Source: an uncultured Bacteroidales bacterium
GTDB taxonomy: Bacteria > Bacteroidota > Bacteroidia > Bacteroidales > Paludibacteraceae
NCBI GenBank assembly: GCA_902762355.1
Contig: CACWNR010000002.1
Location: 62,001-126,000, forward strand
Direction of reading: 5' to 3'
DNA: 64,000 nt
Position numbers and translations under genes: made by a program
Shown here: positions 1 through 64,000 of the stretch, in pieces
Layout of the letters: each line of letters begins with the position of its first letter
How positions within the stretch are numbered: the first letter of the stretch is position 1
Notes under the pieces: model-generated
What the model saw: the letters and a program-made list of their open reading frames with translations, nothing else
What the model was told of the DNA's origin: nothing
The model's database searches: none

Positions 1-719
1 GCATATTTGCCCATCACCGGTATCGCATACTCGACATACGCGCCTATACGGCAGGAGAAACCGGGCACTATACGGAAGAAACCACCCACCTCCGCCATCG
101 GAGAAACGGACAGCGTAGGCGCTTTGTATGTGCCTTTGCCCTCGTATTCCGCAGTAGGATAGAATCCGTACGAAGGCACATTGCGCGACACGTATTCAAT
201 CAGGTTGGGATAGATACCCTCCGTATATAAATCCGTCTTCGTCCGATAGTTGTTCCATACCGGCATAGCCAGCTTGGCTCCGAACGCGAAATAGATCTTG
301 TCCTTGATTCGATAACCAAACCAGACAGGCACCGTCGCCGACACCGTCTGCTGCGTCTCGCGATAATTGGAATAGACGTACCGATAAATGATATCATGGC
401 CGTCCCGATCCTGCGTAGCAAACGCATCTACCATCCCGTCCGCCAGTTTGTATCGCGACATCCGATAATCCATGCCGATACCGAAACTGAAGAAGAAGCC
501 GTTATGAAGCACCTCGTACGACAAAGCGAACTGACCTTCTCCGCCGAGGGCGGGTTTGATCATTTGTTGTCCGGACATACCGAGCCCCGTACCGCCCGCC
601 AAAGAAGCGGTGATGAAATGCTGCGTGCCGATACGCACCTGCGCCGTCGCCGGCGTCCAAGACAGCAACACACACCCTACACAGAGGGCAACGGACCCTA
701 TGAAACGTTTAACGGACAA
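1..719 (-). CDS. Outer-membrane beta-barrel protein, 3' end beyond window
   Basis: The visible 239 codons begin with a signal peptide (basic start, hydrophobic core, cleavage after about residue 26 at ATAQ) and continue as alternating polar/aromatic strands typical of an outer-membrane barrel. No ATG or GTG is in frame after the last upstream stop; TTG at 717-719 is the only usual start and puts the signal peptide in the right place. It overlaps the end of the upstream T9SS cargo gene by 11 bp, so the two are probably translated as a coupled pair. The segment around residues 140-185 (YPN, then NVPSYGF) resembles the barrels at 31564-32559 and 55917-57350; the latter carries a C-terminal OmpA domain, so this gene may too, but its end is not visible. 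Specific function unknown. Confidence 0.8.
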   Translation of the reverse strand, partial: MSVKRFIGSVALCVGCVLLSWTPATAQVRIGTQHFITASLAGGTGLGMSGQQMIKPALGGEGQFALSYEVLHNGFFFSFGIGMDYRMSRYKLADGMVDAFATQDRDGHDIIYRYVYSNYRETQQTVSATVPVWFGYRIKDKIYFAFGAKLAMPVWNNYRTKTDLYTEGIYPNLIEYVSRNVPSYGFYPTAEYEGKGTYKAPTLSVSPMAEVGGFFRIVPGFSCRIGAYVEYAIPVMGKY

Positions 720-3700
720 TGATTGACGTTGATTGATGATTATCCGACACTACCAGATACATTCCTGCTTGCGCCGGAGCGGTGATAGAGCGAGTCGTTT
801 CCGATTTCGGATAACGAGCCACTACCGCACCTAAAATATTATATATCATGCATGCTTCGCCCGGAGCCATCCATAATGTACCGCCCGCTTGAACCATCGT
901 AGGCCAAACAACCACGTTCTCCGCAGAGACGTCATCTATGCCCTGCGCGTGCGGGTCATAGATAAGAGGACAACTCTCGATCGAATATTTCTCTCCCTCA
1001 CGCACCACGCTCAGCACATAGGTTGCACCGATATCTGTGGGGTTGGTCGGGATATATGAAGCATTCTCATCCATCTTCTCTCCATTGCGGAACCAAGCGA
1101 ACGACACGAACTCATATCCTCCGTTATAAGCCGCGTTCTGAACCGCCAGGAAACCGCCGGTCTGCATGAAGATATCCACCGGATAGGTCAGCATCAACTG
1201 CATGCTCTGCATGTCCATCTGGCAGCGCTCGCCGCCGAACTCGATATGTACATCATACAGATCCGGATAAACACCTTCCGGCAGCGGGATGATTACGTCT
1301 TCTCCGTTGGCAAAACCGTAGCAAGCCTCAAAGCCGCGCTGCTGATCCGCCTCCGAGAAATAGACTTTGATACTATCCATCGAACCGGAAACGACACGGT
1401 AAGGAATCTCGATTGCCGCATCCTCCGAACAAACCTTCAACTCATACGGATACTCCACATCCAGACGCGGGTCTACCACCAGATGGAGGTTGATCACACT
1501 GTCGCAACCGTATTGCGAGTGGAGCTGCAGCGAGGTATCGACAGATGTGGTATAGTATTTGCCGTCGCCCGGGAAGTAGTACCGTCCGCCTTCACACATG
1601 CGCTCCTGGTACGTCGTCTCATACGTCGGATGATACATATGGTGTACTACCTTCTGATAGTTGCATCCGTATTGATTGATCAGATCGGTAGTCTCCGTCC
1701 AATCGGTACCTTCCTCGCAATAATGAATCTGCTCGTGCACATCCGGCGTGGTCAGATCCGGCAGAGAAATCCGGAAGGTATGCGAGTCCGTGCACACACC
1801 GCCGGAGATAACCGCCGATATAGTGACGTCGAACTCACCGCCTTCGGCGGGATAGTCATGCGATACCTGTCCGTCCATCGACATCTCCTGCGCGCTGCCG
1901 TCACCGAAATCCCACCATATACTCTCCACCGGCTCGTCGGTCAGCACGGAATCCAAAGTCTGACGATTGATACGAACCACATGACAGTTCGGCGCGAAAG
2001 TCACTTTGTTGGTACACGAACCGCTCTGCGTGGAGATCACCGATGCTCTCGCTTGCGGGAAACGCGGGTTCGGGTTCGCCGTCAAAGAGTACGAACAACC
2101 GGCTGCGTTCTTATCAATCACATCCACCACATATACCGTCGGATCATCGGGATCGATATCGAAGCGCTGACTCGTGGACAGCGTCTGTTTGGTCGGGTCA
2201 TCATCCCGATACCACTTGTAGTTAAATCCGGCCGGTGCCTCAAAATGGTCCGTCGAGAAATCGCCACAGGCAATACCCTGCAAGTCACCACCACGGCAAT
2301 TGAGCGTGAAATACGCATATGCCGGGTGTGTATCGTACGAACAACGGGCGGATGTCAAACGCAAGGTAATCGTCTGACCTACATACCGGCGAAGCGACAC
2401 CGTGACGGTGGACCAATCGCACCAATATATATCCGGATCTTCCGGCTCCTGATGCCAGTTGCGCTGATCGCCGTAACCGGCTACGAAATAACGCTGCGAA
2501 CAAGCGTCCAACTCTTGGCCGTTGCCATCCAGAATATTGAGCGTAAAGGTCGGGTTCATATCCGGATCCGCCAAGGACGAACCGTGGTTTCCGGACTCCA
2601 TGACCACCGCGTACTTCAGATCCAACAGATCCGACATACCCGGCAAAACGGTATATTTATATTCGACGCGGGCAGACTGACCGGAACTGGTATATGCACC
2701 CAAGCGCACCGAGGCGATCTCGCCCGGCGGAACGGTATGCAAACCGCCGTTCACCGTTGTATTCGGATCAATCTCATTTCGGTCAATGTGAATGGTATGC
2801 ATACTGGACGGATCGCGGGGACCGTTATCCACTCTACCAAGCGTACCTTGGCGATTGTTCCGAATAAAATCATCGAACTCTCCTACATAGCATACACCCG
2901 CATAGGAACGATCGGCTCCCAGATCGAAGAGATCAATGCATCGTGCGCCTTTGAGCCAGATGAACTGCTCGGTATATACCCAAGTACTGTAGCCCTCGTC
3001 GCAAACCGAACGAACATAGATATAGTAATATCCCTCCTCGCTGACATCCGGCATCTGCATCGAGCGGGTCGTCAGACCGGTATAGGTAGAAAGCGTCTGG
3101 GTATGGAAATTATACAGCATCACGTCGTACGAAGATGCATTCCCGTTCCAGGTGATCGTTTGGGTATCGCCATGATAACGCACGCCGGTCGGCGGAGGAC
3201 AAGTAGTACCCGCATAAATGCTGATATTATCCACCTTTCCTGCCGGCTCAGCCGCTGCCGTGAGCGTATTCAACCACAGCACCACCAGTTTACCGCCATT
3301 ACCGGCAGTAGAGAATGTGAATGCCGAACTGCGCCAGATATCCGTACCGCCGTAACGCGTAGCATTCGTCACATACGGAGGCAGCGAAAGCGAAGAAGCG
3401 GTAGACCATGTACCATAAGAAGGATACTGGGCATCACTCTCCATCCAGAATACGTATATACCATCCGCTTCATTCGATCCCTTAGCCACCCAGTCAAATA
3501 CCACGCTATACGTGCCGGCCGCTAAGGTAAGCGTACGGCTGGCGGTAGCGATAGCACTCTGACTACTGGTATAGGAAGAAATAAGCGTGTCAGCACCCGT
3601 ACCGGAAGAGATATACAAACCCTTGGAAGAGGACGAAGTGCCTACGCCGAAACCTCCGGCGGCACCGATATACCATTTATTCAACCATTGGTCTGCATTG

Positions 3701-3840
3701 GATTTCGCGGTGGCATTCAACACCCATTTGGCGTTCTCCGAAGAAGTCTCAAAATCACAGGTATAGACCGTGTTATACTGCGCACGCATCATAGACGCGC
3801 ACATCAATAACAACACTACTATAAAGGCTCTACTTTTCAT
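709..3840 (-). CDS. Secreted multidomain T9SS cargo protein (1043 aa)
   Basis: Starts at ATG 3840, which gives a clean signal peptide (MKSRAF..., cleavage near residue 20); an upstream TTG would place residues before the signal and lies in the promoter. Order: MAM/jelly-roll-like domain (about 22-210), fibronectin-III-like domain (about 215-295, starting CPPPTGV), a CIDLFDL-type domain (about 300-520) shared with the protein at 15980-19582, a PKD-like unit near residue 640 (WWDFGDGS), two Cys-rich CDSV units, and a C-terminal T9SS-type sorting domain (about the last 75 residues, ending SIIVR). Such proteins are exported through the outer membrane and attached to the cell surface. Its own promoter lies at 3884-3914. 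The barrel gene overlaps its 3' end. Substrate or ligand unknown. Confidence 0.88.
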   Translation of the reverse strand: MKSRAFIVVLLLMCASMMRAQYNTVYTCDFETSSENAKWVLNATAKSNADQWLNKWYIGAAGGFGVGTSSSSKGLYISSGTGADTLISSYTSSQSAIATASRTLTLAAGTYSVVFDWVAKGSNEADGIYVFWMESDAQYPSYGTWSTASSLSLPPYVTNATRYGGTDIWRSSAFTFSTAGNGGKLVVLWLNTLTAAAEPAGKVDNISIYAGTTCPPPTGVRYHGDTQTITWNGNASSYDVMLYNFHTQTLSTYTGLTTRSMQMPDVSEEGYYYIYVRSVCDEGYSTWVYTEQFIWLKGARCIDLFDLGADRSYAGVCYVGEFDDFIRNNRQGTLGRVDNGPRDPSSMHTIHIDRNEIDPNTTVNGGLHTVPPGEIASVRLGAYTSSGQSARVEYKYTVLPGMSDLLDLKYAVVMESGNHGSSLADPDMNPTFTLNILDGNGQELDACSQRYFVAGYGDQRNWHQEPEDPDIYWCDWSTVTVSLRRYVGQTITLRLTSARCSYDTHPAYAYFTLNCRGGDLQGIACGDFSTDHFEAPAGFNYKWYRDDDPTKQTLSTSQRFDIDPDDPTVYVVDVIDKNAAGCSYSLTANPNPRFPQARASVISTQSGSCTNKVTFAPNCHVVRINRQTLDSVLTDEPVESIWWDFGDGSAQEMSMDGQVSHDYPAEGGEFDVTISAVISGGVCTDSHTFRISLPDLTTPDVHEQIHYCEEGTDWTETTDLINQYGCNYQKVVHHMYHPTYETTYQERMCEGGRYYFPGDGKYYTTSVDTSLQLHSQYGCDSVINLHLVVDPRLDVEYPYELKVCSEDAAIEIPYRVVSGSMDSIKVYFSEADQQRGFEACYGFANGEDVIIPLPEGVYPDLYDVHIEFGGERCQMDMQSMQLMLTYPVDIFMQTGGFLAVQNAAYNGGYEFVSFAWFRNGEKMDENASYIPTNPTDIGATYVLSVVREGEKYSIESCPLIYDPHAQGIDDVSAENVVVWPTMVQAGGTLWMAPGEACMIYNILGAVVARYPKSETTRSITAPAQAGMYLVVSDNHQSTSIIVR

Positions 3841-3883
3841 AATCCTAATACCTGTTTTGTACCATAATAACCCAAAAAGTCCG

Positions 3884-3914
3884 CAAAAGTACAACTTTTT
3901 CTCCAAAAACACAA
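3884..3914 (-). promoter_or_regulatory. Bacteroidota-type promoter for the 709-3840 gene
   Basis: Minus-strand TTG (3912-3914), 20 nt, then TACTTTTG (3884-3891), matching TAnnTTTG. Leader about 40 nt. Confidence 0.75.
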
Positions 3915-3974
3915 ATTTTTTGACAAAAAAGTTAAAAAAAAATACTTTTCGTATACTTTATTATACAAAAACAC

Positions 3975-4007
3975 CAAGAAACGGTGCCAATTTGACACCG
4001 TTTCTTG
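3975..4007 (-). terminator. Rho-independent terminator of the giant 4031 gene
   Basis: Perfect 12-bp stem (3975-3986 with 3996-4007) and 9-nt loop, followed on the minus strand by a T-rich stretch, 23 bp after the stop codon. Confidence 0.8.
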
Positions 4008-4030
4008 AATTATACCATCCGATTGCCGGA

Positions 4031-7000
4031 TTAGTGGACGAGTAGCGAAGATATGTATATCTTATCCCGAACGGTGATTCGTACGATATACATGCCGCTT
4101 ACCGGAATACCCGGGAGGGTACACGGAGCGTCTGCACCTTGCTGCACATAAACGATTGCACCGGTGGACGAAACGATTTCGATACGGGCTTCTGCCAGTT
4201 CCTCTGCTGCAAAATCAGTGAGGACACGGATCGGTTCACCCGCCTTAACCGGGTTCGGCGCAATCAGCAGAGACTGAGCATATACGCTATGGATAGCCTC
4301 TTCCGGCGCATCATATACCGACAGGTGAAGCACTGCCGTACTATCGCAACCCGTGACAAGCGAGACGGTATCGAAGGTAGCTGTGGTAGCAGAGATATAT
4401 CCCTTGCCGTGCCACATGTACGTTTCTCCACGTGCTACGGAGTCATATACGTGTGCCTCAATCGACGGGATGACCGTAACTTTGAGTTTAACCACGTCTC
4501 TACATCCGTATTCCGAGGTAACGAAACGAGCCTGATCCTGCATGCCCACATAGGCATCAAAGTCGAAGGTACCGCCGTGGATGACCTGGCTGAAGTGTTC
4601 GCCTTCGCAGAGAACGACTGAATCCTCGAAGGTCTCCGTTCCCATAACAGTCAGGTAGAGCGTTATCAGCGAATCCGCCCGGTTATTCACCGCCGGAATG
4701 TACTTGTTATAAACATTGTCACCCACATGGTACTCTTCCGGCGTGATATAGAAGGTATTGCCCTCATCGGCACCTACATAATCATTACCGTCGCAAATGA
4801 CAGACTGATAGGTTTCCTCAATGCTGTAGTTCATACTGATGTGACCGAAGTGGAAATCGTTATCCGCATTCGATACCGTAGACTCGCCATAGAACGCTAC
4901 ACGTACCGTTTGACCGATAAAGTCATTCAATACCACATGGTAGGTCTTACCCTCCTTGGGCACTTCGCTCAGTACATAATCACCGGTACCGTCATTGTTC
5001 CACTCTTTGACGATCTGCCAGGAAGCACCGTTATTCGTCGATACGAGTACTACGAAGCGATCATCCTCACCTACTGCAGGATCGGTATCCACGTTGTTGT
5101 ACTTGTTGTATGCCGCATCGAAGTGGAGCATGACAGCCTTATCTTCCGGAGCAGCCAAGGATACGAGCGGAGAAACCACCCAGTAAGCGAAGCTGGTTCC
5201 ATAGATATTACCCTTGAAGTGGTAGTCATCGATAGCGGTATTCGCCGATACCAGACTCCAACCGGAGGTAGCGGTGTTCAACGCAGCCGTTCCGGCCAGT
5301 ACGTCATTCAACTTACCGCTGTAACGAGACCACTCATCCGGCAGTGTCGTGGAGGTGAACTCTGCATCGTAACGGAGGACATACGGCGTTACGAAGGATA
5401 TCGATTTCCAAGCGGAAACTTCTTCTTCACCACAATCCTGGCGTACGTATACATAATAGGTCACCTTATCCTGAAGCGCCACCTGGAAGGTATAGGTCGA
5501 ATCAGAGATCGTATCCAATACCATCGCCGTTTGCGGATCGAATGCTGACTCACGACTGATAGCCACCTGAGCGTCATGCAACTGACCATCCGCAAAACTG
5601 AAGTTCAAAGTAACGCCCTCAGCGGTGATATTCGACAGCTCGAGATTCTTCACCGCACGGCAGTCAGGCAGCGGAGCGATCGATACATCATCCAGGTTCA
5701 GATAAGCATCTCCATAACCATAGTTACTGGTTCCCTTGAAGTAGATGATCACCGTACTTCCCGTATAGTCGGACAGATCCAATTCGTACTCGGTCCATTC
5801 CGTTACATTGGTCGGATTGTTGAGCAACGAAGTCTTGGTAGTACCACCGTCGGTAGAGATGAGTACTTCACCTGCACCACCGGCTGCATTCTTCCACCAG
5901 AAGGTGAGCTGCATGTCTTTGGTCAACAGCAGTTCCGGCGTTGCCAGATAATTGGTATTTCCGCTGGAGTTACTGTAGGAGTTGAACTGAACACATGCTC
6001 CGTCATGACCGGAAGAAGCGTAGCTCCACTTATAACTCTCCGTGGTAGTCGTACCCTCGGAGTTATCCCAACAACCCGGGATACCTTCGGTCAACGCATC
6101 GAAGTTCTCCGACCAGCCGGTCTCATCCACTACAAGCACTGCGCAAGTAGTAGCGAATCCGTACGGTGCTGACCAGTTCGACGTCGTCTCCTCATCGCAG
6201 ATAGCACGCATTCTTATCACATACGAGGTACTCGAATTCAGATTCTCCAGGAGGAGCGTATCGCATCCCGTTACAGAACGATATACCGTGTCTAATCCGC
6301 GGATAAGCGCAATCTCATATGCCGGAGCCAGGGTATCCCAACGTACAACCGCCGAGGAATCCGTGACATCCGTAATCTCCGAAATCAGAGGAGCGGAACA
6401 CTGTACCTTGTCAATACTGAAGTTATCGATTGCAGCCGGAGGATTGGTCAAGGTACTACCGTCATTGATCCATGCGAATACCACCATATACTGACCAGCC
6501 TTGAGGGATATCTCATCGCTTTGTATGGTCTGCCAGGTCGAGCTGAGGTTCAGTTTCGAACCGCCATCCAGTGCCTGCCATCCCGTCGGGAGCGAAGAAG
6601 AGCTCAAACCGGAAACAGCATAGGAACCGGCCGTCAGTTTCGTGTCAGCAGGAGCAAGCGCTACACGCAGGTAGTCATACGTGCTCTCGCCATAGGCACG
6701 CCAGTCGTATTGGAAGACATAACCACCCTCTTCTCCGAAGTCAAATGTCTTGGTCGCATAAACGGCCGCTAAGCTGCTGGAGTATTCGTTCGTAGTACCT
6801 CCGTCATTGGAGATATACATTGCGCTAGAACCGCCATTGGATACAGCCGAGCCCCATGCCCAGGCATTGGTATACGTGCCATTGATGAAGTTCCATTGGT
6901 TACGATCCTCGAAATCATCCACGAACGGAACCTTAGCTCCGGTAGTGAAGGTCGTTACACGGCTCCAATCGGAAGACTCGCTCTCGTCGCATACCGAGCG

Positions 7001-10000
7001 GATATAGAGATCATAGCTTGTCGATTGCGCCAGACCCTCAATATGAAGACCCGTCGTATCGGCTACACTGTAGATCGAGTCAGCTTCGTTAGGCAGCGTA
7101 AATCCGGCTTCACCGACTGCTACCTCAAACGCACTCGCCTTACTGATCCAGGTCACATCTGCGGTTGTTGTAGCGGCAGATACCTTGATAGCAGCCGGAG
7201 CAATACAGTTCGGGGCTCTGGATACCTCCACATCGTCGATCCATACATTGTTCGACTTGCTGAAGGCGGTAACCAAAGTGATATACTTACCGGTTGCAGC
7301 CTGGAGATAGATCGTTACATCCTCCCATGCATCCGCCGCACTCGACGGAGTAGTTGCCACTTCCTGGAGCACGTATGTCTCCAAGAACTCGAAGGTAGAG
7401 AAGTCATTCGGATCAGTCATCGTTCCGATCGCTACGCTGTGAGCGTAAGTCGAAGTAGCGTAGTTGGTTACCGACGAAGAACCCTGATACATTGCACGTG
7501 CCTTGAAGGTCAACTGCAAGGTATCCAACGCAGCATCCATCTCCGGCAATACGATATACGAACCGTAAGTAGCAGTCGAATAGAGATACAACGCAGACGT
7601 TCCGGAGAACGCATAGGTAGAGGTGTTCGTATTGCTCTGGATATACGTCAGATAAGAGGTTGATTCATATCCCTCCTCCCAGCAAGACGGAATCGTAGAA
7701 ATAGTGGCTCCTGTATAAATCGGCTTGACGTCGGATGGATCATCGAAATTCTGTACATACGGTATTTCCGCCAGACAACGCGTTGTGAACTGCGTGCTTG
7801 CCCAGTCGGCCTCCGATTCCTCGCAGATACTGCGTACATAGACGTAATAGCCGGTGGCCGGGGTAAGACCGGTCAGTTCGATGGTGTCGTTGCTTATCTT
7901 CTCATATCGGATGATCAGTGAATCAGGCACTTTGGCGACCGTATCCGGATCAATCGCCTCCGTGGTAACGACAAAGTCGTATTCGGGCGACGGGGTCAGC
8001 ACGAAGTGTACCGTAGCCGATGTAGCATTCACCGGCGATGCTGCCAGCCTCTTCACCAATCGGCAATCCGGCAATTTGCTTACCGCAATATCATCGATGA
8101 TGAACGGCGTGTAATACAGACTAGAGTAATAACTTTCGCCTACCAATACACGCTTGAAGGTAATATACTTTCCGTTTCCTGCATAGGAAGAGAAGTCCAC
8201 TTCTGCCTGAACATACGTTGTGGAGGTCGGATAGAATCCGTCAACCGGCACGAACGTAGTGGTATCCAAAGGATCGGACATCACACCTACCACAATACTA
8301 TCGCAGTCGTAGGATGATGAAGCCGAGCGATACCAGAAGCTCATCTCCAGGTTCTTGATATCTTCTTCCATCGGCGGCAGGGAAGCCCAGGTGGTAGCCG
8401 GCGTAGTGGAGTAGCTGGTAGAGGTACCCCATGCGAAGGCCTTCGTTCCACCATGTGCGTACGTTCCGGAACTGTATACATACGGATAATCCGAAGCGGA
8501 ACCGCTGGAGCGGGCTACCGTCCAGCACGAAGGAATCGAGGAAACTGTCTCGTCCTCAAAGTCCATCTCATACGGAAGAACATCTACTGCCTCGCAAGCC
8601 GTGGTAAACGACGTAGCAGCCCAGATGCTTGCCTGTCCGTCTTCGCACAACGCGCGGGCGTATATATAATAAGGTGTCTGAGGCAGGAGTCCGTTGAACT
8701 CAATGGTATCATTCGACACCGTATCGCGGAATACCACGAAGGTATCCACGGTGAGCGTATCCGGATTGAGCGCTTTGGACGTCATCAGGATTTCACACTC
8801 CGGAGCCTCTTTCTTGTCATAGCTCAACCGAGCCGAAGTAGAGGTGATCGCATCCACCTTCAGGCTTGCCGGTCTGGAGCAGAGAGGACCTTCGCTCGTG
8901 ATATACTCAATCCGCATCTTCGGCAGGAAGTTGCGTTGGGAAACAGACTGGTCGTATCCTGCGTACGAAGCATCGGTAACGGTTTGGCCATACCAGTGAC
9001 TGTACGAATAAGTTCCTGTTGTCGTCTGCTGGAAGCCAATCAGCAGGTTACCTCCGTCGTACTGATACGGTTCGTCCAGAAGAACCACCATCTGATTATT
9101 CACAATAGACAAACTACCGGCTGCTTTCACCAGACTCAATACGCTCCAATCGGCCAATGCCGCGATGGAGGTAGAAGGCACTCCGGCCATGTATACCTCA
9201 AATTGAGCGTTACCCCACGATACGTTGTCTTCAGTTGCGTAGAAGGTCAATTGGTTGAGGTACGTTCCTTGAAGCGCTGCCAGATCAGCCGCAGGAATAA
9301 CGAACTGGCTCACCGTGAGGTGATCGGTCCAATATCCGTAGACAGGTACATACTCACTCGTGGAGGTACCATCATTGATAGTCAGAGACAGCGCGTCCGT
9401 CGGCAAGAAACTGATGGCATCGCACCACTCGCTCTCCACACCATCCTCACAGATCGCTTTCACACGAGCGTAATATTCCGTTTCCGGCGTCAATCCGCTG
9501 AGTGCGATAAAGGTAGTATCGGTAACTGTGGTTTCAATAGCATTCGCAAAGTTAGCGGCAGTAGCGTATTGTACTCTCCATCCTGCTACACTATCCGAAG
9601 CCCACGTCAGAGAAGCTACCGTACCGTCACCTAAGGTCAGCTGGGCTGCCAGATCAGAAACCGGCAAACAAGCAGGAATGATACCGACTTTGATATCATC
9701 TATACCCATGTAATAGGATGAGGAAGAACTGTTTTTAGCATACTTGAATGCCAAACGTGCTGTTCCTATCACCGAATCAGGAATAGCGGACAAAACCGCC
9801 TCTGCTTTCTCCCAAGAGGTAGAACGGGTAAATCCGGCGATCTGTACAAACGAAGTAGCATCCGTGATATCGGTCATATAACCCAAGAAGAGTTCTCCGC
9901 TGGAGCCGGTGCTCTCATGCTTGTAGTAGAATTCAATCTGCAAGGTATTGAGCGCATCGATCTCCGGCAAGATAGCAAATGCATCGTCTGCACTGCTATT

Positions 10001-13000
10001 TATGGAGAACCACAAGCTCTTGGAGCCGCTGTGGACATAGGAAGAAGAGGTATTGACATAGATGCTCGCGCTACCGCTGCCCTGGTTGGCATTGAGCAGA
10101 TCCCAGCACATAGGAGCAGCAGACGAAGACGAACCGGTAGGTAAGTTCTCAAATCCTTCTCTCCAGGGCTGGTCTGCAATAACGGAGATCAGACCACAAG
10201 CCGAAGTGAAGGTCTTCGGAGCAGACCATGCGCCCACCTTCTCATCCTCGCACAGCGTGCGTGCATATACATAATAGGTAGTAGCGACTTGCAAGCCTGC
10301 CAACTGCAGCACGGTATCCCCGTAAACAGAGTCGTTCACCAGGATGTAGGCTGCATCCTCAACACTTAAGTCATTCAGGTCAATGGCATTGGTAGCCAGC
10401 ACAAAATGATATCCGCTTGCATCCAAGTCTTTGATTGTGACGAGTGCGGAGTCCGCATGGATGTCGCTTATTGCCAATCCGAATACATCCGGACAAACCG
10501 GCGCATGACGAATGCCGAAATTATCCATATAGGTGGATGAACCATAAGCGCTCTCGCCTTGGACAAAGATACGAACGTCTCCCTCCAACGGGATATCCAG
10601 TTTATAGGTATACCAACCGGAAGCACCCTCAGCCGGAATGATATTCACACCCGTTGTATCAGCCGTATTGTAGTTACGCGAGATAAACGCCAACTCGACC
10701 GCCGTGGAATCCAAGTCAGCAGCCAACGAAGCGAAGATACGCAAGCCCTCCTTCGGATAAGAAGAGGTATTACGATATACGTCGATCACGAACTGGTATG
10801 CTGCCTCATCCAATGTGAAGCGAGGCAAACCCAGCAGCGTCTTCGTGCCGGATCGCATATCCGGCAACTGAAGTTGATGGGTCGAGTTGTCACCATTAGT
10901 CGAAGTATAGACTTTGAATAGTTGGGTACCATTACCTTCCAGATGCTTATTGAGCCAACAATCGCTGCTGAAATCTCCGGATTCGTAACTCTCAAAGTCC
11001 TCCGACCACGGCAATTGCGTGAGCGGCAAACATTCGGTAGTGAACGAAAGGGTCTTCCATTCCGCATCCTCACAATCCGACTGTTTTATACGTACATAAT
11101 AGGTCGTATTCGGCTCCAGATTCTCGAAGGTGTATTCATACGCATCCTCCACAGATACCGAATCGAGACGGGTAGCGAACGTAGCTACATTCGAGATCTC
11201 CAGATCCGCCTTAGTCGGCGTTCCTTCAATCTCCCACTTAACCGTTGCGGTCGATGCAGTCGGAGCCACTGATACCTTTTGGACACCGCGGCAAATCGCA
11301 TCATAGGTATGCACAGAGATATTATCTACGAACAAGCCATGCTGAATATGGGAGTAGCCATATGGAGACTCCATATAGAAAGCGATCGCGATCTTCTTGC
11401 CTATATATTTCGTCAGACCGATGCTGTAGGATGTCTTGGTGGTAGGAATAGCGTTGAATTCATAATCGCCGTTCTCCTCCCAGGTAGTAGCATTGGATTT
11501 CTTCCAACTCAAACCGCCATCCTCGCTAACGATCACATAGAATTTCGCATCACTCGCTGTAGAAGAAGAGCGCTCTGCATCAAAGCTCATTTCCACATAT
11601 TCGCCCTCATGACCGGTCAGATCCACGGTCGGCGAGATGAGCCAGATATAGCCGTACTCATAATCATCCAGGTAGCCGTAAGCAGCCGGAGCCGTCATAT
11701 CGGACGGTACACCGGTGGTTATGATCGACCATTTATAGTCACCGGCGGGGCGACCGAGCGAAGAGGTATTGATGCTGTCGCCCGTGAATTTGTTATAGAG
11801 CGACTGCCATCCGTTAGAGAGCGAAGCTGCCTCAAACGGTTCATCCCAAGGAATAGCGATGGCGGTGCGGAAACGAACCGCATTACTCCACTTGGCGGTA
11901 TCGCCCTCGCCGCATATCGCGCGGACATATGCGAAATATTGCGTGTTACTCTCCAAATCGGAGAAAATCATATGGTTGGTATCCACGATATCCAGCAGGA
12001 TCGGTGTGGCGATGGTATCCGGGCGACGACTATTCACGGTGGACAGCATTACCTGGTATTCCTCCGACGAAGCGATAGCCTCCCAAGAGATACCGGCTCC
12101 ATACACTTGGATAGAGTCTACTCTGGACTCAACCACCTGCGCACAGGATGCCACCGGCTCGATGGACACATTATCGATGAGCACAAAGTTAGTAGAGTCA
12201 TGCTTGGATGATTCTTTCAGCTGGAAGATCACATAGCGGATCTCACGTCCCAGATAATCCTCCTCTGCCGCGGCGAAGCTGACCGAATACGACTTGATAG
12301 CCATCGAATCGGCTGCATAATCCAAATCAATAGTCTTGAGGATCTGGATAGCACTTCGATCATTCGGATCTACCGTCACACCCACATTGAGGCGCTTGTA
12401 GTTATCCGAGGCCTGGCTGATCGTAGCGGCATCAAACGTCACCTGATATTCGCGGATGTCCTCCAAGCCCAACTGCGGCGAGATAGCATACGCACCGTCG
12501 CTATAAGCGGTATCCACGCCCAGCGCATTCTTGGTATAGGCTACCTGTTCCTTACTGAGCTTGATATACGCGCCATAAGAAGTCTCGGTATTACGCTTTG
12601 CGTACGCACCGGTTGTCTGTGTTCCCTGCGTGGTGAAACCGAAGGTCCAACAATCAACGGAGTTAGGATCGGTGAAGGTCTCGGTACCGAAGTTCTCCAC
12701 CGGAATAGCGGTACAGAGCGTCTTGAAGGTGAACTCAGAAGACCATAAACCGTAATCTTCATCCTCGCACATACCGCGTACATACGCATAGTAACGGGAG
12801 TTGCCATCCAAACCGGTAATCACAGGCTGACTCGTGGTGACTACTGCGTTGTACACAATATTCTCCAACGAGAGATCCGCCGTTGCCGGATTGATGGAAG
12901 TGGTAGAAACGACTACCTGATATTGCGGCGCATTGGTCGGATCATATCGCAAGGTAGCGGATTTAGCCGTAGATGCCATCAGCGAGAGCGCACCCATCTT

Positions 13001-15937
13001 ATGACAGGTAGGCATCAGCTCTACCATCACATCATCCAGATACAGATACGCATCGCCAGTACCATAGTTACTCGTACCCGAGAAATAGATAATCGCCGTC
13101 GAACCTGTATAAGGAGCCAGACTGATCTCATAATACGTCCAGTTGGACACACTCGTCAATGCCAAACCATCCGCCAACGAAGTTTTGGTTACTCCATCAT
13201 CGGTAGAGATAAGCACATCGCCTGCACCACCGTACGGGTTCTTCCACCAGAAGGAGAGGGTCGCATCGCGCGACAGATCAATCGAAGGCGTCGCCAAAAG
13301 ATTGGTATTTCCGCTACTATTCACATAGGAGTCAAAACGCACACAGGCTCCTTCATGACCGGAAGAAGCGTAGCTCCACTTATAACTCTCCGTGGTAGTC
13401 GTACCCTCGGAGTTATCCCAGCATACAGGTATACCGCTGGTGATTGAATTGAAGTTCTGAGAGAACGCCTGTTTGGTAATCGATACCACCGAACAAGGCG
13501 TGGTAAAAGATACGTAGTCCGACCATGCCACCGCCTCAGCCTGCTCTTCGCAAATAGGATGAACATACGCATAATAGGTAGTGTTTGCAGCCAAACCGGT
13601 TATCTGCACGGTATCGTTGGTCACCGTATCGCGGAAAGCGATGACATTTGTGGTTTGCAGCGTATCCGGATTCAGACGCTTGGTAGTAACCAATACGTCA
13701 TAAGCGGGAGCACCGTTGTCCGTGAAGGTGAGTTCCGAATAAGCAGTACCCGGCGTTACCTGTACGCCTTTGACCTTCATACACTGCGGAAGCAGACTCA
13801 GCTCGATATCATCGATACAGCAGGTGGAGACACCGGATGCATACCAACGGATAACCAGATTCCTGGCTTCCGCAGGAACTTCCATCAGATCCGCTGTACG
13901 CTGTACCATTGCGCCCGAGTTGCCGTTATACGTAGCAATCGCTTGGAATGTATTCAGCTCCAGATCGCCATCGGTGATATAACCTAAGGTCAACGTACCA
14001 CTGTTCGCATCGCTCTGCATCCAGAAGGAGACACGCAGGGTTTTGAGTTCGTTCGTAAAGCCCGGTAATACGGCATAGCAGTTACCCTTACCATAGAAGG
14101 TGAGCGATTTCATACCGCTGTGGCGGTACCATTTTCTATTCTGAATCTTCGTTCCTACCGAGTCAATGACGTGCGGCAGCACGGCGTCATCCGCATATAC
14201 CTGCCAGCAATCCGGAGACACACCGTCCGTAGCACTGAATATCTTACCTTCGTACGACTCGAAGCCCTCTACAAACGGATTCTCCTCCGTGATCGTAGTG
14301 GACGGACACGGGGTCTTGAGTTGAGCCGTCAGCGAATCGCCTTCCTCACAATCCTGGCGTACCTTTACATAATAGGTAGCGCTGGTCTCCAAGCCGTTGA
14401 ATACATGCGACGATCCGGAGACAGTCTGCTGCTGCAGCACATTAGAGAAGTCCGCTACATCGGACAAGGTAACCACCGAAGCGGTCGAACCCACTTTGCT
14501 CCAAGCCAGACTGATACTATTCGATGTAACCGTCGGTTTCAATCCATAGATACCCAAGCATAAACCATCGCTCTCAACGACGCGTACCTCAGTCATATGG
14601 AAATATGAGGTAGTTGCCTGCGCATCCGCCACAAAGGCCAAACGGATAGAACCGGACTCAATGAAATCATCCAACAGGATATTGTATTGCGCACCGGTAT
14701 TTTTGAACTCTTTCCCCTCTATCGTACGAAGCAGTATCCACGACTCGCCTTCGTCTGCCGATACATAGACATGGAACTTGGAGGTAGCAGCCGTTGTACT
14801 TGCCGTAGTGGCAGTAGCCGAGTTCGTCAGCGCCAACTTGAATGACAACAGCACACTGGCATTCTCCTCCTCCGGAGCGATAGAGAGCGCCTGGGTAAGC
14901 AACCAAGAGGGCGTACCATTGCTCTGTCCGTAGATATGCGCAGTACCGAAGACTGTCGTATTGGTGGTTGCTTTCCAGTTATAGGAGGAAGTATTGTCGG
15001 TAAGACTGCTTCCCTCTACGGATGCAGCCACAGCTCCTTGCTTCTGCGACCAAGAAGAGGGGACGGATGCCAGACTCGGCGTGTATGGGATGCCGAGCGG
15101 CGTAGTGAATGTAGCGTCTACCCAATTGGTATGACCCGACTCGTTGTCATCGCAATCCGTGCGAACATACACATAATACTGCGTCTCCGGAGTCAAACCG
15201 GATATCACTTTACCTACACCGGTAATCGTACTGTCATGGAAGATAACCGTCTCATCGTCAATCTCCGAGAGGTTGTATATCGCAGAAGGCGATACCACCA
15301 GTTCAAACTGTCTGCCGGCACGAGGTGCCCAGCTGATCAACGCAGCGGTTGCCTCCGACGAGATACCCGTGATCGTAGCGTCCATACACTGCGATTGCGG
15401 ATATACGCGTACCGCATCCAGTACTACGCCGTAACCGCCGGCCTGAGTGGCCTCAAAAGCCAATTGGCAGGTAGCCGTACGACAAGCAGCCGGTAACTCT
15501 ATCGTCTGCAAAGACCAAGCGCCCTGGTAGGTATCATACTTACGTACCATGACCCACGGGTCATGATCCGAGATACGATAATAGATAGCCAGCGTATCGC
15601 AGAAAGTGCTCTGTCTCGGTTGCGCATAGGCAAACGACAGAACCGGCGCTACCATCTGGCTTAAGTCCAGGGACGGCGTCACCAAACGGACACAATAGCC
15701 GAAACTTCCGTCCAGATCACGCAAAGCCACACGGTGGTCTCCGTCATACGCACCGGCCGGATTCGTAGCGAGATCATCCAGGATCCACGCTCCACCGGCT
15801 ACGGTATTCACCACTTCCTGTGACCAATCTTCAGGGATACCCGACTCAAAACTTTCATTCAGCGTATATTGAACCGCTGAAAATCCAGAGACAGCCATAC
15901 ATATAGCTGCCAAGAGAGAGAGTAATCGATGTTTCAT
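4031..15937 (-). CDS. Giant secreted adhesin-like T9SS protein (3968 aa)
   Basis: Signal peptide at residues 1-20. The body holds about fourteen modules, each a jelly-roll/cleaved-adhesin-like domain (typical opening FE...G.P.CW) followed by a fibronectin-III-like domain ending in YYVYVR.(I/D)C(E/D). The ninth module is divergent (opens SLTINDGTSTSEYVP). Near the C-terminus come two CDG/CEGE Cys units, a GCDST unit, and a T9SS sorting domain beginning at APNPV and ending SSLLVH. No catalytic motif is visible, so a surface adhesin or matrix role is inferred from architecture alone. The start is 42 bp after the 15980-19582 gene and has no promoter of the local consensus, suggesting co-transcription with that gene. 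Two modules share a 68-bp perfectly identical DNA stretch. Terminator at 3975-4007. Confidence 0.9.
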   Translation of the reverse strand: MKHRLLSLLAAICMAVSGFSAVQYTLNESFESGIPEDWSQEVVNTVAGGAWILDDLATNPAGAYDGDHRVALRDLDGSFGYCVRLVTPSLDLSQMVAPVLSFAYAQPRQSTFCDTLAIYYRISDHDPWVMVRKYDTYQGAWSLQTIELPAACRTATCQLAFEATQAGGYGVVLDAVRVYPQSQCMDATITGISSEATAALISWAPRAGRQFELVVSPSAIYNLSEIDDETVIFHDSTITGVGKVISGLTPETQYYVYVRTDCDDNESGHTNWVDATFTTPLGIPYTPSLASVPSSWSQKQGAVAASVEGSSLTDNTSSYNWKATTNTTVFGTAHIYGQSNGTPSWLLTQALSIAPEEENASVLLSFKLALTNSATATTASTTAATSKFHVYVSADEGESWILLRTIEGKEFKNTGAQYNILLDDFIESGSIRLAFVADAQATTSYFHMTEVRVVESDGLCLGIYGLKPTVTSNSISLAWSKVGSTASVVTLSDVADFSNVLQQQTVSGSSHVFNGLETSATYYVKVRQDCEEGDSLTAQLKTPCPSTTITEENPFVEGFESYEGKIFSATDGVSPDCWQVYADDAVLPHVIDSVGTKIQNRKWYRHSGMKSLTFYGKGNCYAVLPGFTNELKTLRVSFWMQSDANSGTLTLGYITDGDLELNTFQAIATYNGNSGAMVQRTADLMEVPAEARNLVIRWYASGVSTCCIDDIELSLLPQCMKVKGVQVTPGTAYSELTFTDNGAPAYDVLVTTKRLNPDTLQTTNVIAFRDTVTNDTVQITGLAANTTYYAYVHPICEEQAEAVAWSDYVSFTTPCSVVSITKQAFSQNFNSITSGIPVCWDNSEGTTTTESYKWSYASSGHEGACVRFDSYVNSSGNTNLLATPSIDLSRDATLSFWWKNPYGGAGDVLISTDDGVTKTSLADGLALTSVSNWTYYEISLAPYTGSTAIIYFSGTSNYGTGDAYLYLDDVMVELMPTCHKMGALSLMASTAKSATLRYDPTNAPQYQVVVSTTSINPATADLSLENIVYNAVVTTSQPVITGLDGNSRYYAYVRGMCEDEDYGLWSSEFTFKTLCTAIPVENFGTETFTDPNSVDCWTFGFTTQGTQTTGAYAKRNTETSYGAYIKLSKEQVAYTKNALGVDTAYSDGAYAISPQLGLEDIREYQVTFDAATISQASDNYKRLNVGVTVDPNDRSAIQILKTIDLDYAADSMAIKSYSVSFAAAEEDYLGREIRYVIFQLKESSKHDSTNFVLIDNVSIEPVASCAQVVESRVDSIQVYGAGISWEAIASSEEYQVMLSTVNSRRPDTIATPILLDIVDTNHMIFSDLESNTQYFAYVRAICGEGDTAKWSNAVRFRTAIAIPWDEPFEAASLSNGWQSLYNKFTGDSINTSSLGRPAGDYKWSIITTGVPSDMTAPAAYGYLDDYEYGYIWLISPTVDLTGHEGEYVEMSFDAERSSSTASDAKFYVIVSEDGGLSWKKSNATTWEENGDYEFNAIPTTKTSYSIGLTKYIGKKIAIAFYMESPYGYSHIQHGLFVDNISVHTYDAICRGVQKVSVAPTASTATVKWEIEGTPTKADLEISNVATFATRLDSVSVEDAYEYTFENLEPNTTYYVRIKQSDCEDAEWKTLSFTTECLPLTQLPWSEDFESYESGDFSSDCWLNKHLEGNGTQLFKVYTSTNGDNSTHQLQLPDMRSGTKTLLGLPRFTLDEAAYQFVIDVYRNTSSYPKEGLRIFASLAADLDSTAVELAFISRNYNTADTTGVNIIPAEGASGWYTYKLDIPLEGDVRIFVQGESAYGSSTYMDNFGIRHAPVCPDVFGLAISDIHADSALVTIKDLDASGYHFVLATNAIDLNDLSVEDAAYILVNDSVYGDTVLQLAGLQVATTYYVYARTLCEDEKVGAWSAPKTFTSACGLISVIADQPWREGFENLPTGSSSSAAPMCWDLLNANQGSGSASIYVNTSSSYVHSGSKSLWFSINSSADDAFAILPEIDALNTLQIEFYYKHESTGSSGELFLGYMTDITDATSFVQIAGFTRSTSWEKAEAVLSAIPDSVIGTARLAFKYAKNSSSSSYYMGIDDIKVGIIPACLPVSDLAAQLTLGDGTVASLTWASDSVAGWRVQYATAANFANAIETTVTDTTFIALSGLTPETEYYARVKAICEDGVESEWCDAISFLPTDALSLTINDGTSTSEYVPVYGYWTDHLTVSQFVIPAADLAALQGTYLNQLTFYATEDNVSWGNAQFEVYMAGVPSTSIAALADWSVLSLVKAAGSLSIVNNQMVVLLDEPYQYDGGNLLIGFQQTTTGTYSYSHWYGQTVTDASYAGYDQSVSQRNFLPKMRIEYITSEGPLCSRPASLKVDAITSTSARLSYDKKEAPECEILMTSKALNPDTLTVDTFVVFRDTVSNDTIEFNGLLPQTPYYIYARALCEDGQASIWAATSFTTACEAVDVLPYEMDFEDETVSSIPSCWTVARSSGSASDYPYVYSSGTYAHGGTKAFAWGTSTSYSTTPATTWASLPPMEEDIKNLEMSFWYRSASSSYDCDSIVVGVMSDPLDTTTFVPVDGFYPTSTTYVQAEVDFSSYAGNGKYITFKRVLVGESYYSSLYYTPFIIDDIAVSKLPDCRLVKRLAASPVNATSATVHFVLTPSPEYDFVVTTEAIDPDTVAKVPDSLIIRYEKISNDTIELTGLTPATGYYVYVRSICEESEADWASTQFTTRCLAEIPYVQNFDDPSDVKPIYTGATISTIPSCWEEGYESTSYLTYIQSNTNTSTYAFSGTSALYLYSTATYGSYIVLPEMDAALDTLQLTFKARAMYQGSSSVTNYATSTYAHSVAIGTMTDPNDFSTFEFLETYVLQEVATTPSSAADAWEDVTIYLQAATGKYITLVTAFSKSNNVWIDDVEVSRAPNCIAPAAIKVSAATTTADVTWISKASAFEVAVGEAGFTLPNEADSIYSVADTTGLHIEGLAQSTSYDLYIRSVCDESESSDWSRVTTFTTGAKVPFVDDFEDRNQWNFINGTYTNAWAWGSAVSNGGSSAMYISNDGGTTNEYSSSLAAVYATKTFDFGEEGGYVFQYDWRAYGESTYDYLRVALAPADTKLTAGSYAVSGLSSSSLPTGWQALDGGSKLNLSSTWQTIQSDEISLKAGQYMVVFAWINDGSTLTNPPAAIDNFSIDKVQCSAPLISEITDVTDSSAVVRWDTLAPAYEIALIRGLDTVYRSVTGCDTLLLENLNSSTSYVIRMRAICDEETTSNWSAPYGFATTCAVLVVDETGWSENFDALTEGIPGCWDNSEGTTTTESYKWSYASSGHDGACVQFNSYSNSSGNTNYLATPELLLTKDMQLTFWWKNAAGGAGEVLISTDGGTTKTSLLNNPTNVTEWTEYELDLSDYTGSTVIIYFKGTSNYGYGDAYLNLDDVSIAPLPDCRAVKNLELSNITAEGVTLNFSFADGQLHDAQVAISRESAFDPQTAMVLDTISDSTYTFQVALQDKVTYYVYVRQDCGEEEVSAWKSISFVTPYVLRYDAEFTSTTLPDEWSRYSGKLNDVLAGTAALNTATSGWSLVSANTAIDDYHFKGNIYGTSFAYWVVSPLVSLAAPEDKAVMLHFDAAYNKYNNVDTDPAVGEDDRFVVLVSTNNGASWQIVKEWNNDGTGDYVLSEVPKEGKTYHVVLNDFIGQTVRVAFYGESTVSNADNDFHFGHISMNYSIEETYQSVICDGNDYVGADEGNTFYITPEEYHVGDNVYNKYIPAVNNRADSLITLYLTVMGTETFEDSVVLCEGEHFSQVIHGGTFDFDAYVGMQDQARFVTSEYGCRDVVKLKVTVIPSIEAHVYDSVARGETYMWHGKGYISATTATFDTVSLVTGCDSTAVLHLSVYDAPEEAIHSVYAQSLLIAPNPVKAGEPIRVLTDFAAEELAEARIEIVSSTGAIVYVQQGADAPCTLPGIPVSGMYIVRITVRDKIYISSLLVH
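6003..6070. repeat. 68-bp internal direct repeat, copy 1
   Basis: Identical base for base to 13353-13420. Both encode the same part of a jelly-roll module (around CWDNSEGTTTTESYKW) in the giant adhesin. Confidence 0.9.
13353..13420. repeat. 68-bp internal direct repeat, copy 2
   Basis: Second copy of 6003-6070, 7350 bp away and in frame within the same gene. The surrounding module sequence is similar but no longer identical, so identity is concentrated here. Confidence 0.9.
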
Positions 15938-15979
15938 TCTCTAAAAATTTAGTTACTACTTAAATAAACAAATATCGGG

Positions 15980-18900
15980 TTAACGTACACGCAGACGGAG
16001 CGTCAATACCTCTCCGTTCATACGGACATTCATAATATACACTCCCGGATAAACAGGGGCGGCAAACGAAGACACACCCTTGTTAAAATGGCGGGCAAAC
16101 ACTTTATAACCCATCACGCTGTATACCTCCACGTCGGCCTCCTCCGTCAGCGACAGATCCACCGGCGCACCGGCCATCGGGTCGGCAGGCGATACATACG
16201 CTGCAGGCGCTGCACCGCTCGGAGCGGATGTGTTATGACCCGGGATATACGCACAGGTCGTGAATCGTTCGCCGTCCGCACGCGTCATACGGAGCGAGAA
16301 AGCATCGGACATATCCAGCTTACCCGGTTGCTCCATATACGAGCGGGTAGCGCCTTCCACTTCCACACCGTTCACCAGCCATTGGAAATCGGAGAAGGCA
16401 TACAGCGCATAGGCGGAGCCATCCGGCTTCTTGGCATAGTTAGCACCGGCCAGCGAGATAATCGCGTTATCGTTCCAGCGATGGAAAATAACCGAAGAGT
16501 CATAGGTCAATTGAATGGAGGTATGGAAGGCATTCTGTCCCCATATACAACCGCCGACCACCGTATCGAAGATCAGATCGATAGCATACGAGCCCGGCTC
16601 GGCACTCATCGGCACCGAGATACGAATAGTATCCTCATCCTTCAGACCGGTGAATACCTCATCCGCAAATCCTTGCGCCGTCTTGTCCGCATCGCCGAAC
16701 ACCACGGCACACGAAGCCAGACGGGCTTTGTTGGCCGGAGCACATTTACGATACGGGATATTCAATACCGGCTTGCCGCATTCGCACTGGATCTGGCTCA
16801 GCAGGTCAATACACAGCGTATCGCCACCAACCAGCACGGTATCCATCTGGACGCAACCGTCAGCGTTATAGAACGCAAAGATATATTCGTTCACCGGCAG
16901 TGCCGCCAATATTGAATCCTTCGGCGTATGGGTATCCGTCTTAGGTTTGCCGGCTGCATCCCGATACGACATCGTATAGGAGTCAAATCCGGTACCGGTA
17001 ACGGAGAGATCCACCGATACCTCACCGTTGTCCAAATCGACACGGGCATACGGCAACGGCAGTACCTCGTCATTATGCTTGATCACCGGCTCAATCGGCT
17101 GTGTGACAGTTACATTGTAATATACCACACTATCGCATCCGAGCGAGGTCTTGAGAGAGAAATCGCCCCATTGACCGGATGTTTTCTTCTTGGAATCATA
17201 GACCGTATTGCCCACTTGCAATTTCTCTCCGTAGCAAAGGGTGGTGTCGCCCAGACATACGTTATAGGCATTCCCCACCTTCACTTCATACACCATCGTA
17301 CTATCGCATCCGTTCACGGCGGTGTAGGTCCGGGTATAGATACCGGAGTTGCTTACCCACATGCTCAAATCCTCCAACCATGCTTTTCCGGTCGGTTCAT
17401 TCACCGGACGACAGAGCACTCGATGGATCGTATCCGTATGAATCGCCACATCCGACAGATGCAGCTCTTTGACGAGCGTCGAGTCACAACCGCCAATCAG
17501 CGATGTGCGGAGCGTGATGGTGAAATCACCACCCTGTCCCGGGAGCGTCAGCAACGGACTAAACGAACTGTTCTGCATCGGACCATAGGGCGTACCGTCC
17601 GCCAGCGTACCGGATATCTCCCATACGTTCTCATCGCAGCGAGAAGCATAATCATGAATGGTATCATTACGCTGCAGGATGATGGAGTGACTGCGGTTGT
17701 TGATATCTATCTTATGCTGGCAAAGCTCCACACGTGCATTCCAGGTAAACTCCGGAACCGGCAGACGGGGAACGCAAGCCGAATAGAGATCAAAATGACA
17801 AGCGGCATTCTCTGTCGAAGTCAAGCGGCAACGGTAAGTAGCCGTATCCTGCGGCTCATAAACACGGTTCGTAGCACCGGGGATGGCATTGCCAAATTTG
17901 TCATACCACTGATATTTGAATCCATCCGGCGCAATAAGCGTCATGGATGCCGCTACATCCTTGGCACACGAAGCGGACTCGATTGTTGCTTTCGCACAGT
18001 CAAGCGTGAAGTACGCATAACCATAGTGACCACCCCAGAAGCAGTCGAAGGTAGTAAGACGGACACGGATAACCTGACCATCCTGTACACCCAGCTCACG
18101 CAGGTTAAGACCTACCGTCGTCCAAGGTTTGTACAATACCGGCTCATGCCAATAATCGTCTTCCGGCGTATAAGAACCCCATTCGTCACGATCCACATAG
18201 GTGGCCACGAAATTACGAGTACCGCACGTCGGCTCAATCAGATTGTTATTCTCATCCAATATCTCCAGAAGGAATCGAGGCGAGTCATCCCCGTGTCCGT
18301 CCGGATCCTGAAGCACAACGGCATACTGCATCAGCAATACGGCATTGGAGCTATCCACCACATACTCATAGGTGATGGACTCAGCGCCATAGTTTTCCTC
18401 CCAGTTTCCAAGACGAACGGATGCGTATCCGCCCTTCGGAATCAAAGGAAGCACATTTCCGGTACGCGGGTCGGTAGCCGTCTTATCCCAGTTCACCGTA
18501 TGACGGGAGAGAATCGACTCGGAACCATAATCCACTATGCCGGTATTATCATACGCATGATAACTCGTCTCGGGATAGGAAGCACTGTAACCCACGTTCG
18601 TATTTCCATAGGTACAAGTAACGGTAGAGGCTGCCAAGTCCGTAAAGTTCACACAGTGACGCTCCGGACAGAAAACCACGAGTTCCGGACCATACATCCA
18701 GGCACTCGTATCCGGGGTACAGATACCGCGTACACGGATCTCCAGGTTACCCTCATCCAGATTGGTGATATAGGCAGAAACCTTGGTATAATCAGTCGGA
18801 TCAACCATAAAACGCGTCTCCGAGATCCAAGTAGAGGTACCGACCATGCGGTAGTTCACCTCATAGGCCTGCGAATTACCGGTCCATTTCACCAGCGCGG

Positions 18901-19582
18901 AATCACAGCTGATCACAGAAGCGGATACATCGGATGGACGGCGGCAACGGGTGTTCGTAATCACAATATTATCCACACAAGCACCAATCGTGCAAGCGGA
19001 CTTGTCGCGATTCTTGTTCTCCCATGCGAAGACCAGACGGGTAGGCGTCACGCCATCCGAAGTGAACGTATACGACGCATTCATCCATGAATCCGATCCG
19101 TACAAGTTGGTATAATAGGTCATTCGCGACGCTACCGGGTTCTTAATCGTATTCGGTATCGTACCCGTCGTATTGGCCTCCAGCGTACAGCCGCTGAAAT
19201 CGCCTGCACCCACGTACAAAGAGGAGGACGGGCCACCGATACAGAACCAGTCAAAGGTCAGGATACACTGACCTGCCGGCAAAATCATGTCGCGATACGC
19301 ATACTGCACAGCGGGCACAGAGTCAAACATCGCATCCTGACCGTTGTTGGAGATATACAGGGACTGACGTCCTGCCGAGTGTACGGAGTTACCTACCACC
19401 CACTGATCCAACAACTGCGAAGCGCTCGCACCCGGGTTCAGAACCCATTGCCCCAACTCCGCGGTTTCGTTCGCTTCAAAGTTCATTTGATACGGCAAAG
19501 ATACATTCTGCGCTGCGGCCAACTGAGCGGCAGCAAAGCCCATTGCCAAAACTGTTACCAAATTGAGTATATACTTTCGCAT
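15980..19582 (-). CDS. Secreted multidomain T9SS cargo protein (1200 aa)
   Basis: Signal peptide MRKYIL... with cleavage near residue 24 (AAAQ). Order: jelly-roll/MAM-like domain (about 25-210), fibronectin-III-like domain (about 215-305, starting CRRPSDV), a CVNFTDL domain (about 310-530, including the run YGYAYFTLDC), Ig/PKD-like and GCDST units, and a C-terminal T9SS sorting domain opening SPADPMAG and ending LRLRVR. It is a paralogue of the 709-3840 protein: the central domain shares the VRLG, YAVV, NFVA, W..P and AYFTL.C landmarks in the same order. It has its own promoter (19662-19692) and is followed after 42 bp by the giant adhesin gene, with which it probably forms a two-gene transcript. 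Ligand unknown. Confidence 0.88.
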   Translation of the reverse strand: MRKYILNLVTVLAMGFAAAQLAAAQNVSLPYQMNFEANETAELGQWVLNPGASASQLLDQWVVGNSVHSAGRQSLYISNNGQDAMFDSVPAVQYAYRDMILPAGQCILTFDWFCIGGPSSSLYVGAGDFSGCTLEANTTGTIPNTIKNPVASRMTYYTNLYGSDSWMNASYTFTSDGVTPTRLVFAWENKNRDKSACTIGACVDNIVITNTRCRRPSDVSASVISCDSALVKWTGNSQAYEVNYRMVGTSTWISETRFMVDPTDYTKVSAYITNLDEGNLEIRVRGICTPDTSAWMYGPELVVFCPERHCVNFTDLAASTVTCTYGNTNVGYSASYPETSYHAYDNTGIVDYGSESILSRHTVNWDKTATDPRTGNVLPLIPKGGYASVRLGNWEENYGAESITYEYVVDSSNAVLLMQYAVVLQDPDGHGDDSPRFLLEILDENNNLIEPTCGTRNFVATYVDRDEWGSYTPEDDYWHEPVLYKPWTTVGLNLRELGVQDGQVIRVRLTTFDCFWGGHYGYAYFTLDCAKATIESASCAKDVAASMTLIAPDGFKYQWYDKFGNAIPGATNRVYEPQDTATYRCRLTSTENAACHFDLYSACVPRLPVPEFTWNARVELCQHKIDINNRSHSIILQRNDTIHDYASRCDENVWEISGTLADGTPYGPMQNSSFSPLLTLPGQGGDFTITLRTSLIGGCDSTLVKELHLSDVAIHTDTIHRVLCRPVNEPTGKAWLEDLSMWVSNSGIYTRTYTAVNGCDSTMVYEVKVGNAYNVCLGDTTLCYGEKLQVGNTVYDSKKKTSGQWGDFSLKTSLGCDSVVYYNVTVTQPIEPVIKHNDEVLPLPYARVDLDNGEVSVDLSVTGTGFDSYTMSYRDAAGKPKTDTHTPKDSILAALPVNEYIFAFYNADGCVQMDTVLVGGDTLCIDLLSQIQCECGKPVLNIPYRKCAPANKARLASCAVVFGDADKTAQGFADEVFTGLKDEDTIRISVPMSAEPGSYAIDLIFDTVVGGCIWGQNAFHTSIQLTYDSSVIFHRWNDNAIISLAGANYAKKPDGSAYALYAFSDFQWLVNGVEVEGATRSYMEQPGKLDMSDAFSLRMTRADGERFTTCAYIPGHNTSAPSGAAPAAYVSPADPMAGAPVDLSLTEEADVEVYSVMGYKVFARHFNKGVSSFAAPVYPGVYIMNVRMNGEVLTLRLRVR

Positions 19583-19661
19583 ATTGTGATGTGTTATATA
19601 TTCACTATAAAATTATATCCTGTTTCTGTCTTTGCGCACATAAAAAGACAAGAATTGGCTG

Positions 19662-19692
19662 CAAAATTACAAAAAACTATTCAATTGTGCAA
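19662..19692 (-). promoter_or_regulatory. Promoter for the 15980-19582 / giant adhesin transcript
   Basis: Minus-strand TTG (19690-19692), 20 nt, TAATTTTG (19662-19669). Leader about 75-80 nt. Confidence 0.75.
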
Positions 19693-19749
19693 CAATTTGC
19701 TAAAAAAAGTCCATTATTTGTGTATTTTGTAAAGTAGAGTTTACACACA

Positions 19750-19777
19750 AAAAAGCGGCCCCTGAGGACCGCTTTTT
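19750..19777 (-). terminator. Terminator of the 2509-aa protein gene
   Basis: Stem AAAAGCGG/CCGCTTTT (19751-19758 with 19769-19776), extended inward past one mismatch, with T runs on both sides; 20 bp after the stop codon. Confidence 0.8.
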
Positions 19778-19796
19778 CTATAAACAGGGAGGTAGA

Positions 19797-22700
19797 TTAT
19801 TGAATCTTCACACCCATGATGGTGAACTTCTCACCGTTGCGAATGATAACCACCTGGTCGTTCTCAATGCGCTTGATAGCTACGTTCTCGATACCAGCGC
19901 CACTGAGTCCGGTCGGATCATGCGGCTTCTCTACGATGAGCAAGGTATAGTCCTCGTAGATAGTGTAGCCACCTGTGCCGCACGGATCCGGATCAGCAGA
20001 AGAAGTTCCATTAATATAGCCATTGAAGAAACTGTCTGCACCACCGATACGCAGACGGTAAGCACCTAACTCGGTCTCAGCCGGAATGGTGAATACGCAG
20101 CTCAGTGTGGTCGGTTGGCTCTCCGAAGATTCACCACTGAATACAACCTCGGAAGCCTCGAACGCCAGGTTCTTGTTCCAGTCTACCCAGATAACCGTAC
20201 CGTAGGTATAACCCGTACTATACGTGATCAGGATCGAATCAATCCCATCTGCATGAGCTACAAACTCAATAGCCTTGTTATCTGCATAGAACGGAGCTGC
20301 TGTCGGATGGATGTCGGTATAAGCATCTTCCTCGTTGAATGCGATAGCAATAATACCACTACCGTCTATCGATGTCGGAGCCGGAACGCAGTAACCTACA
20401 TGAGCAGAAACCATACGGAAGTCGCTGTGATCACTCTCGCCGCAGTATGCGCGTACGTAGAAGTCGTAATCGTTGTCGATATTCAGCGTGTCGATCGTAA
20501 TCGTCAGCGCCTCAATCGGCTCAACGCCCTCCCAGTTCGGCTCTTCGCCGGAGAGTACACATACTACCTGGAAGAATGTCTCTTCGCCACCTGCCGTCCA
20601 GTCTAACTTAACGGAGTTAGCAGAGAGTACTTCTGCATCCAGACTTGCCGGCTTGATACAAGACGGGGTAGTTGTAAAGAATACGGACTCACTCCACTCT
20701 GTCGGATCCACACCGCAGACGCCTTGTGCCTGAGCCTCGTACTTCGTCTCAGCTGTAAGGCCTTCGATGGTCAACTCTTTTACGAGAGAATTACCACCTT
20801 CTTGCCACTCGCCGGCAGGAGTTGCAGCACCCAAGAGTACAATGTCATCAATGTAGAGATAGTATGCATTATCCGAAGTACACTTGATACTGATGTACTT
20901 GGTACCCTCAGGAACCGTAACACTATATTGATGCCACTGTTGATCGTCAGCCGTTACTTCCGCTTCGAATGCAAACGAAGAAGTTGCATTGTCGGTAGAA
21001 CTGAAACCAACCTCGAATGATTCTGCATAAGAAGATGAGTAATTCTTATAGTAGAATTCCAGCGTAGCATCGGCATCAATACCGGCGATTTCAGGAGAAA
21101 TCAAGTACTGCGGAGGAAGAGTAGTATAGTTGAAACGGAAGCCGTTCGAGCCGGTGTGAGCGGCGGAGCTGTTGATTCCTGTAGAAGACTGAGCATTGCT
21201 CGTAGTCCAGCCACCTATACCGTCCTCAAAGCCTTGCTCTAAGAGTACATTGTCCAAAGCTGCCGTTCTGTAACGAACATTATAGCTGTCGTTGGCGCCT
21301 ACGTTCCATGCAATCTTAGCCGAGCGTGCCGCAATTTCCGAAACGCTTAATTCGCCCGGAACAGGACAGTTAGCCAAGGTCGAGAAACTGATGCTGCTTG
21401 TCCATGCGCTATTGCCATCGGCACCGCAGTTATCACGAACCCATACATAATAGGTCGTCTCTGCCTCAAGACCCGCAAAAGCATACTCAGCCTCTGCGAT
21501 ATTGCTGATGAGGCTGTCACCTTCCGGAGCCTCCGGCAACTCGTTGATCTTGCTATAGAACAACTCGAAGCCTTCGTGCAACTCATTCTCTGCAGCTACC
21601 CAAGTTACGATAGCTGCATCGCTTGCCAACGAAGCAACGTCTACAGCCAGACCGCTCGGTGCAATATTGCCGGCGATGGTAGTGAAGGTCGCTTTGTTTG
21701 TGCTCCAATAGCTTACGCTTTCCTCACCGCATTTTGCACGTACATATGCATAGTAGGTCTTATTAGCCAACAGACCATCAATGATAGCAGGATTAGACGT
21801 TACGTTATAGATGTTTGCCACGTTGGTCACCGTATCCGGGTTGAAGGCGGCAATCGTATCTACTACGATCTGCCATTCGTTCTGACCCTCTTCGCCGTTC
21901 GTCCAGCTCAACGTAGCCGTGTGAGCGGTCTTGGCATCACATTTCGGAGCAGCAGGTTTCAGACAGGTTGGAACCAAGCCTACGAAGACATCATCAATAC
22001 TCAAGTAATAGTTGTCATACGTACCTCCTTCATACTTGAAAGCGATACGGCTACCGGCAGGTGCATCCGCAAAGAGAACATCCTTCTCTGTCAGAGCGCT
22101 TGTTTGCGGGCAATCGAGAACAGAAACGAAGGTGCTTGCATCTGCAGGGTCAGTCATATATCCTACATGCAACGTACCATTAGAAGCACCTGTTCCTTCA
22201 TTGCGATAGGTGAAGGTGAGCTGCAGCGCAGAGATATTCTCAGCAAACTCCGGTAAGATTGTGTACAACGGCGTGGTCTTGCTCGACTTGAAGAACAAGC
22301 AATTGCCGGATACTGCATAACCACTATTGGAACTGATGAATACCTGCGGATAGCTGCTCGAAGATGCAGCACGATTCAAGAACTGCCAACAGGTCGGAAG
22401 TTGGTCATCCGGATAACCGGCAGGAACAGACGCACTGGTAGAACCGGTATATCCATTGAAGTCTTCTTTCCAACCGGAAGCTGCAGAAACAGCCTCACAC
22501 TCAGTGGCGAAGATTGTGGAAATAGCGGCACTCTGCGAGAATTCGTTGTAGTACGAACGAATGTATACTACATAACTGCTACTTGCCGTAAGCTCATCCA
22601 GTGCAACCGAGGTAACATTCTCTACAAGAACTGCTTTTTTCCAATCGGCAGCAGAGCCGGCAGGCAGTACTACGTATTGATACTTCGTAATCGCCTCATC

Positions 22701-25700
22701 AGCCGCAGCTGTCCAAGAGAGAGTAGCCGTGGTCGTAGTGATGTCCTCTACTTGCGGAGCCGTCGGAGCCTTGCAGAACGCTGCGAAGGATTTCTTCACA
22801 GAAGCACTTCTGTCTTCTTCTCCACAGTAAGCACGTACGTAGAAGTCATAGTTGACACCGGAAGCCTTGCCGCTGATCGTAACGGTGAAGATGTTCGCAT
22901 CCAGCAGCGTCCAGGCCTCTACCTCTGCGTCTTTCGCAACGCAAGCGTACTCGAATTGATTCTCAGCGCCACCTGCGGTCCAAGAGAACGTTGCACCATC
23001 CGGGAGGATAACCGGTTCCGCTACCACCGGAGCCATACAAGACGGAATGGTGGTGAAGAATACAGACTCTTCGCTCCACTCGGTCGGGTTAGTACCGCAG
23101 ACACCTTGTACCTTAGCCTCATACTTCGTCTCCGGCTCAAGACCGCTGATGGTCAACTCTTTTACGAGAGAATTACCACCATCTTGCCACTCGCCGGCAG
23201 GCGTAGGAGCACCGAAGAGCACAATGTCATCAATGTAGAGATAGTACTTATCATAAGAAGTACACATGATGCAGATGTATTTCGTACCGGCAGGAACGGT
23301 AGCACTGTATTTGTGCCACTGCTGATCACTAGCCGTTACCTCATCACCAAATGCAAACGAGGAAGTAGTTTTATCTGTAGAACTGAAACCAACTTTGAAT
23401 GTTTCCTCATATGTAGATGATTCATTATTGTAGTAGAACTCCAACGATGCATCAGCATCAAGACCGGCGATTTCCGAAGAAATCAAGTACTGATTAGAAT
23501 AAGCCCAAGAGAATGTGAAGCCACTCGCACCGGAGTGAATGCCATTGGTAGAACTGCTGATTCCGGTACTGGACGCAGGATTGCTTGTAGTCCAGCCACC
23601 CATACCATCCTCAAAGCCTTGCTCTAAGAACGCATTGTCCAAAGCAGCCGTTCTATAACGAACATTGTAGCTATCGTTGGTACCTACGTTCCATGCGATC
23701 TTAGCCGAGTGTGCCGCAACTTCCGAAGCGCTCAATTCGCCCGGAACAGGACAGTTAGCCAATGTCGTGAAGCTGAAGCTTACCCAAGCGCTATAGCCAT
23801 CGGCACCGCAGTTATCACGAACCCATACATAATAGGTCGTCTCAGCGTCCAAACCGGAGAGTACCTTGAAGGTATCCGCAATGTTCGTAAAGAGGCTATC
23901 GCCTTCCGGAATCTCCGGCAACTCGTTGATCTTGCTATAGAACAAATCGAAGCTTGCGTGCAGATCATTCTTTGCAGACACCCAAGTAACGGTAGCTGCA
24001 TCGCTTGCCAACGAAGCACCGTCAACCGCCAAACCGCTCGGCACGATATTACCGGCGATAGTCGTGAAGGTTACTTTCTTCTTGCTCCATGCGCTAAAGC
24101 CATCCTCACCGCAGTTTGCGCGTACGTATGCATAGTAGGTCTTATTAGCCAACAGACCATCAATGATAGCAGGATTAGACGCTACGTCAATGATTCTTGC
24201 TGCATTAACCGTATCCGGGTTGAAGGCGGCAATCGTATCGACTACAATCTGCCATGCATTCTGGCCCTCTGCACCGTTCGCCCAGCTCAACGTAGCCGTA
24301 TGAGCGGTCTTAGCGTCACATTTCGGATCAGCCGGCTTCTGACAAGTCGGAATCGGACCGACTACTACATCATCAATACTCAAGTAATAGTTGTTAGACG
24401 AACCTCCTTCATACTTGAATGCGATATAGCTACCGGCAGGCGCGTCCGCAAAGAGCACTTCTTGCTCCGTAAGCGTAGTTGTCTGCTCACAGGTATGAAC
24501 AGAAACGAAGGTGCTTGCATCAGCAGGATCAGTCAAATATCCTACATACAACGTACCATTAGAAGAACCTGTTCCTTCATTGCGATAGGTGAAGGTGAGC
24601 TGCAGCGCAGAGATATTCTCAGCAAACTCCGGTAAGATAGCATACAACGGCGTGGTACTGCTGGACTTGAAGAACAAGCAGTTACCGCTTACTGCATAGC
24701 CACTATTGGAACTGATGAATACCTGCGGATAGATATTCGTCGTTGTCGCACGATTCAAGAACTGCCAACAGGTCGGAAGTTGGTCATCCGGATAACCGGC
24801 AGGAACAGACGCACTGGTAGAACCTGTATATCCGTTGAAGTTCTCATTCAAAGCCGAAACGGCATCACACTCGGTTTGGAAACTAATGCCACCCACCCAC
24901 GGGCTTTGGTCACTATCGCCACAATGTGCGCGCACCCATATATAGTAAGTAGAAGAGGGGTTCAAACCACTCTGAATCTCCTTATCGGAGGTTCCCTCGA
25001 TAGAAGGAATAGTCTCTGCGGTCGGAGCTACATTCTCGGTCGAGTAATAGATATCCCAAGCTATTTCAGAATCACCAGCCGTCCATGTAAAGGTAGCAGA
25101 AGTCGTTGTTGCAGAGGCGAAAGCCAAGCCACTCGGCTCCAAGCATGACGGAACATCCTCTACAACGATATCGTCGATGTAAGCACCGTTGTATGTTCTG
25201 CTTGATGTAGCCGCATCAATCATAATGGCGATATAATTACCTTCGCCGGTTAAGTTGATGGTGAACTTCTGGTAAGAAGTCGTCAGTGCGATTTCTTCAC
25301 CAATCTGAACAAAGGTAGAAGCATCTGCGGGATCAGTCATTCTACCAATCTTTATGGTGCTACTTTCATTATAACCACGTGCCCAGAAAACAATACGCTT
25401 ATTCGTTTCAAAATTCATGACCGGCATGATCGCATACTGCGGCTGCGGATCATAACTACTACTCCAACTGCTGTAATAAGAATAGAACCTTAAGCTATTG
25501 TTTGGAGAATGCGAATAATCGGTATACGAATTATAATACATTGTCGGATACCACTTGTAATCTGAAGAAGTAGATGTGTTAATTGCACTCCAACAAACAG
25601 GAAGGACTCGTGCAGTTGGTGTATATACCGAAGCTATATCAAAACTATCGAAGTTCTCACTCAAAGCCGAAACAGCTTCGCACTTGGTTTGGAAACTAAT

Positions 25701-27326
25701 GCCACCAATCCAGTCGCTACGATCAGTTTCATTACAATGCGCACGTACCCATACGTAATAAGTAGAAGAGGGGTTCAAACCACTCTGAATCTCCTTATCG
25801 GAGGTTCCCTCGATAGAAGGAACAGTCTCTGCGGTCGGAGCTACATTCTCGGTAGAATAGTAGATATCCCATGCGATCTCACCACTCTCGCCGGCTTCCC
25901 AGTTCAAGATAGCAGAATTCGTTTCTGAAGATACGAAAGCCAAACCGCTCGGTTTCAGACAAGCGGGGAGTTCACGAACTACCAAGTTGTCGAAGTTCGT
26001 TGATGCTCCATATTCGCTCACGCCTAAGATGAAGATACGACCTTCTCCACTGATCGGCAACGTGAAGTTGTACGTATACCAGCCATCGGCAGCTTCAGCT
26101 GCAATACCGTCCGCAGTATTGGCTACTTGGCGCTCACGAGGAATAAAGCCTAACAGCACTGTATCTGCTAACTGAGAGGTAGGACTAACATAAATTCGTA
26201 AACCTTCGTTATTCTTCATGGTAGAATAATATTTACGATATACGTCAATCACAAACTCGTACCCATCAGGGAAAGTCATTACAGGCAGTGACAACAACGT
26301 CTTGTTACCCGAACTCATATCCGGCAATTGAACATACTTTGTGCTATTGCCACCGAGCGCTGTGGTTTCTACCTTGAACACAGAGGTACTACTACCTGCT
26401 ATATGCTCGTTCTCCCAGCAAGTAATATCAAGATCGCCAGCTTCTCGTTCGTCGAAGTTCTCACTCCAACCGGAAGCGACAGAAACAGCTACACACTTAG
26501 TTTTGAAACTAAACGTAGAGCTCCACTCGCTATAATCCTCGCCTCCGCAGAATGCGCGAACGCGAACATAATAGGTAGTACCCGGAGTCAGATCTTCCAA
26601 CAGTCCTGCTTCGCCTTCAATAGCAGAGGGCGCTTGCGGATCGGTGAAATCTTCACTTGTTGAATACTCCAAGTCATAACTCTCTGCACCAGCAACAGGA
26701 TCCCACACAATTAATGCCTCAGTCGGGTCTGCATCACCATCCAAGGCCAGATTTTTCGGTCTCGGGCAGGCATCCTCTTTTATAGAAACACCCGTTACAT
26801 CATCCAAGTAGAGAGAGGAGCCATCGTTGTCTACTACGTGGAAAGCAACATAGATTTCTTGACCTGCGTAGGCACTCAGATCAATCACTTTCTCCACCCA
26901 GCTACTGGCAGAAGTGGTTCCAATCGTTCCACTCGAACCGGTGGTGTACGTTTCCAGCGTGGTTGTAAACGATGCAGCCTCAGCCGTTGTCGTTGAAACC
27001 TCAATGGTCAGCGTTGTTCCTGCATAACTCTGTGAAGCAACATAAAAGGACAAACTCTCGCCATCTGCCGGTAGAAGTTTCGGCGTAACGAGGTAATTCT
27101 CGTGTCCTGGCGAAGAAGCATAATTCACATAAGCACATGCAGCTCCCTCGTGATGGTACGAAGAATTACGTTCCCAACTCTTGCTACCGGAAATATGGAT
27201 AGACTTCCATCCATCCGGAGCAAATGTTGCATCCTCAAAGCCTTCATTCAGTTGTTCTGCTCTAAGAGTAAACGGCAAACATAGCATCGCCGTTAAGAGC
27301 AAGAAAAGAGAACAAATCTTTTTCAT
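19797..27326 (-). CDS. Giant secreted adhesin-like protein with internal duplication (2509 aa)
   Basis: Signal peptide MKKICSLFLLLTAMLCLPF (cleavage near residue 23). About seven jelly-roll/cleaved-adhesin-like domains alternate with fibronectin-III-like domains (endings such as YYVWVRAHC). Residues about 825-1520 recur at about 1618-2315 with a constant offset of 793 residues (2379 bp): two near-copies separated by one extra fibronectin-III domain. Near the C-terminus is a GEVED-like domain (WVDWNKNLAF, about 2350-2370). The last 35 residues lack the usual long T9SS sorting domain and instead carry a compact tail (VVIIRNGEKFTIMGVKIQ) like those of the two BspA-like proteins here. No enzyme motif is visible; a surface adhesive role is inferred. 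Own promoter at 27446-27476 and own terminator. Confidence 0.9.
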   Translation of the reverse strand: MKKICSLFLLLTAMLCLPFTLRAEQLNEGFEDATFAPDGWKSIHISGSKSWERNSSYHHEGAACAYVNYASSPGHENYLVTPKLLPADGESLSFYVASQSYAGTTLTIEVSTTTAEAASFTTTLETYTTGSSGTIGTTSASSWVEKVIDLSAYAGQEIYVAFHVVDNDGSSLYLDDVTGVSIKEDACPRPKNLALDGDADPTEALIVWDPVAGAESYDLEYSTSEDFTDPQAPSAIEGEAGLLEDLTPGTTYYVRVRAFCGGEDYSEWSSTFSFKTKCVAVSVASGWSENFDEREAGDLDITCWENEHIAGSSTSVFKVETTALGGNSTKYVQLPDMSSGNKTLLSLPVMTFPDGYEFVIDVYRKYYSTMKNNEGLRIYVSPTSQLADTVLLGFIPRERQVANTADGIAAEAADGWYTYNFTLPISGEGRIFILGVSEYGASTNFDNLVVRELPACLKPSGLAFVSSETNSAILNWEAGESGEIAWDIYYSTENVAPTAETVPSIEGTSDKEIQSGLNPSSTYYVWVRAHCNETDRSDWIGGISFQTKCEAVSALSENFDSFDIASVYTPTARVLPVCWSAINTSTSSDYKWYPTMYYNSYTDYSHSPNNSLRFYSYYSSWSSSYDPQPQYAIMPVMNFETNKRIVFWARGYNESSTIKIGRMTDPADASTFVQIGEEIALTTSYQKFTINLTGEGNYIAIMIDAATSSRTYNGAYIDDIVVEDVPSCLEPSGLAFASATTTSATFTWTAGDSEIAWDIYYSTENVAPTAETIPSIEGTSDKEIQSGLNPSSTYYIWVRAHCGDSDQSPWVGGISFQTECDAVSALNENFNGYTGSTSASVPAGYPDDQLPTCWQFLNRATTTNIYPQVFISSNSGYAVSGNCLFFKSSSTTPLYAILPEFAENISALQLTFTYRNEGTGSSNGTLYVGYLTDPADASTFVSVHTCEQTTTLTEQEVLFADAPAGSYIAFKYEGGSSNNYYLSIDDVVVGPIPTCQKPADPKCDAKTAHTATLSWANGAEGQNAWQIVVDTIAAFNPDTVNAARIIDVASNPAIIDGLLANKTYYAYVRANCGEDGFSAWSKKKVTFTTIAGNIVPSGLAVDGASLASDAATVTWVSAKNDLHASFDLFYSKINELPEIPEGDSLFTNIADTFKVLSGLDAETTYYVWVRDNCGADGYSAWVSFSFTTLANCPVPGELSASEVAAHSAKIAWNVGTNDSYNVRYRTAALDNAFLEQGFEDGMGGWTTSNPASSTGISSSTNGIHSGASGFTFSWAYSNQYLISSEIAGLDADASLEFYYNNESSTYEETFKVGFSSTDKTTSSFAFGDEVTASDQQWHKYSATVPAGTKYICIMCTSYDKYYLYIDDIVLFGAPTPAGEWQDGGNSLVKELTISGLEPETKYEAKVQGVCGTNPTEWSEESVFFTTIPSCMAPVVAEPVILPDGATFSWTAGGAENQFEYACVAKDAEVEAWTLLDANIFTVTISGKASGVNYDFYVRAYCGEEDRSASVKKSFAAFCKAPTAPQVEDITTTTATLSWTAAADEAITKYQYVVLPAGSAADWKKAVLVENVTSVALDELTASSSYVVYIRSYYNEFSQSAAISTIFATECEAVSAASGWKEDFNGYTGSTSASVPAGYPDDQLPTCWQFLNRAASSSSYPQVFISSNSGYAVSGNCLFFKSSKTTPLYTILPEFAENISALQLTFTYRNEGTGASNGTLHVGYMTDPADASTFVSVLDCPQTSALTEKDVLFADAPAGSRIAFKYEGGTYDNYYLSIDDVFVGLVPTCLKPAAPKCDAKTAHTATLSWTNGEEGQNEWQIVVDTIAAFNPDTVTNVANIYNVTSNPAIIDGLLANKTYYAYVRAKCGEESVSYWSTNKATFTTIAGNIAPSGLAVDVASLASDAAIVTWVAAENELHEGFELFYSKINELPEAPEGDSLISNIAEAEYAFAGLEAETTYYVWVRDNCGADGNSAWTSSISFSTLANCPVPGELSVSEIAARSAKIAWNVGANDSYNVRYRTAALDNVLLEQGFEDGIGGWTTSNAQSSTGINSSAAHTGSNGFRFNYTTLPPQYLISPEIAGIDADATLEFYYKNYSSSYAESFEVGFSSTDNATSSFAFEAEVTADDQQWHQYSVTVPEGTKYISIKCTSDNAYYLYIDDIVLLGAATPAGEWQEGGNSLVKELTIEGLTAETKYEAQAQGVCGVDPTEWSESVFFTTTPSCIKPASLDAEVLSANSVKLDWTAGGEETFFQVVCVLSGEEPNWEGVEPIEALTITIDTLNIDNDYDFYVRAYCGESDHSDFRMVSAHVGYCVPAPTSIDGSGIIAIAFNEEDAYTDIHPTAAPFYADNKAIEFVAHADGIDSILITYSTGYTYGTVIWVDWNKNLAFEASEVVFSGESSESQPTTLSCVFTIPAETELGAYRLRIGGADSFFNGYINGTSSADPDPCGTGGYTIYEDYTLLIVEKPHDPTGLSGAGIENVAIKRIENDQVVIIRNGEKFTIMGVKIQ
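20390..22471. repeat. Internal duplication, copy B
   Basis: Coding segment nearly the same as copy A (about 22770-24850) at a fixed 2379-bp offset. Shared landmarks in order: NGYTGSTSASV, KCDAKTAHTATLSW, YSKINELPE, RTAALDN, SLVKEL. Boundaries are approximate. Confidence 0.8.
22770..24850. repeat. Internal duplication, copy A
   Basis: Partner of copy B (20390-22471). A single fibronectin-III domain (about 22480-22770) separates them. Boundaries are approximate. Confidence 0.8.
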
Positions 27327-27445
27327 AAGCTTTAATTTTTTGTTAATAAATATTGTTAATTAAGTATATGCTAATATACATAGTCACCGAGCGTGGTGGG
27401 CACTCGATAGACTAGGTAGAAGCTTAATACCGTTCTATTCGGCCG

Positions 27446-27476
27446 CAAAATTACAAATAATTTCTTAATTACGCAA
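27446..27476 (-). promoter_or_regulatory. Promoter for the 2509-aa protein gene
   Basis: Minus-strand TTG (27474-27476), 20 nt, TAATTTTG (27446-27453). The 110-nt leader down to 27326 holds small inverted repeats (CGAG/CTCG near 27390-27410) but no riboswitch I recognise. Confidence 0.75.
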
Positions 27477-27559
27477 GGATTTTGTCATTTTTTCGCAAAA
27501 AATTGCCAAATATGCGCAAAAATCTACATTTTGCTATATTGAGTTGACAAAATGACACT

Positions 27560-27592
27560 TTGCAAAAAAAAAGAGCCGCCATGGGGCGACTC
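27560..27592 (-). terminator. Terminator after gcvH
   Basis: 8-bp stem (27573-27580 with 27585-27592, one G-T pair) and a minus-strand run of nine T, 22 bp after the gcvH stop. Confidence 0.8.
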
Positions 27593-27614
27593 CTTATATA
27601 TATACGCGCGTGCG

Positions 27615-27989
27615 TTAGAGGCTTGCCTCGTATGCCGCTGCGTCCATGAGTTTGTCGAGCTCAGCCGGATCCTTCACGCTGATGCGGATGATCCAACCCT
27701 CGCCGTACGGGTCGTTGTTGACCAATTCCGGCTGTGCATCGAGTGCGCCGTTGATCTCCAGCACCTCGCCTGTAACCGGCATATTGAGGTCACTGACGGT
27801 CTTCACGGCTTCGATCGAACCGAATACCTCGCCTTGACCTACGGTCTCGCCCTCGGTCGGCACGTCGATGAAGACGATCTCGCCCAACTCCGATTGCGCA
27901 TAGTCCGTGATGCCTACATAAGCCTCATCGCCCTCTACGCGAATCCATTCATGCTCGCTTGTATAGCGAATATCTCCAGGAAAGTTCAT
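27615..27989 (-). CDS. gcvH: Glycine cleavage system H protein
   Basis: 124 residues, the normal size. H protein carries the aminomethyl group of glycine on a lipoyl arm between the P, T and L proteins of the glycine cleavage complex in the cytoplasm. Family landmarks: YTSEHEW near the start, [15 protein letters not shown], and the lipoylation site [11 protein letters not shown] with the target lysine at residue 63, where characterised H proteins have it; the NDPYGEGW motif follows. ATG 27989 is chosen because it gives the canonical [10 protein letters not shown] start; a TTG twelve bases upstream is in frame but adds nothing conserved. It lies 36 bp downstream of gldJ and has no own promoter of the local type, so it is probably co-transcribed. 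The P, T and L partners are not in the window. Confidence 0.95.
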
Positions 27990-28025
27990 GTATGATTTCA
28001 AATTTATGATTTATGATTTTTGATT
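27990..28025. repeat. Short degenerate tandem repeat (TTATGATT-like)
   Basis: The gldJ-gcvH gap is almost entirely copies of an 8-9 nt ATGATTT unit. Comparable small repeats occur at 34793-34822, 38291-38325 and 42243-42274. Confidence 0.6.
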
Positions 28026-29618
28026 TTAGCGCAATACCGGCGTTCCCGGGATCTGGTCACCCAGCGTACTCATAGCGCAACGGAAACCGATCTTGGACGA
28101 AGCACGATCCTGATCCATGTAACGACGGGTAGAGGGGTTCAACCAGTAGATGCGGTCTGCCCACGAACCACCTTTGTATACGCGGCTCTTCTTCGATACA
28201 AGCGGAGCCAGCACATCGGTCGGGTCGGTCTTGATCTCGCTCAGGTTAGCTACACCGATGGTATCCAGCGGATAATCGGTCTGCAGCAGGCTGGCGAAAT
28301 CGCCATCCAGTACATCACGCTTATCATCCTCTTTACCCCAAGTAATCATGATGCAACCTACGGAGTCCATCTGGAACTTACCGTTCTCATCCAGTACCGG
28401 ACGGCTGTAGATATTACCACGATAGGAGTTATACTCGCTCGTCTCTTGGAAGGTAGTCTCACGATATACATCCATTACCCACTCGTTCACGTTTCCGGCC
28501 ATGTTATACAGACCGAAATCATTCGGAGCGAACTCATCCACCGGGTTGGTGATCACACGACGGTCGTTCAGCGCACCGCTGACACCCATCATATCGCCAC
28601 GACCACGAACGAAGTTAGCCTGCATCATACCCAGGTTCTTTTTCGTCATGTCACGCGGGTGATAACCGGACCACGGATAAACCTTACCCTCGATGGTCAA
28701 ACCGTCCTCACCGGCAACCGGAGCATAAGCGGCAAACTCCCACTCAGCCTCGGTCGGCAGACGATAACCCGTCACGAAGATACCATCGGCGATGTTCACT
28801 TTACGCTCAGCGCCGTAGCTATCCAGTTTCGGATGACGACCGTACTCAGGTACATAACTATCATCCATGAGATATTTCTCGGTATTGAAAACGAACTTGT
28901 CGCGGATCCACTCGTAGCTCGGACGATACATCGTAACGGTCTGCTCCGGATCCTCCGGGCTTACCTCCTCATACGAGTACATCTCGTAACCTGTCTCTTG
29001 CTCCCACTCGTCCTTGTAACCCTCATCGTCAGTCGGCTGCAGGTCAGCGAACGGAGGAATAACAATCGCACCGGCATTGATCAGCGCCATCTCGTTCACA
29101 CGGTCAGTACGCCAAGTACAATAAGCCATAGCCTGCTCCCACGTTACACCTACGATCGGATAGAACGAGAAAGCCGGGTGCTCGAAGTAGTTATCCTCAT
29201 ACGGATCGTTGTAAGCCAAGTCCTCACGCCAAACCTTATGATCCGGACGCGCTTGGTCTACCAACTCCGGAGCTACTGCGCCGAACACGAACTCCAACCA
29301 GTGCAGATACTCGTTCCAGTTCAGGTTGGTAATCTCGTATTTGTCCATGTAGAACGAACTAACCGTCAGGGTACGGGTCTCGTTGTTACGCGGAGCGGTC
29401 AGGAACTCATCCTTCTCACCAACCGTGAACGAACCACCCTGAATAGGCACCATACCTACCGGGTTCACGTTGCCCACACCTTCATTGGCCTCGAAATTCG
29501 TTGTCCTCTGGTCGAAATAATTCCAACCGGTGGTGTTACTAACACGGGTATTCAGCTCGCGTTGATTACAAGCTACTGCCGTCATGGCCACCAATACAAA
29601 CAGAAAATACTTTTTCAT
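28026..29618 (-). CDS. gldJ: Gliding/T9SS lipoprotein GldJ
   Basis: 530 residues. The start MKKYFLFVLVAMTAVAC is a lipoprotein signal with the lipidated Cys at residue 17. The body is a formylglycine-generating-enzyme/sulfatase-modifying-factor-type fold: GMVPIQGGSF, SFYMDKYEITNL, PIVGVTWEQAMAYC, CTWRTDRVNE, GYRLPTEAEWEF, GLYNMAGNVNEWVMD, YKGGSWADR and GFRCA. The combination EYLHWLEFVFG, WRTDRVNE and GRGDMMGVSGALND is closer to GldJ than to GldK, though both share this fold. GldJ is a periplasmic-side outer-membrane lipoprotein needed for gliding and T9SS stability; it is not an enzyme. None of gldK, gldL, gldM or gldN is adjacent. Promoter at 29685-29715; gcvH follows in the same direction. 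It is the only T9SS component gene in the window. Confidence 0.85.
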   Translation of the reverse strand: MKKYFLFVLVAMTAVACNQRELNTRVSNTTGWNYFDQRTTNFEANEGVGNVNPVGMVPIQGGSFTVGEKDEFLTAPRNNETRTLTVSSFYMDKYEITNLNWNEYLHWLEFVFGAVAPELVDQARPDHKVWREDLAYNDPYEDNYFEHPAFSFYPIVGVTWEQAMAYCTWRTDRVNEMALINAGAIVIPPFADLQPTDDEGYKDEWEQETGYEMYSYEEVSPEDPEQTVTMYRPSYEWIRDKFVFNTEKYLMDDSYVPEYGRHPKLDSYGAERKVNIADGIFVTGYRLPTEAEWEFAAYAPVAGEDGLTIEGKVYPWSGYHPRDMTKKNLGMMQANFVRGRGDMMGVSGALNDRRVITNPVDEFAPNDFGLYNMAGNVNEWVMDVYRETTFQETSEYNSYRGNIYSRPVLDENGKFQMDSVGCIMITWGKEDDKRDVLDGDFASLLQTDYPLDTIGVANLSEIKTDPTDVLAPLVSKKSRVYKGGSWADRIYWLNPSTRRYMDQDRASSKIGFRCAMSTLGDQIPGTPVLR

Positions 29619-29684
29619 ACTTTTTATATTAATTTTCTTTCAAGTTTCGACTCTATTTTATGCACGCATACATAAATCAGCCTG

Positions 29685-29715
29685 CAAATGTACTGCTTTT
29701 TTTGCATATACGCAA
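29685..29715 (-). promoter_or_regulatory. Promoter for gldJ-gcvH
   Basis: Minus-strand TTG (29713-29715), 20 nt, TACATTTG (29685-29692). Confidence 0.78.
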
Positions 29716-29768
29716 ATTTTTATTAAAATTTTTTGCTATTTTACGCATATTTCGGCAATTTTTACTAT

Positions 29769-30043
29769 TTCGGACGCCGCCTTCCTTCGGAATTCCCCCG
29801 AAATTACGTTCGCGTCCTGCGGTACATATACCTCATAACGAGCTCTTTTTTCTGCATATTACTCCTTCCGTCGTGTATGATTATAGACAGCCTTCGCGTC
29901 AGCGGGATAGCATGTACTCTCTCGGGGGCCTGTTTTGACGAAGGGGTACGTCAAAACTCGTAGGCAGGGGGCCGGTACCCCGAAGAGTAGCATGCGCTAT
30001 CCGCATGTTCTAAGGCTGTCTATAATCGCGGTGTAGACACCGC
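29769..30043 (+). other. Composite hairpin element, copy 1 (possible structured RNA or mobile element)
   Basis: Fills most of the 506-bp gap between gldJ and folP. Left part: CGGACGCCGCC (29771-29781) and the core ATTCCCCCGAAA-T-TACGTTCGC (29792-29813). Right part: a long hairpin whose outer 15-bp stem (29879-29893 with 30013-30027) is perfect, with nested inner pairings (GCGGGATAG/CTATCCGC, then TCGGGG/CCCCGA, then TTTTGACG/CGTCAAAA). It is followed without a gap by a second hairpin, GCGGTG/CACCGC (30028-30043). Copy 2 lies at 41860-42200 on the other strand with the same order of parts. No long open frame. Nature unknown: structured RNA and hairpin mobile element are both possible. Confidence 0.6.
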
Positions 30044-30067
30044 CTTGCAAAAAAAAGTGCTCAAAAC

Positions 30068-30098
30068 TTGCATATGTGCAATTTTTGTAGTAACTTTG
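30068..30098 (+). promoter_or_regulatory. Promoter for folP-cdaA
   Basis: TTG (30068-30070), 20 nt, TAACTTTG (30091-30098); leader about 20 nt to ATG 30125. Confidence 0.78.
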
Positions 30099-30124
30099 CA
30101 CCGAAAATTTAACATTCTTGCCGA

Positions 30125-30865
30125 ATGAATGTGCAAATTATGGCGATTGGCAACGTGACGCCGGACAGTTTTTATGCCGCGTCCCGACTGGCGGATACCG
30201 ATAAGGTAGTCGCTTGGGCGAGACAGGCGCTGGCGGATGGAGCAGACATCCTCGATATCGGCGGATGCTCGACCCGTCCGGGCAGTACACCTGCCTCCGA
30301 AGCAGAAGAATGGGCACGGCTCGAACCGGCGTTGGCGGCCATCCGGCAGCACTTCCCCGATACGCCCCTTTCGCTCGATACCTTCCGTCCGGAGATTGCT
30401 CGCCGTGCGCTGGAGCAGTTCGGCCCGATGACGATCAACGACATTTCCGGCGGATGCGAAGCGATGTATGAGGTGGTGCGCGCGTTCAAGGTACCGTATA
30501 TTTGGACTCTCCGCGGCGATCTGGATTTGCCCAAAAAGATGCCGCATGTATGCAATATCGAAGGGCTGATCCTCGATCCGGGATTCGGCTTCATCGGCAG
30601 TACGGAAGCGGATTATGAGTGCATGCGGAAGATGGACTGCCTTCGCGCCTATAACAAGCCCATCCTCGTGGGCGTGAGCCGCAAATCGATTGTATGGCGA
30701 CCACTCGGGTTGACGCCGGAGACCTGTTTGAGCGCCACCCAAGCGCTGCAGTTATACGCCATCGAGCACGGTGCAACAATTATTCGCACACATGATATCA
30801 AAGAAACTAAACAAACAATAGCGATATGCAATTATTGGCTTTTAACTTCGGATTCAAAGATGTGA
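30125..30865 (+). CDS. folP: Dihydropteroate synthase
   Basis: Condenses 6-hydroxymethyl-dihydropterin pyrophosphate with p-aminobenzoate in folate synthesis; target of sulfonamides. Catalytic landmarks are in order: NVTPDSF (residue about 10), DIGGCSTRPG, SLDTFRPEIA, NDISGG, LDPGFGF, GVSRKS and RTHDI. It is short (246 residues against a usual 270-290): after NDISGG the family's MHMRGTP segment is replaced by YIWTLRGDLDLPKK and the stretch before LDPGFGF is contracted by roughly 30 residues. All pterin, phosphate and metal-contact motifs remain, so activity is likely but the loop region is atypical. The last 40 bp overlap the start of cdaA, an arrangement I know from other Bacteroidota. ATG 30125 follows the promoter by about 20 nt. 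Confidence 0.92.
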   Translation: MNVQIMAIGNVTPDSFYAASRLADTDKVVAWARQALADGADILDIGGCSTRPGSTPASEAEEWARLEPALAAIRQHFPDTPLSLDTFRPEIARRALEQFGPMTINDISGGCEAMYEVVRAFKVPYIWTLRGDLDLPKKMPHVCNIEGLILDPGFGFIGSTEADYECMRKMDCLRAYNKPILVGVSRKSIVWRPLGLTPETCLSATQALQLYAIEHGATIIRTHDIKETKQTIAICNYWLLTSDSKM

Positions 30866-31608
30866 TCGATATCCTGCTGGTAGCGGTCATCTTGTTCTAT
30901 ACCTACCGCTTGCTTCGCAAGACGGGTGCGTCCAACCTCTTCTGGGGTATCTTGGCATTTATCATCGTATGGTTCCTCGTGCGGTTTGTGTTCCAACTGG
31001 ATCTGACCGGTGCGCTCTTCGACCAGATCATGTCCGTCGGTGCGATTGCGCTGATTGTTATCTTCCAGGAAGAGATCCGTATGTTCTTCTACCGCGTCGG
31101 TTCGCGTTTCTCGTCGTGGAAGATCTTCCGTCCGCGCGTATCCGATGAAGACCCGCGTGCCCGCCAGCAGATTCTGGAGATTACGCAGGCCTGCCGTCAT
31201 ATGGCGTCCACCAAGACCGGTGCACTCATCGTGCTGGCCGGAGCAGGTAGCCTCAAGGAGATCGTGGATACGGGCGAGCGCCTGGACGCGCAGGTGTCCG
31301 CGCGTCTAATAGAGAATATATTCTTTAAGAACACACCATTACATGATGGTGCACTCGTTATACGTGACGGCAAGATGTTAGCCGCAGCCTGTATCCTGCC
31401 GGTTTCGAAAAACCAGGATATCCCCCTGCATTATGGTTTGCGTCACCGCGCAGCACTGGGCTTAACAGAAAAATCCGACGCCACATGTATTGTAGTATCG
31501 GAAGAGACAGGCCATATATCCGTGGCCGAAGACGGTCAGATTCGGGAAGTGAAAGAAGACGATTTATTCCTCGTACTTCATTCCTCCGCCACGACCGCTG
31601 CGAACTGA
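30826..31608 (+). CDS. cdaA: Diadenylate cyclase CdaA
   Basis: 260 residues, normal for CdaA. It makes cyclic di-AMP from two ATP at the inner membrane. Three hydrophobic segments occupy residues about 14-90 (DILLVAVILFYTY, FWGILAFIIVWFLV, SVGAIALIVIF), followed by FQEEIR and the DAC domain with its two signature motifs, LHDGALVI (DGA) and GLRHRAALG (RHR), then VVSEETG. It starts inside the last codons of folP, implying translational coupling. At the 3' end its last 45 bp overlap, on the opposite strand, the last 45 bp of the barrel gene 31564-32559, so the two transcripts are convergent and complementary at their coding ends. No partner regulator (CdaR) is seen nearby. Confidence 0.95.
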   Translation: MQLLAFNFGFKDVIDILLVAVILFYTYRLLRKTGASNLFWGILAFIIVWFLVRFVFQLDLTGALFDQIMSVGAIALIVIFQEEIRMFFYRVGSRFSSWKIFRPRVSDEDPRARQQILEITQACRHMASTKTGALIVLAGAGSLKEIVDTGERLDAQVSARLIENIFFKNTPLHDGALVIRDGKMLAAACILPVSKNQDIPLHYGLRHRAALGLTEKSDATCIVVSEETGHISVAEDGQIREVKEDDLFLVLHSSATTAAN

Positions 31609-32559
31609 GCTACGATATGCATCGCGACAGATCACGCACTTGCCGGGTTCCGGCAACTGGAACAGCACGGTAAACTTAAGACCTACCACCAGATTTTTCA
31701 CCGCAGCGGCAAAACCGGAGGTGGACATCAAATCATTCATCTCCAGGCCCTCCACCATCGTGGTCGTCTTGTAGGCTTCCTCGGCGTTATAATGATCCGG
31801 CGCAGTGAAGAAACTCAGACCGCGATCCTTATGGATATCCAGCAAACCGTAATCTACAAAGCCCGCTAAACGATATTCGATCTTACGTTTCGGTACGTCG
31901 TAGCCTACAGCATCCGTCACCAAACCGAAGCGACCACCAACCTCCAGGCTCACGTCCACATTGAGGTTCAGCGAAGCATCCGCTTTCTTCTTGATCGGCA
32001 GATCATTAAAGAACTGATACTCCGGCATGTTATAGTGGGGATCGAATTGTACGTAGTCTCCGTACGTAGTGACATTGGCTTTAGTATGCGCCTTCGTCAG
32101 CAAATTGGCCGTCACCTTGGCACCCGCCAGCATGTAGAATTTCTTATGCTGCACACCAATCATCAGCGGCACTTGCACCGCCAGGTTGGTATATTGATCT
32201 TTACGATCCTTGATCTCATAGACATAGTAGAACTCATCACCATCCAAATCGTGCTGGATTTTTTCGATAGGCATTTTCGCGCTGCTGCTTTGGTTGAACG
32301 ACGTCCATCCGCCGTGAACACCTACTCCGACATCGAGAAGAAAACGCGTCTGACTGTAGGTAGGACCGGCCTGCATCTCATACAAAAATCCCAAACCTCC
32401 GGCTACACCGAAACTTGCGCTGTACTTACTCTGCGAGGGTAACAAACTCCAGTCGCCTACATTGGCATAAGCACCCACATAACTATTCACCTTCGCATTC
32501 GCCATGCTGCTAATGAGCAACGCGAATAGCAAAACCCAATATGATTGATGTTTTTTCAC
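31564..32559 (-). CDS. Outer-membrane beta-barrel protein (331 aa)
   Basis: Starts at GTG 32559, which gives a proper signal peptide (KKHQSYW, hydrophobic core, cleavage after SSMANA near residue 21); a longer reading would run through the promoter. The mature part is strand-rich (SFGVAGGLGFLYEM, LLDVGVGVHGGW, VQVPLMIGVQ, KFYMLAGAKV), as in small barrels. Residues about 170-200 (YVQFDPHYNMPEYQFF) match segments in the left-edge barrel and the OmpA-family protein at 55917-57350, so the three appear homologous. There is no OmpA domain here; the tail holds CVIC and a basic stretch. Its 3' end overlaps cdaA by 45 bp. Its promoter (32635-32665) faces that of metG. Function unknown. Confidence 0.85.
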   Translation of the reverse strand: MKKHQSYWVLLFALLISSMANAKVNSYVGAYANVGDWSLLPSQSKYSASFGVAGGLGFLYEMQAGPTYSQTRFLLDVGVGVHGGWTSFNQSSSAKMPIEKIQHDLDGDEFYYVYEIKDRKDQYTNLAVQVPLMIGVQHKKFYMLAGAKVTANLLTKAHTKANVTTYGDYVQFDPHYNMPEYQFFNDLPIKKKADASLNLNVDVSLEVGGRFGLVTDAVGYDVPKRKIEYRLAGFVDYGLLDIHKDRGLSFFTAPDHYNAEEAYKTTTMVEGLEMNDLMSTSGFAAAVKNLVVGLKFTVLFQLPEPGKCVICRDAYRSSVRSGRGGGMKYEE

Positions 32560-32566
32560 GATTTTC

Positions 32567-32597
32567 TTGCGTATTCGGATTTTTTGTAGTACCTTTG
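32567..32597 (+). promoter_or_regulatory. Promoter for metG
   Basis: TTG (32567-32569), 20 nt, TACCTTTG (32590-32597). Predicted start near 32603, giving a leader of about 110 nt that runs through the opposing promoter. Confidence 0.72.
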
Positions 32598-32634
32598 CAG
32601 CCGATTTCGGCGGCGAGTATCCAAAATGCGGTCG

Positions 32635-32665
32635 CAAAAGTACAACTTTTTTTTGATATACGCAA
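32635..32665 (-). promoter_or_regulatory. Promoter for the barrel gene 31564-32559, facing the metG promoter
   Basis: Minus-strand TTG (32663-32665), 20 nt, TACTTTTG (32635-32642). Predicted start near 32629, so transcription passes over the metG promoter. Confidence 0.72.
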
Positions 32666-32712
32666 GAAAAATCACTGATTTTTTTACATTTAGTATAAAA
32701 AATACACAAAAT

Positions 32713-34788
32713 ATGGCATTTAATCGCACTTTAATCACAGCAGCACTCCCCTATGCGAACGGTCCGGTGCATATCGGTCACCTCGCCGGAGTGTATGTTC
32801 CCGCGGACATCTATGCCCGCTATCTGCGCCTCAAAGGCAAAGAGGTTATGTTTGTCTGCGGTTCGGACGAACACGGTGTACCCGTTACCATCCGTGCCCG
32901 CAAAGAGGGGATCACAACCCAGGAGGTAGTTGATCGCTATCATTCGCTGATCAAGCGTTCGTTTGAGGATTTCGGCGTATCGTTCGATATCTATTCGCGT
33001 ACGACCTCGGACATCCATCACCGATTCGCGGCAGATTATTTCCGCAAGATGTATGACGCCGGTCAGTTCGTAGAGGAGACCTCCGAACAGTTCTACGACC
33101 CGCAGACCGGTCACTTCCTGACCGACCGTAATATCCGCGGCGAGTGTCCGCGTTGTCATTCGCTCGGCGCCTACGGTGACCAGTGCGAGAAATGCGGTGC
33201 CACCCTCTCCCCGGACGAACTGATCAATCCGTATAATGCCGAGACCGGTAATGCGCTGGCCAAGAAAGAGACCAAGCACTGGTATCTGCCGCTGGATAAG
33301 TATCAGGCATGGCTCGAGGACTGGATTCTCAACAACCATAAGGAATGGCGCTCGAACGTCTATGGTCAGTGTAAGAGTTGGCTCGACAGCGGACTCAAAC
33401 CGCGTGCCGTGACCCGTGACCTCGAGTGGGGTATCCCCGTGCCGGTAGAGGGCGCAGAAGGAAAGGTGCTCTACGTATGGTTTGATGCGCCGATCGGCTA
33501 TATATCCAATACGATTGAGCTCTGCGAGAAAGAGCCGGCCAAATACGGCGATTGGCAGAAATGGTGGAAGCAGGAAGATACAAGAATGATCCATTTCATC
33601 GGAAAAGATAACATTGTTTTCCACTGCATCGTCTTCCCCGCTATGCTCAAAGCGCAGGGATATAACCTGCCGGATAATGTACCGTCGAACGAGTTCCTCA
33701 ACCTCGAGGGCGATAAGATCTCCACGAGTCGTAACTGGGCGGTGTGGTTGAACGAGTACCTCGATGATTTCCCGGGGAAGCAAGACGTGCTGCGCTATGT
33801 GCTGACCGCCAATGCACCGGAGACCAAAGATAATGACTTCACTTGGGCAGACTTCCAAGCGCGTAATAATAATGAGTTAGTAGCTATCTACGGTAACTTC
33901 GTTAACCGCGCACTCGTGCTCACAAACAAGTATTTCGAGGGCAAAGTACCGGCTTGCGGTGAACTGACCGAGTATGATAAGCAGACGATTGAGGAGTTCA
34001 AGAACGTCAAGGCTACGCTGGAGCAGCTGCTGGAGAACTTCCGTTTCCGCGATGCACAGAAAGAGGCAATGAACCTTGCCCGCATCGGTAATAAGTACCT
34101 CGCCGATACCGAGCCTTGGAAACTCGCCAAGACCGATATGGAGCGTACGGCTACCGTGCTGCATCTGGCACTGCAGATTGCCGCTAATCTGGCGATTGCT
34201 TTTGAGCCATTCCTGCCGTTTTCATCGGAGAAATTACGCGCGATGTTGCAACTCGACAAAACCTTCGGTTGGGAAGATCTCGGACGTATCGACATGCTTC
34301 AAGAGGGTCAGGCACTCGGCGAGGTATCGCTGTTGTTCGAGAAGATCGAGGATGCCGCTATTCAGGGTCAGTTAGACCGTCTGGAGCGCATCAAGAAAGA
34401 GAACGAAGAGGCAGCCAAAGCCGAAGCGCTCAAGAACTGGCGTCCGGAACCGATCAAAGAGGCCACTACTATCGATGAATTCGACAAGAATGACATCCGC
34501 GTGGCTACCGTGCTCGAGTGCACGAACGTCAAGAAGAGTGATCGTCTGCTGCAGTTCAAACTGGACGATGGTATGGGTGGACGTACGATCCTGAGCGGTA
34601 TCGCGCAGAGCTACCCCGATCCGTCGGTGCTCGTTGGCAAACAAGTGCTGTTTATCGCCAACTTCCCGCCGCGTAAGATGATGGGTATCGAAAGTCAGGG
34701 CATGATCCTCTCGGCTGTCGATGCAGACGGCAAACTGGTAGTCACCACCGTCTCTGCACCGGTCCACAACGGCGTCAAAGTGGGGTGA
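32713..34788 (+). CDS. metG: Methionyl-tRNA synthetase
   Basis: 691 residues. Charges tRNA-Met in the cytoplasm. The class I signature is [11 protein letters not shown] near the start; the KMSKS-type loop reads [10 protein letters not shown] zinc knuckle (CPRC...CEKC) sits at about residues 144-162. The C-terminal 110 residues are an EMAP/Trbp111-type tRNA-binding and dimerisation domain ([29 protein letters not shown]). ATG 32713 is chosen because it gives the canonical [17 protein letters not shown] start; 29 in-frame codons upstream lie in the leader and show no conservation. Promoter at 32567-32597, terminator at 34823-34852, with an elongator tRNA-Met gene immediately beyond on the other strand. 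Confidence 0.97.
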
Positions 34789-34792
34789 TAAA

Positions 34793-34822
34793 GGTTATAG
34801 GCTACAGGTTATAGGTTAAAGG
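34793..34822. repeat. Short degenerate tandem repeat (GGTTATAG-like)
   Basis: Three imperfect copies of an AGGTTATAGG-type unit between the metG stop and its terminator. Same general class as 38291-38325 and 42243-42274, different sequence. Confidence 0.55.
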
Positions 34823-34852
34823 AAAAAAGACGCCCGGAAGGACGTCTTTTTT
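34823..34852 (+). terminator. Terminator between metG and tRNA-Met, possibly bidirectional
   Basis: GACG/CGTC stem extended past one mismatch, flanked by A6 and T6. It can stop metG on the plus strand and the tRNA transcript on the minus strand. Confidence 0.75.
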
Positions 34853-34853
34853 G

Positions 34854-34927
34854 TAGCGGGACCCAGGATTGAACTGGGGACCTCATGATTATGAATCATG
34901 CGCTCTAACCAGCTGAGCTATCCCGCC
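34854..34927 (-). tRNA. tRNA-Met (CAT), elongator type
   Basis: 74-nt cloverleaf on the minus strand: acceptor GGCGGGA paired with TCCCGCT (first pair G-T), D arm GCTC/GAGC, anticodon stem CATGA/TCATG with anticodon CAT in loop TTCATAA, T arm CCCAG/CTGGG with loop TTCAATC. The 3' CCA is not encoded. A paired first acceptor position speaks against initiator tRNA. Own promoter at 34959-34989. Confidence 0.95.
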
Positions 34928-34958
34928 TCGCGAATGCCCTTTCGAGCAAAAGCGGGTG

Positions 34959-34989
34959 CAAAAGTACTGCTTTTTTTTGAATTGACCAA
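34959..34989 (-). promoter_or_regulatory. Promoter for tRNA-Met
   Basis: Minus-strand TTG (34987-34989), 20 nt, TACTTTTG (34959-34966), about 25 bp upstream of the mature tRNA end. Confidence 0.75.
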
Positions 34990-35032
34990 ATTTTTTTGCA
35001 TTTTTTTTGCTTTTTTGGCCAAATTACGTCGT

Positions 35033-36025
35033 TTATAGCTTGGACAACAGTGCTTTTTTCAGTGATTCGGGGGCAAAAGAGGCCTCGATGCTATAGCGCA
35101 CGATCCGGCGGATCTCCTCGTCCGTGAGGGCGAAGGTATCGATCATATGTTGCCATTCCTCGTGCAGGGTCGTGTTGCTCACCGTCATGTTATCCGTATT
35201 GAGACACACGCGTACGCCGGCATCCAGCAATTTCCGCAAGGGGTATTGATCATAACTCGGGTAGATAGCGGTATGCAGATTGCTGGTCGGGCATAGTTCG
35301 AGCGTGATCGCATGCTCTTTGAGTAGCTCTATCACCTCCGGATCCTCCAGCGAACGTACGCCGTGACCTATACGGGACGCACCGGCTTCTATGGCCTCGC
35401 GTACGCTCTCCGGTCCTGCTGCTTCACCGGCATGGACGATCAACGGGATGTCTGCCTGACGCACCATGGCGAACTCCTCCCGGAACAAGTGGGTCGGATA
35501 GAGGGCTTCCGCACCCGCCAGATCCACCGCCACGACGCCTTTGCCTATGAACTGACGCGCCACTTCGATCGTTTCTCTGTTCTCAGCCCGGTTATCATCG
35601 CCGCGCATCATACTCAGGATCAGTCCGCAAGGAAGCGGTGCATCGGCGATGGCACGCAAGACGATCTCCACCGCCTGATGCTGCGTCAAACCGTCCGCAC
35701 AGGATTTCTGCGGCGCAAAACGGATCTCTGCATATTGAAGTCCCTGGTTATACAATTCCTCCAGCAACTCATACGTACACAGGTACAGCGCTTCGCGGAT
35801 ATGCAGCAGGGAACACGGTAACTGAAAACGCTCCAGATACTCATTCAGACTGCAGCAGTCCGAGTGAACGGACATAATCTGCTTGAGTTCGTCATCCGAA
35901 TAGGCGAACGGAATACCCTGCATACCTGCCAGTTTGCGGGTGGTTTTGAGCGAGAGGGAACCGTCCAGATGTAAATGCAAATCTATCCACGCGGGATAGG
36001 AAGAGGTGTTTTTCATATCGTTCAT
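35033..36025 (-). CDS. add: Adenosine deaminase
   Basis: 330 residues, the usual length. Deaminates adenosine or deoxyadenosine to inosine in purine salvage. Amidohydrolase metal and catalytic motifs are all present: DLHLHLDGS (residue about 15), IVHAGEAAGP, GHGVRSL, ELCPTSN and CLNTDNMTVS. The start is ATG 36025, 6 bp after the stop of the kinase gene upstream; ATG 36016 is equally possible. It is the last gene of a tightly packed leftward set (tdk, priA, kinase, add) transcribed from the tdk promoter at 39600-39630. Its neighbours tdk and the kinase also act on nucleosides, consistent with a salvage role. Confidence 0.95.
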   Translation of the reverse strand: MNDMKNTSSYPAWIDLHLHLDGSLSLKTTRKLAGMQGIPFAYSDDELKQIMSVHSDCCSLNEYLERFQLPCSLLHIREALYLCTYELLEELYNQGLQYAEIRFAPQKSCADGLTQHQAVEIVLRAIADAPLPCGLILSMMRGDDNRAENRETIEVARQFIGKGVVAVDLAGAEALYPTHLFREEFAMVRQADIPLIVHAGEAAGPESVREAIEAGASRIGHGVRSLEDPEVIELLKEHAITLELCPTSNLHTAIYPSYDQYPLRKLLDAGVRVCLNTDNMTVSNTTLHEEWQHMIDTFALTDEEIRRIVRYSIEASFAPESLKKALLSKL

Positions 36026-36031
36026 TATTTA

Positions 36032-36979
36032 TTATCCTACATTAAATTGACTTCCGCCGATGAATTCACGCAAAATGGAGGTTCGGGGGATATACGATGC
36101 TTCGAGGCCCTCGAAGAAACTCAGATAAAAGAGCAGTTGTTTAGCTACTTCGTATTCTTTGGAAGCAGCGGGCACGGTCTGCAAGGCCGTCTCTACAGCG
36201 TAGCGGATAGCCGGCAGTTCATACACCATCGAGGTGTCAAACCGGGCATCGGCCTCTTTGCGGAAGGGTTCTATCCATTTCTTCTCTCCGGCACGTACAG
36301 AAGGCCAATTGGCGATGGTCTGCAGCGGACTCTTTCCGCGCGTACGCAGGTCACGACTCATACGACGCAGCAGACGATGCACGTGGGTCGGTACCCATTT
36401 ATGTCCGTCCAAGGTCACCGGACTCATCGGGGCGGCAAAGATCTTATACTTACATGCCGGATCGATATGCGCTGTCAGCAGGGGATTGAGCGCATGTATA
36501 CCCTCGATCACCAGAATCGAATCGGGTTCCAGTTGGAGCGTATCACCCAAATACTCGCGCCGTTCTTCGGTAAAATTGAAGGTCGGCAGGGCAATCTCTT
36601 TGCCTGCAATGAGCGCATTGAGATCCTCCTCGAGTTGCTTGATATCGAGTGCATAAATCGACTCGTCATCGCGTTTGCCATGTTCGTCCAGCGGAATCAT
36701 ATCGCCGTTCAAATACCAGTTATCGAGCGACAGCGCCACGGGTTGTTTGCCTTGTGCCAGCAACTCCAGACACAGCCTATGGCTTGTGGTGGTCTTTCCA
36801 CTCGAACTCGGTCCGGCAATCAACACCACGCGCACACTCGGGCGACGGCATATATCTTTCGCGATACGCGTAAGCTGGCGCGCATGATACCGCTCTCCCA
36901 TCGCCACCAGTTCGGGGGCATGATGGGACTCAATCATCTCATTGATGTACGCCACACGGCGTTTTTCTCTCTCAATCAT
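36032..36979 (-). CDS. Uridine kinase-like nucleoside kinase (PRK/URK family)
   Basis: 315 residues. P-loop GPSSSGKTT at about residues 55-63, then LSLDNWYLNGD (substrate-binding D), the LPTFNF..ERREY segment and VIEGIHALNP (Walker B-like). These fit the phosphoribulokinase/uridine kinase family. Many Bacteroidota homologues I recall are about 550 residues with an N-terminal TGS/threonyl-tRNA-synthetase-like part; this protein has only a 45-residue helical lead before the P-loop, so it is a kinase-only form. Its ATG overlaps the priA stop as ATGA (4 bp), and add follows 6 bp later. The precise nucleoside is unproven; uridine/cytidine is the family default. Confidence 0.85.
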   Translation of the reverse strand: MIEREKRRVAYINEMIESHHAPELVAMGERYHARQLTRIAKDICRRPSVRVVLIAGPSSSGKTTTSHRLCLELLAQGKQPVALSLDNWYLNGDMIPLDEHGKRDDESIYALDIKQLEEDLNALIAGKEIALPTFNFTEERREYLGDTLQLEPDSILVIEGIHALNPLLTAHIDPACKYKIFAAPMSPVTLDGHKWVPTHVHRLLRRMSRDLRTRGKSPLQTIANWPSVRAGEKKWIEPFRKEADARFDTSMVYELPAIRYAVETALQTVPAASKEYEVAKQLLFYLSFFEGLEASYIPRTSILREFIGGSQFNVG

Positions 36980-38991
36980 AACGGGTCAATATCTATGATT
37001 AGTTTCGTGTTTTTATTCGATGAAATCGACCAAACTTGGTCGATGGACTCGCGGAGTCTTCGTTTCGCTTCCGCGATATTGGCGGTGCTTTCTATGCGAA
37101 GCGTCAGTTCGCGAATCGTATAAGCCTGCACGCGCTCGACGGACGGGATGATCACGCCGGAGACACGGTGGGCGAAGATACGCGCGAGGTAGGTCTGCAG
37201 TTCGGTAGCCACCCGATGAACGCGCATGCTGTTATGGTCGCGCAGTTGCAAGCGAATCACCCGATAAAACGGGGGATAATTGAATAGTTTGCGTTCGGCT
37301 ATCTGATGGTCGTAGAGCGCTTTATAGTCATGCGCCTGCACCATGCCCAGCACTACGTTCTTCGGATCAAAAGTCTGAATCCACACCTCGCCCTTCGTTC
37401 CTTTTCTTCCTGCCCGACCTGCCACCTGCTCCAGCATCTGATAGGCGCGCTCGTAGGCGCGGAAATCGGGTTGGTTAAAGAGCGGATCGGCATTGAGTAC
37501 GGCTACCAGACGCACGTCATCGAAATGGAGACCTTTGGTCACCATCTGCGTGCCGACGAGGATATCGCACTCGTGGTTGGCGAACGCATTGATGATATCC
37601 TGATAGGACGAGCGGTTACGGGTGGTATCCAGATCCATACGCAGCACGCGAGCTTCCGGGAAGAGTGCCTGTATCTCATCTTCGATACGCTCGGTACCGA
37701 AACCGATGGCTTTCAGTTCGCCGCCGCATTGCGGACAAACGGCCGGTATAGGAGCATGGTACCCGCAGTAATGACAGCGCAACTCATGCTCGCGCATATG
37801 CAGCGTCATCGGCACATCGCATTGCACGCAGCGCGGCGGTTGACCGCAGTTGACACATTGGAGTTGCGGCGCATAACCGCGACGGTTCTGGAAGAGGATG
37901 ACCTGCTTATGATCGGCCAGACACTGACGGATACGCTCCACGAGCGGATCACTGAAATGACCGTACATCTCCTTGCGCAGGTACTGCTGCTGCAAGTCAA
38001 CGAGTCGAATCTCCGGCAACTCAACCCCGCCAAATCGTTCGGTGAGCGTCACCAGTCCATACACTCCTTTCTGCGCCAGATAGTACGATTCCAACGAAGG
38101 TGTAGCCGTTCCCAACAGCACTTTAGCCTGATGCTGCTGCGCCAGTACGATAGCGGCTGCACGCGCATGATAACGCGGGTTGGGTTCCGCCTGCTTATAA
38201 CTCGGTTCGTGCTCCTCATCTACGATGACAAGACCGATATTGGGGATCGGCAGGAAGACGGAACTTCGTGGTCCGAGAACGACGAAGTTATTGGTGATTT
38301 GTGATTTGTGATTGGTGATTTGTAGATATCGCTCCTCGCGCTCGGCATCAGTGAAGCGGCTGTGATAGACCAGTAGTTTATCACCGAAGATACGCTGGAG
38401 ACGACTCGTCAGTTGGGTCGTGAGGGCAATCTCCGGTACGAGATAAAGCACGTTCTTACCCGCCCTCAGTTGCTTGCCTATCAGATGAATATAGAGGTCG
38501 GTTTTCCCGCTGGAGGTGACACCGTGCAGGAGCACTATATCCTTGCCGGACGCCCAAAAAGTCTCGATGGAATCGACACTTTTCGCTTGCGCGGGCGACA
38601 GATCGTGCATCGGTTCGATAGGACCGGTATAAGGCGCTATATGCGCGCGACGACGTTTGGGTGGGTTCAGTAAGCGTTTATCCAGACCGCTCGGTAAGGC
38701 GGCGGACATCACTTCGCCGAGCGTACACATGTAATAGCCGCTCATCCACTGCCATAACGCCAATTGCTCGGGCGACACCACCGGCGCGGTCTCACTGACC
38801 TCGAGGATGGGTTTGATCTTCGATGCTAAAGCAGGGTCGATCGGTTCGGTATGCTCACGCAGCACGATACCGCGTATCTCTTTTTTCATCAGCGGTACCA
38901 CCACACGCGCACCCGCCTGCGGTATAGACAAACCATCCGGGACGCTATACGTATAACAATCCCGGATGGCTAATGGTAATATGACGTCAAT
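36976..38991 (-). CDS. priA: Primosomal replication-restart helicase PriA
   Basis: Superfamily 2 helicase that rebuilds replication forks after arrest. Motifs: GVTSSGKT (Walker A), DEEH (Walker B), [15 protein letters not shown], the zinc-cysteine cluster CVNC..CVQC..CHYC..CPQC, and QVAGRAGR. The frame is open upstream of the first usual start (TTG 38931), and those 20 codons read [19 protein letters not shown], a recognisable PriA N-terminus. The only plausible starts there are ATT 38991 or CTG 39000; ATT 38991 overlaps the tdk stop TGA and is used here (671 residues). The protein is shorter than most PriA. Residues about 223-233 ([11 protein letters not shown]) are an insert made by a short DNA repeat. 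The kinase gene follows with a 4-bp overlap. Confidence 0.93.
38291..38325. repeat. Short GTGATTT repeat inside priA
   Basis: Four degenerate copies of a GTGATTT/GTGATTG unit lie in frame between ERYLQ and VVLGPRSS of PriA, where homologues have a short linker. Same class of small repeat as the intergenic ones at 27990-28025 and 42243-42274. Confidence 0.7.
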
Positions 38992-39577
38992 TGTTCTCAG
39001 CGGCTATCGCTTTGTTATAGCACTCGCGGCAGAGGGGTTCATAACTGTCCGTCTCACCGAGGAGCACACGTTTATCGGAAGCTACGAGACGATGGCTCAC
39101 GTAGGCCAGATCACCGCAGTTGACGCAGATGGCGTGGGTCTTATACACATCGTCCGCGATGGCCATCAGCGCCGGCATCGGACCGAAGGGCACGCCTCGG
39201 AAGTCCATATCCAGACCGGCACATATCACGCGGATACCGCGATCGGCCAACTGCTTGCATACATCGACGATACCCATGTCGAAGAACTGCGCCTCGTCGA
39301 TACCTACTACATCGATGTCATCCACCATGAGGAGGATATTCTGACTGCTATCCACCGGCGTGGACTGAATGACATTACGGTCGTGACTCACAACGTCCTC
39401 CTCGCTGTAGCGCACATCGATGGCTGGCTTGTAGATCTCCACACGCAACTTGGCGAACTTAGCGCGTTTCATACGGCGAATGAGTTCCTCGGTCTTACCG
39501 CTGAACATCGATCCGCATACTACTTCAATCGAACCCTTTCTCAAACTCGGGCCTTTGGTGTCTCTTTCCGAAAACAT
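38987..39577 (-). CDS. tdk: Thymidine kinase
   Basis: 196 residues, type II thymidine kinase. Phosphorylates thymidine in pyrimidine salvage. P-loop [11 protein letters not shown] at about residues 22-32, Walker B-like [10 protein letters not shown], the lasso-loop segment with a zinc site CVNC...CREC, and [15 protein letters not shown]. The start MFSERDTKG is preceded by a consensus promoter (39600-39630), leaving a leader of about 17 nt. It is the first gene of the tdk-priA-kinase-add set; its stop TGA overlaps the presumed ATT start of priA. Confidence 0.95.
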
Positions 39578-39599
39578 AGTATCATTTATTTTGCGAGCG

Positions 39600-39630
39600 C
39601 AAAATTACAACAAAAAAATGACATACGCAA
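39600..39630 (-). promoter_or_regulatory. Promoter for tdk-priA-kinase-add
   Basis: Minus-strand TTG (39628-39630), 20 nt, TAATTTTG (39600-39607). The spacer is nearly the same as those at 42201-42220 and 42525-42544. Confidence 0.78.
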
Positions 39631-39645
39631 GTTTTTGTGTATTTT

Positions 39646-40557
39646 TTATAGAACAAGATTCATCTTGTCCGGTTGGTTGGCGATGAAAGCCAGGATGTTA
39701 TCGCATACATTCTCGCACATCGCGATGCGCCCTTCCATTGTTCCGGTACCCGTATGCGGGGAGAGCACGACGTTCGGAAGAGTCAATAAAGCCTCGCTGA
39801 TCTTGGGTTCGAACTCATACACATCCAATGCTGCACCGGCGATGATACCGCTTCGGAGTGCCTCCACTAAAGCTGCTTCGTCCACATGCGCTCCGCGCGC
39901 GGTGTTGATCAGGTACGCTGTCCGCTTCATCATGCCCAACTCCGGCTTACCGATGATATGATGCACCTGAGGCGTATAGGGCAAGTTCAGACTGAGGAAA
40001 TCGCTGTCCTGCAAGAGTGTCTGAAAATCCACGTACTTGGCATCGTACAAAGCTTCTATATCCGCGGATAGTTGATGACGATTACAATACAGGATCTTCA
40101 TTCCTGAAGCCTTTGCACGTCTTGCCAGCGCCTGACCGATGCGACCCATACCTAAGATGCCGAGCGTCTTGCCGTACAGCGAGTGGCTGAGGTTGTTCAT
40201 CACTGCCATCGGTTGACAGGTGCCTTGACGGATAGCGCGGTCAAACTCCGAGACCCGTCGCGCGACGTCTATCATCAATGCAAACGCCAACTCCGCCGTC
40301 GGTTCGATCACCGGTTGGGGGGTGTTCGTCACGCGGATACCCCGCTCGCGGCATGCCTCCAGATCGATATTATTGAACCCCGCACCTAAATTAGTGATGA
40401 GACGCAGATGAGGCATCGACGCTATCATCTCGCGCGACACCGGTTTGTCGAACGTGCTCACCAACACTTCCGCTTCTTCGAGCGGAGCGTACAGTGTGTT
40501 TCCCGCCAGCCGCCTAAAACCCTCCTGCGGCAATTGAGTAACCAAAGCAATCTTCAT
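39646..40557 (-). CDS. D-2-hydroxyacid dehydrogenase (glyoxylate/hydroxypyruvate reductase-like)
   Basis: 303 residues. NAD(P)-dependent interconversion of a 2-oxoacid and a D-2-hydroxyacid. The nucleotide-binding motif GILGMGRIGQALARR is at about residues 133-147; catalytic residues are R in NTARGAHVDE, E in YEFEP and H in LSPHTGTGT. The substrate (glyoxylate, hydroxypyruvate, lactate) cannot be fixed from motifs. ATG 40557 lies 15 bp after the stop of the ATPase gene 40573-41712, so the two are probably co-transcribed from the promoter at 41806-41836, though no functional link is obvious. There is no clear terminator before the tdk promoter region. Confidence 0.9.
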   Translation of the reverse strand: MKIALVTQLPQEGFRRLAGNTLYAPLEEAEVLVSTFDKPVSREMIASMPHLRLITNLGAGFNNIDLEACRERGIRVTNTPQPVIEPTAELAFALMIDVARRVSEFDRAIRQGTCQPMAVMNNLSHSLYGKTLGILGMGRIGQALARRAKASGMKILYCNRHQLSADIEALYDAKYVDFQTLLQDSDFLSLNLPYTPQVHHIIGKPELGMMKRTAYLINTARGAHVDEAALVEALRSGIIAGAALDVYEFEPKISEALLTLPNVVLSPHTGTGTMEGRIAMCENVCDNILAFIANQPDKMNLVL

Positions 40558-40572
40558 AAATCGAATTAGAGT

Positions 40573-41712
40573 TTAAAATAATTCGCCACTCCAAAGCATT
40601 TTGAGGAAATCAAAAAGATAAATCACTTCGATGTTACCTACGCGACGCGTGATCGGATCGCGGGACACGACGATACAACGACTACTCGGAAACTCTTCAC
40701 CATACTCTTTAAAATTACTCATATGCTTGCTTTGCACCTCTTCGGTTGATTTGATCTCGATACCGATTTCAGCATCTCCAATAACGGCATCTACTTCTTT
40801 TCCATTATAGGTATGCCAATAACTCAGTTTTTTGCGGTTATGCGAATAACCTATATACGCTATCAGTTCTTGTATCACGAAGTGCTCAAAGCAATGTCCG
40901 TATTCCGATGTACCGGGAGCCAAAGATGTACGGTTTAGCAGATGGTTATAGACTCCCACGTCGAAGTAATAGAACTTCGGTGCTTGTACCACCTTGCGTT
41001 TTACGACCTTCGTATAGGCAGGAATAGTGTAGCCGATTAATGTATCTGCTAAAATAGAAAAGTATTCCTTCACTGTCTTGGCTGAGACTTGACAATCATT
41101 GGCGATTTTTTCGTAGTTCACGATGTCTCCGTCGCAGGTGGCCGCCACTTCCATAAATCGCTCGAAAGCGTCTAAATTGCGCACCAGCGACTCCTCTTTG
41201 ATCTCTTCGCGCAGATAGACGTCAATATATCCGTCCAAAAGTCGTTCCGGCTTCTTTGCCAAATAATGAGGCGGCAATAGACCATACAACAAGGCCTTGT
41301 CCAAATCCAAGTCCGCTATCTCGGCACTGACAAAAGGATAGAAATAACATGGAAGAGCTCTCCCACCTAAGGTATTATGCCCCTTTCGTTTGAGCTTGCG
41401 TGCACTACTTCCGCATAACACAAACCGCAATCCTTTCTTCTGGATAAGACGATGTACCTCATTCAATAACTCCGGCACGAAGGGAATCTCATCTATCACC
41501 ACAATACTGCCTTCCGGCTTATCTTGCAGCATCTCATACAGCAATTCAGGCTTCGCGCTAAAACGACGTCGCAACTTGGCATCCAACAAGTCGATATACA
41601 CGGCATCAGGAAACTGCGCCTCAAGGAACGTACTTTTGCCTGTCTGACGCGCACCGAACAGGAATACACTTCCATCTAACTCGTTGTTTAACTGACAAAT
41701 ACGATTAATCAT
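40573..41712 (-). CDS. AAA-type ATPase with DUF4143 domain
   Basis: 379 residues from ATG 41712; a TTG 27 bp upstream lies in a repeat and is less likely. The P-loop GARQTGKST is at about residues 20-28, Walker B SIVVIDEIPFV near 75, and sensor-type FVLCGSSARK. The C-terminal half (FMEVAATCDGDIVNYEKIA, VKEYFSILADTLIGY, WHTYNGKEVDAVI, IGIEIKST) is DUF4143, which pairs a winged-helix-like part with a PD-(D/E)xK-like nuclease fold; the E..D..E.K pattern is visible (FEHFVIQEL, KEVDAVI, IGIEIKS). The role of this common family is unsettled. The leader (41713-41805) carries a tandem 32-nt repeat that may be regulatory. A second family member is at 52325-53509. Confidence 0.85.
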   Translation of the reverse strand: MINRICQLNNELDGSVFLFGARQTGKSTFLEAQFPDAVYIDLLDAKLRRRFSAKPELLYEMLQDKPEGSIVVIDEIPFVPELLNEVHRLIQKKGLRFVLCGSSARKLKRKGHNTLGGRALPCYFYPFVSAEIADLDLDKALLYGLLPPHYLAKKPERLLDGYIDVYLREEIKEESLVRNLDAFERFMEVAATCDGDIVNYEKIANDCQVSAKTVKEYFSILADTLIGYTIPAYTKVVKRKVVQAPKFYYFDVGVYNHLLNRTSLAPGTSEYGHCFEHFVIQELIAYIGYSHNRKKLSYWHTYNGKEVDAVIGDAEIGIEIKSTEEVQSKHMSNFKEYGEEFPSSRCIVVSRDPITRRVGNIEVIYLFDFLKMLWSGELF

Positions 41713-41727
41713 ATTATATGTTTTGCA

Positions 41728-41791
41728 ATAAAAATCCAAAGTTCTACTCCTGATATTTCATAAAAATCCGAAGTACTACTTCCGATATTTC
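41728..41791. repeat. Tandem 32-nt repeat in the ATPase leader
   Basis: Two copies (41728-41759 and 41760-41791) differing at a few bases, plus a partial third towards 41803. Each holds an interrupted palindrome GAAGT/ACTTC (minus strand). It lies between promoter and start codon, so an operator or RNA-level switch is possible. Confidence 0.75.
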
Positions 41792-41805
41792 TTTAAAATC
41801 CGCTG

Positions 41806-41836
41806 CAAAGATACTACAAAAATTGCATATATGCAA
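41806..41836 (-). promoter_or_regulatory. Promoter for the ATPase/dehydrogenase pair
   Basis: Minus-strand TTG (41834-41836), 20 nt, TATCTTTG (41806-41813). Confidence 0.75.
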
Positions 41837-41859
41837 GTTTTTGTGTATTTTTTTGACGG

Positions 41860-42200
41860 GCGAAATATAATTTCGCGATTGTTAAAGAGCCTAAGGCCAT
41901 TCGGATAGGTGTGTTCGTGTATGCAACTCTTCAGGGACAACTCACCCCCTGTTCGACGACTCTCGCGTTCCCCATCCGCTCGAGACGGTCCCTAAAGAGT
42001 TCATACACTCACAGGGGAAGAAGGGAACATACCTATACGTCGGGGACGAGGCTCTTTAATAATCACACAGCTGAGTGTAACGAAGCGGACGGCAAAAAAT
42101 GCACCCCTTGCATATATCCCGCAGGATGCGAACGTATTTTCGGGGGAATTGGTGAGCGAGGAGAGAAACGACGAGCGAACCAAGGCGGCGTCCGAAGGTA
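41860..42200 (-). other. Composite hairpin element, copy 2 (possible structured RNA or mobile element)
   Basis: Minus-strand counterpart of 29769-30043, filling most of the 41713-42340 gap. It begins with a promoter-like TTG (42221-42223), 20 nt, TACCTTCG (42193-42200), then CGGACGCCGCC and the core ATTCCCCCGAAA-A-TACGTTCGC. It continues to a long hairpin with outer stem 42049-42064 / 41877-41892 (15 of 16 paired) and inner stems ATAGGTATGTTC/GAACACACCTAT and GTGTATGAACTC/GAGTTGCATACAC. A second perfect 7-bp hairpin (41860-41876) adjoins the outer stem exactly as in copy 1. Stem sequences differ from copy 1 but pairing is kept. No long frame. Confidence 0.6.
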
Positions 42201-42242
42201 CAACAAAAAAATGACATACACAAGAAATTTCGCTGAATTTTC

Positions 42243-42274
42243 GATTAGAGATTAGGGATTAGGGAATTAGGGAT
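42243..42274. repeat. Short GATTAGG tandem repeat
   Basis: Four to five degenerate copies of a 7-nt GATTAGG unit just beyond the terminator of the 47-aa gene. Confidence 0.6.
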
Positions 42275-42300
42275 ACAAAAAAGCGCCCCGAAGGACGCTT
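42275..42300 (-). terminator. Terminator of the 47-aa gene
   Basis: Stem AAGCG/CGCTT plus CC/GG past one mismatch, loop CGAA, then a minus-strand T run. Confidence 0.7.
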
Positions 42301-42340
42301 CATTTGATTTTCTGAGGTTCTGGACTACCAACAACTTCTT

Positions 42341-42484
42341 TCATAGGAACATAGCGCGAATGCGCGGTTCAAGGAAAGCGATTGCTTCATCGGCAGTATA
42401 GTACTTTTTCTGCACATTTCCGGTACCTATTGCATCAGTTGTAATAGGTGCTTCTTGGGGTTGATTTTTAACGTCTGTTTGCAT
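42341..42484 (-). CDS. Small protein, 47 aa, function unknown
   Basis: ATG 42484 to TGA 42341. The product is polar at the N-terminus (MQTDVKNQPQEAP) and ends in a predicted helix (YYTADEAIAFLEPRIRAMF). It is supported as a gene by a full consensus promoter 33 bp upstream (42517-42547) and a terminator 40 bp downstream. The stop overlaps an ATG (ATGA) that opens a 14-codon frame (MKEVVGSPEPQKIK), which could be a coupled mini-peptide or the remains of a longer C-terminus. No family recognised. First gene at the left end of the small-gene island. Confidence 0.65.
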   Translation of the reverse strand: MQTDVKNQPQEAPITTDAIGTGNVQKKYYTADEAIAFLEPRIRAMFL

Positions 42485-42516
42485 AGTCGTTCTTGTTTTC
42501 TAAACCTTTGCGGCTG

Positions 42517-42547
42517 CAAAGGTACAACAAAAAAATGACATACACAA
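42517..42547 (-). promoter_or_regulatory. Promoter for the 47-aa gene
   Basis: Minus-strand TTG (42545-42547), 20 nt, TACCTTTG (42517-42524). The surrounding 28 bp (42521-42548) are identical to 42197-42224. Confidence 0.75.
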
Positions 42548-42626
42548 GAGTGTATGCCACTTTTTGAAATTTTTAGCCGTTGTGCGCGGTGTCGTACGCG
42601 TCGCCGCAAACCTTCCTCGCGGGCAA

Positions 42627-42713
42627 ACCCCTCGTACATGTACCTAAACTACGTTCAGGTAGGAAGTACTCGGGGCAGCTCCGCTCTCCCCAAAAATCAA
42701 CAGATTTCTGGGG
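42627..42713 (-). other. Two hairpins after the 126-aa gene
   Basis: First (42688-42698 with 42703-42713), 10 of 11 paired, beginning 12 bp past the stop and a possible terminator without a T run; then a nested inverted repeat (42627-42677) with apical stem ACCT.AAC/GTT.AGGT. No gene seen in 42549-42724. Confidence 0.55.
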
Positions 42714-42724
42714 ACCCCGGTATG

Positions 42725-43105
42725 TTAACTGTGTTGCTGATCATACTCAGCACCACAAACATACCATAAATAGGCCTTCATGGTCTTTTTGCCACCGGCG
42801 GTGTCCTTCTGTGCGAGGAAGGCTGCGCGGTCGGCTGCGATCTTCGAGAGGTCTTTGACACGCTCGTTGACAGCTGCCTGTACCTCGGAGAAGCGCGTAC
42901 GCGCTGCGAGTTCCCTCGAGGTGACAGCGGTTGAGCGTTTTACCTTTTTGCGGAGGTACAAGCGGTTACAGTTGGGGTTCTCGGTAGCCGCTACGCGGTG
43001 GGTTCCGAGGAGCATTTTGTTACAACTGTGTTGGGGATTCGATCCCGGTTTGCTGAGTGCGCCGGATACGGTGTCGATACCGGCACTCCATTCTACTTTT
43101 GCCAT
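42725..43105 (-). CDS. Small basic protein of the island, 126 aa, function unknown
   Basis: Begins MAKVEWSAGIDTVSGAL, an N-terminal pattern it shares with the proteins at 44238-44525 (MGKVFFDPGIDSVRGIL), 44639-44803 and 43528-43845. The middle is basic (LYLRKKVKRST) and the C-terminal half helical (FSEVQAAVNERVKDLSKIA, then RAAFLAQKD and AYLWYVCGAEY), matching in spacing the C-terminal part of the 43528-43845 protein (LADPSERATLEAAFKAQ...AYTVAQKY). I remember proteins of this kind from Bacteroidota genomes but no assigned function. No promoter of the strict consensus; two TATTTTTG boxes lie at 43129-43136 and 43149-43156. Confidence 0.75.
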   Translation of the reverse strand: MAKVEWSAGIDTVSGALSKPGSNPQHSCNKMLLGTHRVAATENPNCNRLYLRKKVKRSTAVTSRELAARTRFSEVQAAVNERVKDLSKIAADRAAFLAQKDTAGGKKTMKAYLWYVCGAEYDQQHS

Positions 43106-43250
43106 AATGTTAAGGTTTTTAAGTTAAACAAAAATAATAAAAATAATTCAAAAATAACGAAAATAAACATAGATAAACCCCTTCGGCGGCATTACGCCTA
43201 TACAGCGTCTGCAATGTATCCCCAATGACTACCCTTACAAATAAATTTGA

Positions 43251-43300
43251 CGGTAGCCCTTGCGGCTACACCGCACCTCCAAAGGAGGTAACTGCCGCCA
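43251..43300 (-). other. Tandem hairpins between the 65-aa and 126-aa genes
   Basis: Perfect stems GTAGCC/GGCTAC (43253-43269) and ACCTCC/GGAGGT (43275-43289), enclosed by CGG/CCG. Possible terminator or processing site; nothing else is seen in 43106-43324 apart from weak promoter boxes. Confidence 0.5.
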
Positions 43301-43324
43301 AAGGTGATAAACCTAAATAAATTT

Positions 43325-43522
43325 TCATTTCTTTGACGCATCGTAGGTCTCGATGGTTTTGGTGACGATGGTGCAGGTAGTGTCTCCTTTTTGGAAATAC
43401 TGGCTCTGCGTTGTAATCGACCGCGTGACGTTACAACTCGTCAGTCCGAACGCGGTGCCCAATGCCGTCAGCGCTGCGATCAGCACGCTAATAATGATCT
43501 TGATAATCTGTTGCCTGGTCAT
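43325..43522 (-). CDS. Small membrane/lipoprotein-like peptide, 65 aa (smalltalk-like N-terminus)
   Basis: MTRQQIIKIIISVLIAALTA is one hydrophobic helix leading to GLTSC at residues 26-30, a lipobox-like motif with Cys 30. The N-terminal half resembles the short Bacteroidota peptides annotated as smalltalk protein, but this one adds a polar 35-residue tail (QYFQKGDTTCTIVTKTIETYDASKK) that would lie outside the inner membrane. It begins 5 bp after the 105-aa gene, so it shares that gene's promoter (43983-44013). Smalltalk genes are, as I recall, usually close to an amidase gene; none is present here. Function unknown. Confidence 0.72.
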   Translation of the reverse strand: MTRQQIIKIIISVLIAALTALGTAFGLTSCNVTRSITTQSQYFQKGDTTCTIVTKTIETYDASKK

Positions 43523-43527
43523 AGCGC

Positions 43528-43845
43528 TTAGTTGAACGTAGGTTTGACATACTTTTGCGCTACCGTGTACGCGAACAGACTCGTGTACTTACTCTGCGCT
43601 TTGAAAGCCGCTTCGAGCGTTGCGCGCTCCGACGGATCGGCAAGTGCCGTCTTGGCTGCTTGCGCTGCGGTCTTGAGGGCGTTCTGGCAAGTAACGTTCT
43701 TGCTTCCGTTCGCTTTGCTGGGGTTCAGCAGATCGACACCCAATTGCTCTTTGCCGCACTGGCAGCGCTTGAAATACAGCGTCTCGGAGCGATTGAATTT
43801 GCCCATCACGCGGGCAAACATACCATGTAATGTGATTTTTGCCAT
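43528..43845 (-). CDS. Small basic protein of the island, 105 aa, function unknown
   Basis: Begins MAKITLHGMFARVMGKFNRS, a relaxed version of the island's common N-terminus. A CQCGKEQ segment at about residues 28-34 and a later Cys could bind metal, which is only a guess. The C-terminal half (TCQNALKTAAQAAKTALADPSERATLEAAF then KYTSLFAYTVAQKYV) is helical and parallels the 126-aa protein. Promoter at 43983-44013; the 130-nt leader contains a long inverted repeat (43890-43978). The 65-aa lipoprotein-like gene follows after 5 bp, so they form a pair. Confidence 0.75.
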   Translation of the reverse strand: MAKITLHGMFARVMGKFNRSETLYFKRCQCGKEQLGVDLLNPSKANGSKNVTCQNALKTAAQAAKTALADPSERATLEAAFKAQSKYTSLFAYTVAQKYVKPTFN

Positions 43846-43889
43846 CTTGCTAAGGTTGGTTTAATGGTTTATAGTGATTTAAGCCGGCT

Positions 43890-43978
43890 GTCTTTCGGTT
43901 TATCCCTTTATGACCCGCCGAGACTGAGGATAGGCGATAGACGCCCCGATGAGTCATTATCCTATCTGACCGAAAGAC
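43890..43978 (-). other. Long inverted repeat in the leader of the 105-aa gene
   Basis: Outer 10-bp perfect stem (43890-43899 with 43969-43978) and inner GATAGG/CCTATC (43929-43934 with 43961-43966). Starts within a few bases of the predicted transcript start, so the RNA would fold as one hairpin before the coding region. Confidence 0.6.
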
Positions 43979-43982
43979 GATG

Positions 43983-44013
43983 CAAAAGTACTACCTTTTT
44001 ATCAGATGCGCAA
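43983..44013 (-). promoter_or_regulatory. Promoter for the 105-aa / 65-aa gene pair
   Basis: Minus-strand TTG (44011-44013), 20 nt, TACTTTTG (43983-43990). Confidence 0.75.
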
Positions 44014-44041
44014 ATTTCCGCCTCTGCACCATTCAAAAAAC

Positions 44042-44260
44042 TTAATAATCTCGGAGCAAGTCATATCCCACGTAGTCGGAGAACGATTTGGCATCGTCTA
44101 TCGACAGCCATCCCTTGGCTCCAGTGTACCAGGATTTATGCGCATACTCGCGCCATGCACCAAGCAGTTCACCGAACGCAGAGTCCGGATCGTCGTAGTG
44201 CTCAATAGCCTGCAGGCGGTCACACAAGGTCGTTAGTTCAATCTTGTTGTTCTGTTTCAT
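44042..44260 (-). CDS. Small protein of the island, 72 aa, function unknown
   Basis: MKQNNKIELTTLCDRLQAIEH..., acidic and rich in Trp/Tyr (WREYAHKSWYTGAKGWLS, then YVGYDLLRDY). No signal peptide or membrane segment. Its start overlaps the last 23 bp of the 95-aa gene, implying coupled translation. No recognisable family or motif; supported by the overlap and by the length of the open frame in a compact leftward array. Confidence 0.62.
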   Translation of the reverse strand: MKQNNKIELTTLCDRLQAIEHYDDPDSAFGELLGAWREYAHKSWYTGAKGWLSIDDAKSFSDYVGYDLLRDY

Positions 44261-44525
44261 TGTCTAAAAACTCTATTTGCAATTGTCCTTTCATCGTGCG
44301 AGCGATAAACTCCCGATGGCGCTCCTTGCCGAACACTACACCGAAGGCTACGCGGTTGGCGGCTTCGGCAGGTGTCGCTTGATGATTAGAGCGATCCGGA
44401 CGAGCCTGAACGATATGCATGATTTCACCTCCGCGCCCCGGGTAGCGCCGGATGTAAAACGGATCGGTGCCAATCAGGATACCTCGTACGGAGTCAATAC
44501 CCGGATCAAAAAATACTTTTCCCAT
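44238..44525 (-). CDS. Small basic protein of the island, 95 aa, function unknown
   Basis: MGKVFFDPGIDSVRGILIG closely follows the N-terminus of the 126-aa protein (MAKVEWSAGIDTVSGALSK). The middle is basic (FYIRRYPGRGGEIMHIVQARPDRSNHQ), and the C-terminal part (AEAANRVAFGVVFGKERHREFIARTMKGQ) is probably helical. The downstream 72-aa gene overlaps by 23 bp. A long hairpin (44551-44635) lies just upstream, with no strict promoter. Function unknown. Confidence 0.7.
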   Translation of the reverse strand: MGKVFFDPGIDSVRGILIGTDPFYIRRYPGRGGEIMHIVQARPDRSNHQATPAEAANRVAFGVVFGKERHREFIARTMKGQLQIEFLDNETEQQD

Positions 44526-44550
44526 GTGGTGTTTGGATGTTGAGGATTCT

Positions 44551-44635
44551 GTTCTCAGAACATGATCCCGTGATGCTCGCGTCCTAATCTGGTCGAACCA
44601 AGCACATGACCATCACGCGACCATCACCTGAGAAC
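44551..44635 (-). other. Long inverted repeat upstream of the 95-aa gene
   Basis: Outer stem GTTCTCAG/CTGAGAAC (44551-44558 with 44628-44635) and a second stem of 11 of 12 pairs (44570-44581 with 44616-44627). It separates the 54-aa and 95-aa genes. Confidence 0.6.
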
Positions 44636-44638
44636 GAC

Positions 44639-44803
44639 TTAACCGCGACGAGGGATCGTCCTCTTCGGGGTGGTCGTGCGTTTGTAAATCGTGCCGCGTT
44701 TGGTAGCAACAATTGACTCGACGCGCCCGTCGGGCAGACGCCTGCGGCTTACTACCCCTGACATAGATTCAAACAGGGGATTTAAAGTAAAATGCAAAGC
44801 CAT
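44639..44803 (-). CDS. Small very basic protein of the island, 54 aa, function unknown
   Basis: Read from ATG 44803 as MALHFTLNPLFESMSGVVSRR, which aligns with the shared N-terminal pattern of the other island proteins (hydrophobic/aromatic, then SMSG or TVSG or SVRG); an ATG at 44830 is in frame but would add nine unrelated residues. The rest is highly basic (RRRLPDGRVES, KRGTIYKRTTTPKRTIPRRG), suggesting nucleic-acid binding, which is only inferred. It starts 7 bp after the 108-aa gene and is probably co-transcribed. Confidence 0.62.
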   Translation of the reverse strand: MALHFTLNPLFESMSGVVSRRRLPDGRVESIVATKRGTIYKRTTTPKRTIPRRG

Positions 44804-44810
44804 AATGAAT

Positions 44811-45137
44811 TTAGTTAATTTGTTTAACATAGATTACTTTGTTTCCCGTAGGGTTAGCCATCTGCCACCCGTCACGGGGCTCGGTAGTGTGATAGCGGGC
44901 ATAGTACTCCGCGTAGGAGAGGGTTTGGGAGCGAAGTGCCCGAACATTCTCTTGGAAAGCACGCAATGGATCATAATGCACAAACTTGTGCTGCTCTAAT
45001 TTCTTGCGAATGGTCTCATAGAGCAAATCTTGCAACTCGGGCGAATAACTATCCCATATCTGCGCACATTCAGCCTCCCGCTTGTTACTGGAACCATGTT
45101 GGCGGAGTAAGAGCCATAGTTCATCAAAATGATGCAT
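44811..45137 (-). CDS. Small protein of the island, 108 aa, function unknown
   Basis: MHHFDELWLLLRQHG... is helical, with conserved-looking YAEYYARYHTTEPRDGWQMANPTG then KVIYVKQ at the C-terminus; I have a memory of this ending in Bacteroidota accessory-element proteins but no function. The leader (45138-45260) carries two AGGTGTTAC direct repeats and one inverted relative (45162-45203). A -7 box TACCTTTG lies at 45264-45271 without a TTG at the standard distance. The 54-aa gene follows 7 bp after the stop. Confidence 0.68.
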   Translation of the reverse strand: MHHFDELWLLLRQHGSSNKREAECAQIWDSYSPELQDLLYETIRKKLEQHKFVHYDPLRAFQENVRALRSQTLSYAEYYARYHTTEPRDGWQMANPTGNKVIYVKQIN

Positions 45138-45161
45138 ATATAAAACTTTTAAAAAAATTAC

Positions 45162-45203
45162 AGGTGTTACAAAAGGTGTTACGTACGTACTTTAGTACCA
45201 CCT
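45162..45203. repeat. Operator-like repeats upstream of the 108-aa gene
   Basis: AGGTGTTAC at 45162-45170 and 45174-45182 (direct, 12-bp step) and GTACCACCT at 45195-45203 (inverted, one mismatch). Repeated sites of this size often bind a regulator or replication protein; which, if any, is unknown. Confidence 0.55.
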
Positions 45204-45296
45204 TCTCTTTCTAATTTTCTTTGCTTACTTTCTTTTATCGGTTTTCTTTTTCAATTCCGGCGACAAAGGTACTGCTTTTTTGTGGTTTTGTTGTGC

Positions 45297-45511
45297 TCAA
45301 TTTGCGCACTTTTTATTCATTGTTGCCAAAAGACGACGGATTGTAGTTGCTGACTCGTAGAATTGATACCCTACTGCTTCGTAGGCGTCCATAAACGAAA
45401 AGCCCTCTTCGACTGTCAGATGCAGGAAGAGAGCCTTGATGTCCCGGTTACGTCGCGCACGGCGTTCTGCCGTGCTTTCTAAAAGATAGAAGATTTCTTT
45501 TTTTTGTTCAT
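45297..45511 (-). CDS. Hidden small gene readable only through a -1 frameshift on A8
   Basis: A 65-codon frame free of stops (45297 to about 45497) encodes KEIFYLLESTAERRARRN, DIKALFLHLTVEEGFSF and MDAYEAVGYQFYES then TTIRRLLA, plainly protein-like and HTH-like in rhythm, but lacks a start codon: the first in-frame ATG is past the middle. Immediately upstream ATG AAC (45511) leads into eight A (45498-45505) forming the slippery heptamer A-AAA-AAG. A -1 slip joins MNKK to the long frame, giving about 71 residues; without it translation stops after MNKKKKSSIF. A perfect hairpin GCACGGC/GCCGTGC (45457-45475) lies 22 nt downstream. Alternatives: transcriptional slippage, a phase-variable tract, a recent inactivating deletion, or an assembly error. 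Confidence 0.55.
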
Positions 45512-45532
45512 AATGTTGATTGTTTTATTGGG

Positions 45533-45576
45533 TAAAAAAAGACAGACCTACATTTTTTATTTGTAAGTCTGTCTTT
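45533..45576 (-). terminator. Terminator of the 1169-aa BspA-like gene
   Basis: 10-bp stem (45538-45547 with 45567-45576) with further pairing inside and a minus-strand T7 run. Confidence 0.8.
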
Positions 45577-45599
45577 CAACAATTTAACGGTTTAACAGC

Positions 45600-48500
45600 T
45601 TAACGCACCTCTGCGCCTTGGGCGGTATATACCTTGCCATCCGGACGGATGATGTAGAGCACACCGTCGATCAGGACCTTTGTACTTTGTACATTGCCGC
45701 CCAGTATATCCTCAAGGCCTGCTGCTTGTTCGTATTGCGCCTTGATGGTCATGTCTTCCGTGACAGCGGAGAAGTCCTTGTCCCATCCGGTGAAGGTATA
45801 GCCTTCGCGTACAGGGTCTGCCGGAGCGATAGCGGCTTCACCATAGTTGACGGTCTGTGCTTCTTTGAGGACAGAGTCATCCCAGTCCACAAAGACTACT
45901 TGGAGCGTGCGCACTTTGAACAACGCGGACAAGGTGATGTCTCCGGTGACGGTGATGTGTCGGGTGTTTTCCGCGTGAGCATCACTCCATTGGTCAAAGA
46001 CAAAGCCCTCGTCAGCGGTTGCCACCAACGTAAGGACGGTACCGTACTCTACAGGCTGAGAGAGGTCTACAGGGTTGCTACTCTCGTCGGTTACGGCAAT
46101 CGAACCGTTCTCGGCGGAGAGGGAAACGGTGTATTTCTCCAAAACACATTCTGCATATACATACAGGTCGCTCTGTACGTTGGTAAAGTCTTTATCCCAA
46201 CCGGTTATGATGGAGCCCGCTTGCTGCGACTCGGTCGGTGCCACAGCATCCTGACCTTCTTCCACATATCCTTTCTGAAGTTCGGTGATACCATCGCAGT
46301 CATAGAAGATTACGAAATGGCGTGCCACCTCGGAGAAACGGGCGTAATAGAACTGCTCGCCGGTGACAGCGTGAAGTTCAGGAGTCCAACCTACGTGGTT
46401 GTACTTAACGCCTTCGGCGGTATAAGTAAGGTCTTCACCTTTGTATTCCGGCATGGTGCCGTATTCCAGTTGCTCGTCTTGCAGCAGTTGCTCGCCGTTG
46501 AAGAAAGCAATACGGTATTTGCGGAGCGTCTTGTCAAAGACAGCGGTGTAGGTAGTGCCTGTAGTAGCAGGGCTGATGGTGGGCCACTCGCTGAAGGTAT
46601 AGGTATACTGCGCATCTGCATCTTTATATGGCGTTTCGCCGGAATAAACAGGAGTAGCGCCAAGCTCCCAGAGGCTGTTTTGCCATTCGTGTCCCCATTC
46701 GTCATTAAAGATAATGCGTGCGCGGAAGACAGGTGTGTAAGTAGCATCTGCTGTGGCAGGCTGCAATTCAGGTGACCAACCGTAAAACTCTAATCCTTCC
46801 TTGGCCGGTGTTTCACCCGAGTAGACAGGCACCACATTCTTCTGCCAATCGCTCTGTTGCAGCACATTGCCGTTGCTGTCCTCAAACGTGATAGTGTATT
46901 GGCGGTCCACTTGCGAATAGACAGCAGTATAGGTAACATTTCCGGTCACTTCCGGCAATACTTGTACTGTTTGAGCGGTTGCGGAACTAAACCAGCCAAC
47001 GAAAATATAGGAGAATTCTGCATCGGTGGCGCGATGCGGCGTACCTTTGCTGTAGAATGGAACGGTGCCATACTCGAAGAGCACTTCCTCCAGAACGGTG
47101 TCATTGTAGTTTTTGAAGGTAACGGTATATGGATTAGCCACATAACGCGTATGGATTTTCATATTGCCCGTTACGTGTGAGAAATCCTCTTCCCAACCGG
47201 CGTAGGAATAGCCGGTAGGTATAGGTCCCCATGGATAATTGGCATGCGCAGCCGGATAAAGCGGTTCCGGCTCGATGGCAGGCTGACCTGCTACCACTTT
47301 TTGTGTAAAATAGCCTTCACACAGGGAGCTGAAGCGAATTTCGTTGCCGTCTCCGGTATAGTCGGTGCCATAATCCTGACTACGATGGTAGAAGGTAACG
47401 GTGAAAAGCTCTACATCCTCAATCGGACGGATTTTGTCTTCTACAATGGTTTTTGCCACCCAATAGGTGCTCTGTTTGTAGGAATTGAAGTGTGCGGCGG
47501 GTACATAGAAGGTTGGGTTGCTCGTTCCGTCGAAATGCTCTGTATATCCGTTGTCATCTTTCAAAATAGCCGGATGGTCAGCAAGCATCGTGATCTTATA
47601 GAGGTTGCCGCAGTTTTTGAAGCATCGTGCATAGAGTGTATCAATGGATGCGGGTAGGGTTATTTCCGTCATTGCGGTACACCCGAGTAAAGCCGCATTG
47701 CCAATAGCATTCACCGTGTATGGTACACCGCTGATGTTCAGATTCTCTGGAACGTTGAGAATGCCGGATACGTAGCTGGCTTGCTCTACATTGGATGTAG
47801 AGAGGTAGTTCAACTGAGCAGTCTTAGCGGTGCTATTCAGTTTATAATATAGGCCGTTGGTGTAATACCCTTCTTTGAAATAGCTGACTTTACCGCTCCA
47901 ATAGTCCGCTGTGCTATATGCACTCCATGCTCCGAAAGGAATCATAAACTTAACTCTATTCGGCCAGAATCCGGCTTCTCCTTCTTCCACTTTGGCAGGA
48001 GTGGGACTCAAGATGTTGGCATGTTTGAGTTTTACGGTGTTGGTGAAGGCGCCATAAGCAATAGAATCCAGCGTTGTCGGCAAGGTCACAGCGGTCACTT
48101 CTGCGCAATCATGCAATGCTCCGCGATTAATAACCCGGATACCCTCCGGAATGCAGAATTCTCCTACATAGGACACCGGCAGTTTAACGAATAGGTGACT
48201 ATTGAAAATCGGTGTCGTCAAGCCGGGGCATTCACTGAAGGTGGCGCCATTCACTTTCGTCAAACTTTCCGGCACGTTAACAGTGGTCAGCGTGCTACAA
48301 CGATTGAACGTGTAGTTGCCGAGCGTTTCGAGTCCATCAGGCAGCGTAACGGATGTCAGGCTGATACAAGTACTGAATGTATAATCGCCAATTGTTTTGA
48401 GATTAGCCGGCCATTTGATGGTGGTGAGGCTGGAGTCGAGTTGGAAAGTGTATTGCTTGATTTCCGTCAGTCCATCCGGCAACGATATAGACTCGAGTTG

Positions 48501-49109
48501 ACGCATCTGACGGAAGGCGCTATGCCCAATTGTAGTGACGCTCTCGGGAACAATGATAGATTTCAATGAACTACATTTGTAGAATGCATACGAAGAGATG
48601 GTCGTAAGGCCCTCAGGCAATGTAACGGATTTCAGACCGGTGCAACTTCCGAAAATATAAGTTGGTAAAACGGTTATATTCCCCGGAATAACAATAGTAT
48701 CCATCGCATAGCAATACATAAAAACGCTCGAACCTAATGCATGAAGATTGCTTGGCAGAACAATAGAAGGCAGCACTTCGCAATGGTAGAAGGCATATTT
48801 GCCAATCGTGTCCACACTCGCCGGAATGTTAATAGAAGAGAGATGCTTGCAGTTACGAAAAGCTCTATCACCGATAGTGAGCAATCCGTTAGGCAGCGAA
48901 ACGGTTTCAATTTCCTCGCGCACATTAACCCAAGGTACTACGGAATCGGATGCGTAAGAATTCATGGCTCCTGATCCGGTGATGGTCAGAGTTTTCGTGG
49001 TCTCGTTGTACGACCAGTTGAGGTTGTCGCCGCATGTGCCGCTCGTCTGAGCTAGCAGACCGATTGCCGCGAAAACCGCAATGAGTAATGTAAATAATTT
49101 TTGTTTCAT
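45600..49109 (-). CDS. BspA-like leucine-rich repeat surface protein with InlB-type repeats (1169 aa)
   Basis: Signal peptide MKQKLFTLLIAVFAAIGLLAQ. Residues about 60-540 are BspA-type leucine-rich repeats (recurring IGDRAFRNC, LSSINIPASV, TIGKYAFYHC). Residues about 570-1110 are InlB/Listeria-Bacteroides-type repeats (YTVTFKNYNDTVL, VPVYSGETP, GYTFTGWDKDFSAVTEDMTI). The final 35 residues are a compact motif (VLIDGVLYIIRPDGKVYTAQ) shared with two other proteins here instead of the long T9SS tail. BspA-like proteins of oral and gut Bacteroidota bind host matrix or other bacteria; binding here is inferred. The leader contains a 43-bp block identical to one before the 49604-52060 gene. Terminator at 45533-45576. 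Confidence 0.9.
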   Translation of the reverse strand: MKQKLFTLLIAVFAAIGLLAQTSGTCGDNLNWSYNETTKTLTITGSGAMNSYASDSVVPWVNVREEIETVSLPNGLLTIGDRAFRNCKHLSSINIPASVDTIGKYAFYHCEVLPSIVLPSNLHALGSSVFMYCYAMDTIVIPGNITVLPTYIFGSCTGLKSVTLPEGLTTISSYAFYKCSSLKSIIVPESVTTIGHSAFRQMRQLESISLPDGLTEIKQYTFQLDSSLTTIKWPANLKTIGDYTFSTCISLTSVTLPDGLETLGNYTFNRCSTLTTVNVPESLTKVNGATFSECPGLTTPIFNSHLFVKLPVSYVGEFCIPEGIRVINRGALHDCAEVTAVTLPTTLDSIAYGAFTNTVKLKHANILSPTPAKVEEGEAGFWPNRVKFMIPFGAWSAYSTADYWSGKVSYFKEGYYTNGLYYKLNSTAKTAQLNYLSTSNVEQASYVSGILNVPENLNISGVPYTVNAIGNAALLGCTAMTEITLPASIDTLYARCFKNCGNLYKITMLADHPAILKDDNGYTEHFDGTSNPTFYVPAAHFNSYKQSTYWVAKTIVEDKIRPIEDVELFTVTFYHRSQDYGTDYTGDGNEIRFSSLCEGYFTQKVVAGQPAIEPEPLYPAAHANYPWGPIPTGYSYAGWEEDFSHVTGNMKIHTRYVANPYTVTFKNYNDTVLEEVLFEYGTVPFYSKGTPHRATDAEFSYIFVGWFSSATAQTVQVLPEVTGNVTYTAVYSQVDRQYTITFEDSNGNVLQQSDWQKNVVPVYSGETPAKEGLEFYGWSPELQPATADATYTPVFRARIIFNDEWGHEWQNSLWELGATPVYSGETPYKDADAQYTYTFSEWPTISPATTGTTYTAVFDKTLRKYRIAFFNGEQLLQDEQLEYGTMPEYKGEDLTYTAEGVKYNHVGWTPELHAVTGEQFYYARFSEVARHFVIFYDCDGITELQKGYVEEGQDAVAPTESQQAGSIITGWDKDFTNVQSDLYVYAECVLEKYTVSLSAENGSIAVTDESSNPVDLSQPVEYGTVLTLVATADEGFVFDQWSDAHAENTRHITVTGDITLSALFKVRTLQVVFVDWDDSVLKEAQTVNYGEAAIAPADPVREGYTFTGWDKDFSAVTEDMTIKAQYEQAAGLEDILGGNVQSTKVLIDGVLYIIRPDGKVYTAQGAEVR

Positions 49110-49145
49110 AAGCTTTGTTGGCTGTGTTATCCTGTTGCCTCTTCA

Positions 49146-49188
49146 GTTTTAAAGATTGTTTGTTAATATGGTTGGTTAGTTGTTGTTT
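49146..49188. repeat. 43-bp leader repeat, copy 1
   Basis: Identical to 52091-52133. Lies about 40 bp upstream of the 45600-49109 start codon. Confidence 0.9.
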
Positions 49189-49567
49189 TGTTAGTATTGT
49201 TTGTTCACAAAGTGTATAAATAAGCTTCATTATCTGACAAAAATGCGTATTTACGCAAAAATATCACATAAATTCTTGCGTATTCCAAATATTTGTTGTA
49301 CCTTCGGACGCCGCCTGCCTTTGGCATTCCCCCGAAAGTACGTTCGCACGTTTGTGCGCTGAAAGTACAAAATATTTGTAGTTACGGCTCTCATATGGAA
49401 ATACTGAATACAATTTTGACCAGTCCAAGGACGGTAATTACACCTCAATGGTTAACGCTGATTGCCGGAACACAGGCATAACCCTTCCTCTCCGGATTCG
49501 CACTTGCGCAACTGAAGCTTATTTATCACAATATGTCAAAGAGCATTCAGCTTTTCAGCTTTTGTAA

Positions 49568-49594
49568 CCATGCAGGGTAATCAGCCCTGCATGG
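49568..49594 (-). terminator. Stem-loop after the 818-aa BspA-like gene
   Basis: Perfect 10-bp stem CCATGCAGGG/CCCTGCATGG, 10 bp after the stop; weak T tract. Confidence 0.6.
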
Positions 49595-49603
49595 CTTAAG
49601 GGC

Positions 49604-52060
49604 TTAGCGCACTCGTGTGCCAAGGATGTTATAAATCTTTCCGTCACGGAGGATGTAGAGGACACCATTATCAATGACTTTGGTACAAGGTACATTATTC
49701 CATTGTACATTGTCAATGCCTTCGCTAATTGGATTAGCCGGATCTTGGAAGAGTGCCTTCAGATAGGTATCTCCGGTAACCTGGATGGTACGGGTAGCAT
49801 TTTTATCTCCGTCAGACCAACGAACGAACTCAAATCCTTCTTTTGCAATAGCGGCAATCTGTGTAGATGGGTCTGCGCAATCAGGGATTCTGGTCATCAT
49901 CGTTGTACCCATGTTATAGTCATTGGGTTCTATCTTGAACAAGTATCCGAGTACACCGTCGTTTGGGCAACTATGATCTTTCTCTTTGAACATAGCGCTG
50001 ATGTTCACATCTTTGTTTACCTCGCTCCAATTGCGCGGGTTCTCTGTCTTACCATCACTCCAGATCACAAACTCGTAGCCGGTATTCGGACGGGCGTAGG
50101 CGCGTGCAGAGGGATTGTCACACGTCGGTATAGTAACCTCAACCGAGCCGAAAACCTCATTATCCGGAACGGCGCTGAACATATAGGGGAAGATACCATC
50201 CTTGTCGCATCCATGTTCGCCTTGTGTAAAGAGTGCGGAAATATTCACGTCCTCCGTCACTTCACTCCATACACGCGGGTTCTCGGTTTCTCCGTCACTC
50301 CAGATCATAAAGACATATCCTGAAGCGGTATTGGCACGGGCAAAAACACGTGCAGAAGGATTCTCGCAATCAGGGGCTTTGGTTATCTCCACCGTACCGG
50401 TTATTTTGCTGGTGCTAATCACATTGAACTGATAGGGGAAAACGCCATTAGTAGCGCAGTCAGCCGCTACGAAGTGGGCTTGCAGGTTCATGTTCCGATC
50501 CACGTTGGCGATAGAAGTAACCGCTTGATACGAATAGACTACACTATTATCCATATCATACCATGCCTCGAACGCATATCCGGCGTACGGATAGGCTGCT
50601 ATCTGAGCAGACGCATCATCGCAACTCGGGGCTTTCAGCACGTCTACAGAACCAGCCTCCGGCATATTGGCTGTTATGTTCAACTGATAAGGGAAAACAC
50701 CATTGGTACCGCAGTCTGCCGCTTCCCAATTGGCAACCAAGTGCATATCTTCAGTAACAGCCGGAATATTGGCAGTTGCTTGCAGCGAATAAAGCACATT
50801 ACCATTATTGGCATCGGTCCATCCCGCAAAAGTATATCCAGCGTATGGATAGGCGGCAATAGACGCAGAGGCGTCACTACAATCAGGGGTTTTGGTAATC
50901 GATATGGAGCCTTTGTTCTCGTCTGCGTTCTCAATCTTAAATAAATAAGGGAACTTACCATTGACCGAACAATCATTTGCCACGAACAGCGCGGAGAGGT
51001 GAATCTTTGTATTGGTATTGATTTCTCCTTCACTCCACGTACGAGGGTTCTGCTGATTTCCGTCTGACCACTGATAGAACGAATATTTCTCATTAGGATA
51101 TGCCGCGATTGTAGCTGTCATATCGTTGCAATCGGGTGCTTTGACGATAACAACGGAGCCCATCGTCTCATCCGCACTAACTACCCGGAACTCGTTATCC
51201 CACTCTTCCTCAATAGTTACATTTGCCCAATAACCTCCTGCACCTGTAATAACCGTCGAATAGCCACACGGCATGATGAACTTGGCGGTAGAAGGCATGT
51301 TATTGAAAGTTGTAGCAGTTACGGTAGGTGCAATACCGGACCATCCGTGCAGATATACTTTCTCAAGGTTAGTACAATTAGCAAATACCTCGTTACCAAA
51401 ATTTTTAATAGAACGCGTAGCCTGATAAGGCATACCGAAATGAATCTCTTTGAGTGCGCTACAATTCAAGAAGAAATGATCCGGCAATTTCTCGATGGTT
51501 CGCGGCAGAACAATGAGTTGCAAACCAGAACAGTCCATGAAAGCACCGATTGCAGTGGAGAAATTACATTGTGTGGCGTCGTATTGAGTAAACTCTACCG
51601 TCGCCAACCGGCCGTTGTTGCTGAAGATATATTCTCCGACCAATGTCACTGTGGAAGAACTGAACGAGATTTTCGCCAGATATGGGCAATGGGAGAAGGC
51701 ATAACGGTTAATCGTAATATCATCGCTTGCCAATGTTACTTGCTGTAAGTTGGCACACCCATAGAATGCATGGTGCTCAATAGTGGTGACGTTGTAATCA
51801 TTACCGCCGTACGAGACAGTAGCAGGAATAGTAATACTGCCAGATACATAGTCTGCATTACCGGAAGCGCCATCTGCTACTTTCGGCAATACAACTGCGC
51901 TACGCATGTCTATACCTAATGATGGATAGGTGTCATGCGTGAGTTGATAATACAACCCACCAATTTGTGTTTTCTCGGCAATTACTTCGCTGCCGGCAAA
52001 CGCCATTATGCATGTCATGAGGCAAGCACAGAAGGATAATAAAAATTTTCTCATAAGCAT
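49604..52060 (-). CDS. BspA-like leucine-rich repeat surface protein (818 aa)
   Basis: Signal peptide after MLMRKFLLSFCACLMTCIMAFAG; ATG 52054 is an alternative start. Residues about 85-290 are BspA-type leucine-rich repeats (TIEHHAFYGCANLQQV, INRYAFSHCPYL, LPDHFFLNCSALKEI). Then come six units of about 75 residues, each with a FxI...GSV..TKAPDC..PSA.IAAYP core and a YxFxxWSDG.xxNPRxWSE ending. The C-terminal tail (VIDNGVLYILRDGKIYNI) is the compact motif shared with the 45600-49109 and 19797-27326 proteins. Probably surface-exposed; the ligand is unknown. The leader repeat at 52091-52133 suggests common control with the neighbouring BspA-like gene. No strict promoter found. Confidence 0.88.
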   Translation of the reverse strand: MLMRKFLLSFCACLMTCIMAFAGSEVIAEKTQIGGLYYQLTHDTYPSLGIDMRSAVVLPKVADGASGNADYVSGSITIPATVSYGGNDYNVTTIEHHAFYGCANLQQVTLASDDITINRYAFSHCPYLAKISFSSSTVTLVGEYIFSNNGRLATVEFTQYDATQCNFSTAIGAFMDCSGLQLIVLPRTIEKLPDHFFLNCSALKEIHFGMPYQATRSIKNFGNEVFANCTNLEKVYLHGWSGIAPTVTATTFNNMPSTAKFIMPCGYSTVITGAGGYWANVTIEEEWDNEFRVVSADETMGSVVIVKAPDCNDMTATIAAYPNEKYSFYQWSDGNQQNPRTWSEGEINTNTKIHLSALFVANDCSVNGKFPYLFKIENADENKGSISITKTPDCSDASASIAAYPYAGYTFAGWTDANNGNVLYSLQATANIPAVTEDMHLVANWEAADCGTNGVFPYQLNITANMPEAGSVDVLKAPSCDDASAQIAAYPYAGYAFEAWYDMDNSVVYSYQAVTSIANVDRNMNLQAHFVAADCATNGVFPYQFNVISTSKITGTVEITKAPDCENPSARVFARANTASGYVFMIWSDGETENPRVWSEVTEDVNISALFTQGEHGCDKDGIFPYMFSAVPDNEVFGSVEVTIPTCDNPSARAYARPNTGYEFVIWSDGKTENPRNWSEVNKDVNISAMFKEKDHSCPNDGVLGYLFKIEPNDYNMGTTMMTRIPDCADPSTQIAAIAKEGFEFVRWSDGDKNATRTIQVTGDTYLKALFQDPANPISEGIDNVQWNNVPCTKVIDNGVLYILRDGKIYNILGTRVR

Positions 52061-52090
52061 TGTTGGCGGTTATATCCCATCGCCCCATCG

Positions 52091-52133
52091 GTTTTAAAGA
52101 TTGTTTGTTAATATGGTTGGTTAGTTGTTGTTT
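52091..52133. repeat. 43-bp leader repeat, copy 2
   Basis: Identical to 49146-49188; lies about 30 bp upstream of the 49604-52060 start codon. Confidence 0.9.
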
Positions 52134-52272
52134 GTAATTGCTTCAATATATATCAGCATATCGGATTACCTATCTGCACTAAAAAAGTGCATATTTTGCC
52201 AAGAACATCCCTTATTAAGTGCTCGTTTTTTGCAAAAATCTCCCTCATTGAGTGATTTTTCTCAAGAAATAT

Positions 52273-52303
52273 TTGTTTATATGCAAAAAAAGTACTAACT
52301 TTG
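52273..52303 (+). promoter_or_regulatory. Promoter for the 52325-53509 ATPase
   Basis: TTG (52273-52275), 20 nt, TAACTTTG (52296-52303); leader about 16 nt. Confidence 0.75.
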
Positions 52304-52324
52304 CACGCAAATTCCAAAACATAG

Positions 52325-53509
52325 ATGCATATGGTAACGATTGACGATTCATTAGTAGCGTATCAAAACGATCAGCTGCAGCGTGTCCCGAATTCCTTTC
52401 ACCGGTATATGTATGACCGTCTGCCTTGGGAAGGACGTATGGTAGGGCTGGTAGGTCCGCGCGGTGTAGGCAAATCAACACTCTTATTGCAACACATGGC
52501 AGAGAGCAGTGACAGGGAGCAGAGTTTGTATGTCTCGGCTGACTCGCTGTATCTGGCTACCCACACGCTGGTTGATCTGACGGACAGCTTTGTCAAGTAC
52601 GGCGGAAAACATCTGTATATAGACGAGGTGCATAAATACAAGAACTGGTCGCGCGAACTGAAACAGATATACGACACGCACCCCGATTTGAAAGTCTCCT
52701 TTACCGGTTCCTCCATTCTGGACATCATAGACGGCGAAGCGGATTTGAGCCGTCGGGCGGTGATATACACCATACAGGGACTGAGTTTCCGCGAGTACCT
52801 TGCGCTGTTCCATGACATCCATACGCCGGCATACTCGTTGGAGCAGATACTGGCTCATGAGGTATCCAAACCGGTGGAACACCCGCTTGCCTTTTTCAAA
52901 GACTATCTGCAGCGCGGCTATTACCCGTTCAGCGGTGCAGAAGATTTCCCGCTGCGTATCGAGCAGATTGTACGACAGACCATTGAATCCGATATTGCCC
53001 AATACGCCGACCTCAAAGCTTCCACGGCACGCAAGTTGATCCAACTGTTAGGCGTCATATCCGGTATAGCACCGATGAAACCCAACGCGGACAGTTTGTC
53101 GCAAGAGGTAGGAGTAAGCAAAAACAATATCTCCGATTACTTGGTCTATCTCGAAAAAGCCGGTATGATCGGTTTGCTGCGCGACAACACGGGCGGCTTG
53201 CGCGGGCTGGGGAAAGTTGAGAAAGTGTATCTCGACAATCCCAGTCTGATGACCGTTCTGGCTTTCGGCAAACCCGATACCGGCAGCCTGCGGGAGACGT
53301 TCTTTTATAACCAAATGCGTGTGCAGAACCATGTGCTGGCTTCCCGCGTCTCGGATTTCACGATAGGCGAATATACCTTTGAAATCGGAGGCCGCAAGAA
53401 AGGCAAACAACAGATTGAGGATGTACCGAACGGATTTATTGTAAAAGACGATATCGAGTACGGTCACCACAATGTCGTTCCGCTGTGGGCATTCGGTCTG
53501 AACTACTGA
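52325..53509 (+). CDS. AAA-type ATPase with DUF4143-like C-terminus (394 aa)
   Basis: P-loop GPRGVGKST at about residues 44-52, Walker B LYIDEVHKY, sensor-like VSFTGSSILDI, then FREYLALF and, in the C-terminal half, SQEVGVSKNNISDYLVYLEKAG (winged-helix-like). The end (FFYNQMRVQN, DFTIGEYTFEIGGRKKGKQQI) corresponds to the nuclease-fold region, with a degenerate E..D..E.GG.KK pattern. It belongs to the same broad family as 40573-41712 but is not a close copy. ATG 52325 or 52331 (MVTIDD) could start it. It stands alone on the plus strand, divergent from the BspA-like gene; a perfect GTACGCGG/CCGCGTAC stem-loop lies 20 bp after the stop. Role unknown. Confidence 0.85.
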   Translation: MHMVTIDDSLVAYQNDQLQRVPNSFHRYMYDRLPWEGRMVGLVGPRGVGKSTLLLQHMAESSDREQSLYVSADSLYLATHTLVDLTDSFVKYGGKHLYIDEVHKYKNWSRELKQIYDTHPDLKVSFTGSSILDIIDGEADLSRRAVIYTIQGLSFREYLALFHDIHTPAYSLEQILAHEVSKPVEHPLAFFKDYLQRGYYPFSGAEDFPLRIEQIVRQTIESDIAQYADLKASTARKLIQLLGVISGIAPMKPNADSLSQEVGVSKNNISDYLVYLEKAGMIGLLRDNTGGLRGLGKVEKVYLDNPSLMTVLAFGKPDTGSLRETFFYNQMRVQNHVLASRVSDFTIGEYTFEIGGRKKGKQQIEDVPNGFIVKDDIEYGHHNVVPLWAFGLNY

Positions 53510-53528
53510 TACCATTGTTATAGTACAT

Positions 53529-53551
53529 GTACGCGGACACTCCCCGCGTAC
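53529..53551 (+). terminator. Stem-loop after the 52325-53509 gene
   Basis: Perfect 8-bp stem GTACGCGG/CCGCGTAC with a 7-nt loop; no T run, so termination is uncertain. Confidence 0.5.
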
Positions 53552-53620
53552 GGTAATCCATTATGTCAAAGATCGTAGATATATACGCCAAAAGGCGGGC
53601 GCATTAATCATGCGCACCGT

Positions 53621-55381
53621 CTATTGGGTTTGCGAAGGTTTGTTCTCGCCCGTTATGCCGCCCTTCGCTGGGGGGGGGGTAAATTCCGTATCCGGTTTTT
53701 GCAACCTCACTTCACTCGGCTTGATACCATAATAACGTGCAAAAGCACGGGTGAAATTGGTCATCAATGTGTAGCCGCATTTCTCCGCCACCTCGGATAT
53801 CGTAATATCCCGGTAGTTGAGAAGCAGATATTTCGCCTTCTTCATCCTCACCTGCGTGAAATAAACCTGCGGGGTGACGCCCAGCGTCTTGGCCAGCCTG
53901 CGGCGAAGCGTCTGCTCCGTGGTATGCATACGGCTTGACACTGACTTGAGGTCCGTGTTACCATTCTCCATCTCCTCGTCGATAGCACGAGTCAGCTCTT
54001 CCATGAAAGTACGGTCGTCATCCGTGAGCACATTCAGATTCGGAACACTCTCAATAGCGATATTTCTGTAGAGGCGGTTCATCTCGTTGTAACGGGTCTG
54101 AAGAGAATGGATATCCTGCTCGTAGCTCTGCTTCTTGCGTCTGCTTATGAGATACGTGATCCATGCGCCGATCAAGAACAACACCACTAATCCCGACAAG
54201 CACAGAACTATCATCAAAATGACATGCCGTTTCTTCTCGGCCCTTTCCGCCTCTTTCTGCAAGAGGTCGTTATGGTACAAAGCATTATACCGGCTGATAG
54301 TCTCACTTGTCTGCTGCTGATAGACGGAGTCACGCAGTTGTTTGGCACGCTCCAGATGCAACATCGCCTCATCCGGAGCACTATGTTTGAGCGTCTTGTA
54401 CATCCCTTCACGCGCGTGCGATTCATTATACATATCGCCTTGCGAGAAGAATAATGCGGCGGCTTCACGGTAGTATTCCGCCGCCTCGCTGTCCTTTCCC
54501 CTGGAAGCAAGGATGTCGCCCATCTGGTTCATGCAAATGCCTAACGAGTGCTTGTTGCCGGCAGCCTCCAGAAGCGGCATGGCCTCTTCGAGAGACCGCT
54601 GTGCATCGTCTATCCGTGACAGACCCAGTTCGGCATTCGCCACCTGCGAGAGACGCACACCGATCTTGGCGCTGTCGCCACGCTCACGCTCTATCTCCAA
54701 TGCCCGACGTGCATAGGACAGCGACTGCTCCTCATCGCCCATACCGCGGTACATCTCCGATGCTGTGCCGAACAACACCGCCCTGCGAGCCATGTTCTGC
54801 GTCAGGCTGTTGGCGGCAATTGCTTCTAAGATATATTTCTCAGCTTCTTGCGGTTTTCCCGCCGCAACAAAGATACTGGCTATATTATTCAGCGTCGAAC
54901 TCAGCTGGTCATAGTCACCTCCTTTGCTGTCTATCTCGTAGCAGATATGTAACGCATCAGCCGCCTTGTCAAACTCCCCTAAACGGAAATACGCCGCGCC
55001 AAGCAGACTATAGACATCCCCCTTGGAGTTGACGTCCACCTTCTCCGAACATGCTTCAGCCGCACGGGAGCAATACGCGGTTGCTTGGCTGTATTGCCCG
55101 TCGCCGTAGTACCACTCCGCGATATAGTAATAGACGTTCACATCCACGGAATCGATATGCGCATCATTCGGAAAGACAACCGATTCGTCCAAATAGTCTA
55201 TCTTCTGCAAATAAGAAAAGAAATCATTTGCCAACCGGATCCGTTTTTGCGCATCCGGAGTCCCGGAATACCTCTCGGCGTAGTACCTCAACTGCGTAGC
55301 AACAGCCTCTTGACCCACCAATGGAAGTACCATCCACAACACCCAAAACAAAGCTATGATTCGTGTTTTTCTCATACTCAT
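53621..55381 (-). CDS. Membrane-bound TPR / AraC-type transcriptional regulator
   Basis: About 586 residues. Signal-like N-terminus (MSMRKTRIIALFWVLWMVLPLVGQ), then a periplasmic TPR array (GDVYSLLGAAYFRLGEFDKAADALH, and ALEIERERGDSAK-type units), one transmembrane helix at about residues 385-410 (VILMIVLCLSGLVVLFLIGAW), a short coiled coil, and a cytoplasmic AraC-type HTH (LRRRLAKTLGVTPQVYFTQ then ISEVAEKCGYTLMTNFTRAF). A sensor for an extracytoplasmic cue is inferred from this layout. The coding strand has ten C at 53670-53679, 17 codons before the stop, encoding PPP; a change of one base would swap the tail. ATG 55375 is an alternative start. A -7 box TACCTTTG (55395-55402) lies very close upstream. 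Confidence 0.87.
   Translation of the reverse strand: MSMRKTRIIALFWVLWMVLPLVGQEAVATQLRYYAERYSGTPDAQKRIRLANDFFSYLQKIDYLDESVVFPNDAHIDSVDVNVYYYIAEWYYGDGQYSQATAYCSRAAEACSEKVDVNSKGDVYSLLGAAYFRLGEFDKAADALHICYEIDSKGGDYDQLSSTLNNIASIFVAAGKPQEAEKYILEAIAANSLTQNMARRAVLFGTASEMYRGMGDEEQSLSYARRALEIERERGDSAKIGVRLSQVANAELGLSRIDDAQRSLEEAMPLLEAAGNKHSLGICMNQMGDILASRGKDSEAAEYYREAAALFFSQGDMYNESHAREGMYKTLKHSAPDEAMLHLERAKQLRDSVYQQQTSETISRYNALYHNDLLQKEAERAEKKRHVILMIVLCLSGLVVLFLIGAWITYLISRRKKQSYEQDIHSLQTRYNEMNRLYRNIAIESVPNLNVLTDDDRTFMEELTRAIDEEMENGNTDLKSVSSRMHTTEQTLRRRLAKTLGVTPQVYFTQVRMKKAKYLLLNYRDITISEVAEKCGYTLMTNFTRAFARYYGIKPSEVRLQKPDTEFTPPPAKGGITGENKPSQTQ
53670..53679. repeat. G10/C10 homopolymer near the 3' end of the regulator gene
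   Basis: Ten consecutive G on the plus strand inside the coding region. C9 would end the protein with QRRAA; C11 would give a longer unrelated tail. Confidence 0.85.
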
Positions 55382-55530
55382 TAGAAATTTGGCGCAAAGG
55401 TACTGCTTTTTTTTCAATAATCACTAATCATTTTTTGCGAAAAAGTAATCATTTTCTTACATTCTGCATTTTTCAGTCGATATATCGTATGTTTTCACAT
55501 ACAAATTTTCTTGTCTATTTGCCATATCAT

Positions 55531-55749
55531 TTACGATGTCAGACCGACAAGCGAGACAGAGCGGATAGCCCTGCCGGCAAGGTCATAGATAGTCATAGAA
55601 GCCGCAGCTATGTCAGTAGGCACCGAGAATCGTACGATACGCTCGGAAGAGGAGTTACCAAGCATGATAGCAATATCTCCCTTATGCTCGGGAGCCGCAA
55701 TCTGCTGAATAGCAGAGGGTTCATCGCCTTCCTGGAAGAGCTCGAGCAC
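55531..55749 (-). pseudogene. Stranded C-terminal T9SS-domain fragment
   Basis: About 70 codons with no upstream continuation: the frame is preceded by a stop just before GTG 55749. The sequence IAIMLGNSSSERIVRFSVPT then MTIYDLAGRAIRSVSL has the rhythm of a T9SS sorting domain (strand, PTD, IYDLAGR) but lacks the final strands, ending GLTS. No signal peptide or cargo part. A perfect 14-bp palindrome CGAGCACGTGCTCG (55743-55756) sits at its upstream edge, where the homology begins, suggesting a rearrangement joint. Probably the remains of a larger gene. Confidence 0.55.
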
Positions 55750-55844
55750 GTGCTCGCATTACAATATTAGACAAATGGATAATTGGTGAAAATACTTTCT
55801 ACAAAATTCATCAATTATTACGAGATTTATGCGAGGATGTGACA

Positions 55845-55877
55845 TAAAAAACTCCCACGGCATCACTGCCACGGGAG
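55845..55877 (-). terminator. Terminator of the OmpA-family gene
   Basis: 11-bp stem (55852-55862 with 55867-55877, two G-T pairs on the minus strand) and minus-strand T6, 40 bp after the stop. Confidence 0.8.
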
Positions 55878-55916
55878 CCCAAAATGAACAAATCTTATTT
55901 TTAAAGATGAGTTTTC

Positions 55917-57350
55917 TTACAAGATCGTGATATGTGCACGGCGGTTGAGTGCGCGGTTGGCACGAGTGTCATTCGGAGCTATCGGTTCCGTCTGTCCTTT
56001 GGACTCGCACTTGATCTGCGCGGCATCAACGCCCTGACTTACCATGTAATCACGCAGTGCCTCTGCACGTTTCATACCGTAGTACTCCAGGTTTTGACGA
56101 GGATCGCCGTAGTTATCGGTATGTCCCGTAATAAGGATGCGGATGGATGTATCCTCTTTCATGAGTTGGCAGAGGTCGTCGATCGCCTGCTGCTCACCCT
56201 CTTTGAACTCGAACTTACGTCCCTCGGAGTTGAAGTGAACGTCCATCGCCTCAGCGTTCCGTTTGACAGCCTCGATGCGTGCTTGCTCAGCGGCTTCGGC
56301 GGCAGCGATGGAGTCGGCAATTGCTTTCTCGCGAGCGAGCCGTGCGGCCTCTTGAGCAGCGAGTTGCGCTTGACGTGCAGCCTCAACAGCTGCGATTGAG
56401 TCAGCAGCAGCCTGTTCCGCAGCAAGTCGTTCTGCTTCTTTGTCGATGGTCGACAGTTGTTCCTCCACCGGAGCCTCTTTGGCGGCTTTCGTCCATCCGA
56501 AGTCGATCGCAATCTTCACGCCGGCTTTGAGGAGGTTGGCTTTCGCCGTCTCGTTAGAATCGAACGTACCGCGGTAGTCGATGACAGCCGGGTTGGTGGC
56601 GTTAACCATGATCATCTCGTCGGTTTTCGCCTCCGCTAAGAGGTTGGTGAAACCATAGCCGGCATAGACACCGAAGAACATACCCCAGTTATCATTGAGA
56701 GCAACGCGGAAGCCGAGGTCAGCCAGTACACTACCTCCCACTTTAGCGCGGTTGTTGATCTTCGCGTCCTGGGTAGTGGTATAGGTGCTGAAGCCATGCT
56801 CCGGCATGTCGGTCACTACGTAGTTACCCAAAGCGGGGAAGACACCCGTCGTGCTGTAGCTGCCGCCCTTGGCGTAATAAGCACCATGGATGGGGAAGTC
56901 CACCGACAGGCCGACGCCGGCAATGAACGCAGCGCGGTCGTTAAGCGCTTTGCGGAACAGCACCTCGACAGGAATACTCAGCACGCCTATGTTCTGACGC
57001 TCCTTGAAGTCCTGGAAGCCCGTAGTGAGGTTATAGGTCACGTTCGGGTTGCTGGCGTGCGTCAGACCGGTTGTTACCTCATTCCAGTTATAGGTTGCAT
57101 ACGCATTCGCCCAGGAGTAGTTGAGTCCGAATCCGAGACCGACGGTCTTGTTAAAGAAACGGGCGTAGAAGAGCTGTGCATCGAAGCCGCAGCCTACTTG
57201 CTGTTGACCGTTCGCCGGTTTGTACAACATCGTGTTAAGGCCGCCGCCGAAGGATACACCGATATAGTTATCGTGCGCGCTCTGCTGTGCACTGACCGAG
57301 ATGGCCAGTGCTGCAGCAGCGATAATGGTAAGAAAATGTTTGTTTTTCAT
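55917..57350 (-). CDS. OmpA-family outer-membrane protein (477 aa)
   Basis: Signal peptide MKNKHFLTIIAAAALAISVSAQ. Residues about 25-295 form a beta-barrel-like domain (YIGVSFGGGLNTML, VGLGFGLNYSWANAY, MFFGVYAGYGFTNLL). Residues about 300-365 are an Ala/Glu-rich linker with repeated ADSIAA(A/V)EAA units, probably a coiled coil across the periplasm. Residues about 370-477 are an OmpA-type peptidoglycan-binding domain (LITGHTDNYGDPRQN, GMKRAEALRDYMVSQGVDAAQI, ANRALNRRAHI). Such proteins link the outer membrane to the cell wall. The barrel is homologous to those at 1-719 and 31564-32559. Terminator at 55845-55877; no strict promoter seen upstream. Confidence 0.92.
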   Translation of the reverse strand: MKNKHFLTIIAAAALAISVSAQQSAHDNYIGVSFGGGLNTMLYKPANGQQQVGCGFDAQLFYARFFNKTVGLGFGLNYSWANAYATYNWNEVTTGLTHASNPNVTYNLTTGFQDFKERQNIGVLSIPVEVLFRKALNDRAAFIAGVGLSVDFPIHGAYYAKGGSYSTTGVFPALGNYVVTDMPEHGFSTYTTTQDAKINNRAKVGGSVLADLGFRVALNDNWGMFFGVYAGYGFTNLLAEAKTDEMIMVNATNPAVIDYRGTFDSNETAKANLLKAGVKIAIDFGWTKAAKEAPVEEQLSTIDKEAERLAAEQAAADSIAAVEAARQAQLAAQEAARLAREKAIADSIAAAEAAEQARIEAVKRNAEAMDVHFNSEGRKFEFKEGEQQAIDDLCQLMKEDTSIRILITGHTDNYGDPRQNLEYYGMKRAEALRDYMVSQGVDAAQIKCESKGQTEPIAPNDTRANRALNRRAHITIL

Positions 57351-57731
57351 ATCTGTAGTTCTTTAATATTTCAATTTTTAACAAAAACCTTAAAAACCCC
57401 TTGCCGTTTGTAGTCCCTTGGGCTGATGTGTCTTAGTTCGCTTGAGCGTCTTTGCAAGCAAGCTTCCATGCCACTCCATCGCCCTATGCCACACTCCTTA
57501 CGGAGTACAAACGCCTTCGGACATAAACCTAAAAAACAATAGATTAATCAAATTAAACAAATAATTGTTTTTTGTGTTTATCTCCTTTGAATCCTTTTAC
57601 CCGTTAGGGTCGTGGATTAGGGATTAAAACTATCCGAAAGCTTGCTTGCGAGGAGTTTTAAGCGCTAATACGCGTCGGAAGCTATGCTTCAAAAGGATTC
57701 AAAGGGGTTTTTATTGTTTTTTTCTAACACA
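57351..57731. other. 381-bp gap rich in inverted repeats
   Basis: No gene seen. It contains a 15-bp perfect inverted repeat CCTTTGAATCCTTTT (57584-57598 with 57691-57705), a 12-bp one GCAAGCAAGCTT (57454-57465 with 57638-57649), a small hairpin ACTCC/GGAGT (57493-57506) and a short GATTAGGGATTA run (57614-57626). The outer arms start about 26 bp after the stop of the 57732 gene. A strict promoter for the OmpA gene is not visible. Confidence 0.55.
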
Positions 57732-60700
57732 TTATTGTTTCATAACCTTAACTACGATGCCATCCACAGAGATCATGTAGTTACCTTGCGGATAACCGCT
57801 CATCTCCACGCTTGTCTCGTTGCCCTCGAAGGTCGTGTTCATTACTTCAACGCCCATGAGGTTGACGATACGCAGGTTGTGATTCCATTCGAGCGAATTT
57901 TCGATAGCAACGGTTGTGGTATTGACAACCGGGTTCGGGTAAGCACGAACGACAGGAGTCTGTGCTTGCTGACCTGCACCATAGAGGGTCTCCATGTCGG
58001 ATTGACCGCAGGTATAGGTCGGTTCGCCGTTCATGTTCGCTTTAACGAAGTATTCACCGGTCAGTTTACCATCCGTGTGGTAGTAGTAGCCGGTTGCACC
58101 CGGTATCGGCTCCCACGGGTCGGAACTGTTAGCACGCCAGTACCACTGGATATCGGTCAGACAGTTGCAGGTATCAACCAATGCGATCACGTTGTCGAAC
58201 AGCGGACGAACAAAGGTCTCCGGCAAGTTGACATGGAAGGTGACGTTGAACTGCTGTGATTCAAGCCAATCGAAGCGGCTGTCACGGAAGTAAACGGTCA
58301 TCGTGTAATCGCCTGTCGGCAGATCCACCGGAATATCGATATCGATCGTTCCGTCCTTACCGGTCGTCACGAGGTTAGTCCAATCGACGTCTGTGAAGCG
58401 GCTGTCGGCGAAGTCAATCTTATACTGATCCGGGTTACCGCTATTGAGATGGTACTTGAGGCTGTAGCCGCTACCGTCGCAATAACCGTACGCATAGACA
58501 TCGATACCTTCCTTAACCTCTACTTGCTCTTCCTCTCCCGGTTGGTGCTCGTTGTCCGGGATGAACGGTTCGATGATCACACCTTCGGTGGTGAAGATCT
58601 CGGATGTCGGATCGAGGTTGTAGTTATTGAGCAGAGCGTCATCGCCGGTCAGTTCGTAGAACAGGGTGATGGTCAGGTGCTCTGCTACGTCTGCACTGCT
58701 GAAGGCAGCGGTGGTGACGTGCGCAATCGGATCGTTCAGTTTGATACCGTTGAGGACACCTTGGTTGGTGACATCCGCAATAGCGTGTCCGTCTGCGAAC
58801 TTAGCGTTATGAGCCTCTGCACCGGAAACATAGACGTGTGCTTTGTTAACCGTCAGTGTACCATCGACGAAGGTGATCTCGTAGTCGTATGCATCGACAC
58901 CCTTCGGCGTGATGACGTACGTACCGATCGGGCTACCCGGCGCATAAACGCAGTCGTAAGCCTGTGTGCCGAGCAGTACGCTCTTGTCGTCGTTACCGAA
59001 CCATCCGGCGTACGAAACGGTGAACTCAGGATGTTCATCGCCGTAGATCATCTCTTTGTCCTCTGCGGTGATGGTGAGCGGAGCCTTGTTGATCGTGAAG
59101 TCAACCGTCAGCGTGTCGATATAGTTACCGATGAAGGCTACGATCGCGGTGTAGTTACCTACGTGCGTCGGAGCGGTCTCGGACTCAGCATAGATGCTTT
59201 GATCAGCTGCAACGCCCTTGAAGGTCAGTACGTAGTCTTGTGCTTCCGTCAGCACGAGCGTCGTATCCTTGACGATGATCGTCGGGCGGTTCACCTCAGC
59301 ATCGTAAACGAGAACCTCGTTATCTGCCTGTTTCGCCGCGATGTCTGCATCCTTAGCGGACTTGCGGTTGACAGTCAGCGTACCGTTGACGAAGGTGATC
59401 GCGTAGTCGTGTGCATCCACACCGCTCGGGATGATGGTGTAGTCACCTACGTTGTTACCGCGAACGTATGCGCAAGCATAAGCTTGAACACCGGTCAGTA
59501 CGGTAGCCGTGTCAGTACCTTGCCAGCCTTCGTACGAAACAGTGAACTCAGGAGCATACTCACCGAAGGTGATGGCTTTGTCCTCAGCCGTGATGGTGAG
59601 AGGTGCTTTGTTGATCACGAAGTCAACCGTCAGCGTATCCTTGTAGTTACCGATGAAGGCTACGATAGCGGTGTACTCGCCTACGTGCGTCGGAGCGGTT
59701 GCGCTCTCGGCGTACTCGGTGTTACCGCGACCGATGAAGGTCAGCTTGTAATCCGTGTTCTCGGTCAGCACGAGCGTCGTATCCTTCACGATGATGGTCG
59801 GCTTGTTCGCCTCTGCATCGTAAACGAGTATCTCGTCATCTGCCTGTTTAGCTGTGATGTCATCGCTCTTAGCGGACTTGCGGTTAACGGTGAGTGTACC
59901 GTTGACGAAGGTGATCGCGTAGTCAGCAGCATCGACACCACTCGGGGCGATCACATACTCGCCAACAGGGCTACCCTTCACATAATCGCAAGCGAAGGCG
60001 ATCGTGCCGGTGAGAACCGATGCACCATCCTCGCCGAGCCAGCCAGTATAGGTAACGGTGTACGTCGGGATGTTCTCGCCGAAGATCACGGTCTTGTTAT
60101 CTGCGGTAGCGGTCAACTCAGCCTTGGCGATCGATACCGTCACCGGAGTAGCGATGATCGAGTCGAGGTGGTTGCCGTCACCCAATACCTTATAATATAC
60201 CTCGTACGTGCCTACGTGTGTAGCCTGCGGCAGTTCGCCGTCGTACTCACCTTGCACGCCGAGTCTGTAAACGAACTGACCGTCGTTGGTCGTACCGGCA
60301 GTGATCAGGGTCTGATCCGCTGCGGTATAGGTCAACTCGTTCGCTACCGGAGCAACGTATGCTACTTTCGCTTTGTTGACGGTGAGGGTACCTTTGATGA
60401 ACTGGATCGCGTAGTTAGCCGCATCCACACCACTCGGAACGATGTCATAAGGGCCTACATTGCTCAGCGGAGCGTAGGTACAAGCGTAAGCGATCGTGCC
60501 GGTGAGAACCGATGCATCGTCGGTGCCATGCCAGCCTGCGTAAGTCACGCTGTAAGCCGGGATCGGGTCGCCGTAGATGACGGTCTTGTCATCGGCGGTA
60601 GCGGTGAGCGCAGCCTTGGCGATCGTTACTGCTACCGGTTGGTCATAATCGTGGTCGTTATGGTTGCCGTCACCCTTGACGCGGTAATATACATTGTATA

Positions 60701-62492
60701 TACCGGCTTCTTTAGCCTCCGGCAGAGCGGTTTGCCAACTCTCGGCAGCACCGGTCAGGCTGTAGTACATCGTACCGCCCATCGGTTGACCGGCAATGAT
60801 CAGGGTCTGGTTAGCACCGTTGTAAACGAGGGTGTCGAATGCAACCGGAGCGATACAACCGGACTCAGCCTTAGCAACAGTTACCTTACCGTTAACGAAG
60901 GTGATGGTATAGTTAGCAGCACTTACACCACTCGGAGTGATGGTGTACTCGCCTACGTTGCTCGTCGGAGCATACGTGCAAGCGAATGCGATGTCACCGG
61001 TCAGCACTGTTGCATCGTCGTCGCCTTGCCAGCCGGCATAGGTAACGGTGTATGCAGGTACAGCGTCGCCGTAAATAACATTCTTATCATCCGCAGTAGC
61101 GGTCAACTCTTCCTTGGCGATCGTCACAGCAACCTGAGTAGCTGCAACGGAATCGAGGTGGTTGAGGTCACCCTGTACGCGGTAGTAAACACTATACGTG
61201 CCGGCATCTTTTGCCTGCGGCAGTTCAGCCTTCCAGCTATCCAACAGGGTCGGATCGAGACTATACTCGAAGGTACCATCGTTGGTCTGACCGGCAGCGA
61301 TGAGGGTCTGGTTAGATGCGTTATAAACGAGGTTTTCAACAGCCGTCGGAGCGGTGTAAGCAACCGGAGCCTTGGCGATCGTCACATTGATCGGATCCGC
61401 GATGTAGTCCGCGTGTCCCTCGCGCACGAGCTTATAATATACTACGTACGCGGCCGCGAAGGTAGCCTTCGGCAGTTCGGTACTCCATTCGCCGTCGTTG
61501 AGACGATACTCGATATGACCTTCCTTGGCCACACCGGCGGTAATCAGAGTCTGCGCCGTTCCGTTATACATGAGCGAATCGTATGCCACCGGATTGGTGG
61601 TGATGATCGGTGTATAAATAGCCTTGATGCGGAGACCTTCTTCAAGGAAGTCGCCTGCTTTGACATCCCAGCGAACGAACTCGTAACCGTTGAAGTCAGG
61701 AGCCGGATTCGGGATATGGAGCAGGGCTACTTTCTCGTTCTTGAGTTCGCCGTCCTTACCGATATACGATACGTTGTGCTCAATCAGCGCTACGAGATCT
61801 GCCCAAGCCTGCTCGGCGTTGGTGAGTTTTGCTACAACTTCGGCATCTACCAATGCTTTGGAAGCATCGATCAGTGCGTCGTATTTCTCGCGAGCGGTCT
61901 CGATAGCAGCTTTGACAGCCGGGTCATAAACAATCTCAGCCGGAATTGCCTCAATTGCTGCGATAGCATCCAGTGCTGCGTATTGTGCCGCAGCGTCGGT
62001 CATTTTCTGTACGTCAGCGTCATCCAGTGCACCCTTGGCTGCATCGCTCAATTGTTGGTATGCCACGAGAGCTGCTGCGATAGCTGCGCCGCTCGTCGGA
62101 TACTCAACCGGAGTCGGGATTGCATCAATCAGGTCTTTGACAGCCTGTGCCGAATCCAGCGGAGTAGCAGAAGTACCGTTAACGGTGAACGTAATCATAT
62201 CTGCAACCCAGTAGTTGGTAAAGGACTGACCCTTCCAAATCGATACGGAATCTGCATTACCTGTCCACGTAGCGGTTTTATTTCCATTGCTGATTACCCA
62301 TCCGCTACCCATTCTATCTACCTCTGTCATAGTAGAAGTAAGCGCAGTAGTGGATTCGATGACAACTTTCGTAATATTGGTGCCATTCTCATTCGCAAAG
62401 ATATAACCACCATTGGGCTGACTGTAGAAGGTGAAGTACAATCGATTTTGATACGTCGAGAACGAACTACCGTTACCAACGGTGACGGTCAT
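57732..62492 (-). CDS. C-terminal part of a giant MBG-repeat T9SS surface protein
   Basis: About 1586 residues in this frame, which is open upstream to the junction near 62540 and so is not a free-standing gene: there is no signal peptide before MTVTVGNGSS. Order: an uncharacterised strand-rich domain, helical repeats (AVKDLIDAIPTPVEY, AREKYDALIDASKALV), then alternating units of MBG type (five, e.g. LTATADDKTVIYGD...YAGWHGTDD) and of LVYNGANQTLIIAG type (four), two NRKSAK units, a CNCLTDIQWYWR segment, and a T9SS sorting domain opening YPNPVVNTTTV and ending VVKVMKQ. MBG-type repeats belong to large surface adhesins. The upstream segments are 62489-63082 and 63019-64000. Confidence 0.85.
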   Translation of the reverse strand: MTVTVGNGSSFSTYQNRLYFTFYSQPNGGYIFANENGTNITKVVIESTTALTSTMTEVDRMGSGWVISNGNKTATWTGNADSVSIWKGQSFTNYWVADMITFTVNGTSATPLDSAQAVKDLIDAIPTPVEYPTSGAAIAAALVAYQQLSDAAKGALDDADVQKMTDAAAQYAALDAIAAIEAIPAEIVYDPAVKAAIETAREKYDALIDASKALVDAEVVAKLTNAEQAWADLVALIEHNVSYIGKDGELKNEKVALLHIPNPAPDFNGYEFVRWDVKAGDFLEEGLRIKAIYTPIITTNPVAYDSLMYNGTAQTLITAGVAKEGHIEYRLNDGEWSTELPKATFAAAYVVYYKLVREGHADYIADPINVTIAKAPVAYTAPTAVENLVYNASNQTLIAAGQTNDGTFEYSLDPTLLDSWKAELPQAKDAGTYSVYYRVQGDLNHLDSVAATQVAVTIAKEELTATADDKNVIYGDAVPAYTVTYAGWQGDDDATVLTGDIAFACTYAPTSNVGEYTITPSGVSAANYTITFVNGKVTVAKAESGCIAPVAFDTLVYNGANQTLIIAGQPMGGTMYYSLTGAAESWQTALPEAKEAGIYNVYYRVKGDGNHNDHDYDQPVAVTIAKAALTATADDKTVIYGDPIPAYSVTYAGWHGTDDASVLTGTIAYACTYAPLSNVGPYDIVPSGVDAANYAIQFIKGTLTVNKAKVAYVAPVANELTYTAADQTLITAGTTNDGQFVYRLGVQGEYDGELPQATHVGTYEVYYKVLGDGNHLDSIIATPVTVSIAKAELTATADNKTVIFGENIPTYTVTYTGWLGEDGASVLTGTIAFACDYVKGSPVGEYVIAPSGVDAADYAITFVNGTLTVNRKSAKSDDITAKQADDEILVYDAEANKPTIIVKDTTLVLTENTDYKLTFIGRGNTEYAESATAPTHVGEYTAIVAFIGNYKDTLTVDFVINKAPLTITAEDKAITFGEYAPEFTVSYEGWQGTDTATVLTGVQAYACAYVRGNNVGDYTIIPSGVDAHDYAITFVNGTLTVNRKSAKDADIAAKQADNEVLVYDAEVNRPTIIVKDTTLVLTEAQDYVLTFKGVAADQSIYAESETAPTHVGNYTAIVAFIGNYIDTLTVDFTINKAPLTITAEDKEMIYGDEHPEFTVSYAGWFGNDDKSVLLGTQAYDCVYAPGSPIGTYVITPKGVDAYDYEITFVDGTLTVNKAHVYVSGAEAHNAKFADGHAIADVTNQGVLNGIKLNDPIAHVTTAAFSSADVAEHLTITLFYELTGDDALLNNYNLDPTSEIFTTEGVIIEPFIPDNEHQPGEEEQVEVKEGIDVYAYGYCDGSGYSLKYHLNSGNPDQYKIDFADSRFTDVDWTNLVTTGKDGTIDIDIPVDLPTGDYTMTVYFRDSRFDWLESQQFNVTFHVNLPETFVRPLFDNVIALVDTCNCLTDIQWYWRANSSDPWEPIPGATGYYYHTDGKLTGEYFVKANMNGEPTYTCGQSDMETLYGAGQQAQTPVVRAYPNPVVNTTTVAIENSLEWNHNLRIVNLMGVEVMNTTFEGNETSVEMSGYPQGNYMISVDGIVVKVMKQ

Positions 62493-63082
62493 ACCTTCGT
62501 ATGCAGGACTGGTAGTATTGGGGTTACCATTGGTTTCTGGTATGCGTTCAGAGCGTCGTATGCCGCGCGTGCGTTCTGTATCGAATCGCGCGTAGCGAGC
62601 TTCAGCGTAACCGGCTGCGGGATAGCAGCAATCTTAGCGGTTACTGCGTCTGCGCCGGCTTGGATCAATGCCGTGTAATCAGTGATAGTCTGATTCAGTT
62701 TATTAACGGTAGCTTCATCAAGGGCACCCTGAGTAGCTTCGCTCAGTGCGTCATAAGCAGCACGGGCATCCTCAATCGCCTTTACGCAAGCAGCATCAAG
62801 CGTTACAGGAACAGGAATAGCCTCAATCAGGTCTTTGACAGCCTGTGCCGAATCCAGCGGAGCAGCACCTCCACCTTCAGTTACCAGACGGACCATGCAA
62901 CCATACGCGCGATTGGTGCCGGTACAAGCGCTTTGAGACTGATTGTAGTAAATTGTGAATACATACGAAGTATCATTATTCAACGAGGTGGAACTGCTAT
63001 ATTTAGCATCATTTGCTATCAATGCATATATGCCATTGCGAGCAGGGCCAGAAGGCAGGAACACCGCACCGGCGTTCTCCAT
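62489..63082 (-). pseudogene. Middle segment of the same gene, in another frame
   Basis: Frame open from about 63150 to 62489. It encodes the end of a FISUMP-like domain (NAGAVFLPSGPARNG, GCMVRLVT), then PLDSAQAVKDLIEAIPVPV and helical repeats (IEDARAAYDALSEATQGAL, DSIQNARAAYDALNA). Near 62540 the frame runs out (...QKPMVTPILPVLHTKV) while the next segment continues in another frame with NGNPNTTSPAYEGM. The helical repeat is cut short here compared with its upstream sister (ALTADQKLLVSNYDVL), so a deletion rather than a single-base error is likely at this joint. Confidence 0.7.
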
Positions 63083-64000
63083 TGCGGTCCAGTCGTCGCC
63101 GGAATAGACATTCGTTGTAAAGTTGTCCGGATCAGGGGAAGGAAGATATAGCCGTTCTTGTCGTTTACGGTAGCCCTACCCTTGGTATTATTTTCAATCA
63201 GATAATTCCATTCATCTTTCGTGAGTGTACGCCAACCGGCACCCATGTTGGATCCCCAATCGACAAAATCTCCGCTATAATCGACGGCCTTATAGCTATT
63301 ATTGATACCATAGTAGGTAGCGGCCGTACTCCAACCGAACAGATCCACCGTACCATTCTCAGAAACGGTTCCGTTGCCGTCGATCTTGTTATTCGCTACG
63401 GCAATACCAAGGTAATTCCATTGGTTAGCAGCAAAGCCCCAGGTCCAGTGGGCACCGAGGTCGGTAGTCGTAGCCTGCAGGTTACCTTTTGCGAAGGAGA
63501 TTTGGTCACCGCCGGCATTAATCGTGAACTTACCGTTCAGAGCATCGGCAGGCATTCCGCCGCCCGGGTTGAGAGTAGCCATCGTAGCCTCAGCAGCGGT
63601 CAGCACATCATAGTTGCTTACCAGCAGTTTCTGGTCAGCGGTCAGAGCGTCGTACGCAGCGCGCGCGCTTTCTATGGAATCGCGCGTAGCGAGTTTGAGC
63701 GTAACCGGCTGCGGGATAGCAGCAATCTTAGCGGTTACTGCGTCTGCTTCGGCTTGGATCAATGCCGTGTAATCAGTGATAGCCTGATTCAGTTTATCTA
63801 CGGTAGCTGCATCAAGGGCGCCCTTGGTAGCTTCAGCCAAAGCGTTGTAAGCGTCGCGTGCTGCCTGAATAGCGTTCACACATGCGTCTTCCAAGGTTAC
63901 AGGAACAGGAATAGCCTCAATCAGGTCTTTGACAGCCTGTGCCGAATCCAGCGGAGTAGCACCTCCAGCATGTGCCGTTACCAGACGGACAGACTGACCG
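63019..64000 (-). CDS. Upstream segment of the same giant gene, 5' end beyond window
   Basis: The frame is open to the right edge; the first visible residues (SVRLVTAHAGGATPLDSAQ) are the end of another FISUMP-like domain, so the gene continues outside. Helical repeats follow (IQAARDAYNALAEATKGAL, DSIESARAAYDALTADQK), then a FISUMP-like domain (ISFAKGNLQATT, HWTWGFAANQWNYLG, VDLFGWSTAATYYG, GWRTLTKDEWNYLIENNTKG). Near 63145, after KNGYIFLP, the domain's natural continuation (PDPDNFTTNVYSGDDW) is found one frame away in a TTCCTTCCCC context: a one-base loss or sequencing error. Past it, this frame is meaningless until 63019. Confidence 0.75.
   Translation of the reverse strand, partial: GQSVRLVTAHAGGATPLDSAQAVKDLIEAIPVPVTLEDACVNAIQAARDAYNALAEATKGALDAATVDKLNQAITDYTALIQAEADAVTAKIAAIPQPVTLKLATRDSIESARAAYDALTADQKLLVSNYDVLTAAEATMATLNPGGGMPADALNGKFTINAGGDQISFAKGNLQATTTDLGAHWTWGFAANQWNYLGIAVANNKIDGNGTVSENGTVDLFGWSTAATYYGINNSYKAVDYSGDFVDWGSNMGAGWRTLTKDEWNYLIENNTKGRATVNDKNGYIFLPLIRTTLQRMSIPATTGPQWRTPVRCSCLLALLAMAYMH

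What the first reader, a model, noticed from the sequence alone, without database searches (positions are those of the whole stretch)
29769..30043. Composite intergenic element with covarying stems, two full copies
Copy 1 (29769-30043, plus) and copy 2 (41860-42200, minus) share CGGACGCCGCC, the 22-nt core ATTCCCCCGAAA-N-TACGTTCGC and CCTGCGG, then about 60 nt later a long hairpin opening TGATTAT and closing AATCGCG. The outer stem reads GATTATAGACAGCCT in copy 1 and GATTATTAAAGAGCCT in copy 2, each matched by its own complement. A second hairpin abuts the outer stem with no spacer in both (GCGGTG/CACCGC against GCGAAAT/ATTTCGC). Different sequence with kept pairing is compensatory change. That points to a structured RNA or a hairpin-driven mobile element; I know of no described family with this layout.
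Basis: partly seen in the sequence, partly recalled or inferred. Interest (0 to 1): 0.75.

Follow-up and report, generated by a model that had tools for sequence, protein, structure and literature searches.

The report
Promoter-nesting hairpin DNA element
A small non-coding, mobile-looking DNA repeat, found so far almost only in one genus of Bacteroidales bacteria, sits inside the -7 box of gene promoters, brings a replacement promoter along, and may recognise that box by base-pairing, so it could spread without silencing the gene it lands on.

Summary
The window holds three copies (29766-30098 +, 41806-42200 -, and a truncated one at 49299-49362 +). A covariance model matches 30 of 41 genomes of the genus, with one weak match among 118 other Bacteroidales genomes and one among 58 same-family genomes of other genera. 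Filled and empty orthologous sites show that the element interrupts the -7 box of a native promoter, TAnnTT|TG, and ends in its own -33 box, spacer and TAnnTT. 89 of 92 evaluable held-out copies have this right-end -7 box (9.0 in shuffles), 80 with a -33 TTG (0.8). Stem mismatches are A.C rather than G.T on the gene-sense strand (186:84 held out), so the folded strand is the antisense one. That argues against a sense structured RNA and for single-stranded DNA. Two bases in hairpin A are complementary to the right -7 box more often than chance (38 of 101, expected 16.4). A repeat on two further genomes was weak (7 of 24, expected 4.0, p = 0.078). This resembles IS608 guide pairing, but no transposase was found. 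Verdict: new variant of a non-autonomous mobile repeat.

The parts
29727..29770 (+). Left flank of copy 1: remnant of the native folP promoter, ending in TATTT, to which the element's CGG is joined (start chosen by eye)
   Evidence: Side-by-side reading with the empty sites L081, L083-L085 and the filled site L082
29769..29802 (+). Copy 1 hairpin A (TTCGG 29769-29773 with CCGAA 29798-29802) with a short tip hairpin
   Evidence: over the family: tip helix has both-side changes in all 4 pairs, 91.5% of cells paired
29801..29807 (+). Copy 1 guide-like segment AAATTAC, complementary in form to GTAnnTT of the -7 box
   Evidence: Statistics over the family; weak repeat
29808..29827 (+). Copy 1 hairpin B region (GTTCGC...)
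29879..30027 (+). Copy 1 long inner hairpin (arms 29879-29894 and 30012-30027)
30028..30043 (+). Copy 1 abutting hairpin GCGGTG/CACCGC
30068..30098 (+). Copy 1 right-end replacement promoter: -33 TTG 30068-30070, -7 box TAACTTTG 30091-30098; the element ends within TAACTT
   Evidence: promoter consensus from passages of PMC7366714
30125..30865 (+). folP-type gene (pterin-binding enzyme) downstream of the right end of copy 1
   Evidence: Pfam PF00809, E 2.3e-51
41806..42200 (-). Copy 2, whole element from the left TAnnTTCGG to the right-end -7 box TATCTTTG
41877..42064 (-). Copy 2 long inner hairpin
40573..41739 (-). AAA_14/DUF4143 ATPase gene downstream of copy 2
49299..49362 (+). Copy 3, left module only; no intact right-end -7 box found
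   Evidence: (listed incomplete)

Best explanation
A non-autonomous, protein-less mobile DNA repeat confined, or nearly so, to one genus of Bacteroidales. Shown by comparison: it lies inside the -7 box (TAnnTTTG) of native promoters, left junction TAnnTT|CGG, right junction TAnnTT|TG, and its right end supplies a new -33 box, spacer and TAnnTT that rebuild a promoter for the downstream gene. Shown statistically: its hairpins are kept on the strand antisense to that gene. Supported but less securely: a segment GTAnnTT at the 5' foot of hairpin A on that strand is complementary to the -7 box at the right junction, with wobble pairs of the same strand. Inferred: the antisense strand acts as single-stranded DNA, and an HUH/Y1-type transposase acting in trans (as proposed for REPs, and as in IS200/IS605) cuts and joins at sites chosen by this guide. 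Because the guide encodes the -7 box, insertion lands in promoters and is nearly neutral.
For: Empty and filled orthologous sites at folP, lepA (three filled species), tyrS and an MBL-fold gene. 51 distinct copies parsed as complete with both junctions (the criterion of the parse; 7 further entries incomplete, two of them one copy). In 96 held-out copies found by the left module alone, 4 run into a contig or locus end; of the other 92, 89 have a right-end -7 box (shuffled stretches 9.0, reverse complement 21) and 80 have it with a -33 TTG (shuffled 0.8, reverse complement 5). Left flanks keep a TTG at -33 spacing in 43 of 95 (14.3 expected) and 22 of 51 (7.5 expected). Copies in one genome nearly identical between the junctions with unrelated flanks: L304/L305, and L278-L280 apart from the hairpin A tip. 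A copy nested in the right-end promoter of another: L343. Strand: A.C 84 vs G.T 26 in training, composition expects 1.0; 186 vs 84 in 86 held-out elements, 51 elements one way and 7 the other; terminator-like control of 18 hairpins 0 vs 13, the opposite, as for RNA; the antisense strand folds more stably in 136 of 139 with DNA energies. Guide: nn equal in 38 of 101, 16.4 expected when permuted inside right-end clusters, reached by 0 of 5000 permutations; of 202 single bases 125 match, 23 are antisense-strand wobbles, 2 sense-strand wobbles, 52 neither.
Against: No transposase is linked. In 52 fetched RAYT/Y1 loci (not all RAYT matches were fetched) the model has one weak match, L225, 20.7 bits. 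RAYT-like genes are in 22 of 30 element-bearing and 7 of 11 element-free genomes; G003 (16 element matches, 96% complete) has none at E 1e-8 or as Y1_Tnp at E 0.001. The right end was sought only within 420 nt, so a long autonomous version would appear only among the 3 copies without a right end. The guide repeat in two further genomes is weak: 7 of 24, expected 4.0, p = 0.078; first base 15, p = 0.023; second base 11, p = 0.11. The guide-left match is weak (14 of 95 equal, 9.9 expected). Two guide classes (GC with CC, AA with AT) repeatedly break complementarity at one base. About half of the left flanks have no -33 TTG. In the pair count, the number of pairs with both-side changes is not above shuffles (8 vs 7.3, 222 of 500). 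G-rich loops on the antisense strand may add to its stability. Copies share ancestry, so p-values overstate. Selection for insertions that leave a working promoter could mimic targeting.
Confidence: 0.6

Rival explanations
1. Sense structured RNA: a 5' leader or riboswitch transcribed from the left promoter and read into the gene.
For: The left flank often holds a promoter-like TTG; many elements precede housekeeping genes; stems covary.
Against: Stem mismatches are mostly A.C rather than G.T on this strand, whereas terminator-like hairpins show the opposite; the gene's own promoter lies downstream of the structure; the downstream genes are of many kinds; no Rfam match.
Confidence: 0.06
2. A cis-acting DNA switch kept for regulation: under supercoiling the antisense strand folds upstream of the promoter and the guide pairs with the template-strand -7 box, changing promoter opening.
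For: Guide complementarity is best to the right-hand -7 box; the element usually lies just upstream of a promoter.
Against: Presence is sporadic between related species at the same gene; some copies are truncated; nothing here shows regulation. It does not exclude mobility.
Confidence: 0.15
3. Copying by homologous recombination or template switching between the many near-identical promoter sequences, without any dedicated transposase.
For: The ends are promoter-consensus direct repeats; short remnants that look like internal deletions abut copies (L044, L078, L262, L321, L327, L328); no enzyme found.
Against: The shared homology is only about 12 nt; it does not explain the antisense-strand hairpins or the guide match.
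Confidence: 0.15
4. An antisense RNA guide, for instance made from a circular form, directs insertion (bridge-RNA-like).
For: The folded strand is antisense and G.U pairs would fit RNA equally well.
Against: IS110 transposases are in only 10 of 41 genus genomes and in none of G003, G032 and G034, which have 16, 16 and 23 element matches; no consistent antisense promoter seen by eye (no program run).
Confidence: 0.06

Closest known systems
IS200/IS605 family elements (IS608) and their non-autonomous derivatives (PATEs; name recalled, listing only)
   Same: Hairpins acting on one DNA strand and a guide at the 5' foot of a hairpin that pairs with cleavage and target sites (IS608 passages of PMC5934647).
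   Different: No tnpA linked; the site is a sigma-factor -7 box rather than a free tetranucleotide; three hairpins; the end carries a complete replacement promoter.
REP elements with RAYT transposases
   Same: Short palindromic repeats, transposase expected in trans; RAYT-like genes occur in the genus.
   Different: REPs lie predominantly downstream of coding regions (abstract of PMC3733652); here nearly all evaluable copies lie upstream, ending in a promoter; no co-occurrence with RAYTs.
Correia/NEMIS and similar bacterial MITEs
   Same: Small, non-coding, can carry putative promoter sites (passages of PMC2229807).
   Different: Those mostly have terminal inverted repeats, TA at the termini and target site duplications; here no terminal inverted repeats are seen and the junction splits a -7 box.
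Site-specific elements that rebuild the gene they enter, such as tRNA-integrating elements (recalled, not searched)
   Same: The end of the element restores the interrupted site.
   Different: Here the restored site is a promoter box present at many genes, not one tRNA gene.

Membership tests
IS200/IS605 or PATE | Linked or recognisable Y1 (TnpA) transposase | tested here: not met
   Y1_Tnp matches in 16 of 41 genomes, none of the 22 fetched loci with the core pattern; one weak model match in 52 RAYT/Y1 loci
IS200/IS605 or PATE | Hairpins kept on one strand only | tested here: met
   A.C:G.T asymmetry and folding energies
IS200/IS605 or PATE | Guide 5' of the hairpin complementary to the cleavage/target site | tested here: inconclusive
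   38 of 101 vs 16.4 expected; weak in the extra 24
IS200/IS605 or PATE | Insertion 3' of a short fixed target, retained in one flank | tested here: inconclusive
   Left and right nn agree in 33 of 93, 16.8 expected, so a short duplication is possible; but two spacer positions agree in excess as well (z 3.8 and 3.0)
REP/RAYT | GT[AG]G foot and RAYT gene flanked by the repeats | tested here: not met
   No clear element at the fetched RAYT loci; GTAG is not constant in left flanks
DDE MITE (Correia-like) | Terminal inverted repeats at both ends | tested here: not met
   The left end (CGG/CGA...) and right end (promoter) are unrelated by inspection
IS110 / bridge RNA | IS110 transposase in the host | tested here: not met
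   10 of 41 genomes; the window's own genome has one, the three genomes richest in elements have none
Rfam RNA families | Match at gathering score | tested here: not met
   window copies only
Mobile element in general | Actual movement or excised form | not testable with these tools
   Only comparative evidence

The most novel reading that the evidence does not exclude
A single-stranded DNA element that homes to promoters because its hairpin guide is complementary to the sigma -7 box, with the two free guide bases tuning which promoters are entered, and that repairs each promoter it splits: a natural, guide-programmable promoter-homing transposon.
Probability: 0.35. Interest if true: 0.85.

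Novelty: new variant of a known kind. Interest (0 to 1): 0.68.

Why it matters
If true, a mobile repeat has found a way to live in a compact genome by entering essential control sites and restoring them. It would give a natural example of DNA-guided insertion directed at promoters, explain how many housekeeping genes of one genus gained paired promoters, and offer a small system in which target choice can be tested by changing two bases of a harmless repeat.

Tried and rejected
Sense RNA or riboswitch: rejected on mismatch direction. Known RNA family: none for the window copies. Phage or plasmid origin: no match in phages, plasmids or IMG/VR; the IMG/VR scan used one exact core pattern, the BLAST searches copy 1 only. 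RAYT as mobiliser: no adjacency in the fetched loci and no co-occurrence. IS110. An antisense promoter over hairpin B was considered by eye only and is not consistent between copies. Template-copy origin of the guide from the left flank: the left match is weaker than the right, so not favoured. A first script for the long hairpin had too strict a pattern and was replaced. The first A.C/G.T count (138 vs 55) included hairpins A and B and was replaced by the stricter. The first guide test used all copies and was replaced with copies of like flanks removed (147 to 119; 101 usable). In one search I entered 32 of the 33 model matches (one of 13.3 bits left out), of which 24 had both guide and right box.

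Full report
Observation. The core pattern occurs three times in the window and in none of 100 shuffles. The third copy, at 49299-49362, is truncated on the right. The long hairpin pairs 16/16 and 15/16 with different sequences; ten of 27 rows (counted by eye) carry this design with other sequences, each followed directly by a second perfect or near-perfect hairpin. So the claim of compensatory change holds. One isolated partial copy of the inner hairpin lies elsewhere in the genome (G000:C6:44941-45022).

Spread. The core pattern with up to 2 mismatches was found in 21 of 61 genomes, all of the window's genus. A covariance model of the left module built from 51 copies matches 30 of 41 genomes of the genus, 218 matches at E up to 0.1 by summing the table; the sources of most of the 51 copies are among them. 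Outside the genus it gives one weak match in 118 other genomes of the order (L269 shows no right-end promoter) and one in 58 other-genus genomes of the family (L397 is a partial left module). All three searches used the stricter filters. The nearest named folP relatives are uncultured Bacteroidales MAGs and one Paludibacteraceae MAG whose title names goat reticulum.

Anatomy. Reading along the gene direction: TAnnTT, then CGG (or CGA) opening hairpin A, which has an inner tip hairpin and closes CCGAA (or TCGAA); nn; TAC; hairpin B (GTTCGCAC, four bases, GTGCGAAC or close); a variable hairpin C whose 3' foot contains or abuts TTG; an AT-rich spacer; TAnnTT; then TG and the gene's own start region. 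The long hairpin and its abutting partner of the finding are extra modules inside hairpin C. On alignment A1 the named pairs form standard pairs in 82.7% of cells (shuffles 75.2, slid versions at most 48.1) and the covariation score is 0.192 (shuffles 0.088, 0 of 500 as high); but the number of pairs with both-side changes (8, shuffles 7.3) and of further pair types (27, shuffles 23.4) is not clearly raised, and the structure was read from these same sequences. TTTG at -33 and TAnnTTTG at -7 is the main promoter consensus described for Bacteroides (passages of PMC7366714), so the element ends in a promoter.

Insertion in a -7 box. At folP the window and L082 have the element, while L081, L083, L084 and L085 have a plain promoter. 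The left flank of the filled sites is the start of that promoter up to its -7 box, and the right end rejoins it inside the -7 box. At lepA three species are filled (L119, L129, L141), with relatives empty; at tyrS L150 is filled; at an MBL-fold gene L179 and L204 are filled (part of the tyrS listing was cut). 51 distinct copies were parsed as complete, having both junctions being the criterion, and 7 entries were incomplete, two of them the same copy. The fair test is the held-out set: 96 copies found by the left module alone. 4 end at a contig or locus end; 89 of the other 92 have the right-end -7 box, against 9.0 in shuffled stretches and 21 in the reverse complement of the same stretches; 80 have it with a TTG at the right spacing, against 0.8 and 5. 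The distance from the left TA to the end of this box is 82 to 410 nt, median 165. A same-strand ORF of at least 80 codons starts within 220 nt in 80 of 89 held-out copies; in 45 training copies with 700 nt on both sides this holds for 44 on the gene side and 26 on the left side pointing away. Two copies, L034 and L038, stand before tRNA genes. In the left flank a TTG at promoter spacing is kept in 43 of 95 held-out and 22 of 51 training copies, against 14.3 and 7.5 in shuffled flanks: the interrupted promoter is often still visible. The downstream proteins are of many kinds, many of them housekeeping by my reading of their sequences (Pfam only for the window's genes).

Mobility. In one genome, L304 and L305 are nearly identical from the left TTCG to the right -7 box, with unrelated flanks; L278-L280 behave the same way apart from the tip of hairpin A. 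L343 shows a copy inserted in the right-end -7 box of another copy. Short remnants, a few bases of the left end joined to the last bases of a right end, stand directly before copies at L044, L078, L262, L321, L327 and L328, as if earlier copies had been deleted and the site entered again. These are comparative signs only; no movement was seen.

Which strand folds. In stems kept by selection on an RNA or on one DNA strand, G.U or G.T mismatches are tolerated on that strand. Scoring G.T and A.C mismatches alike, and leaving out hairpins A and B, the sense-strand letters give 84 A.C and 26 G.T in the 51 training elements with a composition-expected ratio of 1.00, and 186 A.C and 84 G.T in 86 held-out elements, 51 elements one way and 7 the other (its base composition would give about 1.13). 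Terminator-like hairpins as a control give 0 A.C and 13 G.T (18 hairpins only). A.C on the sense strand is G.T on the antisense strand, so the antisense strand is the folded one. It is also predicted to fold more stably in 136 of 139 elements with DNA energies and 130 of 139 with RNA energies; for the part after hairpin B alone, 125 and 119 of 139; G-rich loops on that strand may contribute. This speaks against a leader RNA and for single-stranded DNA, or for an antisense RNA, for which I saw no consistent promoter by eye.

A guide to the -7 box. The two free bases in CCGAAnnTAC were compared with the two free bases of the -7 boxes on each side, after removing copies of like flanks. The right-hand box equals the complement in 38 of 110 copies, 12.7 expected, and in 38 of 101 when permuted only inside clusters of like right ends, 16.4 expected, 0 of 5000 permutations as high. 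Of 202 single bases there, 125 match, 23 are wobbles of the antisense strand, 2 of the sense strand and 52 neither. The left box matches weakly (14 of 95, 9.9 expected; first base 46, 33.1 expected). Left and right boxes agree with each other in 33 of 93, 16.8 expected, but two spacer positions 12 and 13 nt upstream agree in excess as well, so this is not proof of a target duplication. A repeat on copies from two genomes not used before gave the same direction but little strength: 7 of 24 against 4.0, p = 0.078; first base 15 of 24, p = 0.023; second base 11 of 24, p = 0.11; wobbles 4 to 1. There, three copies with guide AA sit at CC or CT boxes (L371, L373, L375). I therefore treat the guide as likely, not shown. 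The geometry on the antisense strand, guide, hairpin, site, is that described for IS608, where a tetranucleotide guide 5' to the base of the hairpin pairs with the cleavage site and can be changed to redirect insertion (passages of PMC5934647).

Enzyme. No parsed copy contains a gene, but the right end was sought only within 420 nt of the left module. RAYT-type proteins are common in the genus (29 of 41 genomes with the window genome's own RAYT as query). Elements were not seen at the fetched RAYT/Y1 loci (22 by pattern; 52 by model with one weak match, L225; these are the best loci, not all matches). RAYTs do not follow elements: 22 of 30 element-bearing and 7 of 11 element-free genomes have one. 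IS110 transposases do not follow them either. The mobiliser is unknown.

Comparison with the literature. Searches of the held library for palindrome-associated elements (4 papers), for miniature inverted-repeat with Bacteroidales and promoter (1), for RAYTs with Bacteroidetes (3), for elements inserting in promoters (231, 15 listed), for repeat elements with Bacteroidetes and Paludibacter terms (127, 12 listed) and for single-stranded transposition with promoter terms (32, 10 listed) returned, among the listed titles and abstract starts, none that describes such an element. I saw passages of PMC7366714, PMC2229807, PMC6006769 and PMC5934647 and the abstract of PMC3733652. The library lacks most subscription journals, so this is not proof of absence in print.

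Verdict. A real, nearly genus-restricted family of non-autonomous, hairpin-rich DNA repeats that sits inside promoter -7 boxes and rebuilds them. I am confident of the placement and replacement promoter (about 0.9), fairly confident of antisense-strand folding (about 0.75), moderately of the guide (about 0.55), and uncertain about the enzyme class (about 0.35 for Y1/HUH).

Noticed in passing
G000:C2:45927-47084 (outside the window; L102/L209): A 386-aa RAYT-like protein with only weak Y1_Tnp similarity; related proteins vary greatly in number between species of the genus.
   Followed up: partly
L002:1501-1582 (G000:C6:44941-45022): An isolated copy of the inner part of the long hairpin, 91% identical to copy 1, without the left module or the right-end promoter.
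   Followed up: no
L020 around 1430-1640 (G000:C3:130220): Two direct repeats of a TTCGGACTCCGCC...CCCCGAA-like stretch next to what looks by eye like a serine tRNA gene; perhaps a recombined left module.
   Followed up: no
L390 (G207:C24) and L393 (G207:C40): Clusters of two or three left modules in a row with short right-end remnants, a different arrangement from other species.
   Followed up: no
lepA upstream regions L119, L129, L141: Three species carry different element subtypes in the promoter of the same gene, lepA; repeated entry or exchange of copies.
   Followed up: partly
window 4031-15937 (-) and 19797-27326 (-): Very long reading frames of 3968 and 2509 aa in the same window; not examined.
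   Followed up: no
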